Assembly (NCBI RefSeq): GCF_016722925.1
Contig: NZ_JAEQNC010000004.1
Span: 372,001 to 436,000, forward strand
Direction: 5' to 3'
DNA length: 64,000 bases
Origin: Phytoamicus setariae
Lineage (GTDB): Bacteria > Pseudomonadota > Alphaproteobacteria > Rhizobiales > Rhizobiaceae
Both the position numbers and the translations under genes were made by a program. Position 1 is the stretch's first letter; each line of letters starts with the position of its first letter. Positions 1-64,000 of this stretch are shown here, piece by piece. The notes under the pieces are model-generated. The model was not told the DNA's origin and ran no database searches. It saw only the letters and a program-made list of their open reading frames with translations.

Positions 1-101
1 ATACATCAACATACGCAAACCGTAGTCTGTGAAAGTCGTTAGCTGCATTTCTCGAATCTTTTTTCTCAACCTCTTGCAAATTAGAGGATGGTGCGTATTT
101 T

Positions 102-128
102 TAAATATGTATGTAAGATACATATTTA
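102..128 (+). promoter_or_regulatory. palindromic operator upstream of hmp (NsrR-like)
   Basis: TAAATATGTAT (102-112) and ATACATATTTA (118-128) are perfect 11-bp inverted repeats around a 5-base spacer. The site ends where the hmp Shine-Dalgarno AGGAG (about 128-132) begins, so a bound protein would block transcription start or the early transcript. The half-site spacing fits the ATG-rich palindromes of NsrR, the nitric-oxide-sensing repressor of hmp in many proteobacteria. The regulator assignment is inference; no nsrR gene lies in the window. Confidence 0.6.
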
Positions 129-137
129 GGAGTTGCA

Positions 138-1373
138 ATGCTTACCCCCGAGACGATCGCCATCGTAAAATCCACTGCCCCGGTGCTTGCCGAGCATGGC
201 GAACTACTGACACGTCACTTCTATACGCGGATGTTTACGCACAATCCCGAAGTGCTGCCGTTCTTCAATCCCACCAACCAGCACAAGGGAAGCCAGCAGC
301 GAGCGCTCGCGGGCGCCATTGCCGCCTATGCCGCAAACATCGACAATCTCGGTGTACTGATGGGCGCAGTGGAACTGATCGCCCAGAAACATGCCTCACT
401 GATGATCAAGCCGGAGCACTATCCGATTGTCGGCGCAAATCTGCTCGCATCCATCCGGGAAGTGCTGGGAACGGCTGCGACCGACGACATCATCAACGCC
501 TGGGCGCAAGCCTATGGCTTCCTGGCGGACATCCTTACGAAGCGCGAAGCAGAAATCTATGCTGACAATTCCGAGGCCGCCGGCGGCTGGGAAGGCTTTA
601 GAAAATTCCGGTTGATCCGCAAGGAAACCGAAAGCCTGAACATCGTTTCCCTCTACCTCCAACCCGCTGATGGCTTACAGTTGAAGACGTTCAAGCCGGG
701 GCAGTATGTGACCGTTCGCGTGACGCTTCCGAACGGCATGACGACTATGCGCAACTACAGCCTCTCGGACAAACCGGGCATGGACTGGTATCGCATTTCC
801 GTAAAAAGGGAAAAGGCGACGGTACAGAGTGCACCGGATGGTTATGTCTCCAACCACCTTCACGACCATTTCCATATCGGCGACGAAGTCGAGATTGCGC
901 CACCCTGCGGCGAGTTCTGCCTCGATGCGAGCAAGGCGGACAAACCTCTGGTCCTCATGGCCGGCGGCGTCGGCATCACTCCGCTCATCAGCATTCTGAA
1001 GAACGCTCTTGAGCTCGATCCGCAACGCGAAATTCTCTTCATCCATGCCTGTGTCGATGAAGAGATGCAGGCATTTAGGCAGAAGTTGCATTCCATCGAA
1101 GCAACGCATCCCAATGTGAGGGTCCATTCCCGTTATAGCGACCGCGACCATGGAACCGACGACACGAAGAGCTTTGGGCTGTTGAGCGAGGAATTTCTCG
1201 ACGCCCAGATCAGCAATCGTGGCGCCGATTTCTACTTTTGTGGCCCCAAGCCGTTCATGCAGATCGTCTATGGCGTGCTGAAGAATTGGAACATCCCCAC
1301 CGACCAGGTCCATTTCGAGTTTTTTGGCCCGGTCCAGGATCTTGAGGCGCAGCCATTGTCGAACGCCGCCTGA
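138..1373 (+). CDS. hmp: flavohaemoglobin (nitric oxide dioxygenase)
   Basis: A 411-residue cytoplasmic enzyme that oxidises NO to nitrate using O2 and NAD(P)H. Residues 1-140 form the globin domain, with Tyr29, the proximal haem ligand His85 and Tyr95 at the same numbers as in E. coli Hmp. The ferredoxin-reductase part follows, with the FAD motif RNYSLS and the NAD-binding segments GGVGITPL and CGPKPFMQ near the C-terminus. Full family length. The ATG at 138 follows AGGAG and lies just behind the palindrome at 102-128, consistent with NO-responsive control. It appears monocistronic: the next gene is a tRNA on the other strand. Confidence 0.96.
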   Translation: MLTPETIAIVKSTAPVLAEHGELLTRHFYTRMFTHNPEVLPFFNPTNQHKGSQQRALAGAIAAYAANIDNLGVLMGAVELIAQKHASLMIKPEHYPIVGANLLASIREVLGTAATDDIINAWAQAYGFLADILTKREAEIYADNSEAAGGWEGFRKFRLIRKETESLNIVSLYLQPADGLQLKTFKPGQYVTVRVTLPNGMTTMRNYSLSDKPGMDWYRISVKREKATVQSAPDGYVSNHLHDHFHIGDEVEIAPPCGEFCLDASKADKPLVLMAGGVGITPLISILKNALELDPQREILFIHACVDEEMQAFRQKLHSIEATHPNVRVHSRYSDRDHGTDDTKSFGLLSEEFLDAQISNRGADFYFCGPKPFMQIVYGVLKNWNIPTDQVHFEFFGPVQDLEAQPLSNAA

Positions 1374-1689
1374 GATCGACTAAGGATCCCGCATCGCTTC
1401 ACCGAAGCCAATCCAGTCGGGCGCAGAGTGATGATCGCTCCGCGCCCGAGAGGCTTCCTGTGGCAGCCAGGCTGAAATGCCTGTTCTGGCACAAAGCGGA
1501 AATGTCGCATTAGGCTGGGCACGGCACGGCGATCAGCACCGATTTGAACTGCTGGCGCGGGTTGCAAAGGCAGATCAGGGGATTGATCAATCCTCCCATT
1601 CGCCGCATCGTTCCGCAACACGCTGCGGATTTGCGCGCGGCAGCTTTTAGACCAAGGCGGCATTCAGTTTTGAATCTTGGAGATTTTTT
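1374..1689. other. gene-free stretch between hmp and tRNA-Gly
   Basis: No convincing coding region. A GGGCGC/GCGCCC inverted repeat around 1418-1450 could be the hmp transcript end, but no T-tract follows. The right end, from about 1675, is shared with the flank of the second tRNA-Gly gene. Confidence 0.4.
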
Positions 1690-1858
1690 TGGAGCGGGCG
1701 AAGGGATTTGAACCCTCGACCCCAACCTTGGCAAGGTTGTGCTCTACCCCTGAGCTACACCCGCTCAATTACGACGATCCGGGGTAGGCTGGACCGAAGC
1801 ACGCTGCCGTCCGGCGGCGTTGAGCGCTATATGACCCAAGCCGTTTGAAATTGCAACA
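1675..1858. repeat. direct repeat containing tRNA-Gly, left copy
   Basis: About 180 bp matching 5887-6070. It includes TCTTGGA before the tRNA 3' end, the whole tRNA gene, and the upstream flank with CGACGATCCGGGGTAGGCTG, a GTCCGGCGGCG block, GGCTATATG/GCGCTATATG and GCAACAGGG. The upstream part has point differences, so the duplication is not recent or has diverged outside the tRNA. The two copies lie in the same orientation 4209 bp apart and bracket the GntR/kinase/aminotransferase cassette. Confidence 0.75.
1690..1764 (-). tRNA. tRNA-Gly (GCC), copy 1
   Basis: On the minus strand the cloverleaf begins GCGGGTG and ends CGCCCGC-T-CCA. The acceptor stem pairs with one G-T pair and CCA is encoded. 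The D arm is TAGCTCAGGGGTAGAGCA, the anticodon loop TTGCCAA gives GCC, and the T arm carries GTTCAAATC. The 75 bases are identical to the copy at 5899-5973, and about 100 bases upstream are also alike. Confidence 0.97.
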
Positions 1859-1891
1859 GGGTCCTAGGCGACTTTTTTTGAAAAGTTTTGA

Positions 1892-2581
1892 TCAAATTTC
1901 TCTCTGCGTCTCCAGGCTCGTGGATGTCAGCAGTCCGGATGCGCGGAGAATTTCGGCCGTTGCATTAATATCCGCTTGTATTGCCGCTTCCGCAGCCACT
2001 GGGTTGCGCTCCTGCAGAGCAGCCAGAATTTCGTAGTGGTACGCGATCATCGCCCTGCCGCCTTTGTCGTATATTGCAGAAATGATCGGACCCATTCTAA
2101 GCCACAGGTTTTCGATCATATCTGACAGCATCGGCAAGCCCGAAAACTCAGCCACCTTGGAGTGGAAAAGGCGATTCAACCGAACCGCCTCGGCAAGCGC
2201 ACCTTGCTCTCGAGCAGTCTCGTTTTTCTCCAGAATCTCAACAAGGATTTTTTCAGCCGGCTCCTGGAATGTCGTGGCTGCCAACGACGCTGCCAGTCCC
2301 TCGAGTCTAAGGCGAATCATTCGAATTTCCTCGAATTGCTCCAGCGTCATGTTCGGTACACGGACGTCCTTGTAACCGCGCATTTCCAGCGCACCGTCGC
2401 GAACCAGGCGAAGTACCGCGTCGCGCACCGGTGTGACGCTGACCCCCAACTGCGCGGCTACCGCGCGTATGCGTATTTTGTCGTTCGGCTGAAGTCTTCC
2501 TTCGACAAGCGCCAGGCCGATTTGCGAATAGATCGCATCGTAAAGACTGCCCTTGTCGATCTGTTCGAATGTCTCTTTCAC
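1892..2581 (-). CDS. GntR/FadR-family transcriptional regulator
   Basis: A 229-residue regulator with an N-terminal winged helix (about residues 15-75, including RAVAAQLGVSVTPVRDAV) and a C-terminal alpha-helical FCD ligand-binding domain (about 85-215). The start is GTG at 2581, preceded by AGAGGG; the ATG just upstream is out of frame. It is divergent from the kinase/aminotransferase pair, and the 255-bp region between them holds two TGATGCATCA palindromes, the kind of sequence FCD-type GntR proteins bind. By context it should repress that operon until an inducing metabolite, perhaps the amino compound degraded, is present. Confidence 0.9.
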   Translation of the reverse strand: MKETFEQIDKGSLYDAIYSQIGLALVEGRLQPNDKIRIRAVAAQLGVSVTPVRDAVLRLVRDGALEMRGYKDVRVPNMTLEQFEEIRMIRLRLEGLAASLAATTFQEPAEKILVEILEKNETAREQGALAEAVRLNRLFHSKVAEFSGLPMLSDMIENLWLRMGPIISAIYDKGGRAMIAYHYEILAALQERNPVAAEAAIQADINATAEILRASGLLTSTSLETQREI

Positions 2582-2746
2582 AGCGGCCCTCTGCTCATGA
2601 AGCGGCTAGGCTTAACGCGAATCACCAATTCTCGCCAACCGTATCCGGTTTCGTTCGGCTGCTTGTCGTGGGCAGTACCTCGAGAAATAACCCGATCCCC
2701 GCAAGAATTCCCCCGACATGCGTTCAAAAAATTGCGTTAATTCATC

Positions 2747-2794
2747 TTTTTGATGCATCAAACATCAAAAAAGCCATTGACGCATGATGCATCA
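2747..2794. promoter_or_regulatory. paired TGATGCATCA operators, divergent GntR/kinase promoter
   Basis: The 10-bp palindrome TGATGCATCA occurs at 2751-2760 and again at 2785-2794, with centres 34 bp apart. The first lies inside a longer inverted arrangement (TTTTTGATG at 2747-2755, CATCAAAAA at 2763-2771). The second sits just behind a possible -35 TTGACG (2777-2782) for the kinase gene. The position and symmetry suit autoregulation plus operon repression by the adjacent GntR protein. Confidence 0.65.
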
Positions 2795-2836
2795 AACGCA
2801 TTATGCCGCGTATATTGTTTACAGGAATTGAAGTTG

Positions 2837-3889
2837 ATGCAGGAGCATAGTTCGAATTCGGCGAGACAGGATGTGCTGAACGCCCGATGGGAGCCATTTC
2901 CGTTGCCGGAGGTCGAGTCGCTCGTTCACCGAATTTACGGCGTAACAGGCAGGGCGCAACGTTTGTCGAGCGAACGGGACGAGACGTTCAGAGTGAACTG
3001 CGATTCCGGGCTTACCTGCACGTTGAAAATCGCCAATCCCATGGAAAACCCTGAGGCCCTCGCGTTTCAGGACGGTGCGCTGCTGCACTTGGAAAAGGCG
3101 ATGCCAGAGGTGCCCGTCCCGCGCCTGATCCGGACCCGTGAAGGCGAAAAATCCTTCCAACTGCTCCAGTCCGACGGCAGCATCCGTATTGTGCGCATGC
3201 TGTCATTCCTGGACGGAAAGCTCTTGCACCAGACTGAACCATCGTTCCAGCAATGTGCCTCCATCGGCAAATCGCTGGCCTGGCTCGGAAGAGGCCTGTC
3301 AAATTATCGCGGCCGCCCCCCAGAAGCAAAACTCTTGTGGGACATATCGCATACCCCGGATTTACGGCGCCTTCTGGCCTATGTGGATCCGGCGCGGAGA
3401 GCCCTGACGGAAGATGCGCTCGCAAGTTTCGACACTCGTTTTCTGCCGATCGCGCCGTCATTCCGCCGCCAGATCATTCATAATGATTTCAATCCGCATA
3501 ACATTCTCGTGGACCCGCTCCATCCGCAGCGGATTGCCGGCATCATCGATTTCGGCGACATGGTCCAAGCGCCCCTCGTCAACGACGTCGCGGTGGCCGC
3601 AGCCTATCATGTCGCGTCCGCTGACTGGCTCGATACGCTTGTCGCATTGGTCAAGGCCTATCACCTTGTTACACCGATGGACCACGAGGAGTTTCTCGTC
3701 TTGCCAACGCTTATCAAGGCCCGGCTCGCCATGACCGTGACGATTACCGAATGGCGCTCATTCGAGAGACCGGACGAGAGCGCTTACATACTTCGTAACC
3801 ATTCTGCTTCGTGGCAGGGCCTCCAGAGGCTGAACACAATGACTGAACAGGACTTGGCACGCGTTCTGATTCAAAGCTGCAAGGAATAA
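2837..3889 (+). CDS. APH-fold small-molecule kinase (hydroxylysine-kinase-like)
   Basis: A 350-residue phosphotransferase of the aminoglycoside/homoserine kinase fold. The catalytic loop HNDFNPHN lies near residue 215 and the metal-binding IIDFGD near 236. The open frame extends upstream to 2750 through the operator DNA, so I take ATG 2837 with AGGAA about ten bases before it. Its stop is four bases before the class III aminotransferase gene. In animals and bacteria, kinases of this family pair with class III PLP phospho-lyases: the kinase phosphorylates an amino alcohol such as 5-hydroxylysine and the lyase removes ammonia and phosphate. The exact substrate here is inferred, not shown. Confidence 0.8.
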   Translation: MQEHSSNSARQDVLNARWEPFPLPEVESLVHRIYGVTGRAQRLSSERDETFRVNCDSGLTCTLKIANPMENPEALAFQDGALLHLEKAMPEVPVPRLIRTREGEKSFQLLQSDGSIRIVRMLSFLDGKLLHQTEPSFQQCASIGKSLAWLGRGLSNYRGRPPEAKLLWDISHTPDLRRLLAYVDPARRALTEDALASFDTRFLPIAPSFRRQIIHNDFNPHNILVDPLHPQRIAGIIDFGDMVQAPLVNDVAVAAAYHVASADWLDTLVALVKAYHLVTPMDHEEFLVLPTLIKARLAMTVTITEWRSFERPDESAYILRNHSASWQGLQRLNTMTEQDLARVLIQSCKE

Positions 3890-3893
3890 TACA

Positions 3894-5210
3894 ATGGCGA
3901 TGGTGAATGCTTTCAACGCTGAGAATTTCGAGAAGCTCTCTGCGGAAGAGCAAAGGCTCATCGAACGGCGCGAGCGCGTCCTTGGCCCTGCATATCGTCT
4001 CTTTTACGAGCGACCGGTTCACATTGTGCGCGGCGAAGGCATCTGGCTTTACGACGCCGCCGGTCGCAAGTACCTCGATGCCTACAACAACGTTGCGTCC
4101 ATGGGACACTGCCATCCGAGGGTCGTCGACGCCATCGCACGCCAGACGGCAACGCTCAACACGCACACCCGCTACATGCACGAAGGCATTCTGGAATATG
4201 CGGAACAACTGGTGGCGACATTCCCTTCGCATCTGAGCCAGGTGATGTTCACCTGCACCGGAAGCGAGGCAAACGATCTCGCAGTCCGCATCGCGCGCCA
4301 GTTCACGGGCGGGACCGGCATCATCGTCACAAGCCTCGCCTACCACGGCCTGACCGGCGCCGTTGCGGAATTCTCTCCGTCCTTAGGCGAGTTCGTGAAC
4401 CTTGGCCCGCACGTCCGGACGGTTCGCGCGCCAGACGCCTATCGCGTCTCGCCCGAAGAAGCGAAGACCCGCTTTGGCCAGGACGTGCAGGCCGCTATCG
4501 ATGACCTCGAGCGTCACGGCATCAAACCCGCAATGCTGATCGTGGATACTATCTTTTCCAGCGATGGCGTTGTCCCGGACCCGAAGGGCTTTCTCAAACC
4601 TGCGGTCGATGCCATCAGGGAGGCTGGGGGCCTGTTTGTCGCAGACGAAGTCCAGCCCGGATTCGGCCGCACCGGCGAGACCATGTGGGGTTTCCAGAGG
4701 CATGGCGTCGCGCCTGACATCGTAACCCTCGGCAAACCGATGGCAAACGGATATCCGATGGCAGGCGTCGTTCTCCGGCCGGAAATCGTGGCCGAGTTCG
4801 GAGCAAAGGCCCGTTACTTTAACACATTCGGCGGAAATCCCGTCGCCGCTGCGGCAGGCATGACTGTACTTGAAATCATCAAGGACGAAAGGCTTCAGGA
4901 AAACGCGGCAGAGGTCGGCCGTTATATCATGGACGGTTTCAAGGATCTTGCTCGGGATTTCGAATGCATCGGCGACGTGCGCGGCAGCGGTCTCTTCATC
5001 GGCATCGAACTTGTTTCCGATCGCCAGCGCAAGACACCCGACGCATCGAAGACATCCGGCTTGGTCAATGGCCTACGCGAGCGAGGCGTCCTGATAAGCG
5101 CGTCAGGTCCATTCGGCAACGTGCTGAAAGTGCGACCTCCCCTGGTGTTCTCGCGCGCCAACGCAGATCAACTTCTGGAGGCGTCGAGAGATACACTCGC
5201 AAATCTTTGA
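3894..5210 (+). CDS. class III PLP enzyme (aminotransferase or phospho-lyase)
   Basis: A 438-residue fold-type I PLP enzyme of full length. The cofactor-binding aspartate is in VADEVQPGFGRTG (about residue 250) and the Schiff-base lysine in TLGKPMANGYP (about 281). A phosphate-binding TCTGSEAND segment lies near 120. It is translated right behind the kinase gene (start ATG 3894, 4-base gap). Ethanolamine-phosphate and 5-phosphohydroxylysine phospho-lyases belong to this class and occur next to APH-fold kinases, so a lyase role is plausible. A plain omega-amino acid transaminase cannot be excluded from sequence alone. Confidence 0.88.
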   Translation: MAMVNAFNAENFEKLSAEEQRLIERRERVLGPAYRLFYERPVHIVRGEGIWLYDAAGRKYLDAYNNVASMGHCHPRVVDAIARQTATLNTHTRYMHEGILEYAEQLVATFPSHLSQVMFTCTGSEANDLAVRIARQFTGGTGIIVTSLAYHGLTGAVAEFSPSLGEFVNLGPHVRTVRAPDAYRVSPEEAKTRFGQDVQAAIDDLERHGIKPAMLIVDTIFSSDGVVPDPKGFLKPAVDAIREAGGLFVADEVQPGFGRTGETMWGFQRHGVAPDIVTLGKPMANGYPMAGVVLRPEIVAEFGAKARYFNTFGGNPVAAAAGMTVLEIIKDERLQENAAEVGRYIMDGFKDLARDFECIGDVRGSGLFIGIELVSDRQRKTPDASKTSGLVNGLRERGVLISASGPFGNVLKVRPPLVFSRANADQLLEASRDTLANL

Positions 5211-5450
5211 ACCGGCTTGGATGGCTGTCGCGGACAACTTGCTTAGGTCAGCATCCAAGCTGGGCACGAGCGAATTCACTCATCAAAAAGCGACTTGTGG
5301 CGCAGGCGTTTGCTGCAGACGAACCTGCGGTGGGCGCGCCCGTTTTGGGCCGGAACGGACGCGGCACATCAGTGCGCGTCCGAAGGCCATGCTTTGTGCA
5401 AGCCTCATTGTGGGTGATCAGGTCGGCCGGTTTAGCGTCATAGGAAGGCT

Positions 5451-5684
5451 TCACGAATCCGAGAATTTCACCGTCACGCCGCGCTGCCGAAAGTAGGCCT
5501 GCATTAGCTTCCTGCCAGAACGGTTATTCTGCACGAGCCTGCTCGGGTCGAATACGGCTTCTTTCAAACCCGCCCGAGTCAACGCTGCCTTGAGAGTCGC
5601 AATATGCACATCGATGTCGACATTGTCCGCCTGGAGCGATTCATAAATGCGGTTTGTTGCATCCACTACGGTAGGTTCACTCAC
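5451..5684 (-). CDS. small conserved-looking protein of unknown function
   Basis: A 77-residue soluble protein with no signal peptide or membrane segment. The N-terminal half is acidic; the C-terminal half is basic, with the stretch RLVQNNRSGRKLMQAYFRQR followed by GVTVKFSD. The GTG start at 5684 has AGGAG nine bases upstream, the best reason to believe it is translated. It lies convergent to the aminotransferase and downstream of tRNA-Gly copy 2. I do not recognise the family. A 68-residue frame overlaps its stop by GTGA (5248-5454), but I do not trust that frame. Confidence 0.65.
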   Translation of the reverse strand: MSEPTVVDATNRIYESLQADNVDIDVHIATLKAALTRAGLKEAVFDPSRLVQNNRSGRKLMQAYFRQRGVTVKFSDS

Positions 5685-5856
5685 TATTACACTCCTGTTG
5701 CTGCTTGGCTGGCACTCACCAAATTCTTCGCCTTGACCCTATTGCGATGAAAAATGCCTACGTCAATGGGTGCCATGTCAGCAGTTTCGGCCAGCGGTGG
5801 AGAAACTGTCCAACAGTTCCCGACGCCAGTGCGACAACCCCCAGAGATGAAACGAC

Positions 5857-5881
5857 AAAAGCCTCGGCTTGGCCGAGGCTT
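5857..5881 (-). terminator. rho-independent terminator of tRNA-Gly copy 2
   Basis: AAGCCTCGG (5859-5867), loop CTTGG, CCGAGGCTT (5873-5881): a 9-bp GC-rich stem followed on the minus strand by TTTTG. It lies 18 bases past the tRNA CCA end. Confidence 0.85.
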
Positions 5882-5886
5882 CGAAC

Positions 5887-6070
5887 ATCTTGGAAATTTG
5901 GAGCGGGCGAAGGGATTTGAACCCTCGACCCCAACCTTGGCAAGGTTGTGCTCTACCCCTGAGCTACACCCGCTCAACTGCGACGATCCGGGGTAGGCTG
6001 GACCGAAGTTCGCTGCCTGTCCGGCGGCGACGGGGGCTATATGGCTTAACCCCTTTCGAAATGCAACAGG
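5887..6070. repeat. direct repeat containing tRNA-Gly, right copy
   Basis: Partner of 1675-1858. The shared blocks are the tRNA gene, the 5' flank CGACGATCCGGGGTAGGCTG and following sequence up to GCAACAGGG, and a short TCTTGGA-A/G-ATTT segment on the 3' side. Confidence 0.75.
5899..5973 (-). tRNA. tRNA-Gly (GCC), copy 2
   Basis: Identical over 75 bases to the copy at 1690-1764, with encoded CCA and anticodon GCC. Unlike copy 1 it has a strong terminator hairpin directly downstream (5857-5881), which suggests this is the original locus end. That interpretation is inference. Confidence 0.97.
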
Positions 6071-6224
6071 GAAATGACATTTTCTGCAGCTATTTTGTTG
6101 TTGCAGCCGTATCCATATGATTTATATGCATATTTACGATACACACCTATCCACAGAAGCCATTGCCCGACGACGGAAAGCGTCGTATCAGTCTGGTCGT
6201 CCGAAGACAGGGAACAGGAATGCG

Positions 6225-6734
6225 ATGAGCGAAAAATCGGCCAAGGGCGCAAAGGAACTGTTTGAATTTCTCGATGGTCTGGGCATTTCCCACACCACCA
6301 AGGAGCATGAACCGGTGTTCACCGTGGCAGAATCGGTAGCGTTGCGCGACGAGATTCCAGGCGGCCATACGAAGAATCTCTTCCTCAAGGACAAGAAGGA
6401 CCAGTACTTCCTGTTGACAGTCGAGGAAAATGCGGCGGTGGACCTGAAGACCGTCCACACGCTCGTCGGCGGCGCTTCGAAGTTCTCCTTCGGCAAGGCT
6501 GAAAAGCTCGAGGAATATCTGGGTGTCGTACCGGGCGCGGTGACAGCTTTTGGCGTTTTCAATGACGCCGGCAACAATGTCACCATTGTGCTCGACGCCG
6601 ATTTGATGAAAAATGACATCATCAACTGCCATCCCCTGTCCAACGATGCGACGACGTCGATCGGGCGCGACGACCTGATCCGCTTCATCGAGGCCACCGG
6701 CCACACGGCAAACGTCTTGAAAGTGACCGTCTGA
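6225..6734 (+). CDS. prolyl-tRNA editing protein (YbaK/ProX family)
   Basis: 169 residues, matching the free-standing editing proteins that hydrolyse mischarged Ala-tRNA(Pro) or related aminoacyl-tRNAs. Family features visible are the GGHTKNLFLKDKK segment, VGGASKFSF and the C-terminal HPLSNDATTSIGRDDL. The frame extends to 6117, but ATG 6225 (MSEKSAKG) has AGGA five bases upstream and fits family length. It begins a rightward run with the thioredoxin-TPR, LON-domain and Trm112 genes. It acts in the cytoplasm, in translation quality control. Confidence 0.88.
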   Translation: MSEKSAKGAKELFEFLDGLGISHTTKEHEPVFTVAESVALRDEIPGGHTKNLFLKDKKDQYFLLTVEENAAVDLKTVHTLVGGASKFSFGKAEKLEEYLGVVPGAVTAFGVFNDAGNNVTIVLDADLMKNDIINCHPLSNDATTSIGRDDLIRFIEATGHTANVLKVTV

Positions 6735-6773
6735 CATCCGACATAGGGCGCACGTATTTGGGAGCGATTTTAG

Positions 6774-7736
6774 ATGACCGGCTTTGACAACTCATTCGAC
6801 GCAAGCTTTGGCAACCAGATGTCGGCGTCAACAGGCAAGAATGGCGCCGCTGGCGACCTGATCAAGGACACCACGACGGCGGGTTTCCAGCGTGATGTGC
6901 TGGAAGAATCGGTAAAGCAGCCGGTGCTGGTGGATTTCTGGGCGCCATGGTGCGGCCCGTGCAAGCAACTCACGCCAGTGATCGAGCGCGTCGTCAACGA
7001 GGGCGCCGGCAAGGTAAAGCTCGTCAAGATGAACATTGACGAGCACCCGTCGATCGCCGGCCAGCTTGGCATCCAGTCTATTCCTGCCGTCATCGCCTTT
7101 GTCGGCGGCCGGCCGGTGGATGGCTTCATGGGCGCGCTGCCCGAGACGCAGGTCAAGGCCTTTATCGACAAGATCGCCGGTCCTGGTGCGGGACCGGGCG
7201 ATGAAGCGGCAGAAATCGAAGCCGTGCTGACCGAAGCCGAAGGGCTGCTTGCATCCGGCGATGTCGCCGGCGCGGCCGATCTCTATGGCGCCGTACTCCA
7301 GGCCGATCCTGAGAATCTCAAGGCCCTGACTGGCATGGCGAACTGTATGGTTACCGCCGGCCAGTGGGAACGGGCCCGCGACCTGCTCGCAGGGCTGAGC
7401 GACGAACAGAAAGCGGATGCCGCACTCGCCGCCCTGCTCACCAGGATCGCCCAGATCGAGGAGGCCCGGAAACTCGGCGATCCGCGCGCCCTGGAACACG
7501 AGTTGGCGCTTAATCCCGACCACCACGAGGCGCGCATCAAGCTCGCCAAGATCCTTAACGTCGAGGGTGACAAGGATGCCGCCGCCGAGCAGCTTTTCTA
7601 CGTGATGAAGCGGGATCGCGCCTTTGACGATGATGGCGCACGCCGCCAGCTGGTGCAATTTTTCGAGGTCTGGGGCCCGAAGGATCCTGCAACCGTCGCG
7701 GCCCGCAGGAAGTTATCCTCCATACTGTTTTCATAA
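6774..7736 (+). CDS. thioredoxin-domain TPR protein (CnoX/YbbN-like co-chaperone)
   Basis: 320 residues. A thioredoxin domain (about 30-140) carries the full active site WAPWCGPCK with Cys60 and Cys63. After it come alpha-helical TPR-like repeats (about 150-315), including ADLYGAVLQADPENLKAL. This matches the YbbN/CnoX family, cytosolic holdases that protect proteins from oxidation and hand them to chaperones. E. coli YbbN lacks the classical CxxC, but alphaproteobacterial forms keep it, as here. The start ATG 6774 follows GGGAG. Confidence 0.9.
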   Translation: MTGFDNSFDASFGNQMSASTGKNGAAGDLIKDTTTAGFQRDVLEESVKQPVLVDFWAPWCGPCKQLTPVIERVVNEGAGKVKLVKMNIDEHPSIAGQLGIQSIPAVIAFVGGRPVDGFMGALPETQVKAFIDKIAGPGAGPGDEAAEIEAVLTEAEGLLASGDVAGAADLYGAVLQADPENLKALTGMANCMVTAGQWERARDLLAGLSDEQKADAALAALLTRIAQIEEARKLGDPRALEHELALNPDHHEARIKLAKILNVEGDKDAAAEQLFYVMKRDRAFDDDGARRQLVQFFEVWGPKDPATVAARRKLSSILFS

Positions 7737-7780
7737 GTCCGGTAAAGCGGGCGGCAGTTCGGTGAACGGAGACAAATGCG

Positions 7781-8458
7781 ATGCAAGTGGGGAATGCCCG
7801 ATATCTGAGCGAATCGGATCTGCCTGATACGATCGCCCTGTTTCCGCTTTCGGGGGTGCTGTTGCTTTCCGGCGGCCATCTCCCCCTCAACATCTATGAG
7901 CCGCGCTATCTCTCGCTGATCGACGATGCGCTGAAGGGAAACCGGCTGATCGGCGTCATCCAGCCGGTTTTCAGCGAGACGGACGAGAGCCCCGCAGGCA
8001 CACCCGAACTCTGCAAGGTCGGCACCATCGGACGCATCACTACATTCGGGGAGACCGGCGACGGCCGCTATGTCATCGACCTCAGCGGTGTCTGCCGCTT
8101 CCGCATGATGGATGAGCTAAGTTCGGCGCATTGCCCCTATCGTCGGGCAAAGGTGACACCGTTCGTCGCCGACCTGCACGAACCGGAAGACGATCCGGCA
8201 GTCAATCGGGACGCCCTGCTCGGCGCGTTCCGCAACTATCTCGACTCCAACAAGCTGGAGGTCGATTGGGACGCCGTCACGAAAACCTCCAACCGCACGC
8301 TGGTCAATTCGCTTTCAATGATGGCGCCGTTCGGCCCGCGCGAAAAGCAGGCGCTTCTCGAAACCCCGGACCTCAAGACACGCGCTGAAACGCTGGTCGC
8401 GATGACGGAAATGGTGCTGGCCCGCGCGTTCGGCGATGCGGCCAAAACACTGCAATAG
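7781..8458 (+). CDS. LON substrate-binding domain protein
   Basis: 225 residues resembling only the N-terminal substrate-recognition domain of Lon protease ([20 protein letters not shown] then IYEPRY near residues 18-45). There is no ATPase or Ser-Lys protease part, so it is not a peptidase itself. Such stand-alone domains are common in alphaproteobacteria and their role is unsettled. It begins 44 bases after the thioredoxin-TPR gene and ends seven bases before the Trm112-like gene, so these probably share a transcript. Confidence 0.88.
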
Positions 8459-8465
8459 GCGGCCG

Positions 8466-8654
8466 ATGGATCAGAATATATCCAGACCCGATCCCAAGAT
8501 GCTCGAGTTGCTGGTCTGCCCGGTAACCAAGGGACGGCTGAGCTATGACAGGGAAAAGAACGAGTTGATCTCGGAAAAGGCCAGACTCGCCTATCCGATC
8601 CGGGATGGCGTTCCCATCATGCTGGAATCGGAAGCGCGTCGAATCGAGGATTAG
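8466..8654 (+). CDS. Trm112-like small protein
   Basis: 62 residues of the UPF0434/Trm112 family, whose eukaryotic member activates tRNA, rRNA and release-factor methyltransferases. Recognised by [31 protein letters not shown] and length. Only one cysteine remains, so it probably does not bind zinc. I take ATG 8466 rather than the upstream in-frame ATG 8436, which lies inside the LON-domain gene. Its stop overlaps the convergent nadD stop by four bases. Confidence 0.85.
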
Positions 8655-9247
8655 TCCTTTATCAGCCCGTTTTCTTTGCGAATCGCAGTGGAACTGAGCG
8701 TCGAGCGCGGCCCGTGGATGAAGGTCCATGCCGGAGCTGGCGTGCGGCCAAGGGTATTGGCATCGTCCTCATCCACCCGGGCATGATCGAAGGTCTTGGC
8801 CATCGTCGACGACAGAAACGACAGCGTATCGCCCGGCCTGTCGATCACTGCAATCGGGAACGTAAGGGCGATTTTCTTCCAGTTCTGCCAGCGATGGAAA
8901 TCGCGCAGATTATCCGCTCCCATGATCCAGATGAAGCGCACGCCGCTGTTGCGGGCCTTGATGCGATCGAGCACCTCTGCGGTGTAGTTGAGGCCGAGGG
9001 CTTTTTCGAAAGCCGTAACGCGGATCCTTGGATCGGTGGCCATCTTTTCCGACAGAGCGATGCGTTCGGCTAGCGGTGCAAGATAGCGTTTGGATTTCAA
9101 CGGATTGCCCGGCGTCACCATCCACCACAGCTGATCGAGCCCCAGCCGGCGTATGGCAATTTCGGCGACCAGCCGATGCCCCTCATGCGGTGGATTGAAG
9201 GATCCGCCGAACAGCCCAACCAGCATGCCTGTCTCGACATGCGGCAT
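8651..9247 (-). CDS. nadD: nicotinate-nucleotide adenylyltransferase
   Basis: 198 residues converting nicotinate mononucleotide and ATP to deamido-NAD in NAD synthesis. The nucleotidyltransferase signature [14 protein letters not shown] is at the N-terminus and the SSTAIRK motif at the C-terminus. I chose ATG 9247 (MPHVETGM); an in-frame GTG at 9283 is possible but adds an atypical leader. It is last in the leftward run obgE-proB-proA-nadD. In many rhizobia the next gene is rsfS; here nadD meets the convergent Trm112 gene instead. Confidence 0.93.
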
Positions 9248-9288
9248 CCTGAGATACTGTTGGCCGACCTCCTCCGATCCCACGTCTG

Positions 9289-10558
9289 TTACGGCCTTGT
9301 CTGGCCGTTTCCACGGACCCGGTATTTGAAGGACGTCAGTTGTTCGACGCCAACCGGCCCGCGCGCATGCATTTTGCCCGTCGCAATACCGATCTCGCCG
9401 CCCATGCCGAACTCGCCGCCATCGGCAAACTGCGTGGAAGCATTGTGCACCAGAATTGCAGAATCGATTTCATTGAAGAACCGCTCTACAGCCTTGGGAT
9501 CTTCCGAGATGATCGCTTCGGTATGATGCGACGAATAGCGATTGATGTGGGCAATGGCACCGCCTACGCCGTCTACGATCGCCACGGAAATGATCGCGTC
9601 GAGATATTCCGTTGACCAGTCCTCCTCGGTTGCCGGCTTCAGGCCGGGAACGATCTTGAGCACGGTAGAGGACGCCCGGATCTCGCAGCCGGCCTCGGTC
9701 AATGCTTCCAGCAGCGGCACCAGATGGCTGCCGATCACGGCGCTGTCGACCAGCAGCGTCTCGGCTGCGCCACAGATGCCAGTCCGGCGCATCTTGGCAT
9801 TGACGACGATCTTCCTCGCCATGTCGAGATCGGCCGAGCCGTCGACATAGACATGGCAAATGCCTTCGAGGTGGGCGAAAACCGGAACGCGGGCTTCGGA
9901 CTGCACGCGTGCTACGAGGCTCTTGCCGCCACGCGGCACAATGACGTCAATCGTGCCGTTCAGGCCGGTCAACATCGCGCCGACCGCGGCCCGATCCGTC
10001 GTCGGCACGTACTGGATTGCATCCTCGGGCAATCCGGCATCCCTAAGTCCCCGGGCAAGGCATGCATGGATCGCGCGCGAGGAATGGACCGAATCCGAAC
10101 CGCCGCGCAGGATGACAGCATTGCCCGCCTTGAGGCAAAGCGCGCCAGCATCTGCCGTCACGTTCGGGCGGCTCTCATAAATCACGCCGATGACACCGAG
10201 CGGCGTGCGCACGCGCTCGATGTGCAGGCCGTTGGGCCGATCCCATTCTGCAATGATATCGCCAACCGGATCGCGCAGTTCGCCAATGGCGCGGATGCCG
10301 TCCGCCATACCGCGAATACGCGTCTCGTTCAGCGTCAAGCGGTCAATCAGCGCCGGCGTCATGTCAGTGGCGCGGGCATTTTCGAGGTCGATGGCGTTGG
10401 CGGCGAGAATCTCGTCCTTGCGCTCGACGATGGCGGCCGCCATCGAAATTAGGGCGGCATGCTTGCGTTCGGCAGTAGCGATGGCGAGAGGCTGAGCGGC
10501 GGCGCGGGCACGTGCCCCGATTTCCAGCATCAGCGACTGAACGTCATCCTTCACCACG

Positions 10559-10566
<8 letters not shown>
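9289..10566 (-). CDS. proA: gamma-glutamyl phosphate reductase
   Basis: 425 residues, the second step of proline synthesis: NADPH reduction of glutamyl-5-phosphate to the semialdehyde. The aldehyde-dehydrogenase fold shows [20 protein letters not shown] near residue 125 and the catalytic cysteine in [15 protein letters not shown] 10566 (MLDVVKDD) is preferred over 10590; it overlaps the end of proB by eight bases, so the two are translationally coupled. Confidence 0.95.
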
Positions 10567-12884
<2,318 letters not shown>

Positions 12885-12989
12885 TCAAAGAATATCATGA
12901 AAATTATGAGCTTTAACTTCAATATGGCATCGATCTGGACGGTCTATACGACCCCGGCAGGATCGCTGCAGCGTTGATCGAGATCGTCC

Positions 12990-13011
12990 GAGGGCGGATC
13001 GCTCCGCCCTC
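12990..13011 (-). terminator. terminator-like hairpin after the GNAT pair
   Basis: GAGGGCGGA (12990-12998), loop TCGC, TCCGCCCTC (13003-13011): a perfect 9-bp stem just past the second GNAT stop. There is no clear T-run, so efficiency is uncertain. It separates the ribosomal-protein/GNAT transcript from obgE. Confidence 0.6.
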
Positions 13012-13019
13012 GTCTGTAC

Positions 13020-13700
13020 CTACATCGGCATATAGCTGCCGAAGGTCAGTTCGGTTGTGATCAGCCGGACCTGCTCGGCGCGAGGAACGCAATAGACGTC
13101 CTCGACGCCGGTGATGTCGAAGCCGAGCTTCTTCTGGATGCGCAGCGATGCCGCATTTTCCGCAATGACGCTCGAAAACAGCACCTCGCCCATCAGCCCA
13201 TGGAAGAACCGGGCGATGACGGCATTGACGGCTTCGGTCATGATGCCCTGCCCCCAATGTGGCTCGTCCAGCCAGTAGCCGATCTGCCAGCCTTCCTGGC
13301 CATGTCGCCGTTGCCAATCGATACCGACGACGCCGACCAGTCGGTCGTCATCGGCAGCCTTCGGCGGCTGGCCGGACAGCAGGATCCGGCGCAGACCACC
13401 GAGCGTGATGGCAAACACCCAGCCCGGCTGGCCATCGGCGTTGAGCGCAGCAAGCCACTCTTCCGCATCCTCGCGATAATAAGGCTGCGGAACCGGCAGC
13501 AGCATCCGGGCAACCCGGTGGTTGCCCAGCGCCGCCGCGATCGCTTCGGCATCACCTGCTGCCGGCCGCCTGAGCGTCAGCCGGCCGGTGCGGATCAACG
13601 GCTGGTTGGCCGCCGTCAACCGGGCGGTTGTGGGGTCGGCGTCGAAAGCCGGCATCCGGACTTGCTGCGGCAGGTCGAACTTGTGGTTCAGCGCATTCAT
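13020..13700 (-). CDS. GNAT-family N-acetyltransferase (RimJ/RimL type)
   Basis: 226 residues of the RimJ/RimL-like GNAT group: RTGRLTLRRPAAGDAEAIA near the start, QIGYWLDEPHWGQGIMTEAV as the acetyl-CoA loop region and NAASLRIQKKLGF as the closing motif. ATG 13700 overlaps the previous GNAT stop in ATGA and has a GGGGAGG ribosome site, so the in-frame extension to 13973 is spurious. It is a paralogue of its upstream neighbour. The acceptor is unknown; location next to L21/L27 genes is common in rhizobia. Confidence 0.9.
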   Translation of the reverse strand: MNALNHKFDLPQQVRMPAFDADPTTARLTAANQPLIRTGRLTLRRPAAGDAEAIAAALGNHRVARMLLPVPQPYYREDAEEWLAALNADGQPGWVFAITLGGLRRILLSGQPPKAADDDRLVGVVGIDWQRRHGQEGWQIGYWLDEPHWGQGIMTEAVNAVIARFFHGLMGEVLFSSVIAENAASLRIQKKLGFDITGVEDVYCVPRAEQVRLITTELTFGSYMPM

Positions 13701-14332
13701 CTTGCACCTCCCCAAGCCCGAAGCGAACCCCAGGTCTTGCGATCGAGGCGGAACCACTCGACGGCCACCGTGCCACCAAGTGCCAGGCTTGGCGACATGC
13801 CGGTTCCCTGGAACTGGAAGCCACATTTCTGCAGCACCCGCCGCGAACCGATGTTCATCACCCGGACGCGTCCGTCGATGAAATCGATGTCGAAATGCCG
13901 GAAGCCGAAATCGATCAGGGTCTGCGCGGCTTCCGTCGCAAAACCCTTGTTCCAATATGGCTCGCCCAGCCAATAGCCGATCTCCAGCCCATTGCCCTCT
14001 TCCTGCGCCTGCAGGCCGCAGCAGCCGATGAAGTCACGGGTTTCGTTGCGAGTGATTGCATAAACGCATTTGCCCATCGCGCCCGAGGCAACGCGGGCGA
14101 CGAATGCTTCGGCGTCCTTTTCCGTATAGGGGTGCGGCATGCGCGACACTTTGGACGCGACATTGATGTTGTTGGCGAGATGGGCAATTGCGTTGGTGTC
14201 GGTCGCAGCGGGCGCGCGCAGGACGAGCCGCTCCGAAACCAGCAATGGCGTTGATAAATCCTGCGGCAACAGCCGCTTCTCGCTGGGAAGGCCGCCGAGA
14301 CTTTGGCCCTCCATGAGTAGTTGGCATTCCAT
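13697..14332 (-). CDS. GNAT-family N-acetyltransferase (RimJ/RimL type)
   Basis: 211 residues. It has SERLVLRAPAATDTNAIA, LEIGYWLGEPYWNKGFATEA for CoA binding and NIGSRRVLQKCGFQ. The ATG at 14332 (MECQLL) has a strong AGGAGGT seven bases upstream; the longer frame to 14605 runs back through rpmA and is rejected. It is coupled to the next GNAT by ATGA. The gene begins only 24 bases after the rpmA terminator hairpin, so it depends on readthrough or a promoter inside that interval. Confidence 0.9.
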   Translation of the reverse strand: MECQLLMEGQSLGGLPSEKRLLPQDLSTPLLVSERLVLRAPAATDTNAIAHLANNINVASKVSRMPHPYTEKDAEAFVARVASGAMGKCVYAITRNETRDFIGCCGLQAQEEGNGLEIGYWLGEPYWNKGFATEAAQTLIDFGFRHFDIDFIDGRVRVMNIGSRRVLQKCGFQFQGTGMSPSLALGGTVAVEWFRLDRKTWGSLRAWGGAR

Positions 14333-14355
14333 GACTACCTCCTGGGTTGAAAACG

Positions 14356-14391
14356 AAAAGGGAAGATGGGCATTACCCCATCTTCCCTTTT
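14356..14391 (-). terminator. strong hairpin terminator after rpmA
   Basis: AAAAGGGAAGATGGG (14356-14370), 6-base loop, CCCATCTTCCCTTTT (14377-14391): a 15-bp perfect stem whose 3' arm ends in T residues on either strand. It lies between rpmA and the GNAT genes. Confidence 0.9.
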
Positions 14392-14463
14392 GAACCCTGG
14401 AGGTCTGAAGACCTGAAGTGCCAGCCGGGCCGATGAGGCGCCGGCTGTTTAAAGAGCTCCGGC

Positions 14464-14736
14464 TTACTCTGCTGCGGCCGCCGTTTTCGGCATTACGGAC
14501 ACGTACACGCGGCCATTGGCCTTCGTACGGTACGCAACTGTGCCTTCGGTGGTCGCAAAAATCGTGTGGTCCTTGCCGAGGCCAACATTGGTGCCCGGAT
14601 GCCACTGCGTGCCGCGCTGGCGCAGAATGATGTTGCCAGAAATCACAGCTTCGCCGCCGAACTTCTTGACGCCGAGACGCTTGGAATTGGAATCGCGACC
14701 GTTACGCGAAGAGCCGCCAGCTTTTTTGTGTGCCAT
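14464..14736 (-). CDS. rpmA: 50S ribosomal protein L27
   Basis: 90 residues starting [16 protein letters not shown], the universal L27 N-terminus that reaches toward the peptidyl-transferase centre. There is no cleavable N-terminal extension of the Firmicutes type. It is 30 bases downstream of rplU, the usual pair, and is followed by the hairpin terminator at 14356-14391. Confidence 0.98.
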
Positions 14737-14766
14737 GGGTGTTCTCCTTAGTCCTCTTTAACTCGT

Positions 14767-15078
14767 TCAGGCTGCAATCGCGATGATGCGAACCTTGGTG
14801 AAATGCTGGCGATGGCCCTTCTTGCGCTTGGAATTCTGACGGCGGCGCTTGACGAAAGAGATGGTCTTCCGCTTGCGGCCCTGCTCGACGACTTCCGCAG
14901 TCACGACGGCACCTTCAACAAAAGGCGCGCCGATCTTGGCACTGGCACCCTCGCCAACAACGAGGACTTCCTTGAATTCGATCTTTGTACCGGCTTCGCC
15001 CTCGAGCTTTTCGATCGAGATGACGTCGTCTGCAGCAACCTGGTACTGCTTACCGCCGGTCTTGATGACTGCGAACAT
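14767..15078 (-). CDS. rplU: 50S ribosomal protein L21
   Basis: 103 residues starting [20 protein letters not shown], with the basic C-terminal motif [14 protein letters not shown] then HFTKVRI. ATG 15078 has AAAGGA eight bases upstream; the upstream in-frame extension is non-coding. First gene of the rplU-rpmA unit. Confidence 0.98.
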
Positions 15079-15402
15079 TTTATATCCTTTCATGTTCTGT
15101 AAACGCGCCTCGAACAACCCTGAAGCCATCCGGACGGTCTTTTTGTCAGTCGTATGTTTTGGCGGATTTCCGCCGGTGGATGCCTGCCTTTCGGCAAACA
15201 CTTATTTCGGCCGTGGATATGGTTATCCGCAGCTTCATGGATACGCGTGTACGTGAGGGGCAGGAGTCTGTCAAGACAAGCGTCTGCGAAGAAAGTCGTT
15301 TCCGCCGTTTTTTTGGCTTGCGCTCCCGATTTTTCGTCGCTATATCGCGGCCATGCTTCGCTAGGCAAGGGCACCACACCCGTCAGTCAGCGCAGTATCT
15401 GC
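15079..15402. other. divergent intergenic region, rplU and tRNA-Ser
   Basis: No coding sequence supported. It must hold the leftward promoter of rplU-rpmA and the rightward promoter of tRNA-Ser; I could not assign boxes with confidence. Confidence 0.4.
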
Positions 15403-15492
15403 GGAGAGGTGGCAGAGTGGTTGAATGTACCGCACTCGAAATGCGGCGTACCTGCAAGGGTACCGTGGGTTCAAATCCCACCCTCTCCGCCA
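15403..15492 (+). tRNA. tRNA-Ser (CGA)
   Basis: 90 bases with a long variable arm, as expected for tRNA-Ser. The acceptor GGAGAGG pairs with CCTCTCC, followed by G and encoded CCA. The D arm is GGCAGAGTGGTTGAATG, the anticodon loop CTCGAAA gives CGA, and the T arm has GGTTCAAATCC. The aromatic catabolic cluster begins about 300 bases downstream of its 3' end. tRNA-Ser genes are frequent island insertion sites, but no integrase or second copy of the tRNA end was noticed. Confidence 0.97.
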
Positions 15493-15787
15493 TATTCAAA
15501 CGCCAACCAATTGCAGTGGCTGCGTGTTTCCAACGCACTAATTTGACATCCTCACTTCTTCCCCACCTTCTATGTTTTTGCCTATGCTGACTTCAGCCAG
15601 ATCTTTCGTTTTGTGAATGCGTCTCTTCGGCTTGATTGCACTGCGATTTACGGCTCATTGGCAGGCCAATCACATTGATTCAGCGGGACGAGAAAACGGA
15701 AGTATCGTCACGCAACAACGGCTATCCGGCAAGGCAAAGGGGACCTTTAAGACAACGCCATGGTCAAAACGTTTCGCCCCAGCTGAT

Positions 15788-16813
15788 CTATCCGATAAAC
15801 GTTCGCTTTGTCCGAAACAGCGGGGGGACACCACGGGCAGCCAGCGCTCCCCATATGCCTCGTTTGTCGATCAGCATGACGGCTATGGCCACCAGGCCCA
15901 TGATTATGAAGTTCCAGGTACCCAAGTCAGCGAGCAACTCACGCAGGACGAAAAACGCGATGACGCCAATGATCGGACCTTCGATCGTGCCGACGCCACC
16001 AATCACGACAATGAATATTACGAAGGCTGTCCAGTCGTTGATGCTGAAGGCGGCATCCGGCGAGATTCGCAGCTTTTGCAGGAAGATGAATGCGCCAACG
16101 ACGGCCGTGAAGCCCGCGACCAGGACGAAAACGATGAACCGGGTCTGCCATATCTTCACGCCCAGAGATTCGCTGGCGATTTCGGAGTCGCGGACCGCGG
16201 TTAGTGCCAGGCCCCAGCGCGAGCGAAGAAGTCGCCAGACCACGAGAATTGAAGCCACGGCAAGTCCCAGCGCGATCCAGTAGAAGATCATTTCACGCAC
16301 ATCGCGGTCGGTGGCAACCGACTTGACGATGTCGGTCGGGATCGAGATCCCGGAGCCGCCGCCGAGGCCGGGAACCTGTCCGGCCAAAATCCTCAGGACC
16401 TCAGCGATCACCCATGTGCCGATGGCGAAATAGGCTCCGCGCAGCCGCAAGGCCAGCCAGCCTATGGGCAGAGCCAGAACCATGGCGACGAGGCCCGCCG
16501 CCGGCAAGGCGAGGAGTACCGGCACGCCCGCCAGCATGGTCAGCGCGAAGAACAGATATCCGCCGACACCGACGAATGCCTGCTGTCCAACCGATACCAG
16601 TCCGGCATAGCCGGCCAGCAGGTTCCACATCTGCGCCAAAGCCAGATAGGAGAGCACTTCCATCATCAACCTCAGCTCTGCGCGGCCGAGAAACAATGGC
16701 CCGGCGAGCAGCAACAGGGTCAGGAGCGCGGCGATTGCGATCGACAATCGCGCCCTCGCCGTCAGTTTGGCCATACCGTCGGTGACCGGTCTTGTTTCGC
16801 TGATCGCGGTCAT
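15788..16813 (-). CDS. branched-chain-type ABC permease, LivM-like
   Basis: 341 residues, polytopic inner-membrane permease of the HAAT (LivM) family, with about nine hydrophobic segments after a 25-residue cytoplasmic leader. The loop AVRDSEIASESLGV is the family EAA-like contact with the ATPase. ATG 16813 overlaps the stop of the LivH-like gene in ATGA; the longer frame to 16963 is rejected. Third or fourth partner of an importer whose other parts follow upstream. Substrate is probably an aromatic acid or phenolic, from neighbours. Confidence 0.9.
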   Translation of the reverse strand: MTAISETRPVTDGMAKLTARARLSIAIAALLTLLLLAGPLFLGRAELRLMMEVLSYLALAQMWNLLAGYAGLVSVGQQAFVGVGGYLFFALTMLAGVPVLLALPAAGLVAMVLALPIGWLALRLRGAYFAIGTWVIAEVLRILAGQVPGLGGGSGISIPTDIVKSVATDRDVREMIFYWIALGLAVASILVVWRLLRSRWGLALTAVRDSEIASESLGVKIWQTRFIVFVLVAGFTAVVGAFIFLQKLRISPDAAFSINDWTAFVIFIVVIGGVGTIEGPIIGVIAFFVLRELLADLGTWNFIIMGLVAIAVMLIDKRGIWGALAARGVPPLFRTKRTFIG

Positions 16814-17679
16814 GGTGTGCCCTTTGACAGAAGCCCCTGCGGTCTTGCGGCAAGGATGGCCAGGAAGATGAGATGTCCGGCGAGCAGCTGGAAACGCGGA
16901 TCGATCTGGCCGCCCACGGTCTGTGCAATGCCGAGCACAATGCCACCCGCAAGCGTGCCCCAAAGGCTGCCGAGGCCGCCTATGATCACCACTTCAAAGG
17001 CAAAAAGCAGCCGGATCGGTCCGGCCGAGGGATCGAAATTCGTCCGCATTGCAAACAGGCCACCGGCGATCGCCACGACGGCAGTGGCGATCGCTGTCGC
17101 AATCGCGAATGTGTGCGCGTTGTTGGCCCCCATCAGCCCCACAGTTTCAGGATCGTCGGCGGTGGCGCGCAGCATCCGGCCGATCGGCGTGTGATAGGAA
17201 ATCAGGCCGAGCAGCAGGATGACGAGGACCGCCGCGGTAAACATCAGCATCGGCAGAGCGCCGATTGCAACATTCGGCCCCAGGCTTAGCGACGCCGTCT
17301 CCAAAGCGCCGGCCGACAGCCGCTGGCTGTTGCCGCCGAAATATTCCAGCAACACATTCTGAAGGACGATGGATAGCCCGAATGTCACCAGCACTGGCGG
17401 CAGGATATCCTGGCCGAGGACACGGTTGAACAGAAAGCGTTGCAAAAGATAACCAGCCAGCGCCATGGCCGGCACGATCAGCAGCACCGCCGCGAAGGGA
17501 TTGAACCCGACGACATCGACCGTACAAAGGGCCATATAGGCGGCGACGACGATAAAGTCGCCATGCGCAAGATTGATAAAGCGCATGACACCAAACATCA
17601 GCGACAGGCCGGCTGCGAACAGCGCATAGAGCCCACCGAGAAGAACACCCTGCAATATCGCGTTGATCCAGACCATCAC
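16810..17679 (-). CDS. branched-chain-type ABC permease, LivH-like
   Basis: 289 residues with eight or so membrane segments and the LivH signature GLYALFAAGLSLMFGVMRFI at the N-terminus. The loop RATADDPETVGLMGAN is the ATPase contact. It couples to LivM by ATGA and begins four bases inside the end of the LivF-like gene, so the block is one transcript. Confidence 0.92.
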   Translation of the reverse strand: MMVWINAILQGVLLGGLYALFAAGLSLMFGVMRFINLAHGDFIVVAAYMALCTVDVVGFNPFAAVLLIVPAMALAGYLLQRFLFNRVLGQDILPPVLVTFGLSIVLQNVLLEYFGGNSQRLSAGALETASLSLGPNVAIGALPMLMFTAAVLVILLLGLISYHTPIGRMLRATADDPETVGLMGANNAHTFAIATAIATAVVAIAGGLFAMRTNFDPSAGPIRLLFAFEVVIIGGLGSLWGTLAGGIVLGIAQTVGGQIDPRFQLLAGHLIFLAILAARPQGLLSKGTP

Positions 17680-18392
17680 ACCGCCTCCCGCACGCCGAAA
17701 TACGCCTCGGAAATCTGCTTCCGCGACAGATTGGCCGGTCTGCCGGTCAGCGACACCCGGCCTTCCTGAATACAGTAGACCCGATCCGATATTGCCAGTG
17801 CCTGACTGATATCCTGTTCGACCACGACGACTGCCGTGCCGTGTTCGCGAATGCGCGGCACGGCACGATAGATGTCCCTGATCACTTTCGGCGCCAGCCC
17901 AAGGCTGAGTTCGTCACAGAGCAGGAGGGCGGGGTTGGACATCAGGGCGCGGCCGATCGCAACCATCTGCTGCTGGCCTCCAGAAAGGGCGGTGCCCGGA
18001 TTGTGCCGCTTTGAGACCAGATCGGGAAACAGCTCGTAAATGCGTTCCAGCGTCCAATGGCCGGAACGGCGGCAATAGGCTCCGGCCTTGAGATTTTCCT
18101 CGACCGAGAGCGAGGCAAACAGTCTCCGGCCCTCCGGCACCAATGCTACCCCAGCCTGAACCGCCTCATACGCCCGCCAGCCGCCACGGTTGACGCCGCC
18201 AACGCGTAGCGTCTGTCCCTTGGATGAGACCTGGCCGGCCAGAGCCTTAAGGAATGTCGACTTTCCTGCGCCGTTGGATCCAATGATGGCGATGGTCTCG
18301 CTTTCGGAGATTTCAAAATCGATCCCAAACAGAGCCTGGAAATCGCTATAAAATGCGCTGAGCGCGCGGGTTTCAAGCAGCGGCGTCGGCAT
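17676..18392 (-). CDS. branched-chain-type ABC ATPase, LivF-like
   Basis: 238-residue ATPase: Walker A GSNGAGKST (about residue 35), signature ALSGGQQQMVAIGRAL, and LLLCDELSLGLAP in place of the usual Walker B DEP. ATG 18392 (MPTPLLETRAL) overlaps the LivG-like end by 20 bases. It energises the permease pair downstream. Confidence 0.92.
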   Translation of the reverse strand: MPTPLLETRALSAFYSDFQALFGIDFEISESETIAIIGSNGAGKSTFLKALAGQVSSKGQTLRVGGVNRGGWRAYEAVQAGVALVPEGRRLFASLSVEENLKAGAYCRRSGHWTLERIYELFPDLVSKRHNPGTALSGGQQQMVAIGRALMSNPALLLCDELSLGLAPKVIRDIYRAVPRIREHGTAVVVVEQDISQALAISDRVYCIQEGRVSLTGRPANLSRKQISEAYFGVREAV

Positions 18393-19113
18393 GATCGTCC
18401 ATTCCCATGTAGATTTGCTGAACCATGTCACTGGCCATGACTTCACGCGGCTCGCCTTCGGCCACCTTGCGACCGTAGTTCAGGACCACCAGCCGATCGA
18501 CGACAGCCAGCAGGGCATGGACGACATGCTCGATCCAGACGATGGCGACACCGCTGGCATGTACCTCGCGGACGGTTGCCACGAGTTGGTGACACTCCTC
18601 CTCGGTCAATCCGCCGGCAATTTCGTCGAGCAGCAACAGTCTGGGCCTTGTGGCCAGCGCCCGCGCCATTTCCAGCCGCTTTCTATCGAGAAGGCGCAGG
18701 CTACCCGCCGGCAGGTTGGCTTTACTGGCGAGCCCGGTGCGATCGAGGATCTCGCCACAGCGTCGCATCGCGTCGCGCTCGCTTTCCCCGCCGCCGAAGA
18801 TCGCGCCGACGAGCAGGTTTTCAAAGACGCTCATGCCGACGAACGGGTGCGGCACCTGAAAGGACCGCGCAATGCCGAGGCGGCAGCGACCGGCGGCATC
18901 CAATCCGGTTATGTCTTGTCCATCATAGAGGATCGTTCCAGCATCTGGCCGCAGGCTCCCGGATACAAGGCCGAAAAGCGTCGACTTGCCAGCGCCGTTC
19001 GGACCGATAATGCCCAGGGCGTCGGTCTGCCCGACGGCGAGATCGACGTTATCGGCGACCTTCACCGCGCCAAAGCTTTTGTTGACGCCGGCAATCTGCA
19101 GCAACTCTCCCAC
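18373..19113 (-). CDS. branched-chain-type ABC ATPase, LivG-like
   Basis: 246 residues: Walker A GPNGAGKSTLF, Walker B LLLLDEIAGGLTEEE, the switch IEH, and LivG-type DITGLDAAGRCRLGIARSFQ. The signature region is unusual: it reads GSLRLLDRKRLEMARAL where LSGGQ-like sequence is expected, as in other LivG proteins with LSYGQ/LPYGD variation. Start taken at GTG 19113, with GGGAGGA eight bases upstream; the nearby ATG is out of frame. First gene of the leftward transporter operon, divergent from the ring-cleavage operon. Confidence 0.9.
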   Translation of the reverse strand: MGELLQIAGVNKSFGAVKVADNVDLAVGQTDALGIIGPNGAGKSTLFGLVSGSLRPDAGTILYDGQDITGLDAAGRCRLGIARSFQVPHPFVGMSVFENLLVGAIFGGGESERDAMRRCGEILDRTGLASKANLPAGSLRLLDRKRLEMARALATRPRLLLLDEIAGGLTEEECHQLVATVREVHASGVAIVWIEHVVHALLAVVDRLVVLNYGRKVAEGEPREVMASDMVQQIYMGMDDHADAAA

Positions 19114-19219
19114 GCATGTTCCTCCCAAAACGCTGCGACCGCATTCAGCACACAGCAGCATGTGTTCGGGAGCAATGCGCAGGGAGGCATCATGTCATAC
19201 CCCGGCGGGGCCGTGCTAA

Positions 19220-19249
19220 GGTATGATCGGATATCAATACAGGTATTGA
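19220..19249. promoter_or_regulatory. inverted repeats in the transporter/dioxygenase divergent promoter
   Basis: GGTAT-GATCGG-ATAT (19220-19234) resembles the GGTAT-N6-ATAC repeats at 24926-24940 and 27180-27195. Partly overlapping it, TCAATAC-AG-GTATTGA (19234-19249) is a perfect 16-bp palindrome that repeats the GGTATTGA half-site seen at 27180. Placed between the LivG start and the dioxygenase ATG, these are the best operator candidates for the cluster's IclR and/or LysR regulators. Confidence 0.6.
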
Positions 19250-19304
19250 GGTTTCATCCAACGACGACCAGCATTGCGATATCGAATACTTTTGGGAGGA
19301 AGAA

Positions 19305-20168
19305 ATGCGAAACGTTACGATCGACAATATTAGCGATGTTGTTATTCACGCGCTTGCCGACGATATCACGCCACGCCGGCGCGAGATCCTGACCAGTTTC
19401 ATCCGTCATGCACACGATTTCTGCCGGGAAGTGAAGATCACCCACGGCGAATGGCTTGAAGCCTGCGAGTTCATGCGCCGCGCAGGCGATATCTCCGACG
19501 AGAACAGAAATGAGTTCATTCTGATCTGTGATATTCTCGGCATCGAGGTTCTGGTCGACATGATCGATCATCCGGTGACCGAGGGCGAGAGCTGTTCGAC
19601 GGTTCTTGGTCCTTTCTATCGCGAAAATCCTCCGGTGCTTCCGAATGGCGCCAGCATCATTCAAAAGGATTTTCCGGATCAGGAAACCGTGCTCGTGCGG
19701 GGTCGCATCCTCGGCACCGACGGCAAGCCGCTCGCCGGCGTCACGATCGATGTCTGGGAAGATGCACCGAACGGCCTTTACGAACAGCAGGATCCGGACC
19801 AGCCGGATTACAATCTGCGTGGCCGGTTCCATTCGGATGCCAGTGGCGATTACAGCTTTGTCGGCATCCGGCCAGTGCCTTATCCGATCCCCTATGACGG
19901 GGCTGCGGGCGAATTGCTCAATTATATGGGCCACCATCCGTGGCGGCCGGGTCATATCCATTTCATGATCACCAAGGACGGCTATCGCCCGCTGATCTCG
20001 CAGATATTCGACTCCGAGACGGAGTATCTCGACAAGGACTCCGTGTTTGCCGTCAAGGAAGACCTGATCGGCGAGCTAAAGAAGGCGCCCGCCGGCTCGA
20101 AGACCGACTATGTCATGGATTTCGACTTCATCCTCAAGCGTGAAGCCATGGCGATGGCGGCCGAATAG
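19305..20168 (+). CDS. intradiol ring-cleavage dioxygenase (hydroxyquinol/catechol 1,2-dioxygenase type)
   Basis: 287 residues. The N-terminal helical domain typical of catechol/hydroxyquinol dioxygenases covers about 1-100 (GEWLEACEFMRRAGDI) and precedes the beta-sandwich catalytic domain. The Fe(III) ligands are visible with family spacing: Tyr159 (NGLYEQQ), Tyr193 (VPYPIP), His217 and His219 (RPGHIHF). It opens the ring between two hydroxyls with O2, giving a cis,cis-muconate or, from hydroxyquinol, maleylacetate. The downstream cycloisomerase-like gene favours a muconate product. Start ATG 19305 after GGGAGGAAGAA; first gene of a five-gene rightward operon. Confidence 0.92.
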   Translation: MRNVTIDNISDVVIHALADDITPRRREILTSFIRHAHDFCREVKITHGEWLEACEFMRRAGDISDENRNEFILICDILGIEVLVDMIDHPVTEGESCSTVLGPFYRENPPVLPNGASIIQKDFPDQETVLVRGRILGTDGKPLAGVTIDVWEDAPNGLYEQQDPDQPDYNLRGRFHSDASGDYSFVGIRPVPYPIPYDGAAGELLNYMGHHPWRPGHIHFMITKDGYRPLISQIFDSETEYLDKDSVFAVKEDLIGELKKAPAGSKTDYVMDFDFILKREAMAMAAE

Positions 20169-20175
20169 CACCCCC

Positions 20176-20201
20176 GTTGCGCCTCCAATCGGGGGCGCAA
20201 C
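20176..20201 (+). terminator. intra-operon hairpin after the dioxygenase gene
   Basis: GTTGCGCC (20176-20183) and GGCGCAAC (20194-20201) form an 8-bp perfect stem with a 10-base loop, followed by TTCCCTTTG. It may reduce expression of the downstream genes relative to the dioxygenase or stabilise the transcript end. Confidence 0.45.
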
Positions 20202-20230
20202 TTCCCTTTGATACTGGAGTAAAGACGAGT

Positions 20231-21403
20231 ATGGCCCTTGCAGTCCCGATGGCGCTGCTCGACGAAAGCGTCTCTTGGCGTGATCTTGCGATCCGCAGCA
20301 TCGCTTCGTCGATCATCGATGCCCCCACAGTGCGCAGGCACAAGCTTTCCAACACCGAGATTTCGAACCAGAACTACGTTCTTGTGCGGGTGATGCTGGA
20401 AAACGGCGTGGAAGGTTATGGCGAGGCGGCCACGCTCGGCGGCCCGCGCTGGGCCGAGGAAAGCGTGGAATCGATCAAGTCGGCGATCGACGTCTATCTC
20501 GCACCCGTGCTGATCGGCCGTCACGCCGCCAGCTTCGAGGAAAATGCTCTGCGACTTTCCAAGGCCGCCAGCCGCAACAATGCCGCTAAGGCAGCAATCG
20601 AGGCGGCGATGTTCGACGCGGTCGGCAAATCGCTCGGCCTGCCCGTGACAACACTTCTGGGCGGCGCCGTCCGTTCCAGCTTCTCTATCATCTGGGCCCT
20701 GGCGTCGGGAGATGCTGGCCAGGAGATCGAGGAGGCGCAGGCCAAGATAGAGCGTCGCGAGCATCGGCGCTTCAAGATCAAGATCGGCTTCGCCGAACCC
20801 AGCGTCGATATTCAGCGGCTGCGCAAGATCCGCACGGCGCTTGGCTCCGACGTCGAAATCATCGTCGATGTCAACCAGGGCTGGAGCGAGGCGACGGCGA
20901 TGCGCTGGATGCCGGCCTTTGCTGATCTCGGCGTCAGCCTGATCGAGCAGCCCCTGCCCGCAGCCCAGATCGAGCAACTCGGCCGCATTGCCGCCCGCAC
21001 CTCCATTCCGATCATGGTGGACGAAGCTGTCTTCACCTCTGCCGAAATTATCCGGGCCGGGCAAGCCGGATCAGGCAGCGTGATTTCGTTGAAGCTGGTC
21101 AAGAGCGGTGGGTTGCTGGAGTTGAAACGGGCCGCAGCCGTGGCCGGCGCGGTCGGCATGGAACTCTATGGCGGCTGCCTGCTGGAAAGCGGCATCGGCG
21201 CCGCCGCCCATCTCGCGGTCTTCTCCACATTGCCCAAGCTCGAATGGGGCACCGAACAGTTCGGACCGAAAATCCTCGCCAACGATCTGGTGCTCGAGGG
21301 ACCGACATTCCGCGACTTCGAAGTGCACCTGGCGCAAGGTCCGGGCTTAGGCATCGTGCTGGACGAAGAGCGCATCAAACACATGACCCGGACGGGAAAT
21401 TGA
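20231..21403 (+). CDS. muconate-cycloisomerase-like enolase-superfamily enzyme
   Basis: 390 residues of the muconate lactonizing subgroup. Cap domain 1-140 has EGYGEAATLGGPRWAEES, a CatB-like substrate loop. Barrel residues are the KIKIG pair (about 181), VDVNQ (about 212), LIEQP (about 238), VDEA (about 263) and SLKLVKSGG (about 287), covering the metal ligands and both catalytic lysines. It should turn a muconate from the preceding dioxygenase into a lactone. ATG 20231 is taken, with TGGAG about 13 bases upstream. A dipeptide epimerase or N-succinylamino acid racemase is less likely because of the neighbours. Confidence 0.88.
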   Translation: MALAVPMALLDESVSWRDLAIRSIASSIIDAPTVRRHKLSNTEISNQNYVLVRVMLENGVEGYGEAATLGGPRWAEESVESIKSAIDVYLAPVLIGRHAASFEENALRLSKAASRNNAAKAAIEAAMFDAVGKSLGLPVTTLLGGAVRSSFSIIWALASGDAGQEIEEAQAKIERREHRRFKIKIGFAEPSVDIQRLRKIRTALGSDVEIIVDVNQGWSEATAMRWMPAFADLGVSLIEQPLPAAQIEQLGRIAARTSIPIMVDEAVFTSAEIIRAGQAGSGSVISLKLVKSGGLLELKRAAAVAGAVGMELYGGCLLESGIGAAAHLAVFSTLPKLEWGTEQFGPKILANDLVLEGPTFRDFEVHLAQGPGLGIVLDEERIKHMTRTGN

Positions 21404-21406
21404 ACC

Positions 21407-21799
21407 ATGAGCAGCGCACCGAACGTCCTGTCGACACTCGAAATGATCGCCGCCCGCCTCGACGACATGCCGCATCTGTTGCGTATGGGCAGCCTGTTCA
21501 GCGAAACCGTGCTGATCGAAATCGATGCGGAGTGTTATTACCTGACATTCCATCGGGGGCATATCGAGTCGATCGCCCATGGTCGGAACCGCAAGACGCC
21601 CTGGCGCTTCGCGATCCGGACCGATGCGGAGGCGCTATCGCGCTTCTGGCAGAAACTGCCAGCGCCGGGATTTCATGACATTTTCGGACTCGTCAAGCTC
21701 GGAAGGGCCAGCATTGACGGCGATATCCTGAGCCTCGTGAAGAACCTGCGGTTCTTCAAGGAGATACTCGCCATACCACGGGATGGACAAACAGCATGA
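21407..21799 (+). CDS. small SCP2-like protein in the aromatic operon
   Basis: 130 residues, no signal peptide. The middle part (VLIEIDAECYYLTFHRGHIESI, split here at 20: VLIEIDAECYYLTFHRGHIE) and the C-terminal GRASIDGDILSLVKNLRFF resemble the sterol-carrier SCP2 fold, where a beta-sheet and end helices enclose a hydrophobic tunnel. It sits three bases after the cycloisomerase and overlaps the hydrolase start by ATGA, so it is made with them. Its position is where a muconolactone isomerase would be expected, but it does not look like CatC. A carrier or lactone-processing role is speculation. Confidence 0.7.
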   Translation: MSSAPNVLSTLEMIAARLDDMPHLLRMGSLFSETVLIEIDAECYYLTFHRGHIESIAHGRNRKTPWRFAIRTDAEALSRFWQKLPAPGFHDIFGLVKLGRASIDGDILSLVKNLRFFKEILAIPRDGQTA

Positions 21800-22671
21800 A
21801 GAGCGTGGTGGAAGACATTGTCGGCCGTTACCTGACCGTTGAAATCGAAGGCAGGTCGCAGCGGATATTTTTCGAGGAAAGCGGCACGGGGAGACCGGTG
21901 CTTTGCCTGCATACGGCTGGCGCGGATACCCGCCAATGGCGGCATATTCTCAACGACCGCGAATTCAGCGCCAATCACCGCATTATCGCCTTCGACATGC
22001 CCTGGCACGGCAAATCGCTGCCGCCGGAGGGCTTCGAGACGGAAGAATACCTGCTGACCACCGACCTCTATATCGAAACAGTGCTGGCCGTCGCCGATGG
22101 CCTAGGGCTCGAAGATCCCATCCTTGCCGGCTGTTCGATGGGCGGCCGCATTGCACTGCAGATCGCAGCCCTTCATCCGGGCCGCTTTGGAGGCTATATC
22201 GCCATAGAAGCGTCGGATTTCCAGCCCGCCTGGTATGATATCGATTGGTTTCATCGTCCCGACGCTCATGGCGGCGAAATGGGTGCGGCCCTGGTTTCCG
22301 CCAACATCGCGCCGCATGCGCCTAACACCGAGCGGTGGAATACGCTCTGGGTGTTTATGCAATCCGGCCCTGGCGTCTTTCGTGGCGATCTCAGTTTCTA
22401 CACGAAGGACGACAGCCTCGTCGGCAATATCGCCAAGATCGACACGACACGTGGCCCAGTGCACATCCTTTGTGGCGAATACGACCTCACCTGCACGCCG
22501 GAGGATGCGACACGAACGCACAGGGCAATCGCCGGTTCCACTCTTGAGATTATGACAGAACTCGGCCATTTTCCGATGAGCGAAAACCCGGTGCGTTTCC
22601 GGCCGTATTTCGCGCGGGCACTGGCGGTCATCACGGGAGGGAAGTCCGCGGTTGGAACTGAAGCGGCTTAA
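21796..22671 (+). CDS. alpha/beta hydrolase (enol-lactonase-like)
   Basis: 291 residues. Nucleophile elbow GCSMGG near residue 114, acid candidate in CGEYDLTCTPED (about 236), catalytic histidine in ELGHFPMSENP (about 257), oxyanion segment LHTAGADTRQW near 37. Cytoplasmic. In the operon it follows the cycloisomerase and SCP2-like genes, so hydrolysis of a lactone made from the muconate is the most likely role; CatD/PcaD enol-lactonases share the fold. It is longer than those by about 30 residues at the N-terminus. Confidence 0.85.
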   Translation: MKSVVEDIVGRYLTVEIEGRSQRIFFEESGTGRPVLCLHTAGADTRQWRHILNDREFSANHRIIAFDMPWHGKSLPPEGFETEEYLLTTDLYIETVLAVADGLGLEDPILAGCSMGGRIALQIAALHPGRFGGYIAIEASDFQPAWYDIDWFHRPDAHGGEMGAALVSANIAPHAPNTERWNTLWVFMQSGPGVFRGDLSFYTKDDSLVGNIAKIDTTRGPVHILCGEYDLTCTPEDATRTHRAIAGSTLEIMTELGHFPMSENPVRFRPYFARALAVITGGKSAVGTEAA

Positions 22672-23560
22672 ATATTTCATCGCCGTGGCCGAGGAACTCC
22701 ACTTCGGCAGGGCGGCCGTGCGCCTCGACATGGCCCAACCACCCCTCAGCCGGCAGATCGGCCAGCTGGAAAAGGATATCGGCGCGCTGCTGTTCGATCG
22801 CTCGCGCAGCCAGATCCGCCTGACCCAGGCGGGCGAGGTATTGCTGCAGCGATCCCGAGACCTGTTTGCCAACCTCGACAGCACTTTTGCCGAGGTGCGG
22901 CGCATCGGCAGCGGCAGCGAGGGCAGGCTACGGATAGCCTTTGTCGGCTCCTCGACCCATGGCGCCGTGCCGACCCTGATCAAGTCTTACCGTTCCCATT
23001 ACGCGGACGTCGATCTCGTCCTGACCGCCATGAACAATGCGGAGCTCAAGCGGGCGCTGATCCAGCGCGAGATCGATGTGGCGATCGCCCGGCCGTCGAT
23101 CGAGGATGACGAGGTCAAGTCGGAATTCCTGCATCACGAACCGCTGATCCTAGCATTACCGGACAATTCGCCGCTCAATTCGCAGGTCCTGCCGAACCTT
23201 GCCGACCTGCGCGAGGAGACATTCATCCTCTATCCGAGCAGTCCCCGGCCGAGCTTTGCCGATTATGTGCTCGGCATCTGCAACGATGCCGGCATCGACC
23301 ATATAAAAAAGGTGATGGCGATGGATTACCAGACGGCTATCAGCCTGGTCTCGGTCGGTGTCGGCGTATCGATCGTGCCGGAATCCGTGTCCGGAACCCA
23401 ACGCGCCGGCGTCAGCTACCGCAAATATGCCGGTCCGAATCCCGGCACGGCATTGTCAGTGAATTATCGGCTCGACAACCGGTCGCCGCAGCTTCGTAAC
23501 TTTGTGGAAATCGCCCGCCGCTATGCGCGCGAGAGCGTGGTCAAGCGCAAAGGCGCCTGA
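22652..23560 (+). CDS. LysR-family regulator of the aromatic cluster
   Basis: 302 residues, starting at TTG 22652 inside the end of the hydrolase gene. The helix-turn-helix covers about 18-37 (LHFGRAAVRLDMAQPPLSRQ), followed by the linker and a periplasmic-binding-protein-like effector domain. It resembles the CatR/BenM group that senses muconate or aromatic acids. Because it is last in the dioxygenase operon, its level should rise with the pathway. It is closely similar to the orphan LysR at 48357-49262. Confidence 0.92.
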   Translation: MELKRLKYFIAVAEELHFGRAAVRLDMAQPPLSRQIGQLEKDIGALLFDRSRSQIRLTQAGEVLLQRSRDLFANLDSTFAEVRRIGSGSEGRLRIAFVGSSTHGAVPTLIKSYRSHYADVDLVLTAMNNAELKRALIQREIDVAIARPSIEDDEVKSEFLHHEPLILALPDNSPLNSQVLPNLADLREETFILYPSSPRPSFADYVLGICNDAGIDHIKKVMAMDYQTAISLVSVGVGVSIVPESVSGTQRAGVSYRKYAGPNPGTALSVNYRLDNRSPQLRNFVEIARRYARESVVKRKGA

Positions 23561-23573
23561 CCACTCCTTTCCG

Positions 23574-24857
23574 TCAACTGATGGCAACCATCTGGCCGCC
23601 GATCGGGATTTCCGGATGATCGCCATTTTCGACGATGGCAAGAACCGGCTTGCCATCCTTGATACTCCACTGTCCGCCGACGAGCGGTGTCTTGGCGATG
23701 TTCGGCACGGGCCCCTTGGAGAAGTCGACCGGCCCGACGATCGACTGATACGATGTCGCCTTGATCGCGTCACGGATCGAGGCCGGATCCGTTGGGTCCT
23801 CGGTGCGCTTGAGAGCATCGAGCGCGACCTCGAACAGCGAATGCTTGAAGGCGAGCGGCATCGTCCAGGGTTGGCCGGTCGATTTTTCGTAATCCGCGGC
23901 GAGTTCGGCCGATGTCTGGCCGGTGAACCCCGACGAGAACGGATGCGACGGGGACCACCAGACTTCGACGGAAAGTCCGTTGCCACGGTCGCCAAGCGCC
24001 TGGATTGGTTGTGGAAATTCCAGGGCTTTGGCAACGGTGACGACTTTCGGCTTGAAGCCCTGCTGGGCCGCCTGCGTCCAGAAGGTCGTGAAATCCGGCG
24101 GAACGACCACGCCGGTGACAATCTCTACACCGGCAGCCTTGAACGCCGAAATCTGGGCGGTGAAATCGTCTGACATGCCCTGGAAGCGGCCGGTATCGAC
24201 CAGTGAGAAGCCCTTTTCTTTCAGGATCGGTGGGAAGCCCAACTTGCCGTCGCCCCAGGCATTGCCGTCCGGATCGTTCGGCCACAGGGCGCCAACCACT
24301 TTCGACGTGTCGGTCTTCGACCACAGTCCAGTGAAAACCGAAATGACGTCCTCGAGACCCCAGAAGAAATGGTAGGTCCATTCAAATCCTTTGGACGGGT
24401 CCCCCTGACGGCCGAAGAAGTGAGGCTGCCAGGGCGTGTCGTTGGTGATGCAGGGAACACCATTCAATTCAGCCTGGTCGGCGACCGGATTGGTGGTGTC
24501 CGGCGTCGAGGTGGCGGTAATGATGTCGACTTCTTCACCAAGGATCAGTTCCTGGGCGACGGAGGATGCGCGATTCGAGTTGGATTGGCTGTCGCGGACC
24601 ACAAACTCGACCGGATGCGTGGCACCGTTGATCTTGATGCCCGAAGCCGTCGCCTTGCGGAACTGTTCAAGCACATAGGCGTCCGGTTGGGCGAATACCG
24701 CGAGCGGACCCGTCGCGGGTGTTACGAAACCTATCTTGATGGTCTTCGGTGCCGAGATCGCCGGCATCGGGAAACTTCCTGCAGCCGTCGCAATGCCAAA
24801 TGCACCGGCGCTTTTCAGCAATCCACGGCGCGAGATTCTTCTGGGGTGAATGATCAT
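23574..24857 (-). CDS. ABC transporter substrate-binding protein, Tat-exported
   Basis: 427 residues. The N-terminus has a twin-arginine signal (RRISRRGLLKSAGAFGIA) ending near residue 36 (AISA-PKT). The rest is a type I periplasmic binding fold of the branched-chain amino acid class (IKIGFVTPATGPLAVF). It is the binding partner for the LivHMGF-type permease at 15788-19113, from which it is separated by the rightward ring-cleavage operon. Tat export suggests it folds before secretion. Its stop is 13 bases from the convergent LysR stop. Confidence 0.9.
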   Translation of the reverse strand: MIIHPRRISRRGLLKSAGAFGIATAAGSFPMPAISAPKTIKIGFVTPATGPLAVFAQPDAYVLEQFRKATASGIKINGATHPVEFVVRDSQSNSNRASSVAQELILGEEVDIITATSTPDTTNPVADQAELNGVPCITNDTPWQPHFFGRQGDPSKGFEWTYHFFWGLEDVISVFTGLWSKTDTSKVVGALWPNDPDGNAWGDGKLGFPPILKEKGFSLVDTGRFQGMSDDFTAQISAFKAAGVEIVTGVVVPPDFTTFWTQAAQQGFKPKVVTVAKALEFPQPIQALGDRGNGLSVEVWWSPSHPFSSGFTGQTSAELAADYEKSTGQPWTMPLAFKHSLFEVALDALKRTEDPTDPASIRDAIKATSYQSIVGPVDFSKGPVPNIAKTPLVGGQWSIKDGKPVLAIVENGDHPEIPIGGQMVAIS

Positions 24858-24925
24858 GGCTTCCTCCTCTTGTCATGACAGGAGGAAGTATTGTTCGATG
24901 CTCCGGCCGGGGACATGCCCCAGAA

Positions 24926-24940
24926 GGTATCTGGCGATAC
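24926..24940. promoter_or_regulatory. GGTAT-N6-ATAC repeat upstream of the binding-protein gene
   Basis: AAGGTATCTGGCGATACGG, with GTAT (24927-24930) and ATAC (24937-24940) as inverted halves, lies about 70 bases upstream of the binding-protein start in the 143-base gap after the flavin-reductase gene. The opposite strand of the site at 27180-27195 reads AAGGTATCGGTCAATACCG, nearly the same sequence. Confidence 0.6.
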
Positions 24941-25000
24941 GGTGGCAAGTTACAAGTGGCGTCAGATTTCCGAGAAATCAGCCAGGCATGCCTGCACTCG

Positions 25001-25555
25001 CTACCAATGGGCACCCTCGAAAGGGAAATCGGCATTCAGGATCGGGTTTGGGTGTTCCTCGTGCAACTTTCCGAACCGGCCACGATGGAATATCAGAGGA
25101 ATGATGTCCGGATTGGCTTGCATCTGCTGAACGCGCCCCACGAAGATTACATGATCGCCCGCATCGACCCTCTGTTCTACTTCGGCCGTGAACACCGAGC
25201 AGGCCTCGCGTGCCACGGGCAGGCCGCCGAGTTGCCGCAGGGGGTCGATGACGTTGTCATCGGGCCGGCCTGCAAAATGCATTGCGGTAGCCTCCGTTCC
25301 GCTCGCCAGGATCGAGACGGCAAACCGCCCTGATTTCGTTATGTAATCCAGCATTCTGGTCTTTTTGGCGATGGATATCGCGATCAGCGGTGGATCGAGC
25401 GAAATCGACATGAAGGCATTCGCCGTCATGCCATGTTCGGTGTCGCCCAATTTCGTGGTGATCACCGTGACCCCGGTCGCAAACCCGCCACAGGCGTTGC
25501 GAAAAGCAATGGGATCAATCCCCTCGGATTTCGCTGCCGCTGCCATCTCTCCCAT
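25001..25555 (-). CDS. flavin reductase (short-chain, HpaC/NtaB family)
   Basis: 184 residues: FRNACGGFATGVTVITTKLG near the start, GMTANAFMSISLDPPLI as the flavin-binding segment and HVIFVGRVQQMQ near the end. These proteins use NAD(P)H to make free reduced FAD or FMN for a partner monooxygenase, here most likely the HpaB-type enzyme at 27321-28874. ATG 25555 follows GGAGG. It is third in the leftward unit IclR, FAD synthetase, reductase. Confidence 0.92.
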   Translation of the reverse strand: MGEMAAAAKSEGIDPIAFRNACGGFATGVTVITTKLGDTEHGMTANAFMSISLDPPLIAISIAKKTRMLDYITKSGRFAVSILASGTEATAMHFAGRPDDNVIDPLRQLGGLPVAREACSVFTAEVEQRVDAGDHVIFVGRVQQMQANPDIIPLIFHRGRFGKLHEEHPNPILNADFPFEGAHW

Positions 25556-25582
25556 GATCCGTCCTCCATGTTAAGTTTTATT

Positions 25583-26185
25583 TCAAAGTGCAGTTCCAGG
25601 CAGGCATCCGGCGTCAGGCCATCCGTGCAGGAGACGTGCCTCTTCGTGCCGGCCTTCGCTGATCAGAGCCCGGAGACGGCTGCTGGAAATTCGCTCGCCT
25701 TCGCAGGCTGCGACATCCGCCAGGATGCGGACCGGAAAGTAGCGGTCCAGCAGGGCCACGTCCCCGAGCCGTTCCTTCCCGAACCGAAAATCGGTGCCGA
25801 CCCAAAGCCCGCGCGGATTGATCCGCCCGAGTTCCTCGATAAACGAAGCTGCCGGGCGCGATGCATAGTCACGGTCAAAACGCGCCATGATGATATGGTC
25901 AACCTCGAACAGACTGAGCCTGCGGATGCGCTCGGCCGGGGGCGTCAACTGGATGACGCGGCCGAGCGCGACCTTGGGCGGGGTTTCGAAAGTATAGACG
26001 ACCGAGGGCACGCCATGCTGTCGGGCCTCGCTGACCACGCGCGCAAGCAGGGCCTGATGCCCGCGGTGAACACCATCGAATGCCCCTATCGTCACAATGG
26101 AGGCCGAAAGCGAAAGTTCACATTCCCGGTGAACAACGGTGCGCGCAAGCGATTGTACTGCCTCTCCGGAATCGAAGCCGATCAT
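25583..26185 (-). CDS. stand-alone FAD synthetase (RibF N-terminal domain)
   Basis: 200 residues matching only the FMN adenylyltransferase half of bifunctional RibF: nucleotide motif TIGAFDGVHRGHQALL near residue 32, LGRINPRGLWVGTDFRFGKE in the middle and the ISSSRLRALI motif near the end. The riboflavin-kinase domain, present in RibF of about 300-plus residues, is missing. ATG 26185 has AAAGGAG ten bases upstream. It lies between the IclR and flavin-reductase genes, so it probably boosts FAD supply for the two-component monooxygenase. Confidence 0.88.
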   Translation of the reverse strand: MIGFDSGEAVQSLARTVVHRECELSLSASIVTIGAFDGVHRGHQALLARVVSEARQHGVPSVVYTFETPPKVALGRVIQLTPPAERIRRLSLFEVDHIIMARFDRDYASRPAASFIEELGRINPRGLWVGTDFRFGKERLGDVALLDRYFPVRILADVAACEGERISSSRLRALISEGRHEEARLLHGWPDAGCLPGTAL

Positions 26186-26189
26186 TCCG

Positions 26190-26990
26190 CTACTCCTTTT
26201 CCCTGTGTCGCCGAGTGCCGGTCGTCTGGCTGCTGGAGGGCGCGGCCGGATCCCAGCCCAGCCGTGCCGAAATCTGGGTCGCGGCCTCCCTGGTAATGCT
26301 CGCATAAGCCCTTGGCTGAGCCTCGTAGCGTGCAACGGGAATGAAGAGGCAAAATGCTCCCATGCAGAAGCCCGCATGATTTCGGATGGGCGCCGCGGTC
26401 GAAGCCAGATCCGGAATGTATTCCCCCACCTCTTCAGCGTAGGCAGCCGCGCTAACTTTGGCGAGCGCTTCTTCCAGCACCGATTTCTGCGTAATTGTGC
26501 GCGAAGTTATCGGCGTGAATTCCATTCGCGCCAAAAGCAATTGCAACGCCGGGGCAGGCAGTTCGGCCAGCAGAACCCGTCCCGGCGCTGTGGCGTGCAC
26601 GGGAGTTGCGGCCGAAATGATATTTCGGGATACTCGGACTGGTGTGTCGCTTTCCTGCGCGATAAGCGAGAGCAGACGCCGGTCCATCAACTCGACGACA
26701 TGGCAGGTCTCGCCGTAGCGACGCGCAAAATCAGACACGATCGATTGCGCGGCGCCAATGATCAGGTCTGTGCTGGTCATGATCTGGCTCAGCGCGGCAA
26801 TCATCGGGCCGAGCCGAAAGCGACCGGGTGCCCTCCTGCGCAAGAGGCCTGTATCCGAAAGCCCATTGAGGACTTCATGCGCTGACGATGTGGCGATGCC
26901 AAGAAGCCGAGCGACTTCGGACGTGCCAAGCTCGGGGCTTGTCAGCGTGAATAGCCGGAGAACTTCTGCGGTTCTTTCCGTGGACTTCAA
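26190..26990 (-). CDS. IclR-family transcriptional regulator
   Basis: 266 residues from a TTG start at 26990, with GAGGGGGG about eight bases before it; the open frame continues to 27551 but into the monooxygenase gene. Winged helix about 1-65 ([20 protein letters not shown]), effector domain after it ([14 protein letters not shown]). It is divergent from the HpaB-type gene and leads a unit with FAD synthetase and flavin reductase. IclR proteins often control aromatic catabolism with ring metabolites as effectors. The repeat at 27180-27195 is a likely target. Confidence 0.88.
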
Positions 26991-27320
26991 AACACCACCC
27001 CCCTCAGGTTTATCAATAACGTCCAACGTGAACAGCGTGCGAACGCGGGCAACCTGCGCTCGGGAAATACCGTCGATGCCGGCGGACCGCCCGCAGGAGG
27101 CAGCATTCTTCCTGCGCTGGATGTCACTCCTGCCGAACACCTTCTTACTCACTATTCGGAAAAAAGGACCTCTTGGCACGGTATTGACCGATACCTTTTG
27201 GAATTTTCGAATTGCGCTATCGATGCCGTCCAGGTTCTGCTCCTCGCGGCGGTCATGGGAAGACCACTGCAACCGATCTCGGGAGAAGAATGCGACAGAT
27301 TTTTTGCTAGGGAGGATATC
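26991..27320. other. divergent promoter region, IclR and HpaB-type genes
   Basis: 330 bases without a supported gene. It contains the GGTAT-N6-ATACC repeat at 27180-27195 and must hold promoters for both directions. Open frames running across it are extensions of the two genes. Confidence 0.5.
27180..27195. promoter_or_regulatory. GGTAT-N6-ATACC inverted repeat upstream of HpaB-type gene
   Basis: GGTAT-TGACCG-ATACC, perfect 5-bp arms, about 125 bases before the monooxygenase start. It shares half-sites and spacing with 24926-24940 and 19220-19234, giving one site in each promoter region of the cluster. Confidence 0.6.
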
Positions 27321-28874
27321 ATGGACGTACATATCGGCAGCAAGACCGCGGCCTATACCGGGGCGGAATATATCGACAGCCTGAAGGATTCTCGTGAAAT
27401 CTACATTCACGGCGAACGTGTCAAGGATGTTACGACCCATCCCGGGTTCCGGAACTCCGTCAGGATGGTGGCGCGTTGGTATGACAAGTTCCATGAGGCG
27501 AAGGACAAGATCGGCGTCATGACCGACAACGGATCGGGCAACCTGACCCACCCGTTCTTCATTGGCGACAAATCCGCCGCGGACTGTGTCAAGAGCCGCG
27601 ATGCGGTCGCGGAACTGCAGCGCGTCGCCTATGGCTGGATGGGCCGTTCACCCGACTACAAGGCGTCGTTTCTCGGGACGCTCGGCGCTAATTCAGGATT
27701 TTACGGCGAGTACGCGCAGAATGCCAAGAACTGGTATTCCAAGTCGCAAGACAGGCTGGACTATTGGAACCATGCCATCGTCAATCCGCCGATCGATCGC
27801 CACAAGGCGATCGAAGAGGTCCGCGACGTATTCATCCATGTCGAAAAGGAAACCGATGCCGGCCTGGTGGTCTCGGGCGCGAAGGTCGTGGCGACCGGCT
27901 CCGCTCTGACGCATTACAATTTCATCGCCCATTACGGCATTCCGATCAAGGACAAGTCATTCGCAGTGCTTTTCACCGCTCCGATGGGCTCGAGCGGCGT
28001 GAAGCTGATTTCGCGGACGTCCTATGAGCTGAATGCAGCAGTCGCAGGTACGCCCTTCGACTATCCGCTGTCGTCACGTGTTGACGAGAACGATTCGATC
28101 CTGGTGTTCGACAAGGTTCTCGTGCCTTGGGAAAACGTCTTCATCAATGGCGATATCGAGAAGCTGAACATGTTCTTCCCGGCATCCGGCTTTGTTCCGC
28201 GCTTCACGCTGCACGGATGCACGCGGCTTGCGGTGAAGCTCGAATTCATCGCCGGACTGTTTTCGAAAGCAGTCGAGGCGACGGGTTCCAAGGATTTCCG
28301 CGGCGTTCAGACGGCGGTCGGCGAAGTCTTGGCTTGGGTCAATCTGTTCAAGGGCCTCAGCGATGCCATGGTGCACAATCCGATCCCTTGGGAAGGCACG
28401 CAGGGCTATGTTCTGCCGAACGTGTTCACCGGACTATCTTACCGCGTCTTCGCGCCCATGGCCTATGGTCGCATCAAGGAACTGATCGAGCGGCATGTTG
28501 CCTCCGGGCTAATCTATCTGCCCGGATCGTCGCTCGATTTCGAAAGCGAGGCAGTGCGCCCCTATCTCGAGCGTTTCGTGCGCGGTTCCAACGGCTATGC
28601 GGCGATCGACCGCGTCAAGCTGCTAAAACTCCTGTGGGATGCGCTGGGTTCGGAATTCGGCGGTCGCCATGAACTCTATGAAACCAACTATGCCGGCAAT
28701 TACGAAAACATTCGCATCGAGACCCTTCTCACGGCCCAGGCGACTGGCCAACTCGATGCGATGCACAAATTCGCCGAAGAATGCATGAGCGAATATGATC
28801 TCGGCGGCTGGACCAAGTCGGACCTGATCAATCCCTGGGACGTCAATGTCCTGAAGGCCGTCGCCAAAATGTAA
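27321..28874 (+). CDS. HpaB-type FADH2-dependent aromatic hydroxylase
   Basis: 517 residues of the 4-hydroxyphenylacetate 3-monooxygenase large-component family, which also includes resorcinol and chlorophenol hydroxylases. The core ([33 protein letters not shown]) and the C-terminal [15 protein letters not shown] are typical. It adds a hydroxyl next to an existing one using FADH2 delivered by the reductase encoded at 25001. ATG 27321 (MDVHIGS) has GGGAGGA; the frame upstream to 27198 is promoter DNA. It would feed a catechol-type or hydroxyquinol-type product to the ring-cleavage operon. Confidence 0.92.
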
Positions 28875-28881
28875 TTTTGGC

Positions 28882-28911
28882 GCGCTCCGGCGGATAATTC
28901 CGCCGGAGCGC
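28882..28911 (+). terminator. 12-bp perfect hairpin after the hydroxylase gene
   Basis: GCGCTCCGGCGG (28882-28893), loop ATAATT, CCGCCGGAGCGC (28900-28911), seven bases past the stop codon. Very stable, but with no T-run after it. Likely ends or stabilises the transcript. Confidence 0.7.
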
Positions 28912-29100
28912 CGCCTATAGCGATATGTCGGGCGCACCCACTGGGATTTTACCGATGTCTCCGAGTAGGAGGCTTTCCCTACCGGCAACTTGCAGCCCGC
29001 AAGACACTCCGCGCCCGCGCTACGCCTTCCGCCGGCACGTCGTGAAGATCGAACACTAGAAAAGGGGTAGGAAACTCAAATCGATGCAACAACACTGCCT

Positions 29101-30198
29101 TCAACTCTTCGAAGATCTGTGCGTCCTTTTTGTATCGTCATCCTGACCCGGTCGAGCAACCGCTCCGCCACCCCTGGGCGAAAAGGTCCGCGGCACCGCA
29201 AAATGACCGTCACAGGCCACCTGATAGTCAAGCAATTGTGCTTGGGCAAAGCTCGCATCCAAATCATCGTCCGAGATGCTCGAATTGCAGAAGTACTTCT
29301 CGAAGATCCGCATATTGATATCGATCACATGCGCGTGCGGATGCTTCCGATCCTCCATGAAAGGGCTCATGAACAGACCCGTGACAACCTCGTAAGACGG
29401 GAAGTAGTGGGTGTATGTATCGGTGCCCGCGGGGCCCTGCATGAACTCGTCAATCGCCGCCCGCAGAACGGATTTTGATACTGCATTGGCGCTGATGCAG
29501 CTCATGTCTCTGAACGTTGCAGTCAACGGCACCGGAGATAGCGTGAAGATCAATCTGGCGTCCGGACGATACTTCCGAATGAGCAAGCGGATACGTTCAA
29601 GATTGGAACTGTTCTCCGCGACGCTGCTAACTCTGAACTTGTGCCGCGCCGGGTCGAAATTCTCCTTGGGCACTGCTCGCCAAAAAACGGACTGCGTCGG
29701 CTCATCGAACCAGACCTCGGAAAGCCCGAGTGTAATAATGAAAACGTCACACTCATTCAGCATGTCCACGGTGCTCTGGCGCACTGCTTCGTCATATCCG
29801 AAGACCTCGGCCTTGTAGCCGTGCCACAGGTCGACCTGCGGCACCTTGCCTTCCCAGGCCCATTCAAACTGCTGAAGGATGGCGAAGGTGTTAACCATTC
29901 CATCCCCCATCCAGCTGATGTAATTCTTTCTTCCGGTCTTGGTGAGGACGTTGTAACCGCGATCAACAAGGTATTGCTGGATGTTGGAGGCAAAGCACGA
30001 GCCGAAGGGCACGATCGGCGTCTCCTTGGAAATCGGAGGTACGTCGGGAAGCAAGCCGTTTACGACATAATCCCTCAGGAAGCCGGATCTGGTGAGGCTT
30101 TCATCCGTGGGATGGAAATTGGCAGTGTCGCCACGGAAGAACGTATAAGTGGTCTTTTTGACTTGGCCATCTTGTTCGTATTTTATGAAATCGCTCAT
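29101..30198 (-). CDS. GSCFA-domain protein
   Basis: 365 residues. The family-naming motif FGSCFASNI lies near residue 66, followed by TKTGRKNYISWMGDGMVNTF, VFIITLGLSEVWFD, and HYFPSYEVV; this resembles SGNH-hydrolase-like proteins, where the GSCFA serine may be the nucleophile. No signal peptide. Start ATG 30198 with GAGAGG upstream; the frame extends to 30237. The last 30 or so residues (VPRTFSPRGGG onward) are Arg/Asp/Ser-rich and unlike the rest, perhaps a frameshifted or unstructured tail. Function unknown; not obviously linked to the aromatic cluster. Confidence 0.8.
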   Translation of the reverse strand: MSDFIKYEQDGQVKKTTYTFFRGDTANFHPTDESLTRSGFLRDYVVNGLLPDVPPISKETPIVPFGSCFASNIQQYLVDRGYNVLTKTGRKNYISWMGDGMVNTFAILQQFEWAWEGKVPQVDLWHGYKAEVFGYDEAVRQSTVDMLNECDVFIITLGLSEVWFDEPTQSVFWRAVPKENFDPARHKFRVSSVAENSSNLERIRLLIRKYRPDARLIFTLSPVPLTATFRDMSCISANAVSKSVLRAAIDEFMQGPAGTDTYTHYFPSYEVVTGLFMSPFMEDRKHPHAHVIDINMRIFEKYFCNSSISDDDLDASFAQAQLLDYQVACDGHFAVPRTFSPRGGGAVARPGQDDDTKRTHRSSKS

Positions 30199-30594
30199 TG
30201 ATGCCTCTCGAAGTTTGGCTGCATCTATGAATGACAAATACCTGCCGTCAAGGTCGCCACCCGGGCGACCACGCGCCGACTTTGTCCTTCATCCGATGTT
30301 TTGCGTGGACGACGATGCGTTGATGCTTCCAGCTTCATCGCTATTTGAACGTGCTGCGAATTGGGTGGAGAAGCATTTTCACATCATGTTGACCAGCATC
30401 TTAAGGCGTTCCCCAGTTTCTGCAACATCGAGCCATATCCGGTGCGCAGGTATCGCAATTCGTGCTCGACCTCAAACCACGGCAACGGCTTGGTTTGGCA
30501 ATGCCGGTCGTCCATATCGTGCGCTTACTCAAAGCTGGCGATGACCGCAGAGTTTCCGCACATCCCGATGCTGCGGCTTTCCCGGGTCGCCTCC
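30199..30594. other. gene-free stretch between recQ and the GSCFA gene
   Basis: 396 bases. Only short overlapping frames with no ribosome sites or recognisable motifs. It must hold the promoter of the leftward GSCFA gene; no repeat or RNA structure stood out. Confidence 0.4.
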
Positions 30595-32454
30595 CTATCT
30601 CTGGTGCGCCCGAATTACCTTCAGGAAGGCATCGCCATAGCGCTCCAGCTTTGACTGGCCAACGCCTGAGATGCCGAGCAGGGCGTCGCGGCTCGTCGGC
30701 CGGTCGGTCGCGAATGCGACCAAGGTTGTGTCGGGAAAGACGACGTAGGGTGGGACCGAGAGTTCCTTGGCGATCGCCATGCGTGCGGCGCGCAGCGCCT
30801 CGAAAAGCTCCATATCGGACCCTTCCAGCGCAGCTTTGGCATTGGCCGAACTCGGTGACGCCGATCTCGATGCCTTTCCCTTGGTCGGCCGGTCCGTGCG
30901 GAAGCGAACCTCGCGTTCGCGTTTGAAGACGGCACGGGCCTCGGGCTCCAGCTTGAGTGCGCCGTAGGCCTCGTGATCGACGCTGATGAAGCCGGCGGCG
31001 AGAAGCTGGCGATAGACCGACTGCCAGGTTTTGGAAGCAATCTCCTTGCCCGCACCGAACACCGGCATATCGGCGTGGCCGAAGCGGGTGGTCTTCTCAT
31101 TCTCGTTGCCCAGCAGCACGTCGATGAGGTGGCCGGTGCCGAAGCGCTCGCCAGTCCGGTAGATCGCCGCCAATGCCTTGATGGCAGCGTCGGTGCCGTC
31201 CCAGGTTTCGACGGGTTTGAGGCAGGTGTCGCAATTGCCGCATCCACCCGCATGCGCCTCGCCGAAATGGCCGAGGATTGCCTGCCGGCGGCAGCCGGGA
31301 GTTTCGCAGATTGCAAGCAGCGCATTGAGCTTGGCGCGTTCGACACGCTTGATATCGTCGCCCGAGGTGCCGCCGTCGATCATTCGTCCGCGCTGGATGA
31401 CATCGGCCATGCCATAGGCCATCCAGACATCCGACGGCAGTCCGTCGCGCCCGGCGCGGCCGGTTTCCTGATAATAGGCCTCGACCGAGCCCGGCAGATC
31501 GAGATGGGCGACATAGCGCACGTTCGGCTTGTCGATGCCCATGCCGAAAGCAACGGTGGCGACCAGGCAAAGATCCTCCTCCTTCAGGAAGGCATCCTGA
31601 TTGGCGTCGCGAACGCTACGGTCCATACCGGCGTGATAGGCGAGCGAGCGCACCCCTTGGGCGTTCAGCCATTCGGCCGTGTCCTCGACCTTGGCGCGCG
31701 ACAGGCAGTAGACGATGCCGCTTACCCCTTGGTGGCGCGACAGGAAGCGTAAAAGCTGCTGGCGCGGCTGGTCGCGCTCGACGATCTCATAGGCGATGTT
31801 GGGGCGGTCGAACGAGGTCGTGAACACCTCCGCCGAACCAAGCGCCAGTTTGTCGATGATATCTTCGCGGGTATGGGGATCGGCCGTCGCCGTCAACGCC
31901 ATGCGCGGCACGCCGGGATAAGATTCGGCGAGTTGGCCGAGTTCTCGATATTCCGGCCGGAAATCGTGCCCCCATTGGGAAACGCAATGCGCTTCGTCTA
32001 TGGCAAACAGCGCAATCCTCGCATCGCCGATCATCTCCTTGAAGGCGGGCGTGACGATGCGCTCGGGCGTGACGTAGAGCAGATCAAGCTCGCCGCTGGC
32101 AATGGCGCGGCGGACATCTACGAACTCTTCGCGCGTCAGGGAGGAATTGAGCGCGGCGGCGCGCACACCCAGCTGTTTTAGCGCCTCCACCTGGTCGCGC
32201 ATCAGCGCGATCAACGGCGAAACGACAATGCCGACACCATCGCGGCAGAGCGCCGGAATTTGGAAGCACAGCGATTTGCCTGCACCGGTCGGAAACAGCA
32301 CGACCGCATCGCCACCCGAGACCACCTGGCTGACCACGGCAGCCTGCTTGCCCCGGAAAGAGGAGTAGCCGTAGACCCGCTTGAGGATGGCAAGCGGATT
32401 TCGGGTGCCCTCGTCGTCAAACAGGGGATCGATGCGGTCTTGTAGCTGCGTCAT
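30595..32454 (-). CDS. recQ: ATP-dependent DNA helicase RecQ
   Basis: 619 residues. Helicase core: [12 protein letters not shown] (Walker A, about residue 58), [17 protein letters not shown] (DEAH box and aromatic loop), MALTATADP, and [13 protein letters not shown] (motif VI). A zinc-binding RQC part with the cysteines of CETPGCRRQ and CGNCDTC follows, and a single HRDC domain ends the protein. 3'-5' helicase of recombination and fork repair. ATG 32454 (MTQLQDR) is taken over an in-frame start at 32532. Confidence 0.95.
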
Positions 32455-32631
32455 GGGGTCGCTTTCGTAAGAGGACCCCGTTATGGCACAAGTAGAGCGC
32501 AGGCCGCGAGTGCCTGCGGGAACGGTACCCAAATTAATGTCGCCCCCCGGGAAAAGTGACTCTGACGCTCCACAAGATCCACACCGCGGCGCTACGTCCG
32601 GCTCTTAGGCGGTACGTGCCAAAGCGCAAAT

Positions 32632-35600
32632 CTAATCCTTTCTCACCATGTCGCGTGCAAGATCGGTCAGCAAACCGGCGGCAACGGTCATCCGCGCAAG
32701 ATTCAGGTCGCCGCTGTCGCTGAGGCCAGACAGCTCCTCGGCAATGCGATTGATGCGGACACGATCTTCAGCGTGCCAGGCCTGTACCGGCAGTTTCTCT
32801 TTGCCGTAGTCCGCGAGTGCCGCAATGACGATGTCGCGCCGGGAACTGGCGATCTGGTCGATGCTGCGAGCCAGAGCCAGATTTTCATAGTGGTCCGAGG
32901 TGACGATCCTGCTGCCTGCAACGAGAAGGCGGCCGACACGGAAAGTCTGCGACACGGCAAAGTAGCTTTCGGCGGCGCGTGCGAGCGGCTCGCCGGTGCG
33001 ATCGGCAATCTGCATGATCTCCGGCACCAGTGCCAGGCTCAAGAGACCGGCAATTTCCTCGGCAAGCTTCTCCGGCACTCCGGCCTCCTGATACTCGGCC
33101 TTGCGTGCGGCGATTTCCGGCGGCATCTGGCTGGCGAAAATCGGCTTGAGTTTCTTGAGAGCGACCTGAACCCGGCTGACGATTTCCGACGTATCACCCT
33201 TCAGCGTGCCGGTCTTCAGAAGCAGGCGCGTCAGCAGCGTGAAGACATGGCCGGTTTCCTCATAGATGCGGTTTTGCATCTGGCCGGAGATTCGACCGTC
33301 AAGTGCATCCGTTTCAGTCCAGAGCCGCGCAAGGTCGAAACCATCACGGGCGACGATCGAGGCCCGTACCACGTCCGATGCCGAGGCCGCGGTCGCGTCC
33401 ATCATGCTGACAGCAAAGGCCGGGCCACCGCGGTTGATCGCCTCGTTGGCCAGAACGGTTGCAACGATTTCACGCTTCAGCCGATGGCCAGCAATATCGG
33501 CAGCATGCGATTTCTGCATTTTGGCCGGGAAGTATTCGGCAAGGGTCGCGGCGAAATAGGGATCATCAGGCAATTGGCTTGCCACCAGCGCGTCGAAGAG
33601 CACGATCTTGGCATAGGACAGCAGAACACCGATCTCCGGACGGGTTAGCGGCTTTCCGGCGGCGTAGCGTTCGGAAAAAGCAACATCATCAGGCAGTGTT
33701 TCAACTTTGCGGTTCAGTTGCTTGGCGCTTTCGAGCACGGTCATGAAGCGTGCGAGCTCCAGCCCGTTTGCCGTACCCTTGCGTTCAGTCAGCGAAATCG
33801 CCAACGATTGCAGGTAGTTATTGCGAAGAACGAGCGCGGCAACCTCTTCGGTCATCGACGGCAGAAGCTGGTCGCGCTTTGCCCGTGTCAGCCGTCCATC
33901 GTGCATGGCTGCGGCAAGCGCAATCTTGATGTTCACCTCGACGTCCGAGGTGTTGACGCCGGCTGAGTTGTCGATGGCGTCGGAGTTGCACCGTCCGCCG
34001 TTCAGACAATAGGCGATACGCCCCCTCTGCGTGACGCCGAGATTGGCGCCCTCGCCGATCACCTTGGCGCGCACCTCCTCAGCAGCAATGCGGATCGGAT
34101 CGTTGGCGCGGTCGCCGACTGCAGCGTCCGATTCCGCCAGCGATTTGACATATGTGCCGATGCCGCCGAACCAGAGCAGATCAACCGGGCTCCTGAGGAT
34201 CGCGGTCATGATCTCGAACGGCGTCGCAACGGTCTTGTCGATGCCGATCGCGGAGGCCGCCTCCGGTGTCAGCGTCACGGATTTCGAAGCGCGCGAAATG
34301 ATCATGGCTCCCTTCGACAGGATGGTCTTGTCGAAATCCTGCCAGCTGGAGCGAGCGAGATTGAACAGCCGCTGCCGTTCGGCAAGCGTTTTGTCCATAT
34401 CCGGATCCGGATCGATGAAGATGTCGCGATGGTCGAAAGCGGCGACAAGCCGGATTTTCGGCGAAAGCAGCATGCCATTGCCGAAGACATCGCCGGACAT
34501 GTCGCCGACACCGGCCACCGTGAAAGGCATGGTCTGGATATCGATATCCATCTCGCGGAAATGGCGCTTGACCGTTTCCCAGGCGCCGCGAGCCGTGATG
34601 CCCATCTTCTTGTGGTCGTAACCCGCCGAGCCGCCGGAGGCGAAAGCATCGTCCAGCCAGAAGCCTGCTTCCTGCGCCAGGGCATTGGCGGTATCGGAAA
34701 AGGTTGCCGTGCCCTTGTCAGCCGCGACGACGAAGTAGGGATCGTCGCCGTCGAGGCGAACGGTGTCTGGTGGCGGCACGATATCGAAGCCTGAAATATT
34801 GTCGGTGATCGACAGCAGCGTGCGGATGTAAGTCTTGTAGGCATCGCGGCCGGCGTTGAAGATCTCGTCGCGGTTGCCGCCGACAGGAAGTTTCTTCGGA
34901 TAGAAGCCGCCCTTGGCACCAACAGGCACAATGACAGCATTCTTGACCTGCTGGGCCTTCACCAAACCCAGCACTTCCGTCCGGTAATCCTCTGCGCGAT
35001 CCGACCAGCGCAGTCCACCGCGCGCCACCCGTCCAAACCGCAAGTGCACGCCTTCGACTTCGACGCCGTATACGAAGATCTCCCGGAACGGCCGTGGTTC
35101 CGGCAGCCCGTCGACCAGCATCGGATCGAGCTTGATTGCGAGCATCGCCTTCGGCGAGCCATCCGGATTGCGCTGGAAGTAGTTGGTGCGAAGCGTCGCG
35201 TCGATGCTGTTGACATAACGGCGAAGGATGCGGTCATCGTCGAGGCTTGGCACTTCGGCGAGAGCTGTTTCGATCATTGCGTGCAGGTCTTCGAGCGTCT
35301 TTGGGCGGGACTTTTCGGCCAGCTTGGTGTCGAACGCATCATGGAAGAGGCGGAACATGGCAGCGGCAATGGCCGGATATTTATCCAGTGTCGCGGCAAT
35401 ATAATCCTGCGAGTAGGCGATGCCTGCCTGACGCAGATAACGCGCATAGGCCCGCAGCACATTGGTTTCGCGCGCCGACAAACCCGCAGACAGGATCAGC
35501 CGATTGAAGCTGTCATTGTCGATCGTCTCGTCAAAGGCGGAAACGAAGGCTTCTTCCAATGCGGCCCCGTGCCGCTCCAGATCAATCGTGCCGCCGTTGC

Positions 35601-37413
35601 GGGCTTCGATTTCCATATCGTGCAGGACGACGAGTGTCGTCACACCCTCGGCAGCCGGCACCTCTATATCGAATGTTTGCTCGCTGACGACGTTGAAGCC
35701 GAGATTTTCAAGGAGCGGAACGCGACGTGACAGTGCCAGTTGGCCGCCAGCGTGGAAGATCTTCAGCGACAGGACCGGGTCGGGCTCTTCCTCGCGGTAA
35801 TAGAATTCGATGCGGATCGGCTCGCCGCCAGCGCAGGCAAGGATGTTGGCGAGATCGGATACAGTTTCTTCGGGTGTGAAGGAATCCTGAAAGGCGTTGC
35901 TGACGCCGATCGCCGGGGCCTTGTGTCCCGCCAGTGCCTGGAAGCGATCGTCCCAACGCGCGGTGATGCCGCGGATCGTCTCTTCGAGCTTCGCCTGGGG
36001 AATTCGCGGTGTCTCGCCGCCTGAGCGTCCGATGATGAAATGCACGCGCGCGACCCCACCTTCGGGAAAGGCCGGATAGTAGGCGGAGACGCGGCCGTCA
36101 TAGACGGTCTTCAAATAGGTGCCGATCTTCTCGCGGACAATGGAATCATACTCTTCGCGCGGCACGTAGACGATGACCGAGACGAAACGGTCGAAGTGGT
36201 CGATGCGCGGCAGCACCCGCACCCGCGGCCGGTCCGCCAGATCATTGATCTGCTCGGCGAAGGTTGCCAACAAAGTCGTATCGATCTGGAAGAGATCGTC
36301 ACGCGGATAGTATTCCAGCGTATTGGCCAGCATGCGGCCCGAATGGCTCATCGGGTCGAAGCCAAAGTGGGCCTTTACCCGCTCGATCTTCGAGCGCAGC
36401 AGTGGGATCTCGTCTGCGGCCGACGTGTAGGCCGTCGACGTGAAGAGGCCGACAATGCGCAGCTCGCCGGTGACGTTGCCCATGTCGTCGAAACGCTTGA
36501 CGCCCACGTAGTCCATGTAGCTGCGTCGGTGTACGACCGATTTGACGTTGGCCTTGGTAACGATCAGGAAATCCTCGCCATCGAGAAATGCGAGGATTTC
36601 GGGCGTGGTGGTCACGGCATCCTTGCCCGCGCGCAAGACGCGCACATCCGGATCCGACAGGATGCCGAGACCAGCACCTTCGTCGCGCTCGACTTTCGCA
36701 TGCAATCCCCTGCCGGAATAGATATATTCCCGCATGCCGAGGAACGTGAAGTTCTCGTCGCGCAACCATCTGAGGAACGCGAGTGCCTCGTCGCGATCGG
36801 CCCTGTTGTAGCCCGCACTATAGGCCGATAGCTCGGCAATCACCGCATCCAGCTTGGTGAGCATCGGCCTCCAGTCGGTGACGGTAAGCCGTACCTGTTC
36901 CAGCACCGATTTCACGCGCTTCGTCAGCTCGGCAGATTGTAGCGTTGTCAGAGGCGCGAGGTGAATTTGAATGTGACTGACGCGATTTGCCGGAGCACCC
37001 CGACGTTCGGCTGAATAGAGTTCCGGAGCCTTGCCTTCCTCGGTCACCAAGATTGGATGAACCGCCATATGGAGATCGCGATAGCTGCTTGTCACCTCCC
37101 CCATGACCGACTCGTAGAGGAACGGCATGTTGTGGTCAGTCACGGAAAGCACGGAGACAGCCACTCCGCCCGGCTCGACGTTCGCGATCGGTTCGATGCT
37201 GACGCGCGGCACCTTGCCGTTCCATCTGGCGAGCTCACCGGCCGAGTGCACGGCCGCATATGCCAGCATTTCAGGAGTATATTGTTTGAGATCGTCGTCG
37301 CTGGCCCGTTTGAAGAGAATTTCGGGGTCGAGGTAAAGACCGCCGGTCGCTGCAGCAACTTTCGCCGCAATGTCGAATTGCTTTTCCCGCTTGGCATCAA
37401 GTCTTTCAGCCAC
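32632..37413 (-). CDS. large NAD-specific glutamate dehydrogenase
   Basis: 1593 residues, the size of the 180-kDa class of NAD-GDH, which oxidises glutamate to 2-oxoglutarate in catabolism. A long N-terminal region with ACT-like segments precedes the catalytic domain in the middle to C-terminal half, with RGGLRWSDRAEDYRTEVLGL, VPVGAKGGFYPKK, GMGDMSGDVFGNGML-like VGDMSGDVFGNGML and GGIGTYVK. The start is GTG 37413, with AGGAGAG upstream; the in-frame ATG at 37449 precedes that ribosome site. Monocistronic. Confidence 0.94.
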   Translation of the reverse strand: MAERLDAKREKQFDIAAKVAAATGGLYLDPEILFKRASDDDLKQYTPEMLAYAAVHSAGELARWNGKVPRVSIEPIANVEPGGVAVSVLSVTDHNMPFLYESVMGEVTSSYRDLHMAVHPILVTEEGKAPELYSAERRGAPANRVSHIQIHLAPLTTLQSAELTKRVKSVLEQVRLTVTDWRPMLTKLDAVIAELSAYSAGYNRADRDEALAFLRWLRDENFTFLGMREYIYSGRGLHAKVERDEGAGLGILSDPDVRVLRAGKDAVTTTPEILAFLDGEDFLIVTKANVKSVVHRRSYMDYVGVKRFDDMGNVTGELRIVGLFTSTAYTSAADEIPLLRSKIERVKAHFGFDPMSHSGRMLANTLEYYPRDDLFQIDTTLLATFAEQINDLADRPRVRVLPRIDHFDRFVSVIVYVPREEYDSIVREKIGTYLKTVYDGRVSAYYPAFPEGGVARVHFIIGRSGGETPRIPQAKLEETIRGITARWDDRFQALAGHKAPAIGVSNAFQDSFTPEETVSDLANILACAGGEPIRIEFYYREEEPDPVLSLKIFHAGGQLALSRRVPLLENLGFNVVSEQTFDIEVPAAEGVTTLVVLHDMEIEARNGGTIDLERHGAALEEAFVSAFDETIDNDSFNRLILSAGLSARETNVLRAYARYLRQAGIAYSQDYIAATLDKYPAIAAAMFRLFHDAFDTKLAEKSRPKTLEDLHAMIETALAEVPSLDDDRILRRYVNSIDATLRTNYFQRNPDGSPKAMLAIKLDPMLVDGLPEPRPFREIFVYGVEVEGVHLRFGRVARGGLRWSDRAEDYRTEVLGLVKAQQVKNAVIVPVGAKGGFYPKKLPVGGNRDEIFNAGRDAYKTYIRTLLSITDNISGFDIVPPPDTVRLDGDDPYFVVAADKGTATFSDTANALAQEAGFWLDDAFASGGSAGYDHKKMGITARGAWETVKRHFREMDIDIQTMPFTVAGVGDMSGDVFGNGMLLSPKIRLVAAFDHRDIFIDPDPDMDKTLAERQRLFNLARSSWQDFDKTILSKGAMIISRASKSVTLTPEAASAIGIDKTVATPFEIMTAILRSPVDLLWFGGIGTYVKSLAESDAAVGDRANDPIRIAAEEVRAKVIGEGANLGVTQRGRIAYCLNGGRCNSDAIDNSAGVNTSDVEVNIKIALAAAMHDGRLTRAKRDQLLPSMTEEVAALVLRNNYLQSLAISLTERKGTANGLELARFMTVLESAKQLNRKVETLPDDVAFSERYAAGKPLTRPEIGVLLSYAKIVLFDALVASQLPDDPYFAATLAEYFPAKMQKSHAADIAGHRLKREIVATVLANEAINRGGPAFAVSMMDATAASASDVVRASIVARDGFDLARLWTETDALDGRISGQMQNRIYEETGHVFTLLTRLLLKTGTLKGDTSEIVSRVQVALKKLKPIFASQMPPEIAARKAEYQEAGVPEKLAEEIAGLLSLALVPEIMQIADRTGEPLARAAESYFAVSQTFRVGRLLVAGSRIVTSDHYENLALARSIDQIASSRRDIVIAALADYGKEKLPVQAWHAEDRVRINRIAEELSGLSDSGDLNLARMTVAAGLLTDLARDMVRKD

Positions 37414-37743
37414 TGATCTCTCCTCCGCTTGGCATGCTCCGTTGGTCAAGATACCCGGCGATCGTGGCCACTGCCACTTTTCAATTCATGTTTCGGAAAT
37501 TATTCTTTTACACCCCCGCAGCGAGGAACACCCTTCGCTACAACTCGCACAACTAACCCGAACGGAACCGAGGACCCACCGCCTTGGCAAGATCCAATGT
37601 CGCGCCGCGGTCGTAGGCATCTGCTACACCCTGTGTAAACGCCAGAGTTGAAGGGGCAGTTCGACTAGAATGCTCCGGATGCGCGTCTGCATTCCTAGAT
37701 ACATATCACGTCACACAAACAGGCCGGAGGCGTGACAGCACCG
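37414..37743. other. gene-free stretch upstream of the glutamate dehydrogenase
   Basis: 330 bases between the dehydrogenase start and the cupin stop. It should hold the dehydrogenase promoter. No coding region, repeat or structured RNA was evident. Confidence 0.4.
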
Positions 37744-38106
37744 TTAGGCTTTGGCAAGGATGAAAAACACCTTGCGAACCGGCGTCAGATTTTCCCAAGT
37801 TCCTTCAAAGCCTGCCGACACCACGAAGGTATCACCTGGACCAAACACGCGAGATATGCCTGCCTTATCGGTAAGCCGCACGGAGCCTTCAAGGATATGG
37901 CACAGCTCGTCATAATCGCAATGGCAGCGCTCGAGATGCGGTTCAGCCTCCCAGATGCCCGCGATCGCCCCTCGATCCCGCGCCTCGAAATGGCGCCAGC
38001 TCTGCGCGCGATAGGGCGTATCGACGACGGTCGGGTCGGATGTTTCCGTGGTGCGCGGCGCAATTTTCGCAGCGTCAAATCCAATGACATTGGCTGGATC
38101 GGTCAC
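37744..38106 (-). CDS. cupin-domain protein, last gene of the amine operon
   Basis: 120 residues, one cupin barrel. Metal-binding motif 1 is partly kept (CHCDYDELCHILEG) and motif 2 reads FGPGDTFVVSAGFEGTWEN. It resembles the DUF861 / (S)-ureidoglycine-aminohydrolase-like group often found beside amine and amino-acid oxidases. It starts 28 bases after the FAD oxidase stop. Role unknown: sensor, isomerase or amidase-like hydrolysis are all possible. Confidence 0.82.
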   Translation of the reverse strand: MTDPANVIGFDAAKIAPRTTETSDPTVVDTPYRAQSWRHFEARDRGAIAGIWEAEPHLERCHCDYDELCHILEGSVRLTDKAGISRVFGPGDTFVVSAGFEGTWENLTPVRKVFFILAKA

Positions 38107-38133
38107 TTTCAGTCCTCTTTCTTGTTCGTAGCC

Positions 38134-39522
38134 TTAGGAAGCAAAGCCGACGCCGATGCGATCGAGCGCGCGCAACATCGGGGAACGCCGGCCGGTCTCA
38201 TCCTCGCGAGCAAGATCGCGTTGGGTCCACCGGACGGCAATGTCGCAGAATGGCTCCGGTGGGAAGGGCACAGGACGGCTGCGCAACATCCGCAATTCCG
38301 TCCGCTCGGTACGCTTTCCCTCAAGAAGATCGAGCATCGCCAATGCCGCGAAACGCGAGGCCGATACGCCTTGGCCGGTGAAGCCGAGCGCATAGGCAAG
38401 ATGGCCAGCGTACGCGGTTCCGGCAAAAAACGTCGTGCGTGCTGACGTGTCGATAATGCCGCCCCAGCGATGGTCGAACCGTACCCCTGCGAGCGCCGGG
38501 AATGCCGCCGAAAAGTTGGCCTCGAGTGTCGCAAAGCTTTTCGCGCGATCCAGCAGTTCAGGGTCTCGGCGTCCGCCGCGATGATAGATTGCATCAAACC
38601 CGCCCCAAAGAATCCGGTTGTCTGCCGTTTTCCGGGAGTAATGGAACTGATTTCCGCAGTCTGCCACGCCGTAATTGCCACTCCATCCGATGGATCGGAA
38701 CTGTTCGTCGGACAACGGCTCGGTCACGAGCGAATAATCGAACACGGGAAGAATGGTCGGGCGCAGACGGCGCAGCAGCGGAATATCGGCATTCGTTGCC
38801 AAAGCCACTTTGGGCGCCTTCAATATCGCGTCAGGAGTGCCAAGATAGATGTGGTCGTTCCGTCGCGAGATCGAGGTCACTCTCGAGTTTTCGTGGATTG
38901 CAACTCCGGCGGCAAGGCAGGCCGCGCGAAGGCCGGAAACGAGTTTTCCAGGGTGAACAAGTGCATAATTCGGTTCGAAAAGGCCAGCGACATAGAGCGG
39001 GCTGTCCAGTCGCTCCGCGAGATCGCGCCCCGCCAAAAGCTGCGCATCGATGCCGAAGGAGCCATAGAGCTCCTTCATTGCCCGGAGGGAATCGACCTGC
39101 CACGGCTTCGCCGCCACGTTCAGCTTGCCGGAACGCTGGAACTCGGCGTCAATGCCGTAAGTGCCGAGATCGGCTTCAAGCGCGTCAAGGTTCTGCCGGC
39201 CCAGACGAACGAGGGTTTCGGCCTCCCCCGGCCATCGTGCGACCGCATTGGCTACACCATGCGAAATGCTCGGCGCGCAGAATCCACCGTTGCGGCCGCT
39301 GGCAGCCTCGCCGCAACATGCGGCCTCGATCACCACGATTTGCGCATCAGGCCAGCGCTCTCGTGCCTTCAACGCGCTCCAGAGCCCTACGAACCCGCCG
39401 CCGACAATGGCGATGTCGGCAGATGTGTCCTGCGCCAGCGGCGGGCAAATGGTCTGCTCGGGCAGTCCCTGCCGCCAAACCGGAAAGCGAAACGCGTCAT
39501 CAAAGTGGGATTGGCCAGACAT
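38134..39522 (-). CDS. FAD-dependent amine oxidoreductase (DAO family, PuuB-like)
   Basis: 462 residues. FAD-binding IAIVGGGFVGLWSALKARE near residue 30, and the C-terminal substrate/flavin segment GVRFDHRWGGIIDTSARTTF then YALGFTGQGVSAS, as in gamma-glutamylputrescine and related oxidoreductases. Two adjacent ATGs (39525 and 39522) follow AAGGA; I choose the second for spacing. With the aldehyde dehydrogenase and Pot-type transporter it suggests oxidation of an imported amine to an aldehyde and then an acid. Confidence 0.88.
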   Translation of the reverse strand: MSGQSHFDDAFRFPVWRQGLPEQTICPPLAQDTSADIAIVGGGFVGLWSALKARERWPDAQIVVIEAACCGEAASGRNGGFCAPSISHGVANAVARWPGEAETLVRLGRQNLDALEADLGTYGIDAEFQRSGKLNVAAKPWQVDSLRAMKELYGSFGIDAQLLAGRDLAERLDSPLYVAGLFEPNYALVHPGKLVSGLRAACLAAGVAIHENSRVTSISRRNDHIYLGTPDAILKAPKVALATNADIPLLRRLRPTILPVFDYSLVTEPLSDEQFRSIGWSGNYGVADCGNQFHYSRKTADNRILWGGFDAIYHRGGRRDPELLDRAKSFATLEANFSAAFPALAGVRFDHRWGGIIDTSARTTFFAGTAYAGHLAYALGFTGQGVSASRFAALAMLDLLEGKRTERTELRMLRSRPVPFPPEPFCDIAVRWTQRDLAREDETGRRSPMLRALDRIGVGFAS

Positions 39523-39665
39523 CATATTTCCTTGGATACAGGCTGCGTAATTCAATGCCGGACATACCAGCCCCCTGCTCGGCTGAAATGTCAGGCGTCC
39601 CAATCCCATTGGTTCCGGTTCGTGCTACGCCCAATCCCACTTGCATGGCAATCCCGGTTTTCCGG

Positions 39666-41333
39666 TCACGCCTCCCAAGTCACCGCGCCTCCGCAAATCG
39701 TCATGCGCGCAGTCGCCTGCCCGAGTGCCTCCGGTTCCAGCGCCTCGATATCCATATCCATGAGCACGACGTCCGCGAGCATCCCGGGTCGAAGCCTGCC
39801 GAGCCGGTCTTCCGCAAATTGCGCATAGGCATTGCCGGCGGTGTAGGAATACAAGCTCTCTTCCAGGCTCTGCGATTGCGGTTCCCATGGGGCCGGCATC
39901 TCGACGGGCACGACTGCGGCCCGGATATTGCCCATGGCATCCACCGGCATGACGGGCCAATCCGTCGAGAATATCACCTTCGCGCCGCTGTCACGGAGCT
40001 GCTGACCGGCAAAAGCAAAAGGCTTCTGTTCCGGGTAAAGCAGACTGTTCAAGCCCTCCTTATCGAAGAAACCGCCAAACGGCGCATGACCGGGCTGAAG
40101 GGACGCGATGACATCAAGCTCTGCAAAACGCGGCAAATCATCAGGATGCAGCGTTTCGATATGCTCTATCCTGTGCCTGGAGTCGCGTGATCCGTTGGCT
40201 GAGCGGGCTGCCTCGAACCCGTCAAGGACCCGGCGCACAGCCAGATCGCCGATGGCATGCACTGCGATCTGGAAACCCAACGCATCAGCTCGAATGCAGG
40301 CCTCGTTGAACTCCTCTACCCCGAAGACCGCGTCGCCATGGTGAGTGGTTCCCGGGTAGGGGCGGACCATCAATGCCGTCCGGCTTTTGATTACCCCATC
40401 CAGGAACATCTTCACGCGGCGGCACCAGAGCATGTCATCGTTCCACCGGCGGCGCATCTCCTCCGCCTCCGCGAAGCGCTCGAGGCCGTCGGTGTTCTTG
40501 AAGTGGAACGGAACTTCGACGCGGCAGACAAGACGGCCCTCGGAGCGAAGCTCGTCCAGCAATTCAAGAGTATAGAAATTGCCGTCCATGTTATGCAGGC
40601 CGGTGATGCCGTGGCGGGCACAGTGTAGCAGCCCTTGAGCAAGGGCTTCCTTGTCTCGAGCCCGCTGTTCAAGCGTGGGCGTTGGAACCGGATCAGCCCC
40701 GGTGGTCATGCCGGCCAGTTCACGCCCGCCGAAACGTGTGCGCAGAAGGATAGCGGCGAATGCACTGGCTTCCCGCAACTCGCCTGTAGCCCTGCCATCC
40801 GCCGCCATCACGATTTCGGCGCCCTGGTCGACCGCTGCTCCATGAAGAATGCCGGCCAGTTCCAGCGCCGATGTGTTTGCCCAGACCGTATGATGGTCAG
40901 TTGAAATCATGGCGAAGGGTCGGTCAGGGGACACCAGATCGAGGTCTTGCCGCGTTGGGTGACGGTCGGGGCCGATTACCTGATAACTTGCCCCAACACC
41001 GAACAGGATTTCATCGTCGGGATACTGGATCGAATATGCGGAAACCAAATCACGCAGCTTTTCGATGCCGTATACCCCGGCGAGATCGAGATAGCCGAGT
41101 TCCGCCGCGCCGGCGAACAGGTGAACGTGACTGTCGATGAAGCCGGGCAGAATGGTCGCTCCCATTGCGTCGATGATGCGCGTATCTTCGGTGGCGAGTG
41201 CCCGCATATCGCTTGAACCGCCAACCGCCACGATCTTGTTGCCGGAGATTGCCACGGCTTGGGCGCGAGGCTGTTCAGGGTCGAACGTAATGGCTTTGCC
41301 GTTCAAAATTATCAAGTCGGGCCTTACGACCAT
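39666..41333 (-). CDS. amidohydrolase (YtcJ-like)
   Basis: 555 residues of the amidohydrolase-3 family: metal ligands in GFIDSHVHLFAG (about residue 65), HRIEHIETLHPDD and STDWPVMPVDAMGN late in the barrel. These metal-dependent enzymes hydrolyse amides, formamides or N-acyl compounds; the substrate is unknown. ATG 41333 (MVVRPDL) is preferred because GGAGC is six bases upstream; earlier in-frame ATGs exist up to 41366. Position between the transporter and oxidase genes suggests it deacylates the transported compound. Confidence 0.86.
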   Translation of the reverse strand: MVVRPDLIILNGKAITFDPEQPRAQAVAISGNKIVAVGGSSDMRALATEDTRIIDAMGATILPGFIDSHVHLFAGAAELGYLDLAGVYGIEKLRDLVSAYSIQYPDDEILFGVGASYQVIGPDRHPTRQDLDLVSPDRPFAMISTDHHTVWANTSALELAGILHGAAVDQGAEIVMAADGRATGELREASAFAAILLRTRFGGRELAGMTTGADPVPTPTLEQRARDKEALAQGLLHCARHGITGLHNMDGNFYTLELLDELRSEGRLVCRVEVPFHFKNTDGLERFAEAEEMRRRWNDDMLWCRRVKMFLDGVIKSRTALMVRPYPGTTHHGDAVFGVEEFNEACIRADALGFQIAVHAIGDLAVRRVLDGFEAARSANGSRDSRHRIEHIETLHPDDLPRFAELDVIASLQPGHAPFGGFFDKEGLNSLLYPEQKPFAFAGQQLRDSGAKVIFSTDWPVMPVDAMGNIRAAVVPVEMPAPWEPQSQSLEESLYSYTAGNAYAQFAEDRLGRLRPGMLADVVLMDMDIEALEPEALGQATARMTICGGAVTWEA

Positions 41334-41390
41334 TTCCAGCTCCATCATTCTTTGGGAGGGGCGCACCTTAGCGGTGCGCCGTTTTGGTAC

Positions 41391-42419
41391 TTACTGCTGA
41401 AGTTCTGTCCAGATCGCGCTGTAGAGGCGCATGATCTCGGGAGAGCATCCCTCTTCAACAAAGCCGGCGGACTTCACATCGTCGGGGATGGTAAGTTCAG
41501 GTGCGGAAACCATATCCTTGTCCATGAAAGCTTCAGATCCAACGATACCGTTGGAATAGCGGGTAAAATTCGAGTTCAGCGCAGCGTTTTCCGGCTTCAT
41601 GATGAAGTTCATGAAGAGCTTCGCATTTTCGACGTTCTGGGCATCGGCGAGAATGGCGAGATTGTCCATCCAGATCTTGAATCCGGATTTCGGAAGCGCA
41701 AACTTGACCTTGGGATTCGCCTGCCGGACACGCATGGAAGCGCCGTTGTAGAACAGAGCCGCGTCGTAATCGCCATTCGCGAAGCTCTCGATGGAGCCGT
41801 ATTCCATGGACCGCCAATGCGGCTTGGCCGCCACCAGCGCATCACGCACTTTCTTGAGAATGGCGGGATCCGACGTACATTGCTGGCCTCCCATCGCGAC
41901 GGCGACCATCGGCAACAATGTTCCCATATCCGGAACAACGTTGATCCTTCCGTCGAGTTCCTTCGGCGGATTGAGGATAATGTCCAGGGTGCCGATGTCG
42001 CCGTTATAGACGCCGGTGTTTACCGCAAGCCCGTTCGTACCCCAGTGCCACGGGACTGTGTAGTGCCGGCCCTTGTCGAAGTCGACGTCAACCCAGCGGG
42101 GGTCGACATTCCTGAAGTTTTCCATGCTGTTGGGCTCGGACTTCATCAGCAGCCCTTCGGCAATGTAGGCCTGCACGAAGCCGCCGGAAGGCACGACGAC
42201 GTCAAATCCATGCCCGCCGGCCTTGATCTTGGCCAATGCGCCTTCATTGCTGTCGTAGTCGGTCATCGTGACCTTGACGTCAAACTGCTTTTCGAATTTC
42301 TCGATCAGCTTGGGATTGGTGTAGTTGCCCCAGTTGTAGATATTGAGCACGCCTTCGGCATGAACCGGAGTGAAACAGGTTGCCGTCATCACGAGGGCCG
42401 ACATCAGTGCTAGTCTCAT
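41391..42419 (-). CDS. polyamine-type ABC substrate-binding protein (PotD/PotF-like)
   Basis: 342 residues with a Sec signal peptide (cleavage after VHA, about residue 21) and the PotD/F opening VLNIYNWGNYTNPKLIEKFE (20 residues quoted). Middle segment FDVVVPSGGFVQAYIAEGLL. Periplasmic receptor for the permeases and ATPase encoded upstream in the same operon. Ligand probably a polyamine or a related amino acid derivative. Confidence 0.9.
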   Translation of the reverse strand: MRLALMSALVMTATCFTPVHAEGVLNIYNWGNYTNPKLIEKFEKQFDVKVTMTDYDSNEGALAKIKAGGHGFDVVVPSGGFVQAYIAEGLLMKSEPNSMENFRNVDPRWVDVDFDKGRHYTVPWHWGTNGLAVNTGVYNGDIGTLDIILNPPKELDGRINVVPDMGTLLPMVAVAMGGQQCTSDPAILKKVRDALVAAKPHWRSMEYGSIESFANGDYDAALFYNGASMRVRQANPKVKFALPKSGFKIWMDNLAILADAQNVENAKLFMNFIMKPENAALNSNFTRYSNGIVGSEAFMDKDMVSAPELTIPDDVKSAGFVEEGCSPEIMRLYSAIWTELQQ

Positions 42420-42443
42420 TTTCGTATCTCCTCTGTTGGTCGT

Positions 42444-43250
42444 TTATTCTTCTGTGGGTTTTCGGCTCAGGAAAAAAACCGCCAGAACCATGAGCACGGA
42501 GAGCGCAAGCAGCGCCGTGGCGATGGCGTTGATTTCGGGCGTGATGATCCGGCGGATCTGCCCGAGCATGTAGGTGGGCAGCGTGTCCTGCCCAGCCGAC
42601 TTGAGGAATTCTGTTATGATCACGTCATCAAGGGAGATGACGAACGCCAGCATCGCACCGGACAGAACGCCCGGATAAAGGAGCGGCAGCGTTACGTGGA
42701 AAAACACTTTCGCAGGCGGAGCGTAAAGATCTGCGGCGGCCTGTTCGAGCGACAGATCCATACCCTGAAGACGCGCACGGATCGGAAGATAGGCGAACGG
42801 AATGCAAAAGGCGGTGTGCGCGAGGATCAGGTAACCCATGCCGGTATATCCCGTCGCCTGCTTGATCATGGCAAAGAACACCAGCAACGCCACGGCAGTG
42901 ACGATCTCGGGAACCATCAAGGGTTGGTTGATCATGGCGGACATGAGGTTTTGGCCCCGCCAGGGAGTACCCCGCGTCGTCGCAAGCGCTGCAAGCACCG
43001 CGACAGTGGTCGAGATGACCGATGCAATGGCCGCCAGTTGCAGCGAGCGGAATGTAGCATCCTGAACGCGAACATTCGCCCAGGCCGTCGCATACCATTT
43101 CCAGGAAAACCCGGCCCAGATCGAAAGCGACTCGCTTGCATTGAACGAATAGACGCCGAGCACCAGAATGGGCAGGTAAAGCAAGATAAAACCGGTGATC
43201 GCAATTGTCGTAAAAGCGCCTTGCCGTTTGACGTCAAACGTTCTGCTCAT
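42444..43250 (-). CDS. polyamine-type ABC permease (PotC-like)
   Basis: 268 residues, six membrane segments and the family cytoplasmic loop LEQAAADLYAPPAKVFFHVTLP for contact with the ATPase (quoted part: EQAAADLYAPPAKVFFHV). It overlaps the PotB-like stop by ATGA (43247-43250). Confidence 0.92.
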   Translation of the reverse strand: MSRTFDVKRQGAFTTIAITGFILLYLPILVLGVYSFNASESLSIWAGFSWKWYATAWANVRVQDATFRSLQLAAIASVISTTVAVLAALATTRGTPWRGQNLMSAMINQPLMVPEIVTAVALLVFFAMIKQATGYTGMGYLILAHTAFCIPFAYLPIRARLQGMDLSLEQAAADLYAPPAKVFFHVTLPLLYPGVLSGAMLAFVISLDDVIITEFLKSAGQDTLPTYMLGQIRRIITPEINAIATALLALSVLMVLAVFFLSRKPTEE

Positions 43251-44143
43251 TTGCTGTCTCCGACATTGTTTGACGAGCGCGCGTGCAAGAAGAGGGCGAT
43301 AGCGACCACCACGACCAGGGTTATGGAAAGTGCTGCGCCGAGCGGCCAGTTCCGCACCTGGCCAAACTGCATCTCGATGAGATTGCCGAGCATCAGCTGC
43401 TTGCCGCCGCCGAGTACGCGGGGCGTCACGTAGGCCCCGAGACTGGGCACGAAAACGAGGATGATACCTGCGACGATCCCCGGTTTCACAATAGGAAGGA
43501 TCACCTTGGTGAGAACCTTTGAACGCGGCGCGTAGAGGTCGTAGGCGGCTTCGGCGATCCTGAAATCGAACCGTTCCATGGCCGAATAGATCGGCAGGAC
43601 CATCAGCGGCAGATAGACATAAACCATGCCGACCAACACCGCGAAGTCGGTGTAGAGCATCTGCAACGGCTTATCGACCAGACCGAGGCCGAGCAGGATC
43701 GAATTGACGGTGCCTTCGTTTCGAAACAGTTGCATGATCGCGAAGGTTCGAATGAGCAGGTTGGTCCAGAACGGGATCATCACCAGCAGCATCCAGACAT
43801 CGCGGGTCCTTCGCGGACGCGTAGCGATGAAATAGGCGATCGGGAAGCCGACGATCAGGGTCAGGATCGTCGTGACGATCGACAACGAGATGGAACGCCA
43901 GAAGATCATGAGATTGTCGGTGGCAAACCCGATTTCGCTGGTGAACATGTCGCGCTTGGCGACGACACGAACCCAGCCATCCGTCGAAAACTTCCAGACC
44001 ACGCCTCCGTAGTCGCCGGGTGTCAAAAACGAGTAGATCACCACGATGCCGAGTGGCAGGATTGCGGCGATAAGCAAGATGAATGTCGCGGGCGCGAGCA
44101 GCAAGGTACGTGTCCGCACGATATTCGTGGAAGAATTGCTCAT
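43247..44143 (-). CDS. polyamine-type ABC permease (PotB-like)
   Basis: 298 residues. Six membrane segments and the loop FRIAEAAYDLYAPRSKVLTK. It begins nine bases after the ATPase stop and is coupled to the PotC-like gene. Inner-membrane half of the importer. Confidence 0.92.
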   Translation of the reverse strand: MSNSSTNIVRTRTLLLAPATFILLIAAILPLGIVVIYSFLTPGDYGGVVWKFSTDGWVRVVAKRDMFTSEIGFATDNLMIFWRSISLSIVTTILTLIVGFPIAYFIATRPRRTRDVWMLLVMIPFWTNLLIRTFAIMQLFRNEGTVNSILLGLGLVDKPLQMLYTDFAVLVGMVYVYLPLMVLPIYSAMERFDFRIAEAAYDLYAPRSKVLTKVILPIVKPGIVAGIILVFVPSLGAYVTPRVLGGGKQLMLGNLIEMQFGQVRNWPLGAALSITLVVVVAIALFLHARSSNNVGDSK

Positions 44144-44152
44144 TGGATCGCC

Positions 44153-45229
44153 TCAGTCTTTCAGGAGAAATCCGGCGACATCGGGCACGGCGATGCCAAC
44201 GCGCCCGTCGACAACCATGCCGGTGGCAAGCTCAGGTCGCGCATTCTGCTGCCGGACGATGAAGAGCGCCTCGGTGTCGAGTACGACGTGGAAATGGGTA
44301 TCTGTGCCTGAATAGACGACCTGCCGCAGTTCACCTTGAAACACGCCGACTTCAGGAGCGCAGAGGGTTGCCTGTTCCGGCCGAACAACCAGTGTCGCCG
44401 CCCCTGAAGAGGCCGACATGTCAGCTCCCCTTGTCCGCACAATGGCCCCGGACGGAAGGCGCACCTGGATATCCTCCCCCACGGACCCGACAATCTCGAC
44501 CTTGAGGAAATTGGTTTCCCCGATGAAATCAGCCACGAACCGTTCGGTCGGGCGATTGTAGATCTCTTTCGGCGGGCCGATCTGGCGCACTGTTCCGTGA
44601 CTCATCACCGCGACCCGGTCGGACATCGTCAATGCCTCTTCCTGATCGTGGGTAACGAAGATGAATGTGATGCCGGTGTCCGCCTGCAGCCGCTTGAGTT
44701 CGAGTTGCATTTCCTTGCGCAGCTTGAGGTCCAGCGCCGAAAGAGGTTCGTCGAGCAGCAGAAGCTTGGGATGCGGCGCAAGCGCCCTGGCCAATGCCAC
44801 ACGTTGCTGTTGGCCTCCCGACAGCTGGCTGACCTGCCGGTCGGCAAGATCAGATAGTCGCACCAGATCGAGCATCCTGGCGACGGTTGCGTCGATTTCC
44901 GTTTTCGGCTTTCCAAGCATTGTCAGCCCGAAGCCGATATTCTTGGCGACGTTCATATGCGGAAAGAGGGCGTAGGACTGGAACACCGTGTTTACGGAGC
45001 GCCGGTGCGGCGGCAACGCGACAAGGCTTTCGCCATTGAGGCGGATGTCACCGTTCGTGGGGCTCTCAAAGCCTGCAATGGTCCTCAGGAGCGTGGTCTT
45101 GCCGCAACCCGACGGTCCGAGCAGCGTGAAGAATTCATTCTGCCTGATATCGATCGAAACCGAATCCAGGGCGCGGTAGCCGGTGGATTTCGGCCCGTAA
45201 ATCTTGCTGATTTTTTCAACTTCAATCAT
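44153..45229 (-). CDS. polyamine-type ABC ATPase (PotA-like)
   Basis: 358 residues. Walker [12 protein letters not shown], signature [16 protein letters not shown], Walker [14 protein letters not shown], switch VTHDQEEAL, then a C-terminal TOBE regulatory domain (about 270-350). The usual PotA start is ATG 45229 (MIEVEKI). No Shine-Dalgarno precedes it on the coding strand; the leader there reads GGATACCTCCTT, which resembles the 16S 3' end rather than its complement. An earlier in-frame start at 45334 would overlap the aldehyde dehydrogenase gene. Confidence 0.92.
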
Positions 45230-45311
45230 CGAAGGAGGTATCCGGAAAAGGTCACAATGAGCGCGACGTCGTTCACTTGCGGCGCGGTGAAGGGAGAGAT
45301 ATCCGCGGACC

Positions 45312-46772
45312 TCATCCCCATGCGAGCGGCTCATCGAGCGGCGAATGGCGGATCATGATGTGCCGGCTCACCGTGTATTCGGCGATAACCTCCGCGCTCA
45401 TGTCCTTGCCGAAGCCACTGCCCTTGACGCCGCCGTGCGGCATCTCGGAGGTTATAGGCAGGTGGGAGTTGATCCACGTGACCCCGACATCCAGCTGGTG
45501 CGCGGTGCGAAGCGCGCGGCCCCCATCCATGCTCCAGACAGACGAAGCGAGGCCAAAGCGCGAATTATTCGCGAGGCGAATTGCCTCGTCATCGCCGCCA
45601 TCATAGGGGACCACGACGAGCACCGGACCGAAGATCTCGTCCTGAACGATCTCGCTGTCCTGGGCAGCGCCGGTCACCAGTGTCGGCGGATAGAAGTAAC
45701 GCTGCCCGTCCGGAATTCGTCCGCCGCCTGCGAGACGCGCGCCGGCAGCAACCGCCCGCTCGACGAAGCCATGCACTCGATCGCGATGCGACGGAGAAAT
45801 CAACGGACCGACTGTTGTCGCTGGGTCGAGGGGATCACCCACGACAAGCTTGTCCATTTCCGCGAGCGCAGCATCGACAAAGGCGTCGTGCAGATGGCGC
45901 GGCACATAGGCCCGGGTGGCGCTCGTGCAATCCTGACCGGTATTGTAGTTGGCCCCGAAAACAATCGCACTCGCGGCAGCGGCCAGATCTGCATCGTCGA
46001 GAAGCAAGGCGGGCGCCTTGCCGCCGAGCTCGAGATGCACCCGCTTCATGCTCTGGGCAGCCTGCTCCATCACCAGACGACCGGTTGTGCTGGAGCCGGT
46101 CACGCTCACCATGTCGACCGAACCATGTGAAGCAAGCATGCGGCCGGTATCGGCACCGCCTGTGACAACGTTGAACACGCCTGCGGGCAGACCAGCCTCG
46201 ATGGCAAGCTCCGCCAGTCGCAGCGTCGTGCTTGGTGTCTGTGGCGCCGCCTTGACGACGACTGCGTTGCCGCCGGCAATTGCCGGAACCGCTTTCCAGA
46301 TGCCCATGATCAGTGGAAAATTCCACGGCGCAATGCCGGCGACCACTCCCACTGGCCGGCGCGTCAATACCGACGTGAACCCCTTGGCGAAAACACCGGC
46401 GCCGGTTCCGTCAAGCGCCCGAAGAGCGCCGGCAAAATAGCGGATATTATCGGCAGCGGTGACGATTTCCCCGAAACGCATGAAGCTCACGGGCTTGCCG
46501 GTCTCCGCCACCTCCAACGCCGTCAATTCATCGGCATGCTCCTCCACGAGATCAGCAAGCTTGAGCAGGATCCGCGCTCGCTGTTTGGGTTCCGTGGCGG
46601 CCCATGCGGGTTGCGCCATTCGACAATCGAGAATGGCATTGGCCGCATCATCGGGCGTGGAAGGGATTATCCGCCGCGCAACCTCGCCCGTTGCCGGATT
46701 GAAGAGGTCGACAGGATCCGCGTTGGAGGCATGAAGGCGCCCATGAATGAACGTGCCGCAATTGATCGCCAT
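45312..46772 (-). CDS. aldehyde dehydrogenase (aminobutyraldehyde type)
   Basis: 486 residues, NAD(P)-dependent. Catalytic cysteine in [16 protein letters not shown] (about residue 288), catalytic glutamate in [12 protein letters not shown], and nucleotide-binding [10 protein letters not shown]. It is closest in style to gamma-aminobutyraldehyde / gamma-glutamyl-aminobutyraldehyde dehydrogenases. First gene of the eight-gene leftward amine operon; ATG 46772 (MAINCG) is taken, though the ribosome site is weak. It oxidises the aldehyde left by the FAD oxidase. Confidence 0.9.
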
Positions 46773-47256
46773 GTGGGTGTTACAGCTTTCCGAAATGTGA
46801 GTGTAGGGGTTCACGAGAGCGGCGACTGATCCTCGCCACTGCATCACTGCTGGTACTCGAGGCGCTTTCTTTTGCGCCGGAAACGATGAGACGGGCGTTA
46901 CTGCCGGAGATGCGGATCGCTCAGGCTTGCGGCACTGATTTCGGCCAGAAAGCGGCAAAGCGCACGCGGCGCCAAAGGACTGGAGTGTCCAGGGCCGACA
47001 ATTGCAACTTGATAGTGATCAGGTGACATCTCTTAGAACTCCCAGCTGTTGACCGTCGGCCGGCGATTCGGCCCGCATTTTCCTGCGCATCCCTGCTCGC
47101 GGCTTCTTAGTGCTCGTTGGCACCTTGGTTCCGTCCTCGGTGGTTATAAATACACACCGAAACATAGCTGTCAACAATGTTGACATCTATGTTGATTGAC
47201 AGGCAATGTGAGCGCGCTAAACGGTAATCTGTAAATGTTAGGAACAGGATCTCAAC
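46773..47256. other. divergent regulatory region, amine operon and TetR gene
   Basis: 484 bases with no supported gene. The TetR-proximal half holds the 33-bp palindrome at 47161-47193; the rest shows no recognisable feature. It should carry the promoter of the eight-gene operon. Confidence 0.5.
47161..47193. promoter_or_regulatory. 33-bp near-perfect palindrome, probable TetR operator
   Basis: Left arm AACATAGCTGTCAACA (47161-47176), centre A, right arm TGTTGACATCTATGTT (47178-47193): 15 of 16 positions are complementary. The core TGTCAACA/TGTTGACA is perfect and includes a TTGACA that could be a -35 box. The site ends 63 bases before the TetR start codon, between that gene and the operon. 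A partial extra half-site TGTTGATTGACA follows. Confidence 0.75.
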
Positions 47257-47988
47257 ATGGCGAACACTCGGTCTCGCGCAACGTCCAACGAGACAGAAAC
47301 CGTTTCCCTCAGTGAGGAAACCATCGTCGAGTGCGCCCTCGGCCTTGCGCAGGACCTCGGGCTGCGGGGGCTGACGGTGCGGCGCATCGGCCAGGAGCTT
47401 GGCGCCGATCCCACGGCGTTCTATCGTTATTTTCGGGATAAGGACGAGCTTTTGCTCGCATGCATGGATCGAGTAATCGACCGGGCCTTCGATCGTTTCT
47501 TGAGCCAATCCAAGGGGCTAAGTGCGCCGCGTGATTGGCGTGAGATGATGCGCATCAGTGCACATGCCGTTTGGACAACGTCTCGCGAATATCCCGCCAT
47601 AACGGCGGCGTGCTTTTCACGCGTGACGGGTCGGGCTGCTGAACTGAGATGGGTGGAGTTCTACATCAACATCCTCTCGGGGCTTGGGCTCCGGCCAGAT
47701 GATGTCATACTCTGCTATCGCACCCTGGTTGACGCAGTTCTGTCTTTCTCCGCCCTTCGGGTGACGGTCGAAACCCTGCCGGAACCGGCAGCTAAAAAGA
47801 ATGTGTCTGCCTGGTCCGCGGTCTATGGCGCAGTCGATCCCGCAAAATACCCGATGATCTCCAGTCATTCCAAAGAGCTGCAATCCGTCAAGCCAGAAGC
47901 CATCTTCGAAGTCGTGATCGATTCAATCCTCGATAGAATTGAAACGATATCCAGGCCCGTGGCAAACTTGTCGGCTGAACCCAGATAG
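47257..47988 (+). CDS. TetR-family regulator of the amine operon
   Basis: 243 residues. The N-terminal helix-turn-helix is about 22-68 (LTVRRIGQELGADPTAFYRY), followed by a helical effector domain, including a TetR_C-type segment around AVWTTSREYPAITAAC. Start ATG 47257. Divergent to the aldehyde dehydrogenase gene, with the 33-bp palindrome in between, so it is the likely local repressor, released by the transported amine or its metabolite. Confidence 0.9.
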   Translation: MANTRSRATSNETETVSLSEETIVECALGLAQDLGLRGLTVRRIGQELGADPTAFYRYFRDKDELLLACMDRVIDRAFDRFLSQSKGLSAPRDWREMMRISAHAVWTTSREYPAITAACFSRVTGRAAELRWVEFYINILSGLGLRPDDVILCYRTLVDAVLSFSALRVTVETLPEPAAKKNVSAWSAVYGAVDPAKYPMISSHSKELQSVKPEAIFEVVIDSILDRIETISRPVANLSAEPR

Positions 47989-48356
47989 GGGTGAGGATGA
48001 ACCGAACCGCGGCAAGCAGTGCTGAGTGATGAGGAAGCGCGCGTCAGTATCACTAAATACCGTAGCCAGTATTGTCGGCGTCGCTGGCAAAGACATAAGC
48101 TATCGCCAGCCCTGCGTATGAGGAGGTTTGCGCAGCGAAGGACCCGAAGCGAGGAGGCGTGCACGTAACGCGCCCATCAAAATGCCTGACGTGGTTGGTT
48201 CACCAGGGGACTTGTGGTGCCTCACCGATCCACAAGTCGGTGGCGTATGCTATCCGTAGAAGGTTTGTCCGCCAGGCAAAAAAACAGTAATAGGTTCATC
48301 TTTCTGGCGTGAAATTCGGTGTGGATTCTTCGAGAAAACTCCAGGCTGGGAGATAA
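47989..48356. other. gene-free stretch between TetR and LysR genes
   Basis: 368 bases. A 30-codon frame around 48030-48120 has no ribosome site and unlikely composition. The right end should hold the LysR promoter. Nothing else recognised. Confidence 0.4.
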
Positions 48357-49262
48357 ATGGAAAGTCCTCAAATAAAAGATCTCGTATATTTGTTGACCTT
48401 GTCAGAAGAACTGCACTTTGGTCGTGCAGCAGAACGACTGGGTATTGCTCAACCACCTTTGAGCCGGCGTATACAGCAGATCGAGGAGGATTTAGGGGTT
48501 CAACTTTTCAATCGTGGTCGCAGCAGCATAACGCTCACCCAAGCGGGCGAAGCCTATAGCCAGCGAGTAGCAGCGATCTTGCAGGATATTGACGATGCCC
48601 GGCTTGAAGCCCGCCGCATCGGTCAGGGTGCAGAAGGCCGATTGCGTATCGGATTTGTGGGGTCGGCGACTTACGGGGTCTTGCCGACGATTCTAAAATC
48701 CTTTCGATGTGATTTTCCACAGATCAGCCTCAGCTTGACCCCTATGAACAATGCAGGGCTGCGGAGAGCGTTGATCCGGCGCGAGATCGACATTGCTATA
48801 GCACGTCCGCATATAAAGGATGCCGAGATCATTTCCCGTCCGTTGATGGAAGAGAGATTAATTCTTGCAGTTCCGGACATTCATCCACTGGCAGAAAGAC
48901 GAGAAGCTCGGCTCGACGAAGTGACAAACTGTCCCATCATACTTTACCCTGAAGCGCCTCGTCCAAGCTTTGCCGACACAGTCATTGATATCTTTCAATA
49001 CCGCGGCCTAGATCTGAGTGACCGCGTATTCGCCATGGATTTTCAGACTGCGATTTCGCTCGTTTCGGTTGGGGAGGGAGTTTCGATAGTCCCGGCGTCA
49101 GTGGGAGAAGCCGAGCGCAAGACTATACGTTACATTGGTATCGACGATGAGCGGGCAACGACAAGAATTTCTCTCAACTTCCGCATCGATGCGCAAAGCA
49201 TACATATCCGAAGATTTGTCGATCTTGCCTTGGGCGCAGTACGGACATCAATTAATAAGTGA
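48357..49262 (+). CDS. LysR-family regulator, orphan paralogue
   Basis: 301 residues with ATG 48357 behind GGGAG. Helix-turn-helix about 19-38 (FGRAAERLGIAQPPLSRR). It matches the LysR at 22652-23560 through most of its length, for example EGRLRIGFVGSATYG, LTPMNNAGLRRALIRREIDI and DFQTAISLVSVGEGVSIVPAS. Base composition is less GC-rich than its neighbours. No catabolic operon adjoins it and an IS30 remnant lies immediately downstream, so its targets may be elsewhere or lost. Confidence 0.9.
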   Translation: MESPQIKDLVYLLTLSEELHFGRAAERLGIAQPPLSRRIQQIEEDLGVQLFNRGRSSITLTQAGEAYSQRVAAILQDIDDARLEARRIGQGAEGRLRIGFVGSATYGVLPTILKSFRCDFPQISLSLTPMNNAGLRRALIRREIDIAIARPHIKDAEIISRPLMEERLILAVPDIHPLAERREARLDEVTNCPIILYPEAPRPSFADTVIDIFQYRGLDLSDRVFAMDFQTAISLVSVGEGVSIVPASVGEAERKTIRYIGIDDERATTRISLNFRIDAQSIHIRRFVDLALGAVRTSINK

Positions 49263-49276
49263 TATGCTAGGCGGAT

Positions 49277-49484
49277 TCAAACGGTCGTCGCCACACCGGC
49301 GTCATACCGTCTCGCGAGAAGCTGGCCGAGGACTTCGGCAGGTGTTATCCAGCCGAGCGTTTTGTGCAGTCTCGTGTTGATCGCATGGGCTACCCGTTGG
49401 CCGTGTAACGGCTAAGATCAGTTCCCTTTGGAAAGTACTGTAGCAGCAAGTCGTTGGCATTTTCATTCGCGCCTCGCTGCCGAA
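49277..49484 (-). pseudogene. IS30-family transposase remnant
   Basis: On the minus strand, one frame reads RGANENANDLLLQYFPKGTD then LSRYTA and stops. After a frame change it continues VAHAINTRLHKTLGWITPAE then VLGQLLA and ends. This is the C-terminal part of IS30-type transposases, with a small deletion between the two pieces and everything before the PWQRG region gone (similarity starts at about 49484). No inverted repeats identified. Confidence 0.8.
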
Positions 49485-49581
49485 TTTACGCGCAATGTTA
49501 CCGTTACGTACTTGTTTTTTCGGGCGCAAAAGCGGGATGCATCGGGTGGCGAAATCCGATGATCAATCATGGGGAAGTTTT

Positions 49582-50367
49582 ATGGCATCTTTTCTCAGCG
49601 ACCATGCATTTCGAAAAGTCCTGCTCTCGGCCGTGGCAACGCTCGGACTATCTGCGCCAGCCCATGCCGACGATGCCAAGGCGTTGCTGAAAGCAATGTC
49701 TGACTATATGGCGGCGCAAAAGTCCATTTCGTTCGACTACCAGTCCACTGTCGAGACGGTGACGCCGGACTTCGAGAAGATTCAGTTCGTCAGTTCCGGC
49801 ACCACGACCATCGAGCGTCCGGACAAGGCGCGCGTGACGCGGAGGGGCGGCATAGCCGACCTCGACATGAGCTTTGACGGCAAGGTCCTCACCATTCACG
49901 GAAAGAACCTCGATGCCTATGCAAAGATCGACGCAAAGGGCACGCTCGACGATCTCTTCGACAAACTCACAGAGGCGGACGTCGGGGCGCCCGGTTCGGA
50001 TCTTTTCAGTGCCGATGCCTACGGCATACTCACGCAGGAAGTGACCGAGGCCAAGCACATCTCAAGCGCCGTGGTCGATGGCGTCGATTGCGAATACCTG
50101 ACCTTTCGTACCCCCGAAGTCGATTGGCAGGTCTGGGTCCAGAGTGGCTCCAAACCAATCCCGTGTCGCTATGTCGTCACTATGAAGCATGTTGCGCAAG
50201 CGCCGCAATACACGCTCCAGATCACCAATTTCAAGGAAGGCGCCGAAGCCGCGAAGGCGAGTTTCAACATCGAAATCCCGAAGGACGCCAAAGAGGTTGA
50301 ACTCAACCAGATAGAGAATTTCAATGAACTCCCCGGGCCCGCCAAGGACGGCGCGAATCCGCAATGA
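49582..50367 (+). CDS. exported DUF2092 protein
   Basis: 261 residues with a Sec signal peptide (AFRKVLLSAVATLGLSAPAHA region; cleavage after AHA, about residue 29). The mature part is a predicted periplasmic DUF2092 protein of LolA-like beta-rich type (SISFDYQSTVETVTPDFEK, RPDKARVTRRGG, VSSGTTTIE). ATG 49582 has GGGGAAG seven bases upstream; the in-frame start at 49495 lies in the IS scar. First of three envelope genes (DUF2092, DUF3300, DUF2950) that often occur together; function unknown, perhaps lipid or hydrophobic-ligand handling. Confidence 0.85.
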   Translation: MASFLSDHAFRKVLLSAVATLGLSAPAHADDAKALLKAMSDYMAAQKSISFDYQSTVETVTPDFEKIQFVSSGTTTIERPDKARVTRRGGIADLDMSFDGKVLTIHGKNLDAYAKIDAKGTLDDLFDKLTEADVGAPGSDLFSADAYGILTQEVTEAKHISSAVVDGVDCEYLTFRTPEVDWQVWVQSGSKPIPCRYVVTMKHVAQAPQYTLQITNFKEGAEAAKASFNIEIPKDAKEVELNQIENFNELPGPAKDGANPQ

Positions 50368-50538
50368 GAACCAGGAGGTGACACGCACTGATTTTAGGCT
50401 CAACATATCTCTGGCTGAGACCTCCGGCAGTGGCGTCGGAGACCAGGACGCAATCGACCATGGCTCGGATCCGTTTTTCGGGTTCTTGATCTCGCGGCAT
50501 CGGAAGATGTCAAGCTACATTGATGAAGGGATGTTGAA

Positions 50539-52020
50539 ATGTCTCGAACGCCAATAGCTTATCTATCGCTGAAATCCCTGACGGCACTTGGCCTCTCCCT
50601 GCTGCTTGGGGTACCGATACCCACCAGTGGCTGGTCGCAGGCCGATAACCAGCAGATTGCCGCCGCCGAAGCGGACAACGATGCCCAGACTGCCGACACG
50701 CCTGCCGCACCGTCTCCGATGAGCGAAGACGAATTGGAAGTGCTGGTGGCCCGTATCGCGCTCTATCCGGACGATCTCGTGGCGCTGGTCACCTCCGCCT
50801 CGCTCTTTCCGGTGCAGATCATCGACGCCGAGCGCTATCTCGAAAGATCCGCCAAGGACAAGTCGTTGAAGCCGAAGGACAGCTGGGATGCGAGCGTGAT
50901 CTCGCTTCTGAACTACCCACAGATCGTCAAGATGATGAGCGAGGATCTCGACTGGACGCAGCAGCTTGGCGATGCGATTGCCAATCAGCAGGCGGATGTG
51001 CTGGATGCCATCCAGCAACTCCGCGATGAAGCCCAGGCGAAGGGCATCATCAAGTCCGACGACAAGATCAAGGTTGTCCATGAGGCGGACAACATCATCA
51101 TCCAGTCAGCCAGCACCGAAAAGATCTACGTTCCGAAATACGAGCCGCAGATGCTCTATGAACCCAGCTATGCGCCCGAGCCAATCAGCTACTATTCCGA
51201 CCCCTACCCCTACTACTACTATCCCAATGCACCATACTTCGCCGCTGCGGTCACCGGCGTCGCATGGGCCGCGGCGGTCAACTGGGCCGGCAACGGCATC
51301 TGGGGCGGCGCCTGGAACGGCAACGACGTGGATATCGACTGCAACAAGTGCTTCAACAACATCAACGGCAAGGTCAACTGGAACAATGTTGACTGGCGCA
51401 ACGTCGACCGCAGCAAGGTCGGCTTCAATTCCAAAAACTTCAACCGCAACGAATTCAACAATCGGATAGAAAACAACAGCCGCAACAATATCGGCAACAA
51501 GGCGCAGAACGTCCGCAATTCCGGCAACCGCAATGCCGGCAATCGCGTGTCGGTCGACGATGTGCGCAAAGCGAAGAATTCCGGCAACCGGGAACGGGCC
51601 GACAATCGCAAGGGCAACAACAACCGGGTGAACGCCAACGATAACAGGCGCGATCAGGCTAACGCCGGCAACCGGTCCGACAGGGGCAAGGCCAATGCCA
51701 ACCGCTCAAACAAGGGCAAGGCAAGCGCCAATCGCGCCAACAAGGGCAAGGCAAACGCCAACATCAACAGGTCGAAAAACAAAAGCGCGAACCGTCAGAA
51801 CGTAAACCGCTCCAAGAACTCTCGCCCGGGTCAATATTCGGACCGCCGCGGCAAGTCGCCATCGGCTTTTGGCGAGGTGCGCAACGGCCGCGCGACGCGG
51901 GCAACATCAAATCGTGGACGCCAATCCATGGGCGGTCGCAGCATGAGTCGCGGACACGGCGGCGGCGGCCCTCGTCACATGGGCGGCGGCGGACGCGGTG
52001 GACGCGGTGGACGTCGTTAG
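50539..52020 (+). CDS. exported DUF3300 protein with Asn/Arg-rich tail
   Basis: 493 residues: a signal peptide (about 1-34), then the DUF3300 domain (about 60-265; ELEVLVARIALYPDDLVALV and KIYVPKYEPQMLYEPSYAPE). A Tyr/Pro segment and a long low-complexity tail (about 285-493) follow, rich in Asn, Arg, Lys and Gly with repeats such as ANRSNKGKASANRANKGKA. It ends in GGGGRGGRGGRR. The tail is strongly basic and should be disordered, suiting contact with polyanions such as polysaccharide or nucleic acid. Start ATG 50539. Followed 21 bases later by the DUF2950 gene. Confidence 0.87.
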   Translation: MSRTPIAYLSLKSLTALGLSLLLGVPIPTSGWSQADNQQIAAAEADNDAQTADTPAAPSPMSEDELEVLVARIALYPDDLVALVTSASLFPVQIIDAERYLERSAKDKSLKPKDSWDASVISLLNYPQIVKMMSEDLDWTQQLGDAIANQQADVLDAIQQLRDEAQAKGIIKSDDKIKVVHEADNIIIQSASTEKIYVPKYEPQMLYEPSYAPEPISYYSDPYPYYYYPNAPYFAAAVTGVAWAAAVNWAGNGIWGGAWNGNDVDIDCNKCFNNINGKVNWNNVDWRNVDRSKVGFNSKNFNRNEFNNRIENNSRNNIGNKAQNVRNSGNRNAGNRVSVDDVRKAKNSGNRERADNRKGNNNRVNANDNRRDQANAGNRSDRGKANANRSNKGKASANRANKGKANANINRSKNKSANRQNVNRSKNSRPGQYSDRRGKSPSAFGEVRNGRATRATSNRGRQSMGGRSMSRGHGGGGPRHMGGGGRGGRGGRR

Positions 52021-52041
52021 GTAGAGAGAGGAAAAACGACC

Positions 52042-52986
52042 ATGTTCAAGTTCATGAAATCCCTCCTCGTTTCCACCGTGCTCGCCAGCATGGGGTTTAT
52101 GGGCAGCATATCCCTGGCAGCGGAGGCAGGCTCACCACTCGACGATCTCGCCTCCGAGAAAGCCCCGACCGAATTTGCGACTGCTGATGAAGTCGTTGCA
52201 AATTTCAAGTCAGCGGTGACCGCGGGCGATGCCGACAAGCTTGCAGAACTTCTCGGCCTCGACGCGGCCAAGGCCAAGGCGACGGAAAACGCCAAGGAGA
52301 CATTCGAACTCATCCAGTTGGGCGTGAAGAACCACGTGGAGCTGCGCGATGAAGATGACGCGAAAATCGTCGTCATCGGTGACCGAATGTGGCCGTTCCC
52401 GTTCCCGATATCCAAGAAGGATGACGGCAAGTGGTCCTTCGACACCTATGCCGGACTTGAGGAAATCGTGGCGCGGCGCGTCGGCGAAAACGAGCTTTTC
52501 GCGATCGACACCTTGGGCGAATATGTGGATGCGCAGATGGCGTATGCCGCGGAAGATCGCGATGGCGACAGGGTACTCGAATATGCCCAGAAGCTCATGT
52601 CTACCAAGGGCATGAAGGATGGCCTGTTTTGGGAGACGGAAAAGGGCGATGCCGATGAGGAAAGTCCCGGCGGTGCAGCGCTTTCCGCAGCAGACTATGC
52701 CAAGGCCAAGCGCGGTGAGGGTTACTTTGGCTATCGCTACCGCGTCCTGACCTCCCAGGGCGAGAACATAGCCGGCGGCAAGTTCGACTATATCATCAAC
52801 GGCAACATGATTGCCGGTTTCGCGGCCGTGGCATGGCCGGTGAAATACGGTGAGACAGGGGTTCACACTTTTGTCGTCAACAAGGAAGGCATCGTCTACC
52901 AGGCCGATCTTGGTGAGAATACCGACAAGCTCGCGCGTGACATCAGGACTTTCAATCCGGGCGACAAGTGGGAAATTGCCGACTGA
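52042..52986 (+). CDS. exported DUF2950 protein
   Basis: 314 residues with a Sec signal (cleavage near SLA-AEA, residue 27) and a DUF2950 domain: FETADEVV-like FATADEVVANFKSAV, KDDGKWSFDTYAGLEEIVAR (20), YFGYRYRVLTSQG and FVVNKEGIVYQADLG. Ribosome site AGAGAGG 13 bases before ATG 52042. Pairs with DUF3300 in many genomes; activity unknown. Confidence 0.87.
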   Translation: MFKFMKSLLVSTVLASMGFMGSISLAAEAGSPLDDLASEKAPTEFATADEVVANFKSAVTAGDADKLAELLGLDAAKAKATENAKETFELIQLGVKNHVELRDEDDAKIVVIGDRMWPFPFPISKKDDGKWSFDTYAGLEEIVARRVGENELFAIDTLGEYVDAQMAYAAEDRDGDRVLEYAQKLMSTKGMKDGLFWETEKGDADEESPGGAALSAADYAKAKRGEGYFGYRYRVLTSQGENIAGGKFDYIINGNMIAGFAAVAWPVKYGETGVHTFVVNKEGIVYQADLGENTDKLARDIRTFNPGDKWEIAD

Positions 52987-53183
52987 TCGTCGGACTGTTT
53001 TGCTGAATGTCAGCCTTAAGGCGCGGCAAGGAAACGATCACATGCGGCACGACGTTATGCCGCATGTGCTTTGTCAAATCGCCCGGCAGACCCACCAACG
53101 CATTCGAACATCGGTATGTGCTTCGTCGCTGCATGCGCATTATTTACTCAGATCCCACGGAGATTTCATTATTGGGAGACCAG

Positions 53184-54377
53184 ATGACGGAAGCGCAGCC
53201 GGCTGAGAAACAAAATATTCCGGAGTTTCTCGCTTTTCGGGGCGGGCCATTCTACGAGCTACAGCGCCGGCTGAAAATGCTGCGCGAGAATTCACTGGAT
53301 GCCGGCAGACGAGCCGTCATTTACACAGCACTGGCCTGGGCGGTCCCGCTGCTGCTGGCGCTGGCGGCGGGCCTGTCGCTTGATGGCTCGGGATATTCCT
53401 ATTTCTCGGATCCGGCAGCATGGGCGAGATTTCTCATCGCAATCGGCGCTTTTGTGCTTTCTGAACAGCAAGTCGAAAAGGCGCTGCGAGCGAAGCTAAG
53501 CCATTTCCAGACTTCGCGACTGATCGCGGACACGTCGCTCCAAAAGGCGACCGAAGCCGTCAATCACGCCCTGAAACAAAGGAATTCCTTTGGCGCGGAA
53601 CTGATCTGCGCTTTGATCGCCGCAATCGCGGCCATCGCTGTCTATACAAACCTGCATGCGGCGCCGGTCTCCTCCTGGGCCGTGTCGATCACTACGGAGG
53701 GCCACAGGATAACCCCTGCCGGCTGGTGGTCGATCCTCGTCAGCATGCCTCTCTTCGTGTTTCTGTTCGTGCGGGGCTTATGGCGACATCTCGTCTGGTC
53801 CCAGCTTCTGCGTCGGATCGCAAAGCTTGAGCTTCGACTCGTTGCGACCCATCCCGATGGAAAGGCAGGCCTCGCCTTTCTTGCCCACTACCCGAATGCC
53901 TATGCGTTCTTTGTTTTCGGCATCAGTTGCGCACTCGCCGCCGGGCTTGCCAAGCACCTCCTGAACGAACAGTTGTCGGTGACGACATTGACTGTCGTCA
54001 TGGGTGGCTGGCTGGCGATCGTGCTGGCGGTTTTCGCTTATCCGCTAGCGGCTTTCACGGCGCCCCTCTTTATGCTGAAGGAGAAATCCCTGCTTTTGCT
54101 GTCTGCCAAGGCCACCGAGTACAATCGGCTTGCCGAGCGCACAGCACTGGGTCGAAACATCTTTGCCAACAGCGATGCGGAAGCTGGGGACAGCGCTGAT
54201 ATCGACGATCCAACCAAGCTATACGGAGTGACCGGCAAGCAGTCCACAATCCTGCTGACCCGCGCTGCAGTGATCCCTGTTGGCCTTGCCTCACTCGCGC
54301 CGTTCGCCGCCGCTGCCGCAACACAGCTTCCGTACAAGGAGATCTTTTCGGTGCTGAAAAAGCTACTGTTGCTTTGA
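53184..54377 (+). CDS. polytopic membrane protein of unknown function
   Basis: 397 residues, about six membrane segments (near 47-70, 82-100, 135-155, 178-198, 228-250, 262-285), with a cytoplasmic region between 95 and 130. ATG 53184 (MTEAQPAEK) follows GGGAG. The frame upstream to 53007 lacks a ribosome site. I do not recognise the family. It follows the DUF2092-DUF3300-DUF2950 trio by about 200 bases in the same direction and may belong to that envelope system. Confidence 0.82.
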   Translation: MTEAQPAEKQNIPEFLAFRGGPFYELQRRLKMLRENSLDAGRRAVIYTALAWAVPLLLALAAGLSLDGSGYSYFSDPAAWARFLIAIGAFVLSEQQVEKALRAKLSHFQTSRLIADTSLQKATEAVNHALKQRNSFGAELICALIAAIAAIAVYTNLHAAPVSSWAVSITTEGHRITPAGWWSILVSMPLFVFLFVRGLWRHLVWSQLLRRIAKLELRLVATHPDGKAGLAFLAHYPNAYAFFVFGISCALAAGLAKHLLNEQLSVTTLTVVMGGWLAIVLAVFAYPLAAFTAPLFMLKEKSLLLLSAKATEYNRLAERTALGRNIFANSDAEAGDSADIDDPTKLYGVTGKQSTILLTRAAVIPVGLASLAPFAAAAATQLPYKEIFSVLKKLLLL

Positions 54378-54393
54378 GGAGCCTTAGACGACG

Positions 54394-54421
54394 GAGCGTG
54401 CTTTAGTTCGCGCACACGCTC
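54394..54421. terminator. weak bidirectional hairpin between convergent genes
   Basis: GAGCGTG (54394-54400) and CACGCTC (54415-54421) can pair over a 14-base loop in the gap between the membrane-protein gene and the convergent outer-membrane gene. No T-run. Confidence 0.35.
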
Positions 54422-54440
54422 GCCGGCTTCGCCGCGTCCA

Positions 54441-55247
54441 TCATTTCGGAAACAGGAACGTCACGACCGCTCTCACACCAAAGCCATTCGGGCCACCATC
54501 CGGGCTCGCGGCCCAGTAGCGCACGCCTGCGCCAAGGCTGATCGGCTGCTTGTCAACCATCACAAGCTTCGACACGTTGAAATTGATCGGAACAGACCAT
54601 TCGTGAGCTTTCCAGTTGTAGGTGGATTCCGTATTCAGGGCGAAAGTCCATGCATCATGCGTCGTGTAGGACAAGAAGGGCTGCAGGAATGTCGAGCTTA
54701 CATCTGCCCGATCACTCGGCCCGGCAAATGACCAGATATGGTTTGCAAGCGCGCCGTAGGTCCACGGGCCCTCCTGCTTCAGGACGACGGCAGTCGGTCC
54801 CGCTCCCCATTTTCCGCCGCCCAGAAGTTCATCCGTCGCGGTCGGCAGCAGGAAAGCGGGCCCTACCCCCCAGATGATACCGCTGGCAGTCGGTTTGGAG
54901 GGAGAAAAGAAGAAACTCTGCAGCGTATCCCCCAGACCGAACTGTGATCCCGACGGACCGGCGATGTCATACTGCCAAGTGACTGGAACGATCGTGCGGG
55001 AAATCACATTCCAGTCTTCGTTCAACGAGAACGGGATGACAGGTTGAATGTTGAGCGTTGCCTTTTCCCCGTTGTTCGGACCGTAGCTGTTGTCGTAGTT
55101 GAACTGGAAAGGCACGCTGATAAGCGACGCAATCGGATTGGAGAGCTTCTTTGCCAGATCGGCGGAGTTTTCCTGCGCCACCGCAGAAAACGTCGAACAT
55201 AGAAATGCAGGTATGAAGATCAGGTGCTTGAGTGAGATAAACGACAT
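54441..55247 (-). CDS. outer-membrane beta-barrel channel-like protein
   Basis: 268 residues with a signal peptide (cleavage after VAQ, about residue 25). The rest alternates short hydrophobic strands and Gly/Asn/Asp turns, as in beta-barrels (WGVGPAFLLPTAT, WTFALNTESTYNW, FGVRAVVTFLF). It resembles the phenol-degradation MetA-like / porin-like transporters often annotated simply as transporter. ATG 55247 is used. Convergent to the membrane-protein gene. Confidence 0.78.
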   Translation of the reverse strand: MSFISLKHLIFIPAFLCSTFSAVAQENSADLAKKLSNPIASLISVPFQFNYDNSYGPNNGEKATLNIQPVIPFSLNEDWNVISRTIVPVTWQYDIAGPSGSQFGLGDTLQSFFFSPSKPTASGIIWGVGPAFLLPTATDELLGGGKWGAGPTAVVLKQEGPWTYGALANHIWSFAGPSDRADVSSTFLQPFLSYTTHDAWTFALNTESTYNWKAHEWSVPINFNVSKLVMVDKQPISLGAGVRYWAASPDGGPNGFGVRAVVTFLFPK

Positions 55248-55567
55248 CGATACCCCCGCTGTTCCATCACACCGGCACAACCTTTTATTAGCCCAGCATG
55301 ATAACTTCAATTTCTACGATCCACACGAAAAACGTCAAGCCAAAAAACCTGCGTCAACACGCTGTTCCGCACCGGCTACAAGCTCCACGCAAGCGACGAA
55401 ATGAGGTCATCTACGCCAGCGGCAATGGTCGACAAACCCACATCGGCAACGGCAAAATCACCCTGGCGCGATCACCGGCTCAAATTGCCTCGTCATGTGG
55501 TGTTGGCATGCACTATGTTTTGTGACAACCATCAGTGCAACTCAAAGATGGGCTTCAAAGGAATGCC
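55248..55567. other. divergent region, outer-membrane protein and cyclase genes
   Basis: 320 bases without a supported gene; should contain promoters for both. No clear operator or repeat noted. Confidence 0.4.
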
Positions 55568-57502
55568 ATGGCCAACAGCGGCGGGGATACGGATCGTGTA
55601 ACTCGACGTGGCTCGCTGAGATTGTTCCTCAGCCTCGTCATGGTCGCGTTGCTGACGGCTATGTCGACAACACTTGTGGGCATTGCCTATTTTCGTTCAC
55701 GCGATTCAGCACTCGTGCGCGTCGAAGAGAATATGCGGAGCTTTTCTGATCGCCTCGCTGCGCGGTTGGAAGTGCTCTCGGGCAATACTGCCGCGCTGGT
55801 CGGAATGGTCGCCTCCGTGCCGAATTCGTTCCTTTCCAAGGCGACCGAACGAATGAGCGACAAGGTCACAGTACTGCGTGAGGTGATAGAACATTCAAGA
55901 GATATCGAAAGCGCCTATGCCGGCTATCCGGACGGTTCTTTCTTCCACGTCGTGAACCTTGCAAGCTCGGCATGGCGCAAGGCGCTTGGCAGCCCCAGCG
56001 ATGCCAAACTTGCGGTCAGGCTCTTCGTCCCCACGGGCAGCGGAGGCTCCACGGTTCATACCGTTTTCTTCGATACGGACGGCAAACGGCTGCCGGAGGA
56101 AAAGGTAGCATCCTCAAGCTATGATCCCCGCGCCCGCCCTTGGTACATTAAGGCAGTCGACCGCAGCCAGCCTGTTGCAACCGGCCCCTATGAAATGGCC
56201 ACCACCGGGGCATTCGGCATGACGATCTCGCAGGCGCATGAGGGCAACCGGAAAATCGTCATCGGCGCAGATGTCGTGCTACAAAGATTGCTGGACTTCT
56301 TTACACAGGCGAAGATGACGCCTGGTACCACAGCTTTCCTGGTCAATGCAGATTCGAAGCTGGTCATCCATTCTGATCAGACAATCAACGCTCGCATACT
56401 GGCCGCCAGAACCGAAAGGGATTTCGACCAATCTATACTCTCCGACCCGCTTTTGCGGAAGCTCAAGGCCGAACCTCCGGTGGCAGACAAAACCAGTTTC
56501 GTCGACGTCGAGGGCCGCACTTTTGTCGTGATGGTAACGCCGATCAAGTCGAAGGTCCTGTTTTCGGGTGACAGGCTCGTCATCGCGGCGCCGCTGGATG
56601 AATTGATGGTATCCGCCAGAGAGGGCTTTCTGCAGGGCCTTGCAATCGCAGCGCTCGTTGTGGCCCTGGCGATCCTCTGCGCACTTGTCGTGGCCCACCT
56701 GATCACCAAGTCGCTTTATCAATTGACCGAGAGCGCCAACCGTTTTCACAACTTCGACTTCAAGACACCGATCGACGTGTCAAGCCGCGTGCACGAGATC
56801 AGCACGCTCAGCAACGCGATGAACAAGGCACGTGATGCGATACTGACGTTCACGCTTTATGTTCCGAAGGAGTTTGTCCGCAAGGGGATTGAATCCGGAC
56901 ATTTCGCCGGCCGTTCCGCCCGTCGCCAGGAAGTGACGGCCATGTTTACTGACATCTACGACTTCACCTCGATCAGCGAGCAACATTCGCCGGAGCACGT
57001 CGTGGCCATGCTGTCGGAATATTTTGACATTCTCAACGAGAGCGTCGAGGCTCATGGCGGCACGATCATCCAGTTTCTGGGAGACTCCATCTTCGCCATG
57101 TGGAATGCTCCGGTCGCCGATCCCCGTCATGCCGAAAACGCCTGCCGCGGCGCGATCGAGATGAATCGACGGCTGAAAATTTTCAACGACAGGCAACGAA
57201 GCCGAAACCTTCCGGAGTTCCGCACTCGCTGTGGAATCCACACGGGCATGGCGGTGGTTGGCAGTGTCGGAGCAACCGACCGCCTCCAATATACCGCCAT
57301 GGGAGACACGATCAACGTCGCCTCGCGGCTCGAGGGGATAAACAAGACCTATGGCACGTCAATCCTGGCAAGTGCCGCTGTCGTTGCTGAATGCGAAGAC
57401 AAGTCCCTGTTCAAACCCCTGGGCCAAGCCGTGGCGAAGGGGCGTACCGGCGCGCTGGATATCTTCGAAGTCATCGACGTCGACACTGCAAAACACGCCT
57501 GA
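55568..57502 (+). CDS. membrane adenylate cyclase with extracytoplasmic sensor
   Basis: 644 residues: first membrane helix about 17-43, a Cache-type periplasmic sensor (about 44-350, with DPRARPWYIKAVDRSQPVAT), second helix about 355-378, HAMP-like linker, and a class III catalytic domain (about 440-640). Catalytic features are MFTDIYDFTSI (first metal Asp), GDSIFAMWNAP (second metal Asp), and YTAMGDTINVASRLEG with the adenine-selecting Asp and transition-state Asn/Arg. It therefore should make cAMP in response to a small periplasmic ligand. ATG 55568 has AAAGGA six bases before. Confidence 0.92.
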   Translation: MANSGGDTDRVTRRGSLRLFLSLVMVALLTAMSTTLVGIAYFRSRDSALVRVEENMRSFSDRLAARLEVLSGNTAALVGMVASVPNSFLSKATERMSDKVTVLREVIEHSRDIESAYAGYPDGSFFHVVNLASSAWRKALGSPSDAKLAVRLFVPTGSGGSTVHTVFFDTDGKRLPEEKVASSSYDPRARPWYIKAVDRSQPVATGPYEMATTGAFGMTISQAHEGNRKIVIGADVVLQRLLDFFTQAKMTPGTTAFLVNADSKLVIHSDQTINARILAARTERDFDQSILSDPLLRKLKAEPPVADKTSFVDVEGRTFVVMVTPIKSKVLFSGDRLVIAAPLDELMVSAREGFLQGLAIAALVVALAILCALVVAHLITKSLYQLTESANRFHNFDFKTPIDVSSRVHEISTLSNAMNKARDAILTFTLYVPKEFVRKGIESGHFAGRSARRQEVTAMFTDIYDFTSISEQHSPEHVVAMLSEYFDILNESVEAHGGTIIQFLGDSIFAMWNAPVADPRHAENACRGAIEMNRRLKIFNDRQRSRNLPEFRTRCGIHTGMAVVGSVGATDRLQYTAMGDTINVASRLEGINKTYGTSILASAAVVAECEDKSLFKPLGQAVAKGRTGALDIFEVIDVDTAKHA

Positions 57503-57521
57503 TCCATCGTCTCGCGTTCAC

Positions 57522-58109
57522 TCAGTCCGCAAGCTTCATATGCGAACGCCCGCTGGTAAGATCGACGATCCGCCGGACGATCTCGTCAGCTTCGACTTCA
57601 GGCATCACGACAACAAGTTCCGCGCCATCGGCAAGATAAGTTTCTCCGACGATCCGGACGCCCGGTGACGCCGCAAGCCTTGCTTTCACAAGGGCCAGAT
57701 CGGAAAAGCCGCAAGCGACCCTGCCCTCGGTTTCCGAGACATAGACAACCTTTTCAGCCGCCCTCAGACATGCGGCAGCCGTGCCGCCATAAGCGCGCAT
57801 CAACCCGCCGCTACCGAGCAAAATACCGCCGAACCAGCGCGTCACGACCACCACGGCATGATCGAGTGATTGGCCGTCGATCGCCTGCAGGATGGGTTTG
57901 CCGGCCGTGCCGCTCGGCTCGCCATCATCGTTGAAACGATAGTTTTGCCCGATGCGCCAGGCCCAGCAATTGTGGTTAGCGGCTGGATCAGAATGCGCTG
58001 TTATGAACGCCTTGGCGCTCTCCTCATCGCTGATCGCACCGGCAACCGCCCTGAACCGGCTCTTCTTGATTTCCTGATCTGATGTCTCGGTGCCTGCCAG
58101 CCTGAACAT
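57522..58109 (-). CDS. IMPACT/YigZ-family protein
   Basis: 195 residues. N-terminal UPF0029 domain (KKSRFRAVAGAISDEESAKA, HNCWAWRIG, DDGEPSGTAGKPIL, VVVTRWFGGILLGSGGLMRA) and a C-terminal DUF1949-like half ending SGRSHMKLAD. The family is linked to translation control in eukaryotes; the bacterial role is unclear. ATG 58109 with AGAGG; the in-frame upstream start at 58238 runs into the kdp leader. Convergent with the cyclase, with a 19-base gap. Confidence 0.9.
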   Translation of the reverse strand: MFRLAGTETSDQEIKKSRFRAVAGAISDEESAKAFITAHSDPAANHNCWAWRIGQNYRFNDDGEPSGTAGKPILQAIDGQSLDHAVVVVTRWFGGILLGSGGLMRAYGGTAAACLRAAEKVVYVSETEGRVACGFSDLALVKARLAASPGVRIVGETYLADGAELVVVMPEVEADEIVRRIVDLTSGRSHMKLAD

Positions 58110-58263
58110 GAACCTCTGCCTCTCAACCTTGGAATACCGGATCGCACCAGCCGCCGCCAGCCGCATCCTTATGTTTTCCTTATGCGATCGGCACACCTTC
58201 ACAATCGAGATCTGATGCCGATGAGGTTCATGGTGCAAGCCTGATCAATCCCTGGAGCCTGAA

Positions 58264-58347
58264 ATGCCTGACCTGATTTTCCTTGCCATTGGCCTCGCCG
58301 CCTTTGGCATTTTTGCCGTTTACACCAGCCTGATCGGGCGCATCTGA
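58264..58347 (+). CDS. 27-residue membrane micro-ORF ahead of kdpF
   Basis: Starts MPDLIFLAIGLAAFGIFAV and ends YTSLIGRI: one hydrophobic helix with a charged C-terminal end. A GGAG lies ten bases before ATG 58264, and the gene ends 11 bases before the kdpF start, so it should be the first translated frame of the kdp transcript. It is not KdpF itself, which follows. Similar short helices upstream of kdpF occur in other kdp loci, but no function is assigned. Confidence 0.72.
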   Translation: MPDLIFLAIGLAAFGIFAVYTSLIGRI

Positions 58348-58358
58348 GGAGACGACCC

Positions 58359-58445
58359 ATGCTCGAAGTCTTTATCGGCCTCTCCGTGGCGCTGGCGCTC
58401 GGTATCTACCTCGTCGTCACACTTATTCTTCCCGAGCGCTTCTAG
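58359..58445 (+). CDS. kdpF: potassium-transporting ATPase small subunit KdpF
   Basis: 28 residues, MLEVFIGLSVALALGIYLVV then TLILPERF: one transmembrane helix with the ERF-like end common to KdpF. GAGGAG lies nine bases upstream, overlapping the micro-ORF stop, and kdpA starts 27 bases later. KdpF stabilises the KdpABC complex. Confidence 0.88.
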   Translation: MLEVFIGLSVALALGIYLVVTLILPERF

Positions 58446-58472
58446 CGCTCGCTGTTCATTCGGAGAACCATC

Positions 58473-60182
58473 ATGTCTCTTGTCGGATGGCTGCAAATCG
58501 GCCTCCTCTTTCTGATCGTTTTCGTGCTCATCAAGCCGCTGGGCCTGTATATGGCAAGCGTCTTTGCCGGTGAGAAAACCTGGGCATCCCCCGTGCTAAA
58601 GCCAGTCGAACGACTCTTTTACGCAACTGCCGGTGTCAAAGCCGACAGCGAACAGGGCTGGATCGCCTACACGTTCGGCATGCTCGCCTTCAACATGTTC
58701 GGCTTCGTGGCTCTCTATGGCTTGTTCAGATTGCAGGGCTATCTGCCTTTCAATCCACAGGGCTTCGGCGCCGTGGCGCCTGATCTCGCCTTCAACACCG
58801 CCGTCAGCTTCGTGGCCAACACCAACTGGCAATCCTATGGTGGCGAGACCACCATGAGCCATTTCAGCCAGATGGCCGGGCTCACTGTTCAGAACTTCCT
58901 GTCCGCAGCCACCGGCTTTGCAGTCGCCATCGCGGTCACCCGTGCGTTCGTGCGCTCCAACGCATCAACCGTTGGCAACTTCTGGGTCGATATGACCCGC
59001 GCCACCCTGTATGTCCTGCTGCCGCTCTCCATCCTCGTCGCGCTCACATTCGTGGCCATGGGTCTGCCGCAGACGCTTGATGGTTCCGTGGTCGCCACCA
59101 CCCTCGAAGGTACAAAGCAGACGATTTCGCTCGGTCCGGTCGCGTCGCAGGAAGCCATCAAGCAGCTCGGCACCAATGGCGGCGGTTTCTTCAATGCCAA
59201 TGCCGCTCACCCGTTCGAAAACCCGAATGCGTTTTCGAATTACCTCAACATCTTGTCGATGGTCACGCTTTCGGCGGCTCTGGCCTACGCGTTTGGCCAG
59301 ATGGTCGGCGATCGTCGCCAGGGCTGGGCGTTCGTCGCAACCATAGCGGTGCTGCTGATCAGCGGTGTAGCGGCTATCTACTGGGCGGAAAGTGCTGGCA
59401 ATCCAATCCACACCTCGCTTGGCCTCGATGGTTCGCTCGGCAACATGGAAGGCAAGGAAATTCGCTTCGGCCAGGCGATGACCGCGGCCTATGCGGCCGT
59501 CACCACTGGTGTTTCGGATGGTGCCGTCAACGCCATGCACGGATCCTTTACGGGTCTTGGCGGCCTGGTGCCGATGTTCCTGATGCAGCTCGGCGAAGTT
59601 TTGCCGGGTGGTGTAGGCTCGGGTCTCTACGGAATGATTGTGTTTGCCATTCTGACCGTGTTCGTCGCGGGTCTTATGGTTGGCCGCACACCGGAATTCC
59701 TCGGCAAGAAGATCGAAGGCCGCGAGATGAAGTATGCGATGCTCGCAGTCCTCATCCTGCCGCTTTCCATCCTTGGCTTTTCCGCTGTCTCGGCAGTCAT
59801 GCCCTCTGCACTCGCCTCGATCGGCACCGCCGGCCCGCATGGCCTGTCGGAAATCCTCTATGCCTATACGTCCGCGACCGCCAACAACGGTTCGGCCTTT
59901 GGCGGGTTGTCGGCCAATACCCCCTGGTACAACACCACCCTCGGCATAGCGATGCTGCTCGGCCGGTTCGCCTACATGGTGCCGGTGCTGGCGATTGCGG
60001 GATCGCTTGCCGCCAAGACGCGGATCTCCGCCTCCAAGGGCACGTTCCCGACCAACACGCCACTGTTCGTCGGCCTGCTGATCGCCATCATCCTCATCCT
60101 CGGAGGGCTGCAGTACTTCCCCTCCCTCGCTCTTGGTCCGATCGTCGAGCATCTGCTGATGCTTTCCGGACAGACCTTCTGA
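58473..60182 (+). CDS. kdpA: potassium-transporting ATPase subunit A
   Basis: 569 residues, the K+-channel-like subunit related to the SKT family. Selectivity-filter regions are visible: [51 protein letters not shown] and [14 protein letters not shown]. About ten membrane helices. Together with KdpB, KdpC and KdpF it imports K+ with high affinity using ATP. Confidence 0.96.
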
Positions 60183-60210
60183 AGACGCCATTCTGAAAAG
60201 GCTTTTCACC

Positions 60211-62250
60211 ATGAGTAGAAAAACAACGACGCACCTCATGGATCGTGCCATCATCGTGCCGGCTTTTCGCCAGGCCTTCTTGAAGCTCGATCCACGTGCG
60301 CTCTATAAAAACCCGGTCATCTTCGTCACCGAAGCGATCGCCGCGCTGGTCACGCTGTTCTTCATACGCGACCTCGTTGCCACACCGGCCGACGCATTAT
60401 TCTCGGGCCAGATCGCAGCATGGCTGTGGTTCACCGTACTGTTTGCCACCTTCGCCGAAGCCGTTGCCGAAGGACGAGGCAAGGCGCAGGCCGAAAGCCT
60501 GAAGCGCGCCAAGACCGATCTGATGGCCTATCGCCTGCCCAGGAATGGCGAAGGGCTGGAGGAACTCGTTCCCGCAGCCAGCCTCAAGGTCGGCGATATC
60601 GTATTGGTCGAAGCCGGTCAGCTTATCCCCGGCGACGGCGAAGTCATCGACGGCGTAGCATCGGTCAATGAAAGCGCGATCACCGGCGAATCCGCCCCGG
60701 TGATCCGCGAGGCCGGTGGCGACCGCTCGGCTGTGACCGGCGGCACGCAGGTGCTGTCGGATTCCATCAAGGTCAAGATCACCGTGCCGCCGGGCGGAAC
60801 GTTCCTCGATCGCATGATCGCGCTCATCGAAGGCGCCGAGCGCCAGCGCACCCCCAATGAAATCGCCCTGTCGATCCTGCTGTCCGGCCTGACTCTGGTC
60901 TTCCTGATCGCCGTCGTCACCCTTGGCGGTCTGGCATTCTATTCGGGTACGATCCTCTCGATCACCGTCCTTTCGGCACTGCTGGTCACGCTGATACCCA
61001 CCACGATCGGCGGCCTGCTTTCGGCCATCGGCATCGCCGGCATGGATCGCTTGGTGCGTTTCAACGTCATCGCCATCTCCGGCCGTGCGGTCGAAGCAGC
61101 CGGCGACGTCGACACACTTCTGCTGGACAAGACCGGCACCGTCACCTTCGGCAATCGCATGGCGACTGACTTCATTCCGCTGGCGGGCGTCAGCGCCCAG
61201 GAATTGGCCGAAGCCGCCATGCTCTCCAGCCAGGCCGACGAAACCCCGGAAGGTCGTTCGATCGTCGCATTGGCGAAGGGCGATTTCGCCGTAACAGAAC
61301 CGCAACATAAGGTCGATGCAGTGATCCCGTTTGCCGCCGAAACCCGCATCTCGGGCGTCGATATCTGCGGCAAGAGCTATCGCAAGGGTGCCGTCGATGC
61401 GATCCTGCGCTTTGCAAGGCTTGACGATGCTTCAGCACCGCAGGGCTTCCGTCAGAGCGTCGAAAAGATCGCCCGGACCGGCGGCACGCCGCTGGCAGTG
61501 GCGGAAGGCTCGCGGCTTCTCGGTGTCATTCACCTGAAAGACGTCGTGAAGCCTGGTATCAAGGAGCGCTTCGCGGAACTCCGCGCAATGGGCATCCGCA
61601 CCGTCATGGTCACCGGCGACAACCCAGTGACGGCCGCAGCGATTGCCTCCGAAGCCGGCGTCGACGATTTCCTCGCCGAGGCCACTCCTGAGGACAAGCT
61701 CACCTATATCAGAAACGAGCAGAAGGGCGGCAAGCTGATCGCCATGTGCGGCGACGGCACCAACGACGCACCCGCACTGGCCCAGGCCGATGTCGGCGTG
61801 GCGATGCAGACCGGCACCCAGGCGGCACGCGAAGCCGCCAACATGGTTGACCTCGATTCGAGCCCAACCAAGCTGATCGAGATCGTCGAAATCGGCAAGC
61901 AGCTGCTGATGACCCGTGGCTCGCTCACCACCTTCTCGATCGCCAACGACGTCGCGAAATACTTCGCCATCATCCCGGCGCTGTTCATCGCCACCTATCC
62001 GGCGCTCGGAGCCCTCAACATCATGGATCTGGGCTCGCCGCGCTCTGCCATCCTGTCGGCGGTGATCTTCAACGCATTGATCATCGTTGCGCTGATCCCG
62101 CTGGCGCTCAAGGGCGTCAAGTATCGTCCGGTGGGCGCGGCGGCACTGCTGCGGCGCAATCTCACCGTCTACGGCCTCGGCGGCCTGGTCCTGCCCTTCG
62201 CAGGCATCAAGATCGTCGATGTCATCGTCAACACGCTTCATCTGGTGTGA
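60211..62250 (+). CDS. kdpB: potassium-transporting ATPase subunit B
   Basis: 679 residues, P-type ATPase. Phosphorylated aspartate in [14 protein letters not shown] (about residue 307), the actuator sequence ITGESAPV, hinge [20 protein letters not shown] and the K+-ATPase-type N-domain KGAVDAIL. The stop overlaps the kdpC start region. Confidence 0.97.
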
Positions 62251-62252
62251 TC

Positions 62253-62822
62253 ATGACCAATATCTATCGTCCTGCCTTTACGTTTGTCGTGCTGTTCACC
62301 CTTCTGCTCGGTATCGCCTATCCTCTATCGATCACCGGCATCTCGCTGGCGCTGATGCCTGCTAACGCCAGAGGCAGCCTGATCGTGAGCAACGACAAGA
62401 TCATCGGCTCGAGCCTGATCGGCCAAGCCTTCACCTCCGAACGGTACTTCTGGCCACGTCCTTCGGCCACCGGCGAGTTCCCGTACAATGCGGCGGCTTC
62501 ATCCGGCACCAACCTCGGCACGACCTCGCAAAAGCTCAAGGACATGGTCAAGGTAGAAATCGACCGCCTGCATTCCGCAGGCATCATCGGCGCTCTGCCT
62601 GTTGATGCGGTCACGTCGTCGGGTTCCGGCCTCGATCCGCACATCTCGCCGGACTATGCCCGTGACCAGGTCGCCCGCGTCGCCAAGGCACGAAACCTGG
62701 ACGTAGCAAAGGTCGGAGCACTGGTCGAAAGCCATATCGAGGGCCGCAGTTTCGGCTTCATCGGCGAACCGCGTGTCAATGTTCTGAGGCTCAACATGGC
62801 GCTCGATTCTCTTCAACCTTAA
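62253..62822 (+). CDS. kdpC: potassium-transporting ATPase subunit C
   Basis: 189 residues, one N-terminal membrane helix and a periplasmic domain: YFWPRPSATG-like ERYFWPRPSATGEFPYN, SGSGLDPHISPDYA and the final NVLRLNMALD. ATG 62253 is three bases past the kdpB stop; an in-frame GTG at 62247 overlapping kdpB is possible. Confidence 0.95.
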   Translation: MTNIYRPAFTFVVLFTLLLGIAYPLSITGISLALMPANARGSLIVSNDKIIGSSLIGQAFTSERYFWPRPSATGEFPYNAAASSGTNLGTTSQKLKDMVKVEIDRLHSAGIIGALPVDAVTSSGSGLDPHISPDYARDQVARVAKARNLDVAKVGALVESHIEGRSFGFIGEPRVNVLRLNMALDSLQP

Positions 62823-62837
62823 GACTAGAAAGAGCGC

Positions 62838-64000
62838 ATGGCTGATAGAGATCGCGATTCAATCGTACGCCCTGATCCCGACGCCCTGCTGGCACTTGCC
62901 GGCAGGGAAAGTCGCGGCAAGCTGACGATATTCCTGGGGGCCGCCCCAGGTGTTGGCAAGACTTATGCAATGCTCGCGCGCGCTCGTGGCCTGAAGGCCT
63001 CGGGCGCCGACATCGTTATCGGCTATGTCGAAACGCATGGGCGCAGCGAGACGGCCGAACTGCTGAGCGGACTGGAAATCCTGCCGCGCCGGCAGATAGA
63101 CTATCGCGGCCGGGTGATCGAGGAATTCGATCTGGATGCAGCGCTGGCTCGTAAGCCGAAAACTATCGTGGTCGATGAACTCGCCCATACGAACGCCGAG
63201 GACTGCCGGCATCCCAAACGGCATCAGGATATCGAGGAACTGCTGGAAGCCGGCATCAACGTCTGGACCGCGCTGAACATCCAGCATCTCGACAGCCTGT
63301 CCGACGTCGTCTCCCGTATCGCTGGCATCACCGTTCGCGAGATTGTCCCCGACAGCGTCGTCAACAATGCCGATGAAGTCATTCTTATTGACCTGCCGAC
63401 CGCCGAACTGATCGAACGCCTGCACCAGGGCAAGGTCTACCTGCCTGACAATGCCCGCCGTGCGACCGAGAAATTCTTCCGTGTCGGCAATCTTACTGCG
63501 CTGCGTGAAATGGCGCTGCGCCGCACCGCCGATCGTGTCGACGACCAGATGGTCGACTATCTCCGGCAAAATGCCATCGAAGGCCCTTGGCAGTCAGCGG
63601 AGCGACTACTCGTCTGCATCGCCGCCGATGGTCTGGCCGAGAAAGTCATCCGGACGGCGAGCCGGCTCGCGCTCAGCCTAAACGCGCCGTGGATTGTGCT
63701 GCATGTGGAGCGCCCGGACCGGGCGACGCAAGGCGAGACGGTCCGTAGCCTCGACGAAGCGTTCCGGCTTGCCGAACGGCTGGGTGCTGAAACACGCCGG
63801 TTGCGTGGCAATGATTTCGTTGTCGAAATCCTCAAGCTGGCACGCAAGGAACATGTCACCCAGATCGTCATTGGCAGACCCCATAATCGCGGCCTGACCG
63901 CACTGTTCCGTCAATCGCTCGCCGATGCGCTGATCAACAAGGCGGACGGTATTGGAATCCATCTTATCACGGATAGCGCCGCAAAGTCGACCGGCGGCAA
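62838..64000 (+). CDS. kdpD: potassium sensor kinase KdpD (truncated by window end)
   Basis: The first 387 or so residues are present, with no stop before the window ends. The KdpD domain is seen at about 25-235: Walker A GAAPGVGKTYAML, ARKPKTIVVDELAHTNAEDC and NVWTALNIQHLDSL. The universal-stress-protein-like domain begins near 250. The four membrane helices and histidine kinase lie outside the window. ATG 62838 is 15 bases after kdpC. With a KdpE response regulator expected beyond the window, it switches on the operon under K+ limitation. Confidence 0.95.
   Translation, partial: MADRDRDSIVRPDPDALLALAGRESRGKLTIFLGAAPGVGKTYAMLARARGLKASGADIVIGYVETHGRSETAELLSGLEILPRRQIDYRGRVIEEFDLDAALARKPKTIVVDELAHTNAEDCRHPKRHQDIEELLEAGINVWTALNIQHLDSLSDVVSRIAGITVREIVPDSVVNNADEVILIDLPTAELIERLHQGKVYLPDNARRATEKFFRVGNLTALREMALRRTADRVDDQMVDYLRQNAIEGPWQSAERLLVCIAADGLAEKVIRTASRLALSLNAPWIVLHVERPDRATQGETVRSLDEAFRLAERLGAETRRLRGNDFVVEILKLARKEHVTQIVIGRPHNRGLTALFRQSLADALINKADGIGIHLITDSAAKSTGG

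Follow-up and report, generated by a model that had tools for sequence, protein, structure and literature searches.

In this work, the inverted repeat GGTAT-N6-ATACC was found before genes, with at most one mismatch, at five places (19186, 19220, 24926, 27180 and 48046) of the window, the whole 64-kb stretch of Phytoamicus setariae DNA that was analysed. As related bacteria carry the repeat ahead of genes of the same kinds, one LysR-type protein very probably docks there to switch an aromatic pathway on. We hypothesize, with a probability of roughly 0.8, that a LysR-type activator uses the repeat as its operator, where one LysR dimer would occupy the dyad and a second dimer a third half-site, with activation depending on an inducer. 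The sites would form one regulon, which is best assigned to the LysR-type regulator encoded at 22652..23560 (+ strand), its predicted reader, and not to the local IclR-type regulator. The regulon is probably common to a paralogous LysR encoded at 48357..49262 (+), which shares 51% identity with regulator 1 and 76% with the LysR of the Xanthobacter dioxanivorans cluster.

The genes in question begin with the ATPases and permeases of a branched-chain-type ABC transporter (15788..19161, –), divergent from an intradiol dioxygenase (19305..20168, +), to which PnpC and hydroxyquinol-type dioxygenases are the nearest in sequence among solved structures. A muconate-cycloisomerase-family enzyme (20177..21403, +), a 130-aa protein with an SCP2-like predicted fold (21407..21799, +) and an enol-lactonase-like alpha/beta hydrolase (21796..22671, +) follow, and the hydrolase gene overlaps at its end with the gene of LysR 1, which is therefore probably the last of the dioxygenase operon. 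The minus strand carries the periplasmic binding protein of an ABC transporter (23574..24857), a flavin reductase (25001..25555), a FAD-synthetase-family protein (25583..26185; the open reading frame runs to 26377, with the inferred start ATG at 26185) and, before the latter two, the IclR-type regulator (26190..27023, start approximate). An HpaB-type flavin-dependent phenol hydroxylase lies at 27321..28874 (+).

The original prediction had named three sites, which were recovered at 19220 (GGTATGATCGGATAT), 24926 (GGTATCTGGCGATAC) and 27180 (GGTATTGACCGATACC), and two more gene-preceding sites were found at 48046 (AGTATCACTAAATACC) and 19186 (GGCATCATGTCATACC). The pattern GGTATN6ATAY gave six oriented matches (five places) in the 64-kb window versus 0.16 expected from shuffles, and six were reached in 0 of 100 shuffles; a match at 48987, inside the second LysR gene, is probably due to chance. 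The putative operator toward the ring-cleavage dioxygenase operon (19220..19246, +) consists of the dyad GGTATGATCGGATATC (19220-19235) and a third half-site GGTAT (19242-19246), which runs into TTGAGG, with CAGCAT 17 bases further. The 19186 site is its partner in one shared divergent promoter and belongs to a second operator toward the ABC-transporter operon (19175..19201, –; GGTATGACATGATGCC with third half-site CGCAT), which has an ATG with a ribosome-binding-like stretch at about 19115. Such paired operators were also found in five related clusters (L063, L064, L068, L069 and L072). The 19.2-kb site had been called the weakest match, which holds for its core, but the core variant is conserved before the orthologous dioxygenase gene in Phyllobacterium and Rhizobium jaguaris (GGTATGATCTCATATC in L029, GGTATGATCGCATATC in L119), and this site has a third half-site. 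The perfect dyad GGTATTGACCGATACC between the IclR and hydroxylase genes (27180..27195, no strand assigned) has none on either side; a dyad with at most one mismatch stands at the equivalent place in all 23 scored hydroxylase-bearing relatives. The operator toward the periplasmic binding protein (24915..24941, –) comprises CGTATCGCCAGATACC, the third half-site GGCAT and a -10-like AATACT, and before the orthologous gene the dyad is exact in L066 and weaker in L058 (two mismatches, GTAT-N6-ATAC). The last operator (48046..48072, +; AGTATCACTAAATACC with AGTAT) lies about 300 bp ahead of the gene for LysR 2 and is similar to the X. dioxanivorans cluster's promoter for the dioxygenase (AGTATCACACTATACC); no remnant of a dioxygenase gene was found at 47980-48360 by comparison with L070, L029 and L057.

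In the relatives, the full operator reads GGTAT-N6-ATACC-N6-GGYAT and leads into a -35-like TTG, which is followed by a -10-like hexamer at a distance of 17-18 bases; the -35-like element adjoining the third half-site is TTG or TCG. The third half-site stands at exactly N6 in 21 of the 120 flanks of 60 sites, versus 0-2 at each other offset from 0 to 29. By aligning these 21 sites, the -10-like NANNNT was found at position 50 in 11 and at position 51 in 7, whereas the remaining positions between 34 and 79 each gave 0-3. A generic sigma-70 scan of 18.9-27.4 kb returned 0 promoters (2.6 in shuffles). A recognition site upstream with an activation site near -35 is present as far as sequence can tell, and the three-part operator is read as a LysR-type recognition site plus activation half-site. 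The recognition dyad has T-N10-A, not T-N11-A.

The spacing is strictly kept: 29 stretches (602 kb) contain 36 exact dyads with the 6-base spacer versus 0-1 at each of 16 other spacers, and 35 of the 36 lie in or at the clusters, the other being unrelated (L059:6244). All 28 related stretches have the dyad ahead of cluster genes, in L069 as the variant AGTAT/ATACT, and with L118 and L119 this holds for all 30 related clusters. This comparison of orthologous promoters, a check proposed with the original prediction, supports its claim of one regulon. Hydroxylases of about 60% identity with no close LysR in the stretch have no dyad (L056, L115, L116); L056, a second, 60% hydroxylase of G464, was unscored and has no dyad at up to one mismatch in its 4.5 kb. 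Against the LysR reading, no site was found in the 12.9 kb of L117, which has a LysR of 57.6% and no aromatic genes near it. Several stretches were left out, namely L033 (same contig as L061), L040 (27% identity), L041-L045 (short copies of regions in L066, L060, L067, L068 and L069) and L046-L055 (short copies of the window and of L057-L065). Plasmid records were hand-picked for diversity prior to any motif search in them: hydroxylase matches H1, H4, H9, H13 and H15 of 162 records, later H14, H21 and H27, and LysR matches H41 and H55 of 35.

When the exact three-part pattern was searched motif-first, all six matches in 379 family genomes fell in these clusters. The 392 order genomes gave ten matches, four at clusters and six in 3-kb loci without cluster genes, the latter number being about that of chance (6.1 predicted, assuming 4.2 Mb per genome). 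No exact copy occurs in the genome of the window itself, where the copies have one or two mismatches, or in three of eight other hydroxylase-bearing family genomes (G582, G600, G709); the exact pattern occurs in three of the six genomes of the order sample found via LysR. A longer pattern was found in none of 385 genomes class-wide, a sample in which cluster presence was not assessed.

That the repeats are chance palindromes is extremely improbable. It is true that the 16-mer is not enriched in its own genome, with 55 places at up to one mismatch versus 68 for the backwards control, and a genome-wide regulon was rejected on this lack of excess, but the exact spacing is conserved in orthologous promoters, the spacing control contradicts chance and the sites cluster: four of the 55 lie in the 8 kb that the finding spans versus 0.08 expected (Poisson 1.5e-6, for a region picked afterwards). 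Elsewhere in the genome there is only one perfect palindrome; it lies at C36:150666, where it overlaps with a TGGTATACCA palindrome before a gene that is GntR-like by eye. The three-part pattern at up to two mismatches has 17 matches in the genome (control 5), four of them in the cluster. Equal matches at many unrelated promoters had been named as counter-evidence; the part of this test that was run concerns the three non-cluster three-part matches with one mismatch, all of which lie within long open frames and two in recognisable coding sequence (a flagellar-hook-like protein by eye and an ABC ATPase by similarity; the third lies in two overlapping long frames). Since the window's own sites also fall in open frames in this GC-rich DNA, such cover does not discriminate and is a weak sign of chance, and the same argument against the six non-cluster order matches is likewise weak.

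The original prediction had left the regulon to the local IclR or LysR protein, and the evidence favours the LysR half of that claim. The assignment to LysR is made because each of the 13 genomes checked has a LysR relative (E ≤ 1e-40), and five of them (91-100% complete) have no IclR relative at E ≤ 1e-15 yet keep the site, because a separate IclR palindrome exists, and because the half-site pentamer is that reported for CatR/ClcR-type LysR proteins (PMC6449761). A regulator with HTH_1 and LysR_substrate domains accompanies the cluster, and an alignment of 18 LysR proteins of both paralogue types shows no variation in the recognition region HFGRA...AQPPLSR. Among PDB sequences, LysR 1 matched best 7w06 (2.8e-50; named only as a LysR-family regulator) and next BenM (8.5e-47). 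Speaking against the assignment, no such LysR was found within the stretches L065 and L074; the genome of L065 has one on another contig, and for L074 only a partial match (76% of the query) was found, on a different plasmid of Paracoccus yeei from a similar source. The best LysR of L062 reaches only 40%. It is very unlikely that the repeat is instead the operator of the IclR protein (26190-27023) running the whole regulon. Its gene and that of the hydroxylase diverge from the region that holds the perfect palindrome, and an IclR stands beside the site in 8 of 28 stretches, L065, L074 and L062 included. However, the other 20 have the site with no IclR (matches of at least 28% identity), as do the five genomes above, so the site is not confined to IclR-bearing genomes. 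Moreover, the IclR-bearing clusters carry another, IclR-like palindrome beside the dyad, TTTCCGGYATTRCCGGAAA or TTCGGWATTTTCGAA, the latter without mismatch in L057 and L070, where the two closest IclR proteins are encoded; the window's candidate IclR operator TTTGGAATTTTCGAA (27197..27211, +) differs from it by one mismatch. A Thermus hydroxylase beside a 32% IclR relative, with no such LysR in the 7.2 kb examined, lacks the dyad. IclR as sole binder was rejected on these grounds. That both proteins use the repeat, LysR at most promoters and, at that of the hydroxylase, IclR by itself or together with LysR, is unlikely as well. In its favour, the third half-site (up to one mismatch) is absent in 9 of 9 IclR-bearing hydroxylase promoters (window included) and present in 11 of 15 IclR-less ones (Fisher 0.0006, uncorrected for relatedness), and a distance of 7 bp separates the IclR palindrome and the dyad in five of five cases (L065, L071, L072, L073, L074). 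On the other hand, the dyad sequence does not change with the presence of IclR, the placing of IclR needs no more than a separate palindrome, and the difference may reflect gene order because all 11 third half-sites face the FAD-synthetase side.

In the LysR model that we infer, a dimer would bind GGTAT-N6-ATACC, predicted to be centred about -54 from the transcription start, and the second dimer of the tetramer would contact GGYAT, the third half-site, which follows after one helical turn and leads into the -35. The promoter would be activated by the complex with an inducer, probably an aromatic substrate or a ring-cleavage product. Besides the dioxygenase operon and perhaps the gene of LysR 2, the predicted targets in the window are the binding-protein gene and the operon of the ABC transporter; as the dioxygenase operon seems to end in lysR itself, positive feedback may result. 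The hydroxylase promoter is probably under both regulators, because its dyad without a third half-site adjoins an IclR-type palindrome. More tentatively, and at rather less than even odds, a LysR subfamily may read an 11-bp-periodic three-half-site operator of reversed polarity (GGTAT-N6-ATACC-N6-GGYAT into TTG) with an activation half-site defined by sequence. The window's two modules, of different descent and each with its LysR paralogue, would then have merged into one regulon, since both paralogues would read the operator; where an IclR stands beside the hydroxylase, the activation half-site would be absent and the IclR palindrome present. The operator would link uptake with ring hydroxylation and cleavage, and it provides a testable site for an aromatic pathway, of unsettled substrate, in rhizobia, Xanthobacter, Sphingomonadales and Rhodobacterales, as well as a clear example of a LysR activation half-site that can be placed.

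The motif in six exact spellings had no match in the literature searched, most subscription journals lying outside that scope, and no description of this cluster was found among the matches listed. The window's IclR and its aromatic setting recall the PcaR/PcaU/PobR type, although it scores 90.7 bits against NCBIfam TIGR02431, below the cut-off of 284.75, and its candidate operator is a palindrome other than GGTAT-N6-ATACC. The pathway of OccR is opine catabolism and thus differs from the present one; the likeness concerns the T-N10-A spacing in a LysR-type operator, the half-sites not being compared. Binding of OccR to a T-n10-A variant was reported (PMC12609908). For activation sites of this type, no conserved motif had been identified according to the introduction of PMC5603801. 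BenM and CatM are two paralogues that bind similar sites and partially replace each other (PMC6449761), with the site ATAC-N7-GTAT (PMC6628147); LysR 1 likewise has the AQPPLSRQI segment and a paralogue, but the half-sites here stand in the opposite order to those of BenM/CatM and CatR, and the spacing differs. Neither ATACC-N5-GGTAT nor ATAC-N7-GTAT characterises the stretches, where exact ATACC-Nk-GGTAT occurs once at N5, six times at N6 and never at N7, versus 36 copies of the main dyad. The operators of CatR, ClcR and TfdR have the consensus AkACC-N5-GGTAT with RBS and ABS (PMC6449761), whereas here the dyad is GGTAT followed by ATACC at N6 (T-N10-A), and ATACC-N6-GGYAT arises only from a dyad arm and the third half-site. 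As in those systems, the half-site pentamer is GGTAT/ATACC, a strong dyad is combined with an activation site, and intradiol ring-cleavage genes would be controlled. A known kind of operator, the LysR type, is well supported here, with an unusual spacing.

The original prediction placed an inverted repeat at 19220, 24926, and 27180, in the dioxygenase/transporter, binding-protein, and IclR/hydroxylase promoters, and direct reading of the sequence found all three copies there. Six oriented matches to GGTATN6ATAY were observed in the window against 0.16 expected. At up to one mismatch to the dyad GGTAT-N6-ATACC, six places were found within 19186–49002 (19186, 19220, 24926, 27180, 48046, and 48987, the last inside the LysR 2 gene), and the 8 kb of the original finding, a region picked after the fact, held four against 0.08 expected. 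The organism's own genome contained 55 places for this dyad at the same tolerance against 68 for the control, and therefore the 16-mer word by itself is nothing special genome-wide.

The genes at 15.8–28.9 kb encode branched-chain-type ABC-transporter components, an intradiol dioxygenase (closest by sequence, among solved structures, to PnpC and hydroxyquinol-type dioxygenases), a muconate-cycloisomerase-family enzyme, a 130-aa protein (21407–21799), an alpha/beta hydrolase, LysR 1 (22652–23560, forward), a periplasmic binding protein, a flavin reductase, a FAD-synthetase-like protein, IclR (26190–27023, reverse), and an HpaB-type hydroxylase. The LysR 2 gene, whose product is 51% identical to LysR 1, starts at 48357. 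The hydroxyquinol-dioxygenase-like and muconate-cycloisomerase-type enzymes are paired at 19305–21403, as they are in 21 of the 28 relatives scored, which seems to be an unusual combination; a Pfam scan of 20 window proteins found no maleylacetate reductase. Searches of Pfam, NCBIfam, PHROGs, and the PDB sequences gave no match for the 130-aa protein; in Foldseek its predicted fold resembles SCP2 sterol-carrier proteins and UbiJ (E 7e-6). It occurs in 16 of the 28 relatives, with the putative operator ahead of its gene in nine of these.

Related clusters were picked through protein similarity and not through the motif, using LysR as the query in named genomes, LysR or the hydroxylase in other genomes, and the hydroxylase and LysR in plasmids. 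The 28 scored stretches (L029–L039 without L033, and L057–L074) are non-independent, and the counts are descriptive; the named ones are alphaproteobacterial except L037, labelled Enemella evansiae, whose cluster closely resembles those of Rhodobacterales L035, L038, and L039, possibly through transfer or a mislabelled contig. The dyad stood ahead of cluster genes in all 28 (in L069 as an AGTAT/ATACT variant), in the hydroxylase promoter of all 23 hydroxylase-bearing stretches at up to one mismatch, including L063 and L064, and also in the later additions L118 and L119. It was absent from L115 (Thermus) and L116 (Rhodococcus), which have 62% identical hydroxylases and no close LysR within the stretch, and from L056 (60% hydroxylase). 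The operator was also absent from the 12.9 kb of L117, where LysR is present and the aromatic genes are not; this Xanthobacter autotrophicus Py2 plasmid carries its 57.6% LysR relative (6001–6870) behind lyase-type genes. Orthologous promoters provided counterparts for all three predicted sites: that at 19220 in Phyllobacterium L029 and Rhizobium jaguaris L119 (GGTATGATC-NN-ATATC), the binding-protein site exactly in L066 and as a weaker GTAT-N6-ATAC in L058, and the hydroxylase site throughout the scored hydroxylase-bearing stretches. In L057 and L070 a site also lies in the gap after the flavin-reductase gene, where the next gene encodes the dioxygenase (in the window, the binding protein).

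As the regulator, the original prediction had named the local IclR or LysR protein. All 13 cluster-bearing genomes examined had a LysR relative (E ≤ 1e-40), and eight had an IclR relative (E ≤ 1e-15), in five of them only outside the cluster stretch; one of these five, G582, has a weaker IclR match within the cluster too. IclR adjoins the site in 8 of the 28 stretches. The IclR-bearing hydroxylase promoters contain a palindrome of their own, distinct from the dyad. Here TTTCCGGYATTRCCGGAAA, a perfect 19-bp palindrome between the IclR and hydroxylase genes and 7 bp from the putative LysR dyad, is exact in L065 (10377), L071 (9886), L073 (9821), and L074 (9856), with three mismatches in L072 and L062, while TTCGGWATTTTCGAA is exact in L057 and L070 and recurs with one mismatch at window position 27197. 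TTTCCGGYATTRCCGGAAA is a candidate operator for regulators of this subfamily of IclR. Scanning for these palindromes also gave scattered matches elsewhere with two to three mismatches (L029, L031, L057, L065, L068, L071, L073, and window 38629), none in any IclR-less hydroxylase promoter, and the reversed control gave four places. In the alignment, the recognition region is invariant across LysR proteins of both paralogue types.

With the arms fixed, 36 exact copies had a 6-base spacer, counting 27180 and one copy, L059:6244, that appears unrelated, against 0–1 at other spacers. Of the 120 flanks of 60 sites at up to one mismatch, some inside genes, 21 had GGYAT exactly 6 bases past the dyad; other offsets gave 0–2. 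In these 21 sites the final T of the half-site is the first base of TTG or TCG, with the G present in 19 of them, and a hexamer of the form NANNNT starts at 50 (11 sites) or 51 (7), against 0–3 elsewhere. Taken together, this offset, trinucleotide, and hexamer would set all four elements, from the dyad through the third half-site to the –35 and –10, in a fixed register. The window has third half-sites at zero or one mismatch for the dioxygenase (GGTAT), binding protein (GGCAT), transporter operon (CGCAT), and LysR 2 gene (AGTAT); the 27180 dyad is without one. A generic promoter scan of 18.9–27.4 kb found no promoter. The exact pattern GGTAT-N6-ATACC-N6-GGYAT occurred in 5 of 379 family genomes, at six places all within these clusters, and was absent from four of nine hydroxylase-bearing family genomes, including the window's own. 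It occurred in 10 of 392 order genomes, four times at clusters, one of them newly found in this way (G387), and six times at loci without cluster genes against about six expected by chance. The cluster genome G237 belongs to both samples, and the backwards control gave zero in the rows of both lists.

Among the loci seen, LysR 1 and its operon are nearest to Phyllobacterium sp. YR531 (81–88%), and the hydroxylase (94%), IclR (71%), FAD synthetase (70%), and flavin reductase (78%) to the Xanthobacter dioxanivorans plasmid, whose own LysR corresponds to LysR 2 (76.5%). On that plasmid (L070:13467–15227), an ISPme1 transposase gene separates the end of the hydroxylase gene from the remainder. In the window, the LysR 2 gene and a putative operator of its own lie at 48046–49262; the 48046 site resembles the plasmid's dioxygenase promoter, and the approximately 285 bp between it and the LysR 2 gene have no similarity to the X. 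dioxanivorans cluster. Most simply, this would mean that two modules sharing the putative operator came together in the window.

CatR/ClcR operators have the same half-site, GGTAT/ATACC, as found here (PMC6449761); its order and spacing differ. LysR regulators are described with a recognition site near –65 and an activation site near –35 (PMC5603801), and the register seen here would follow this arrangement.
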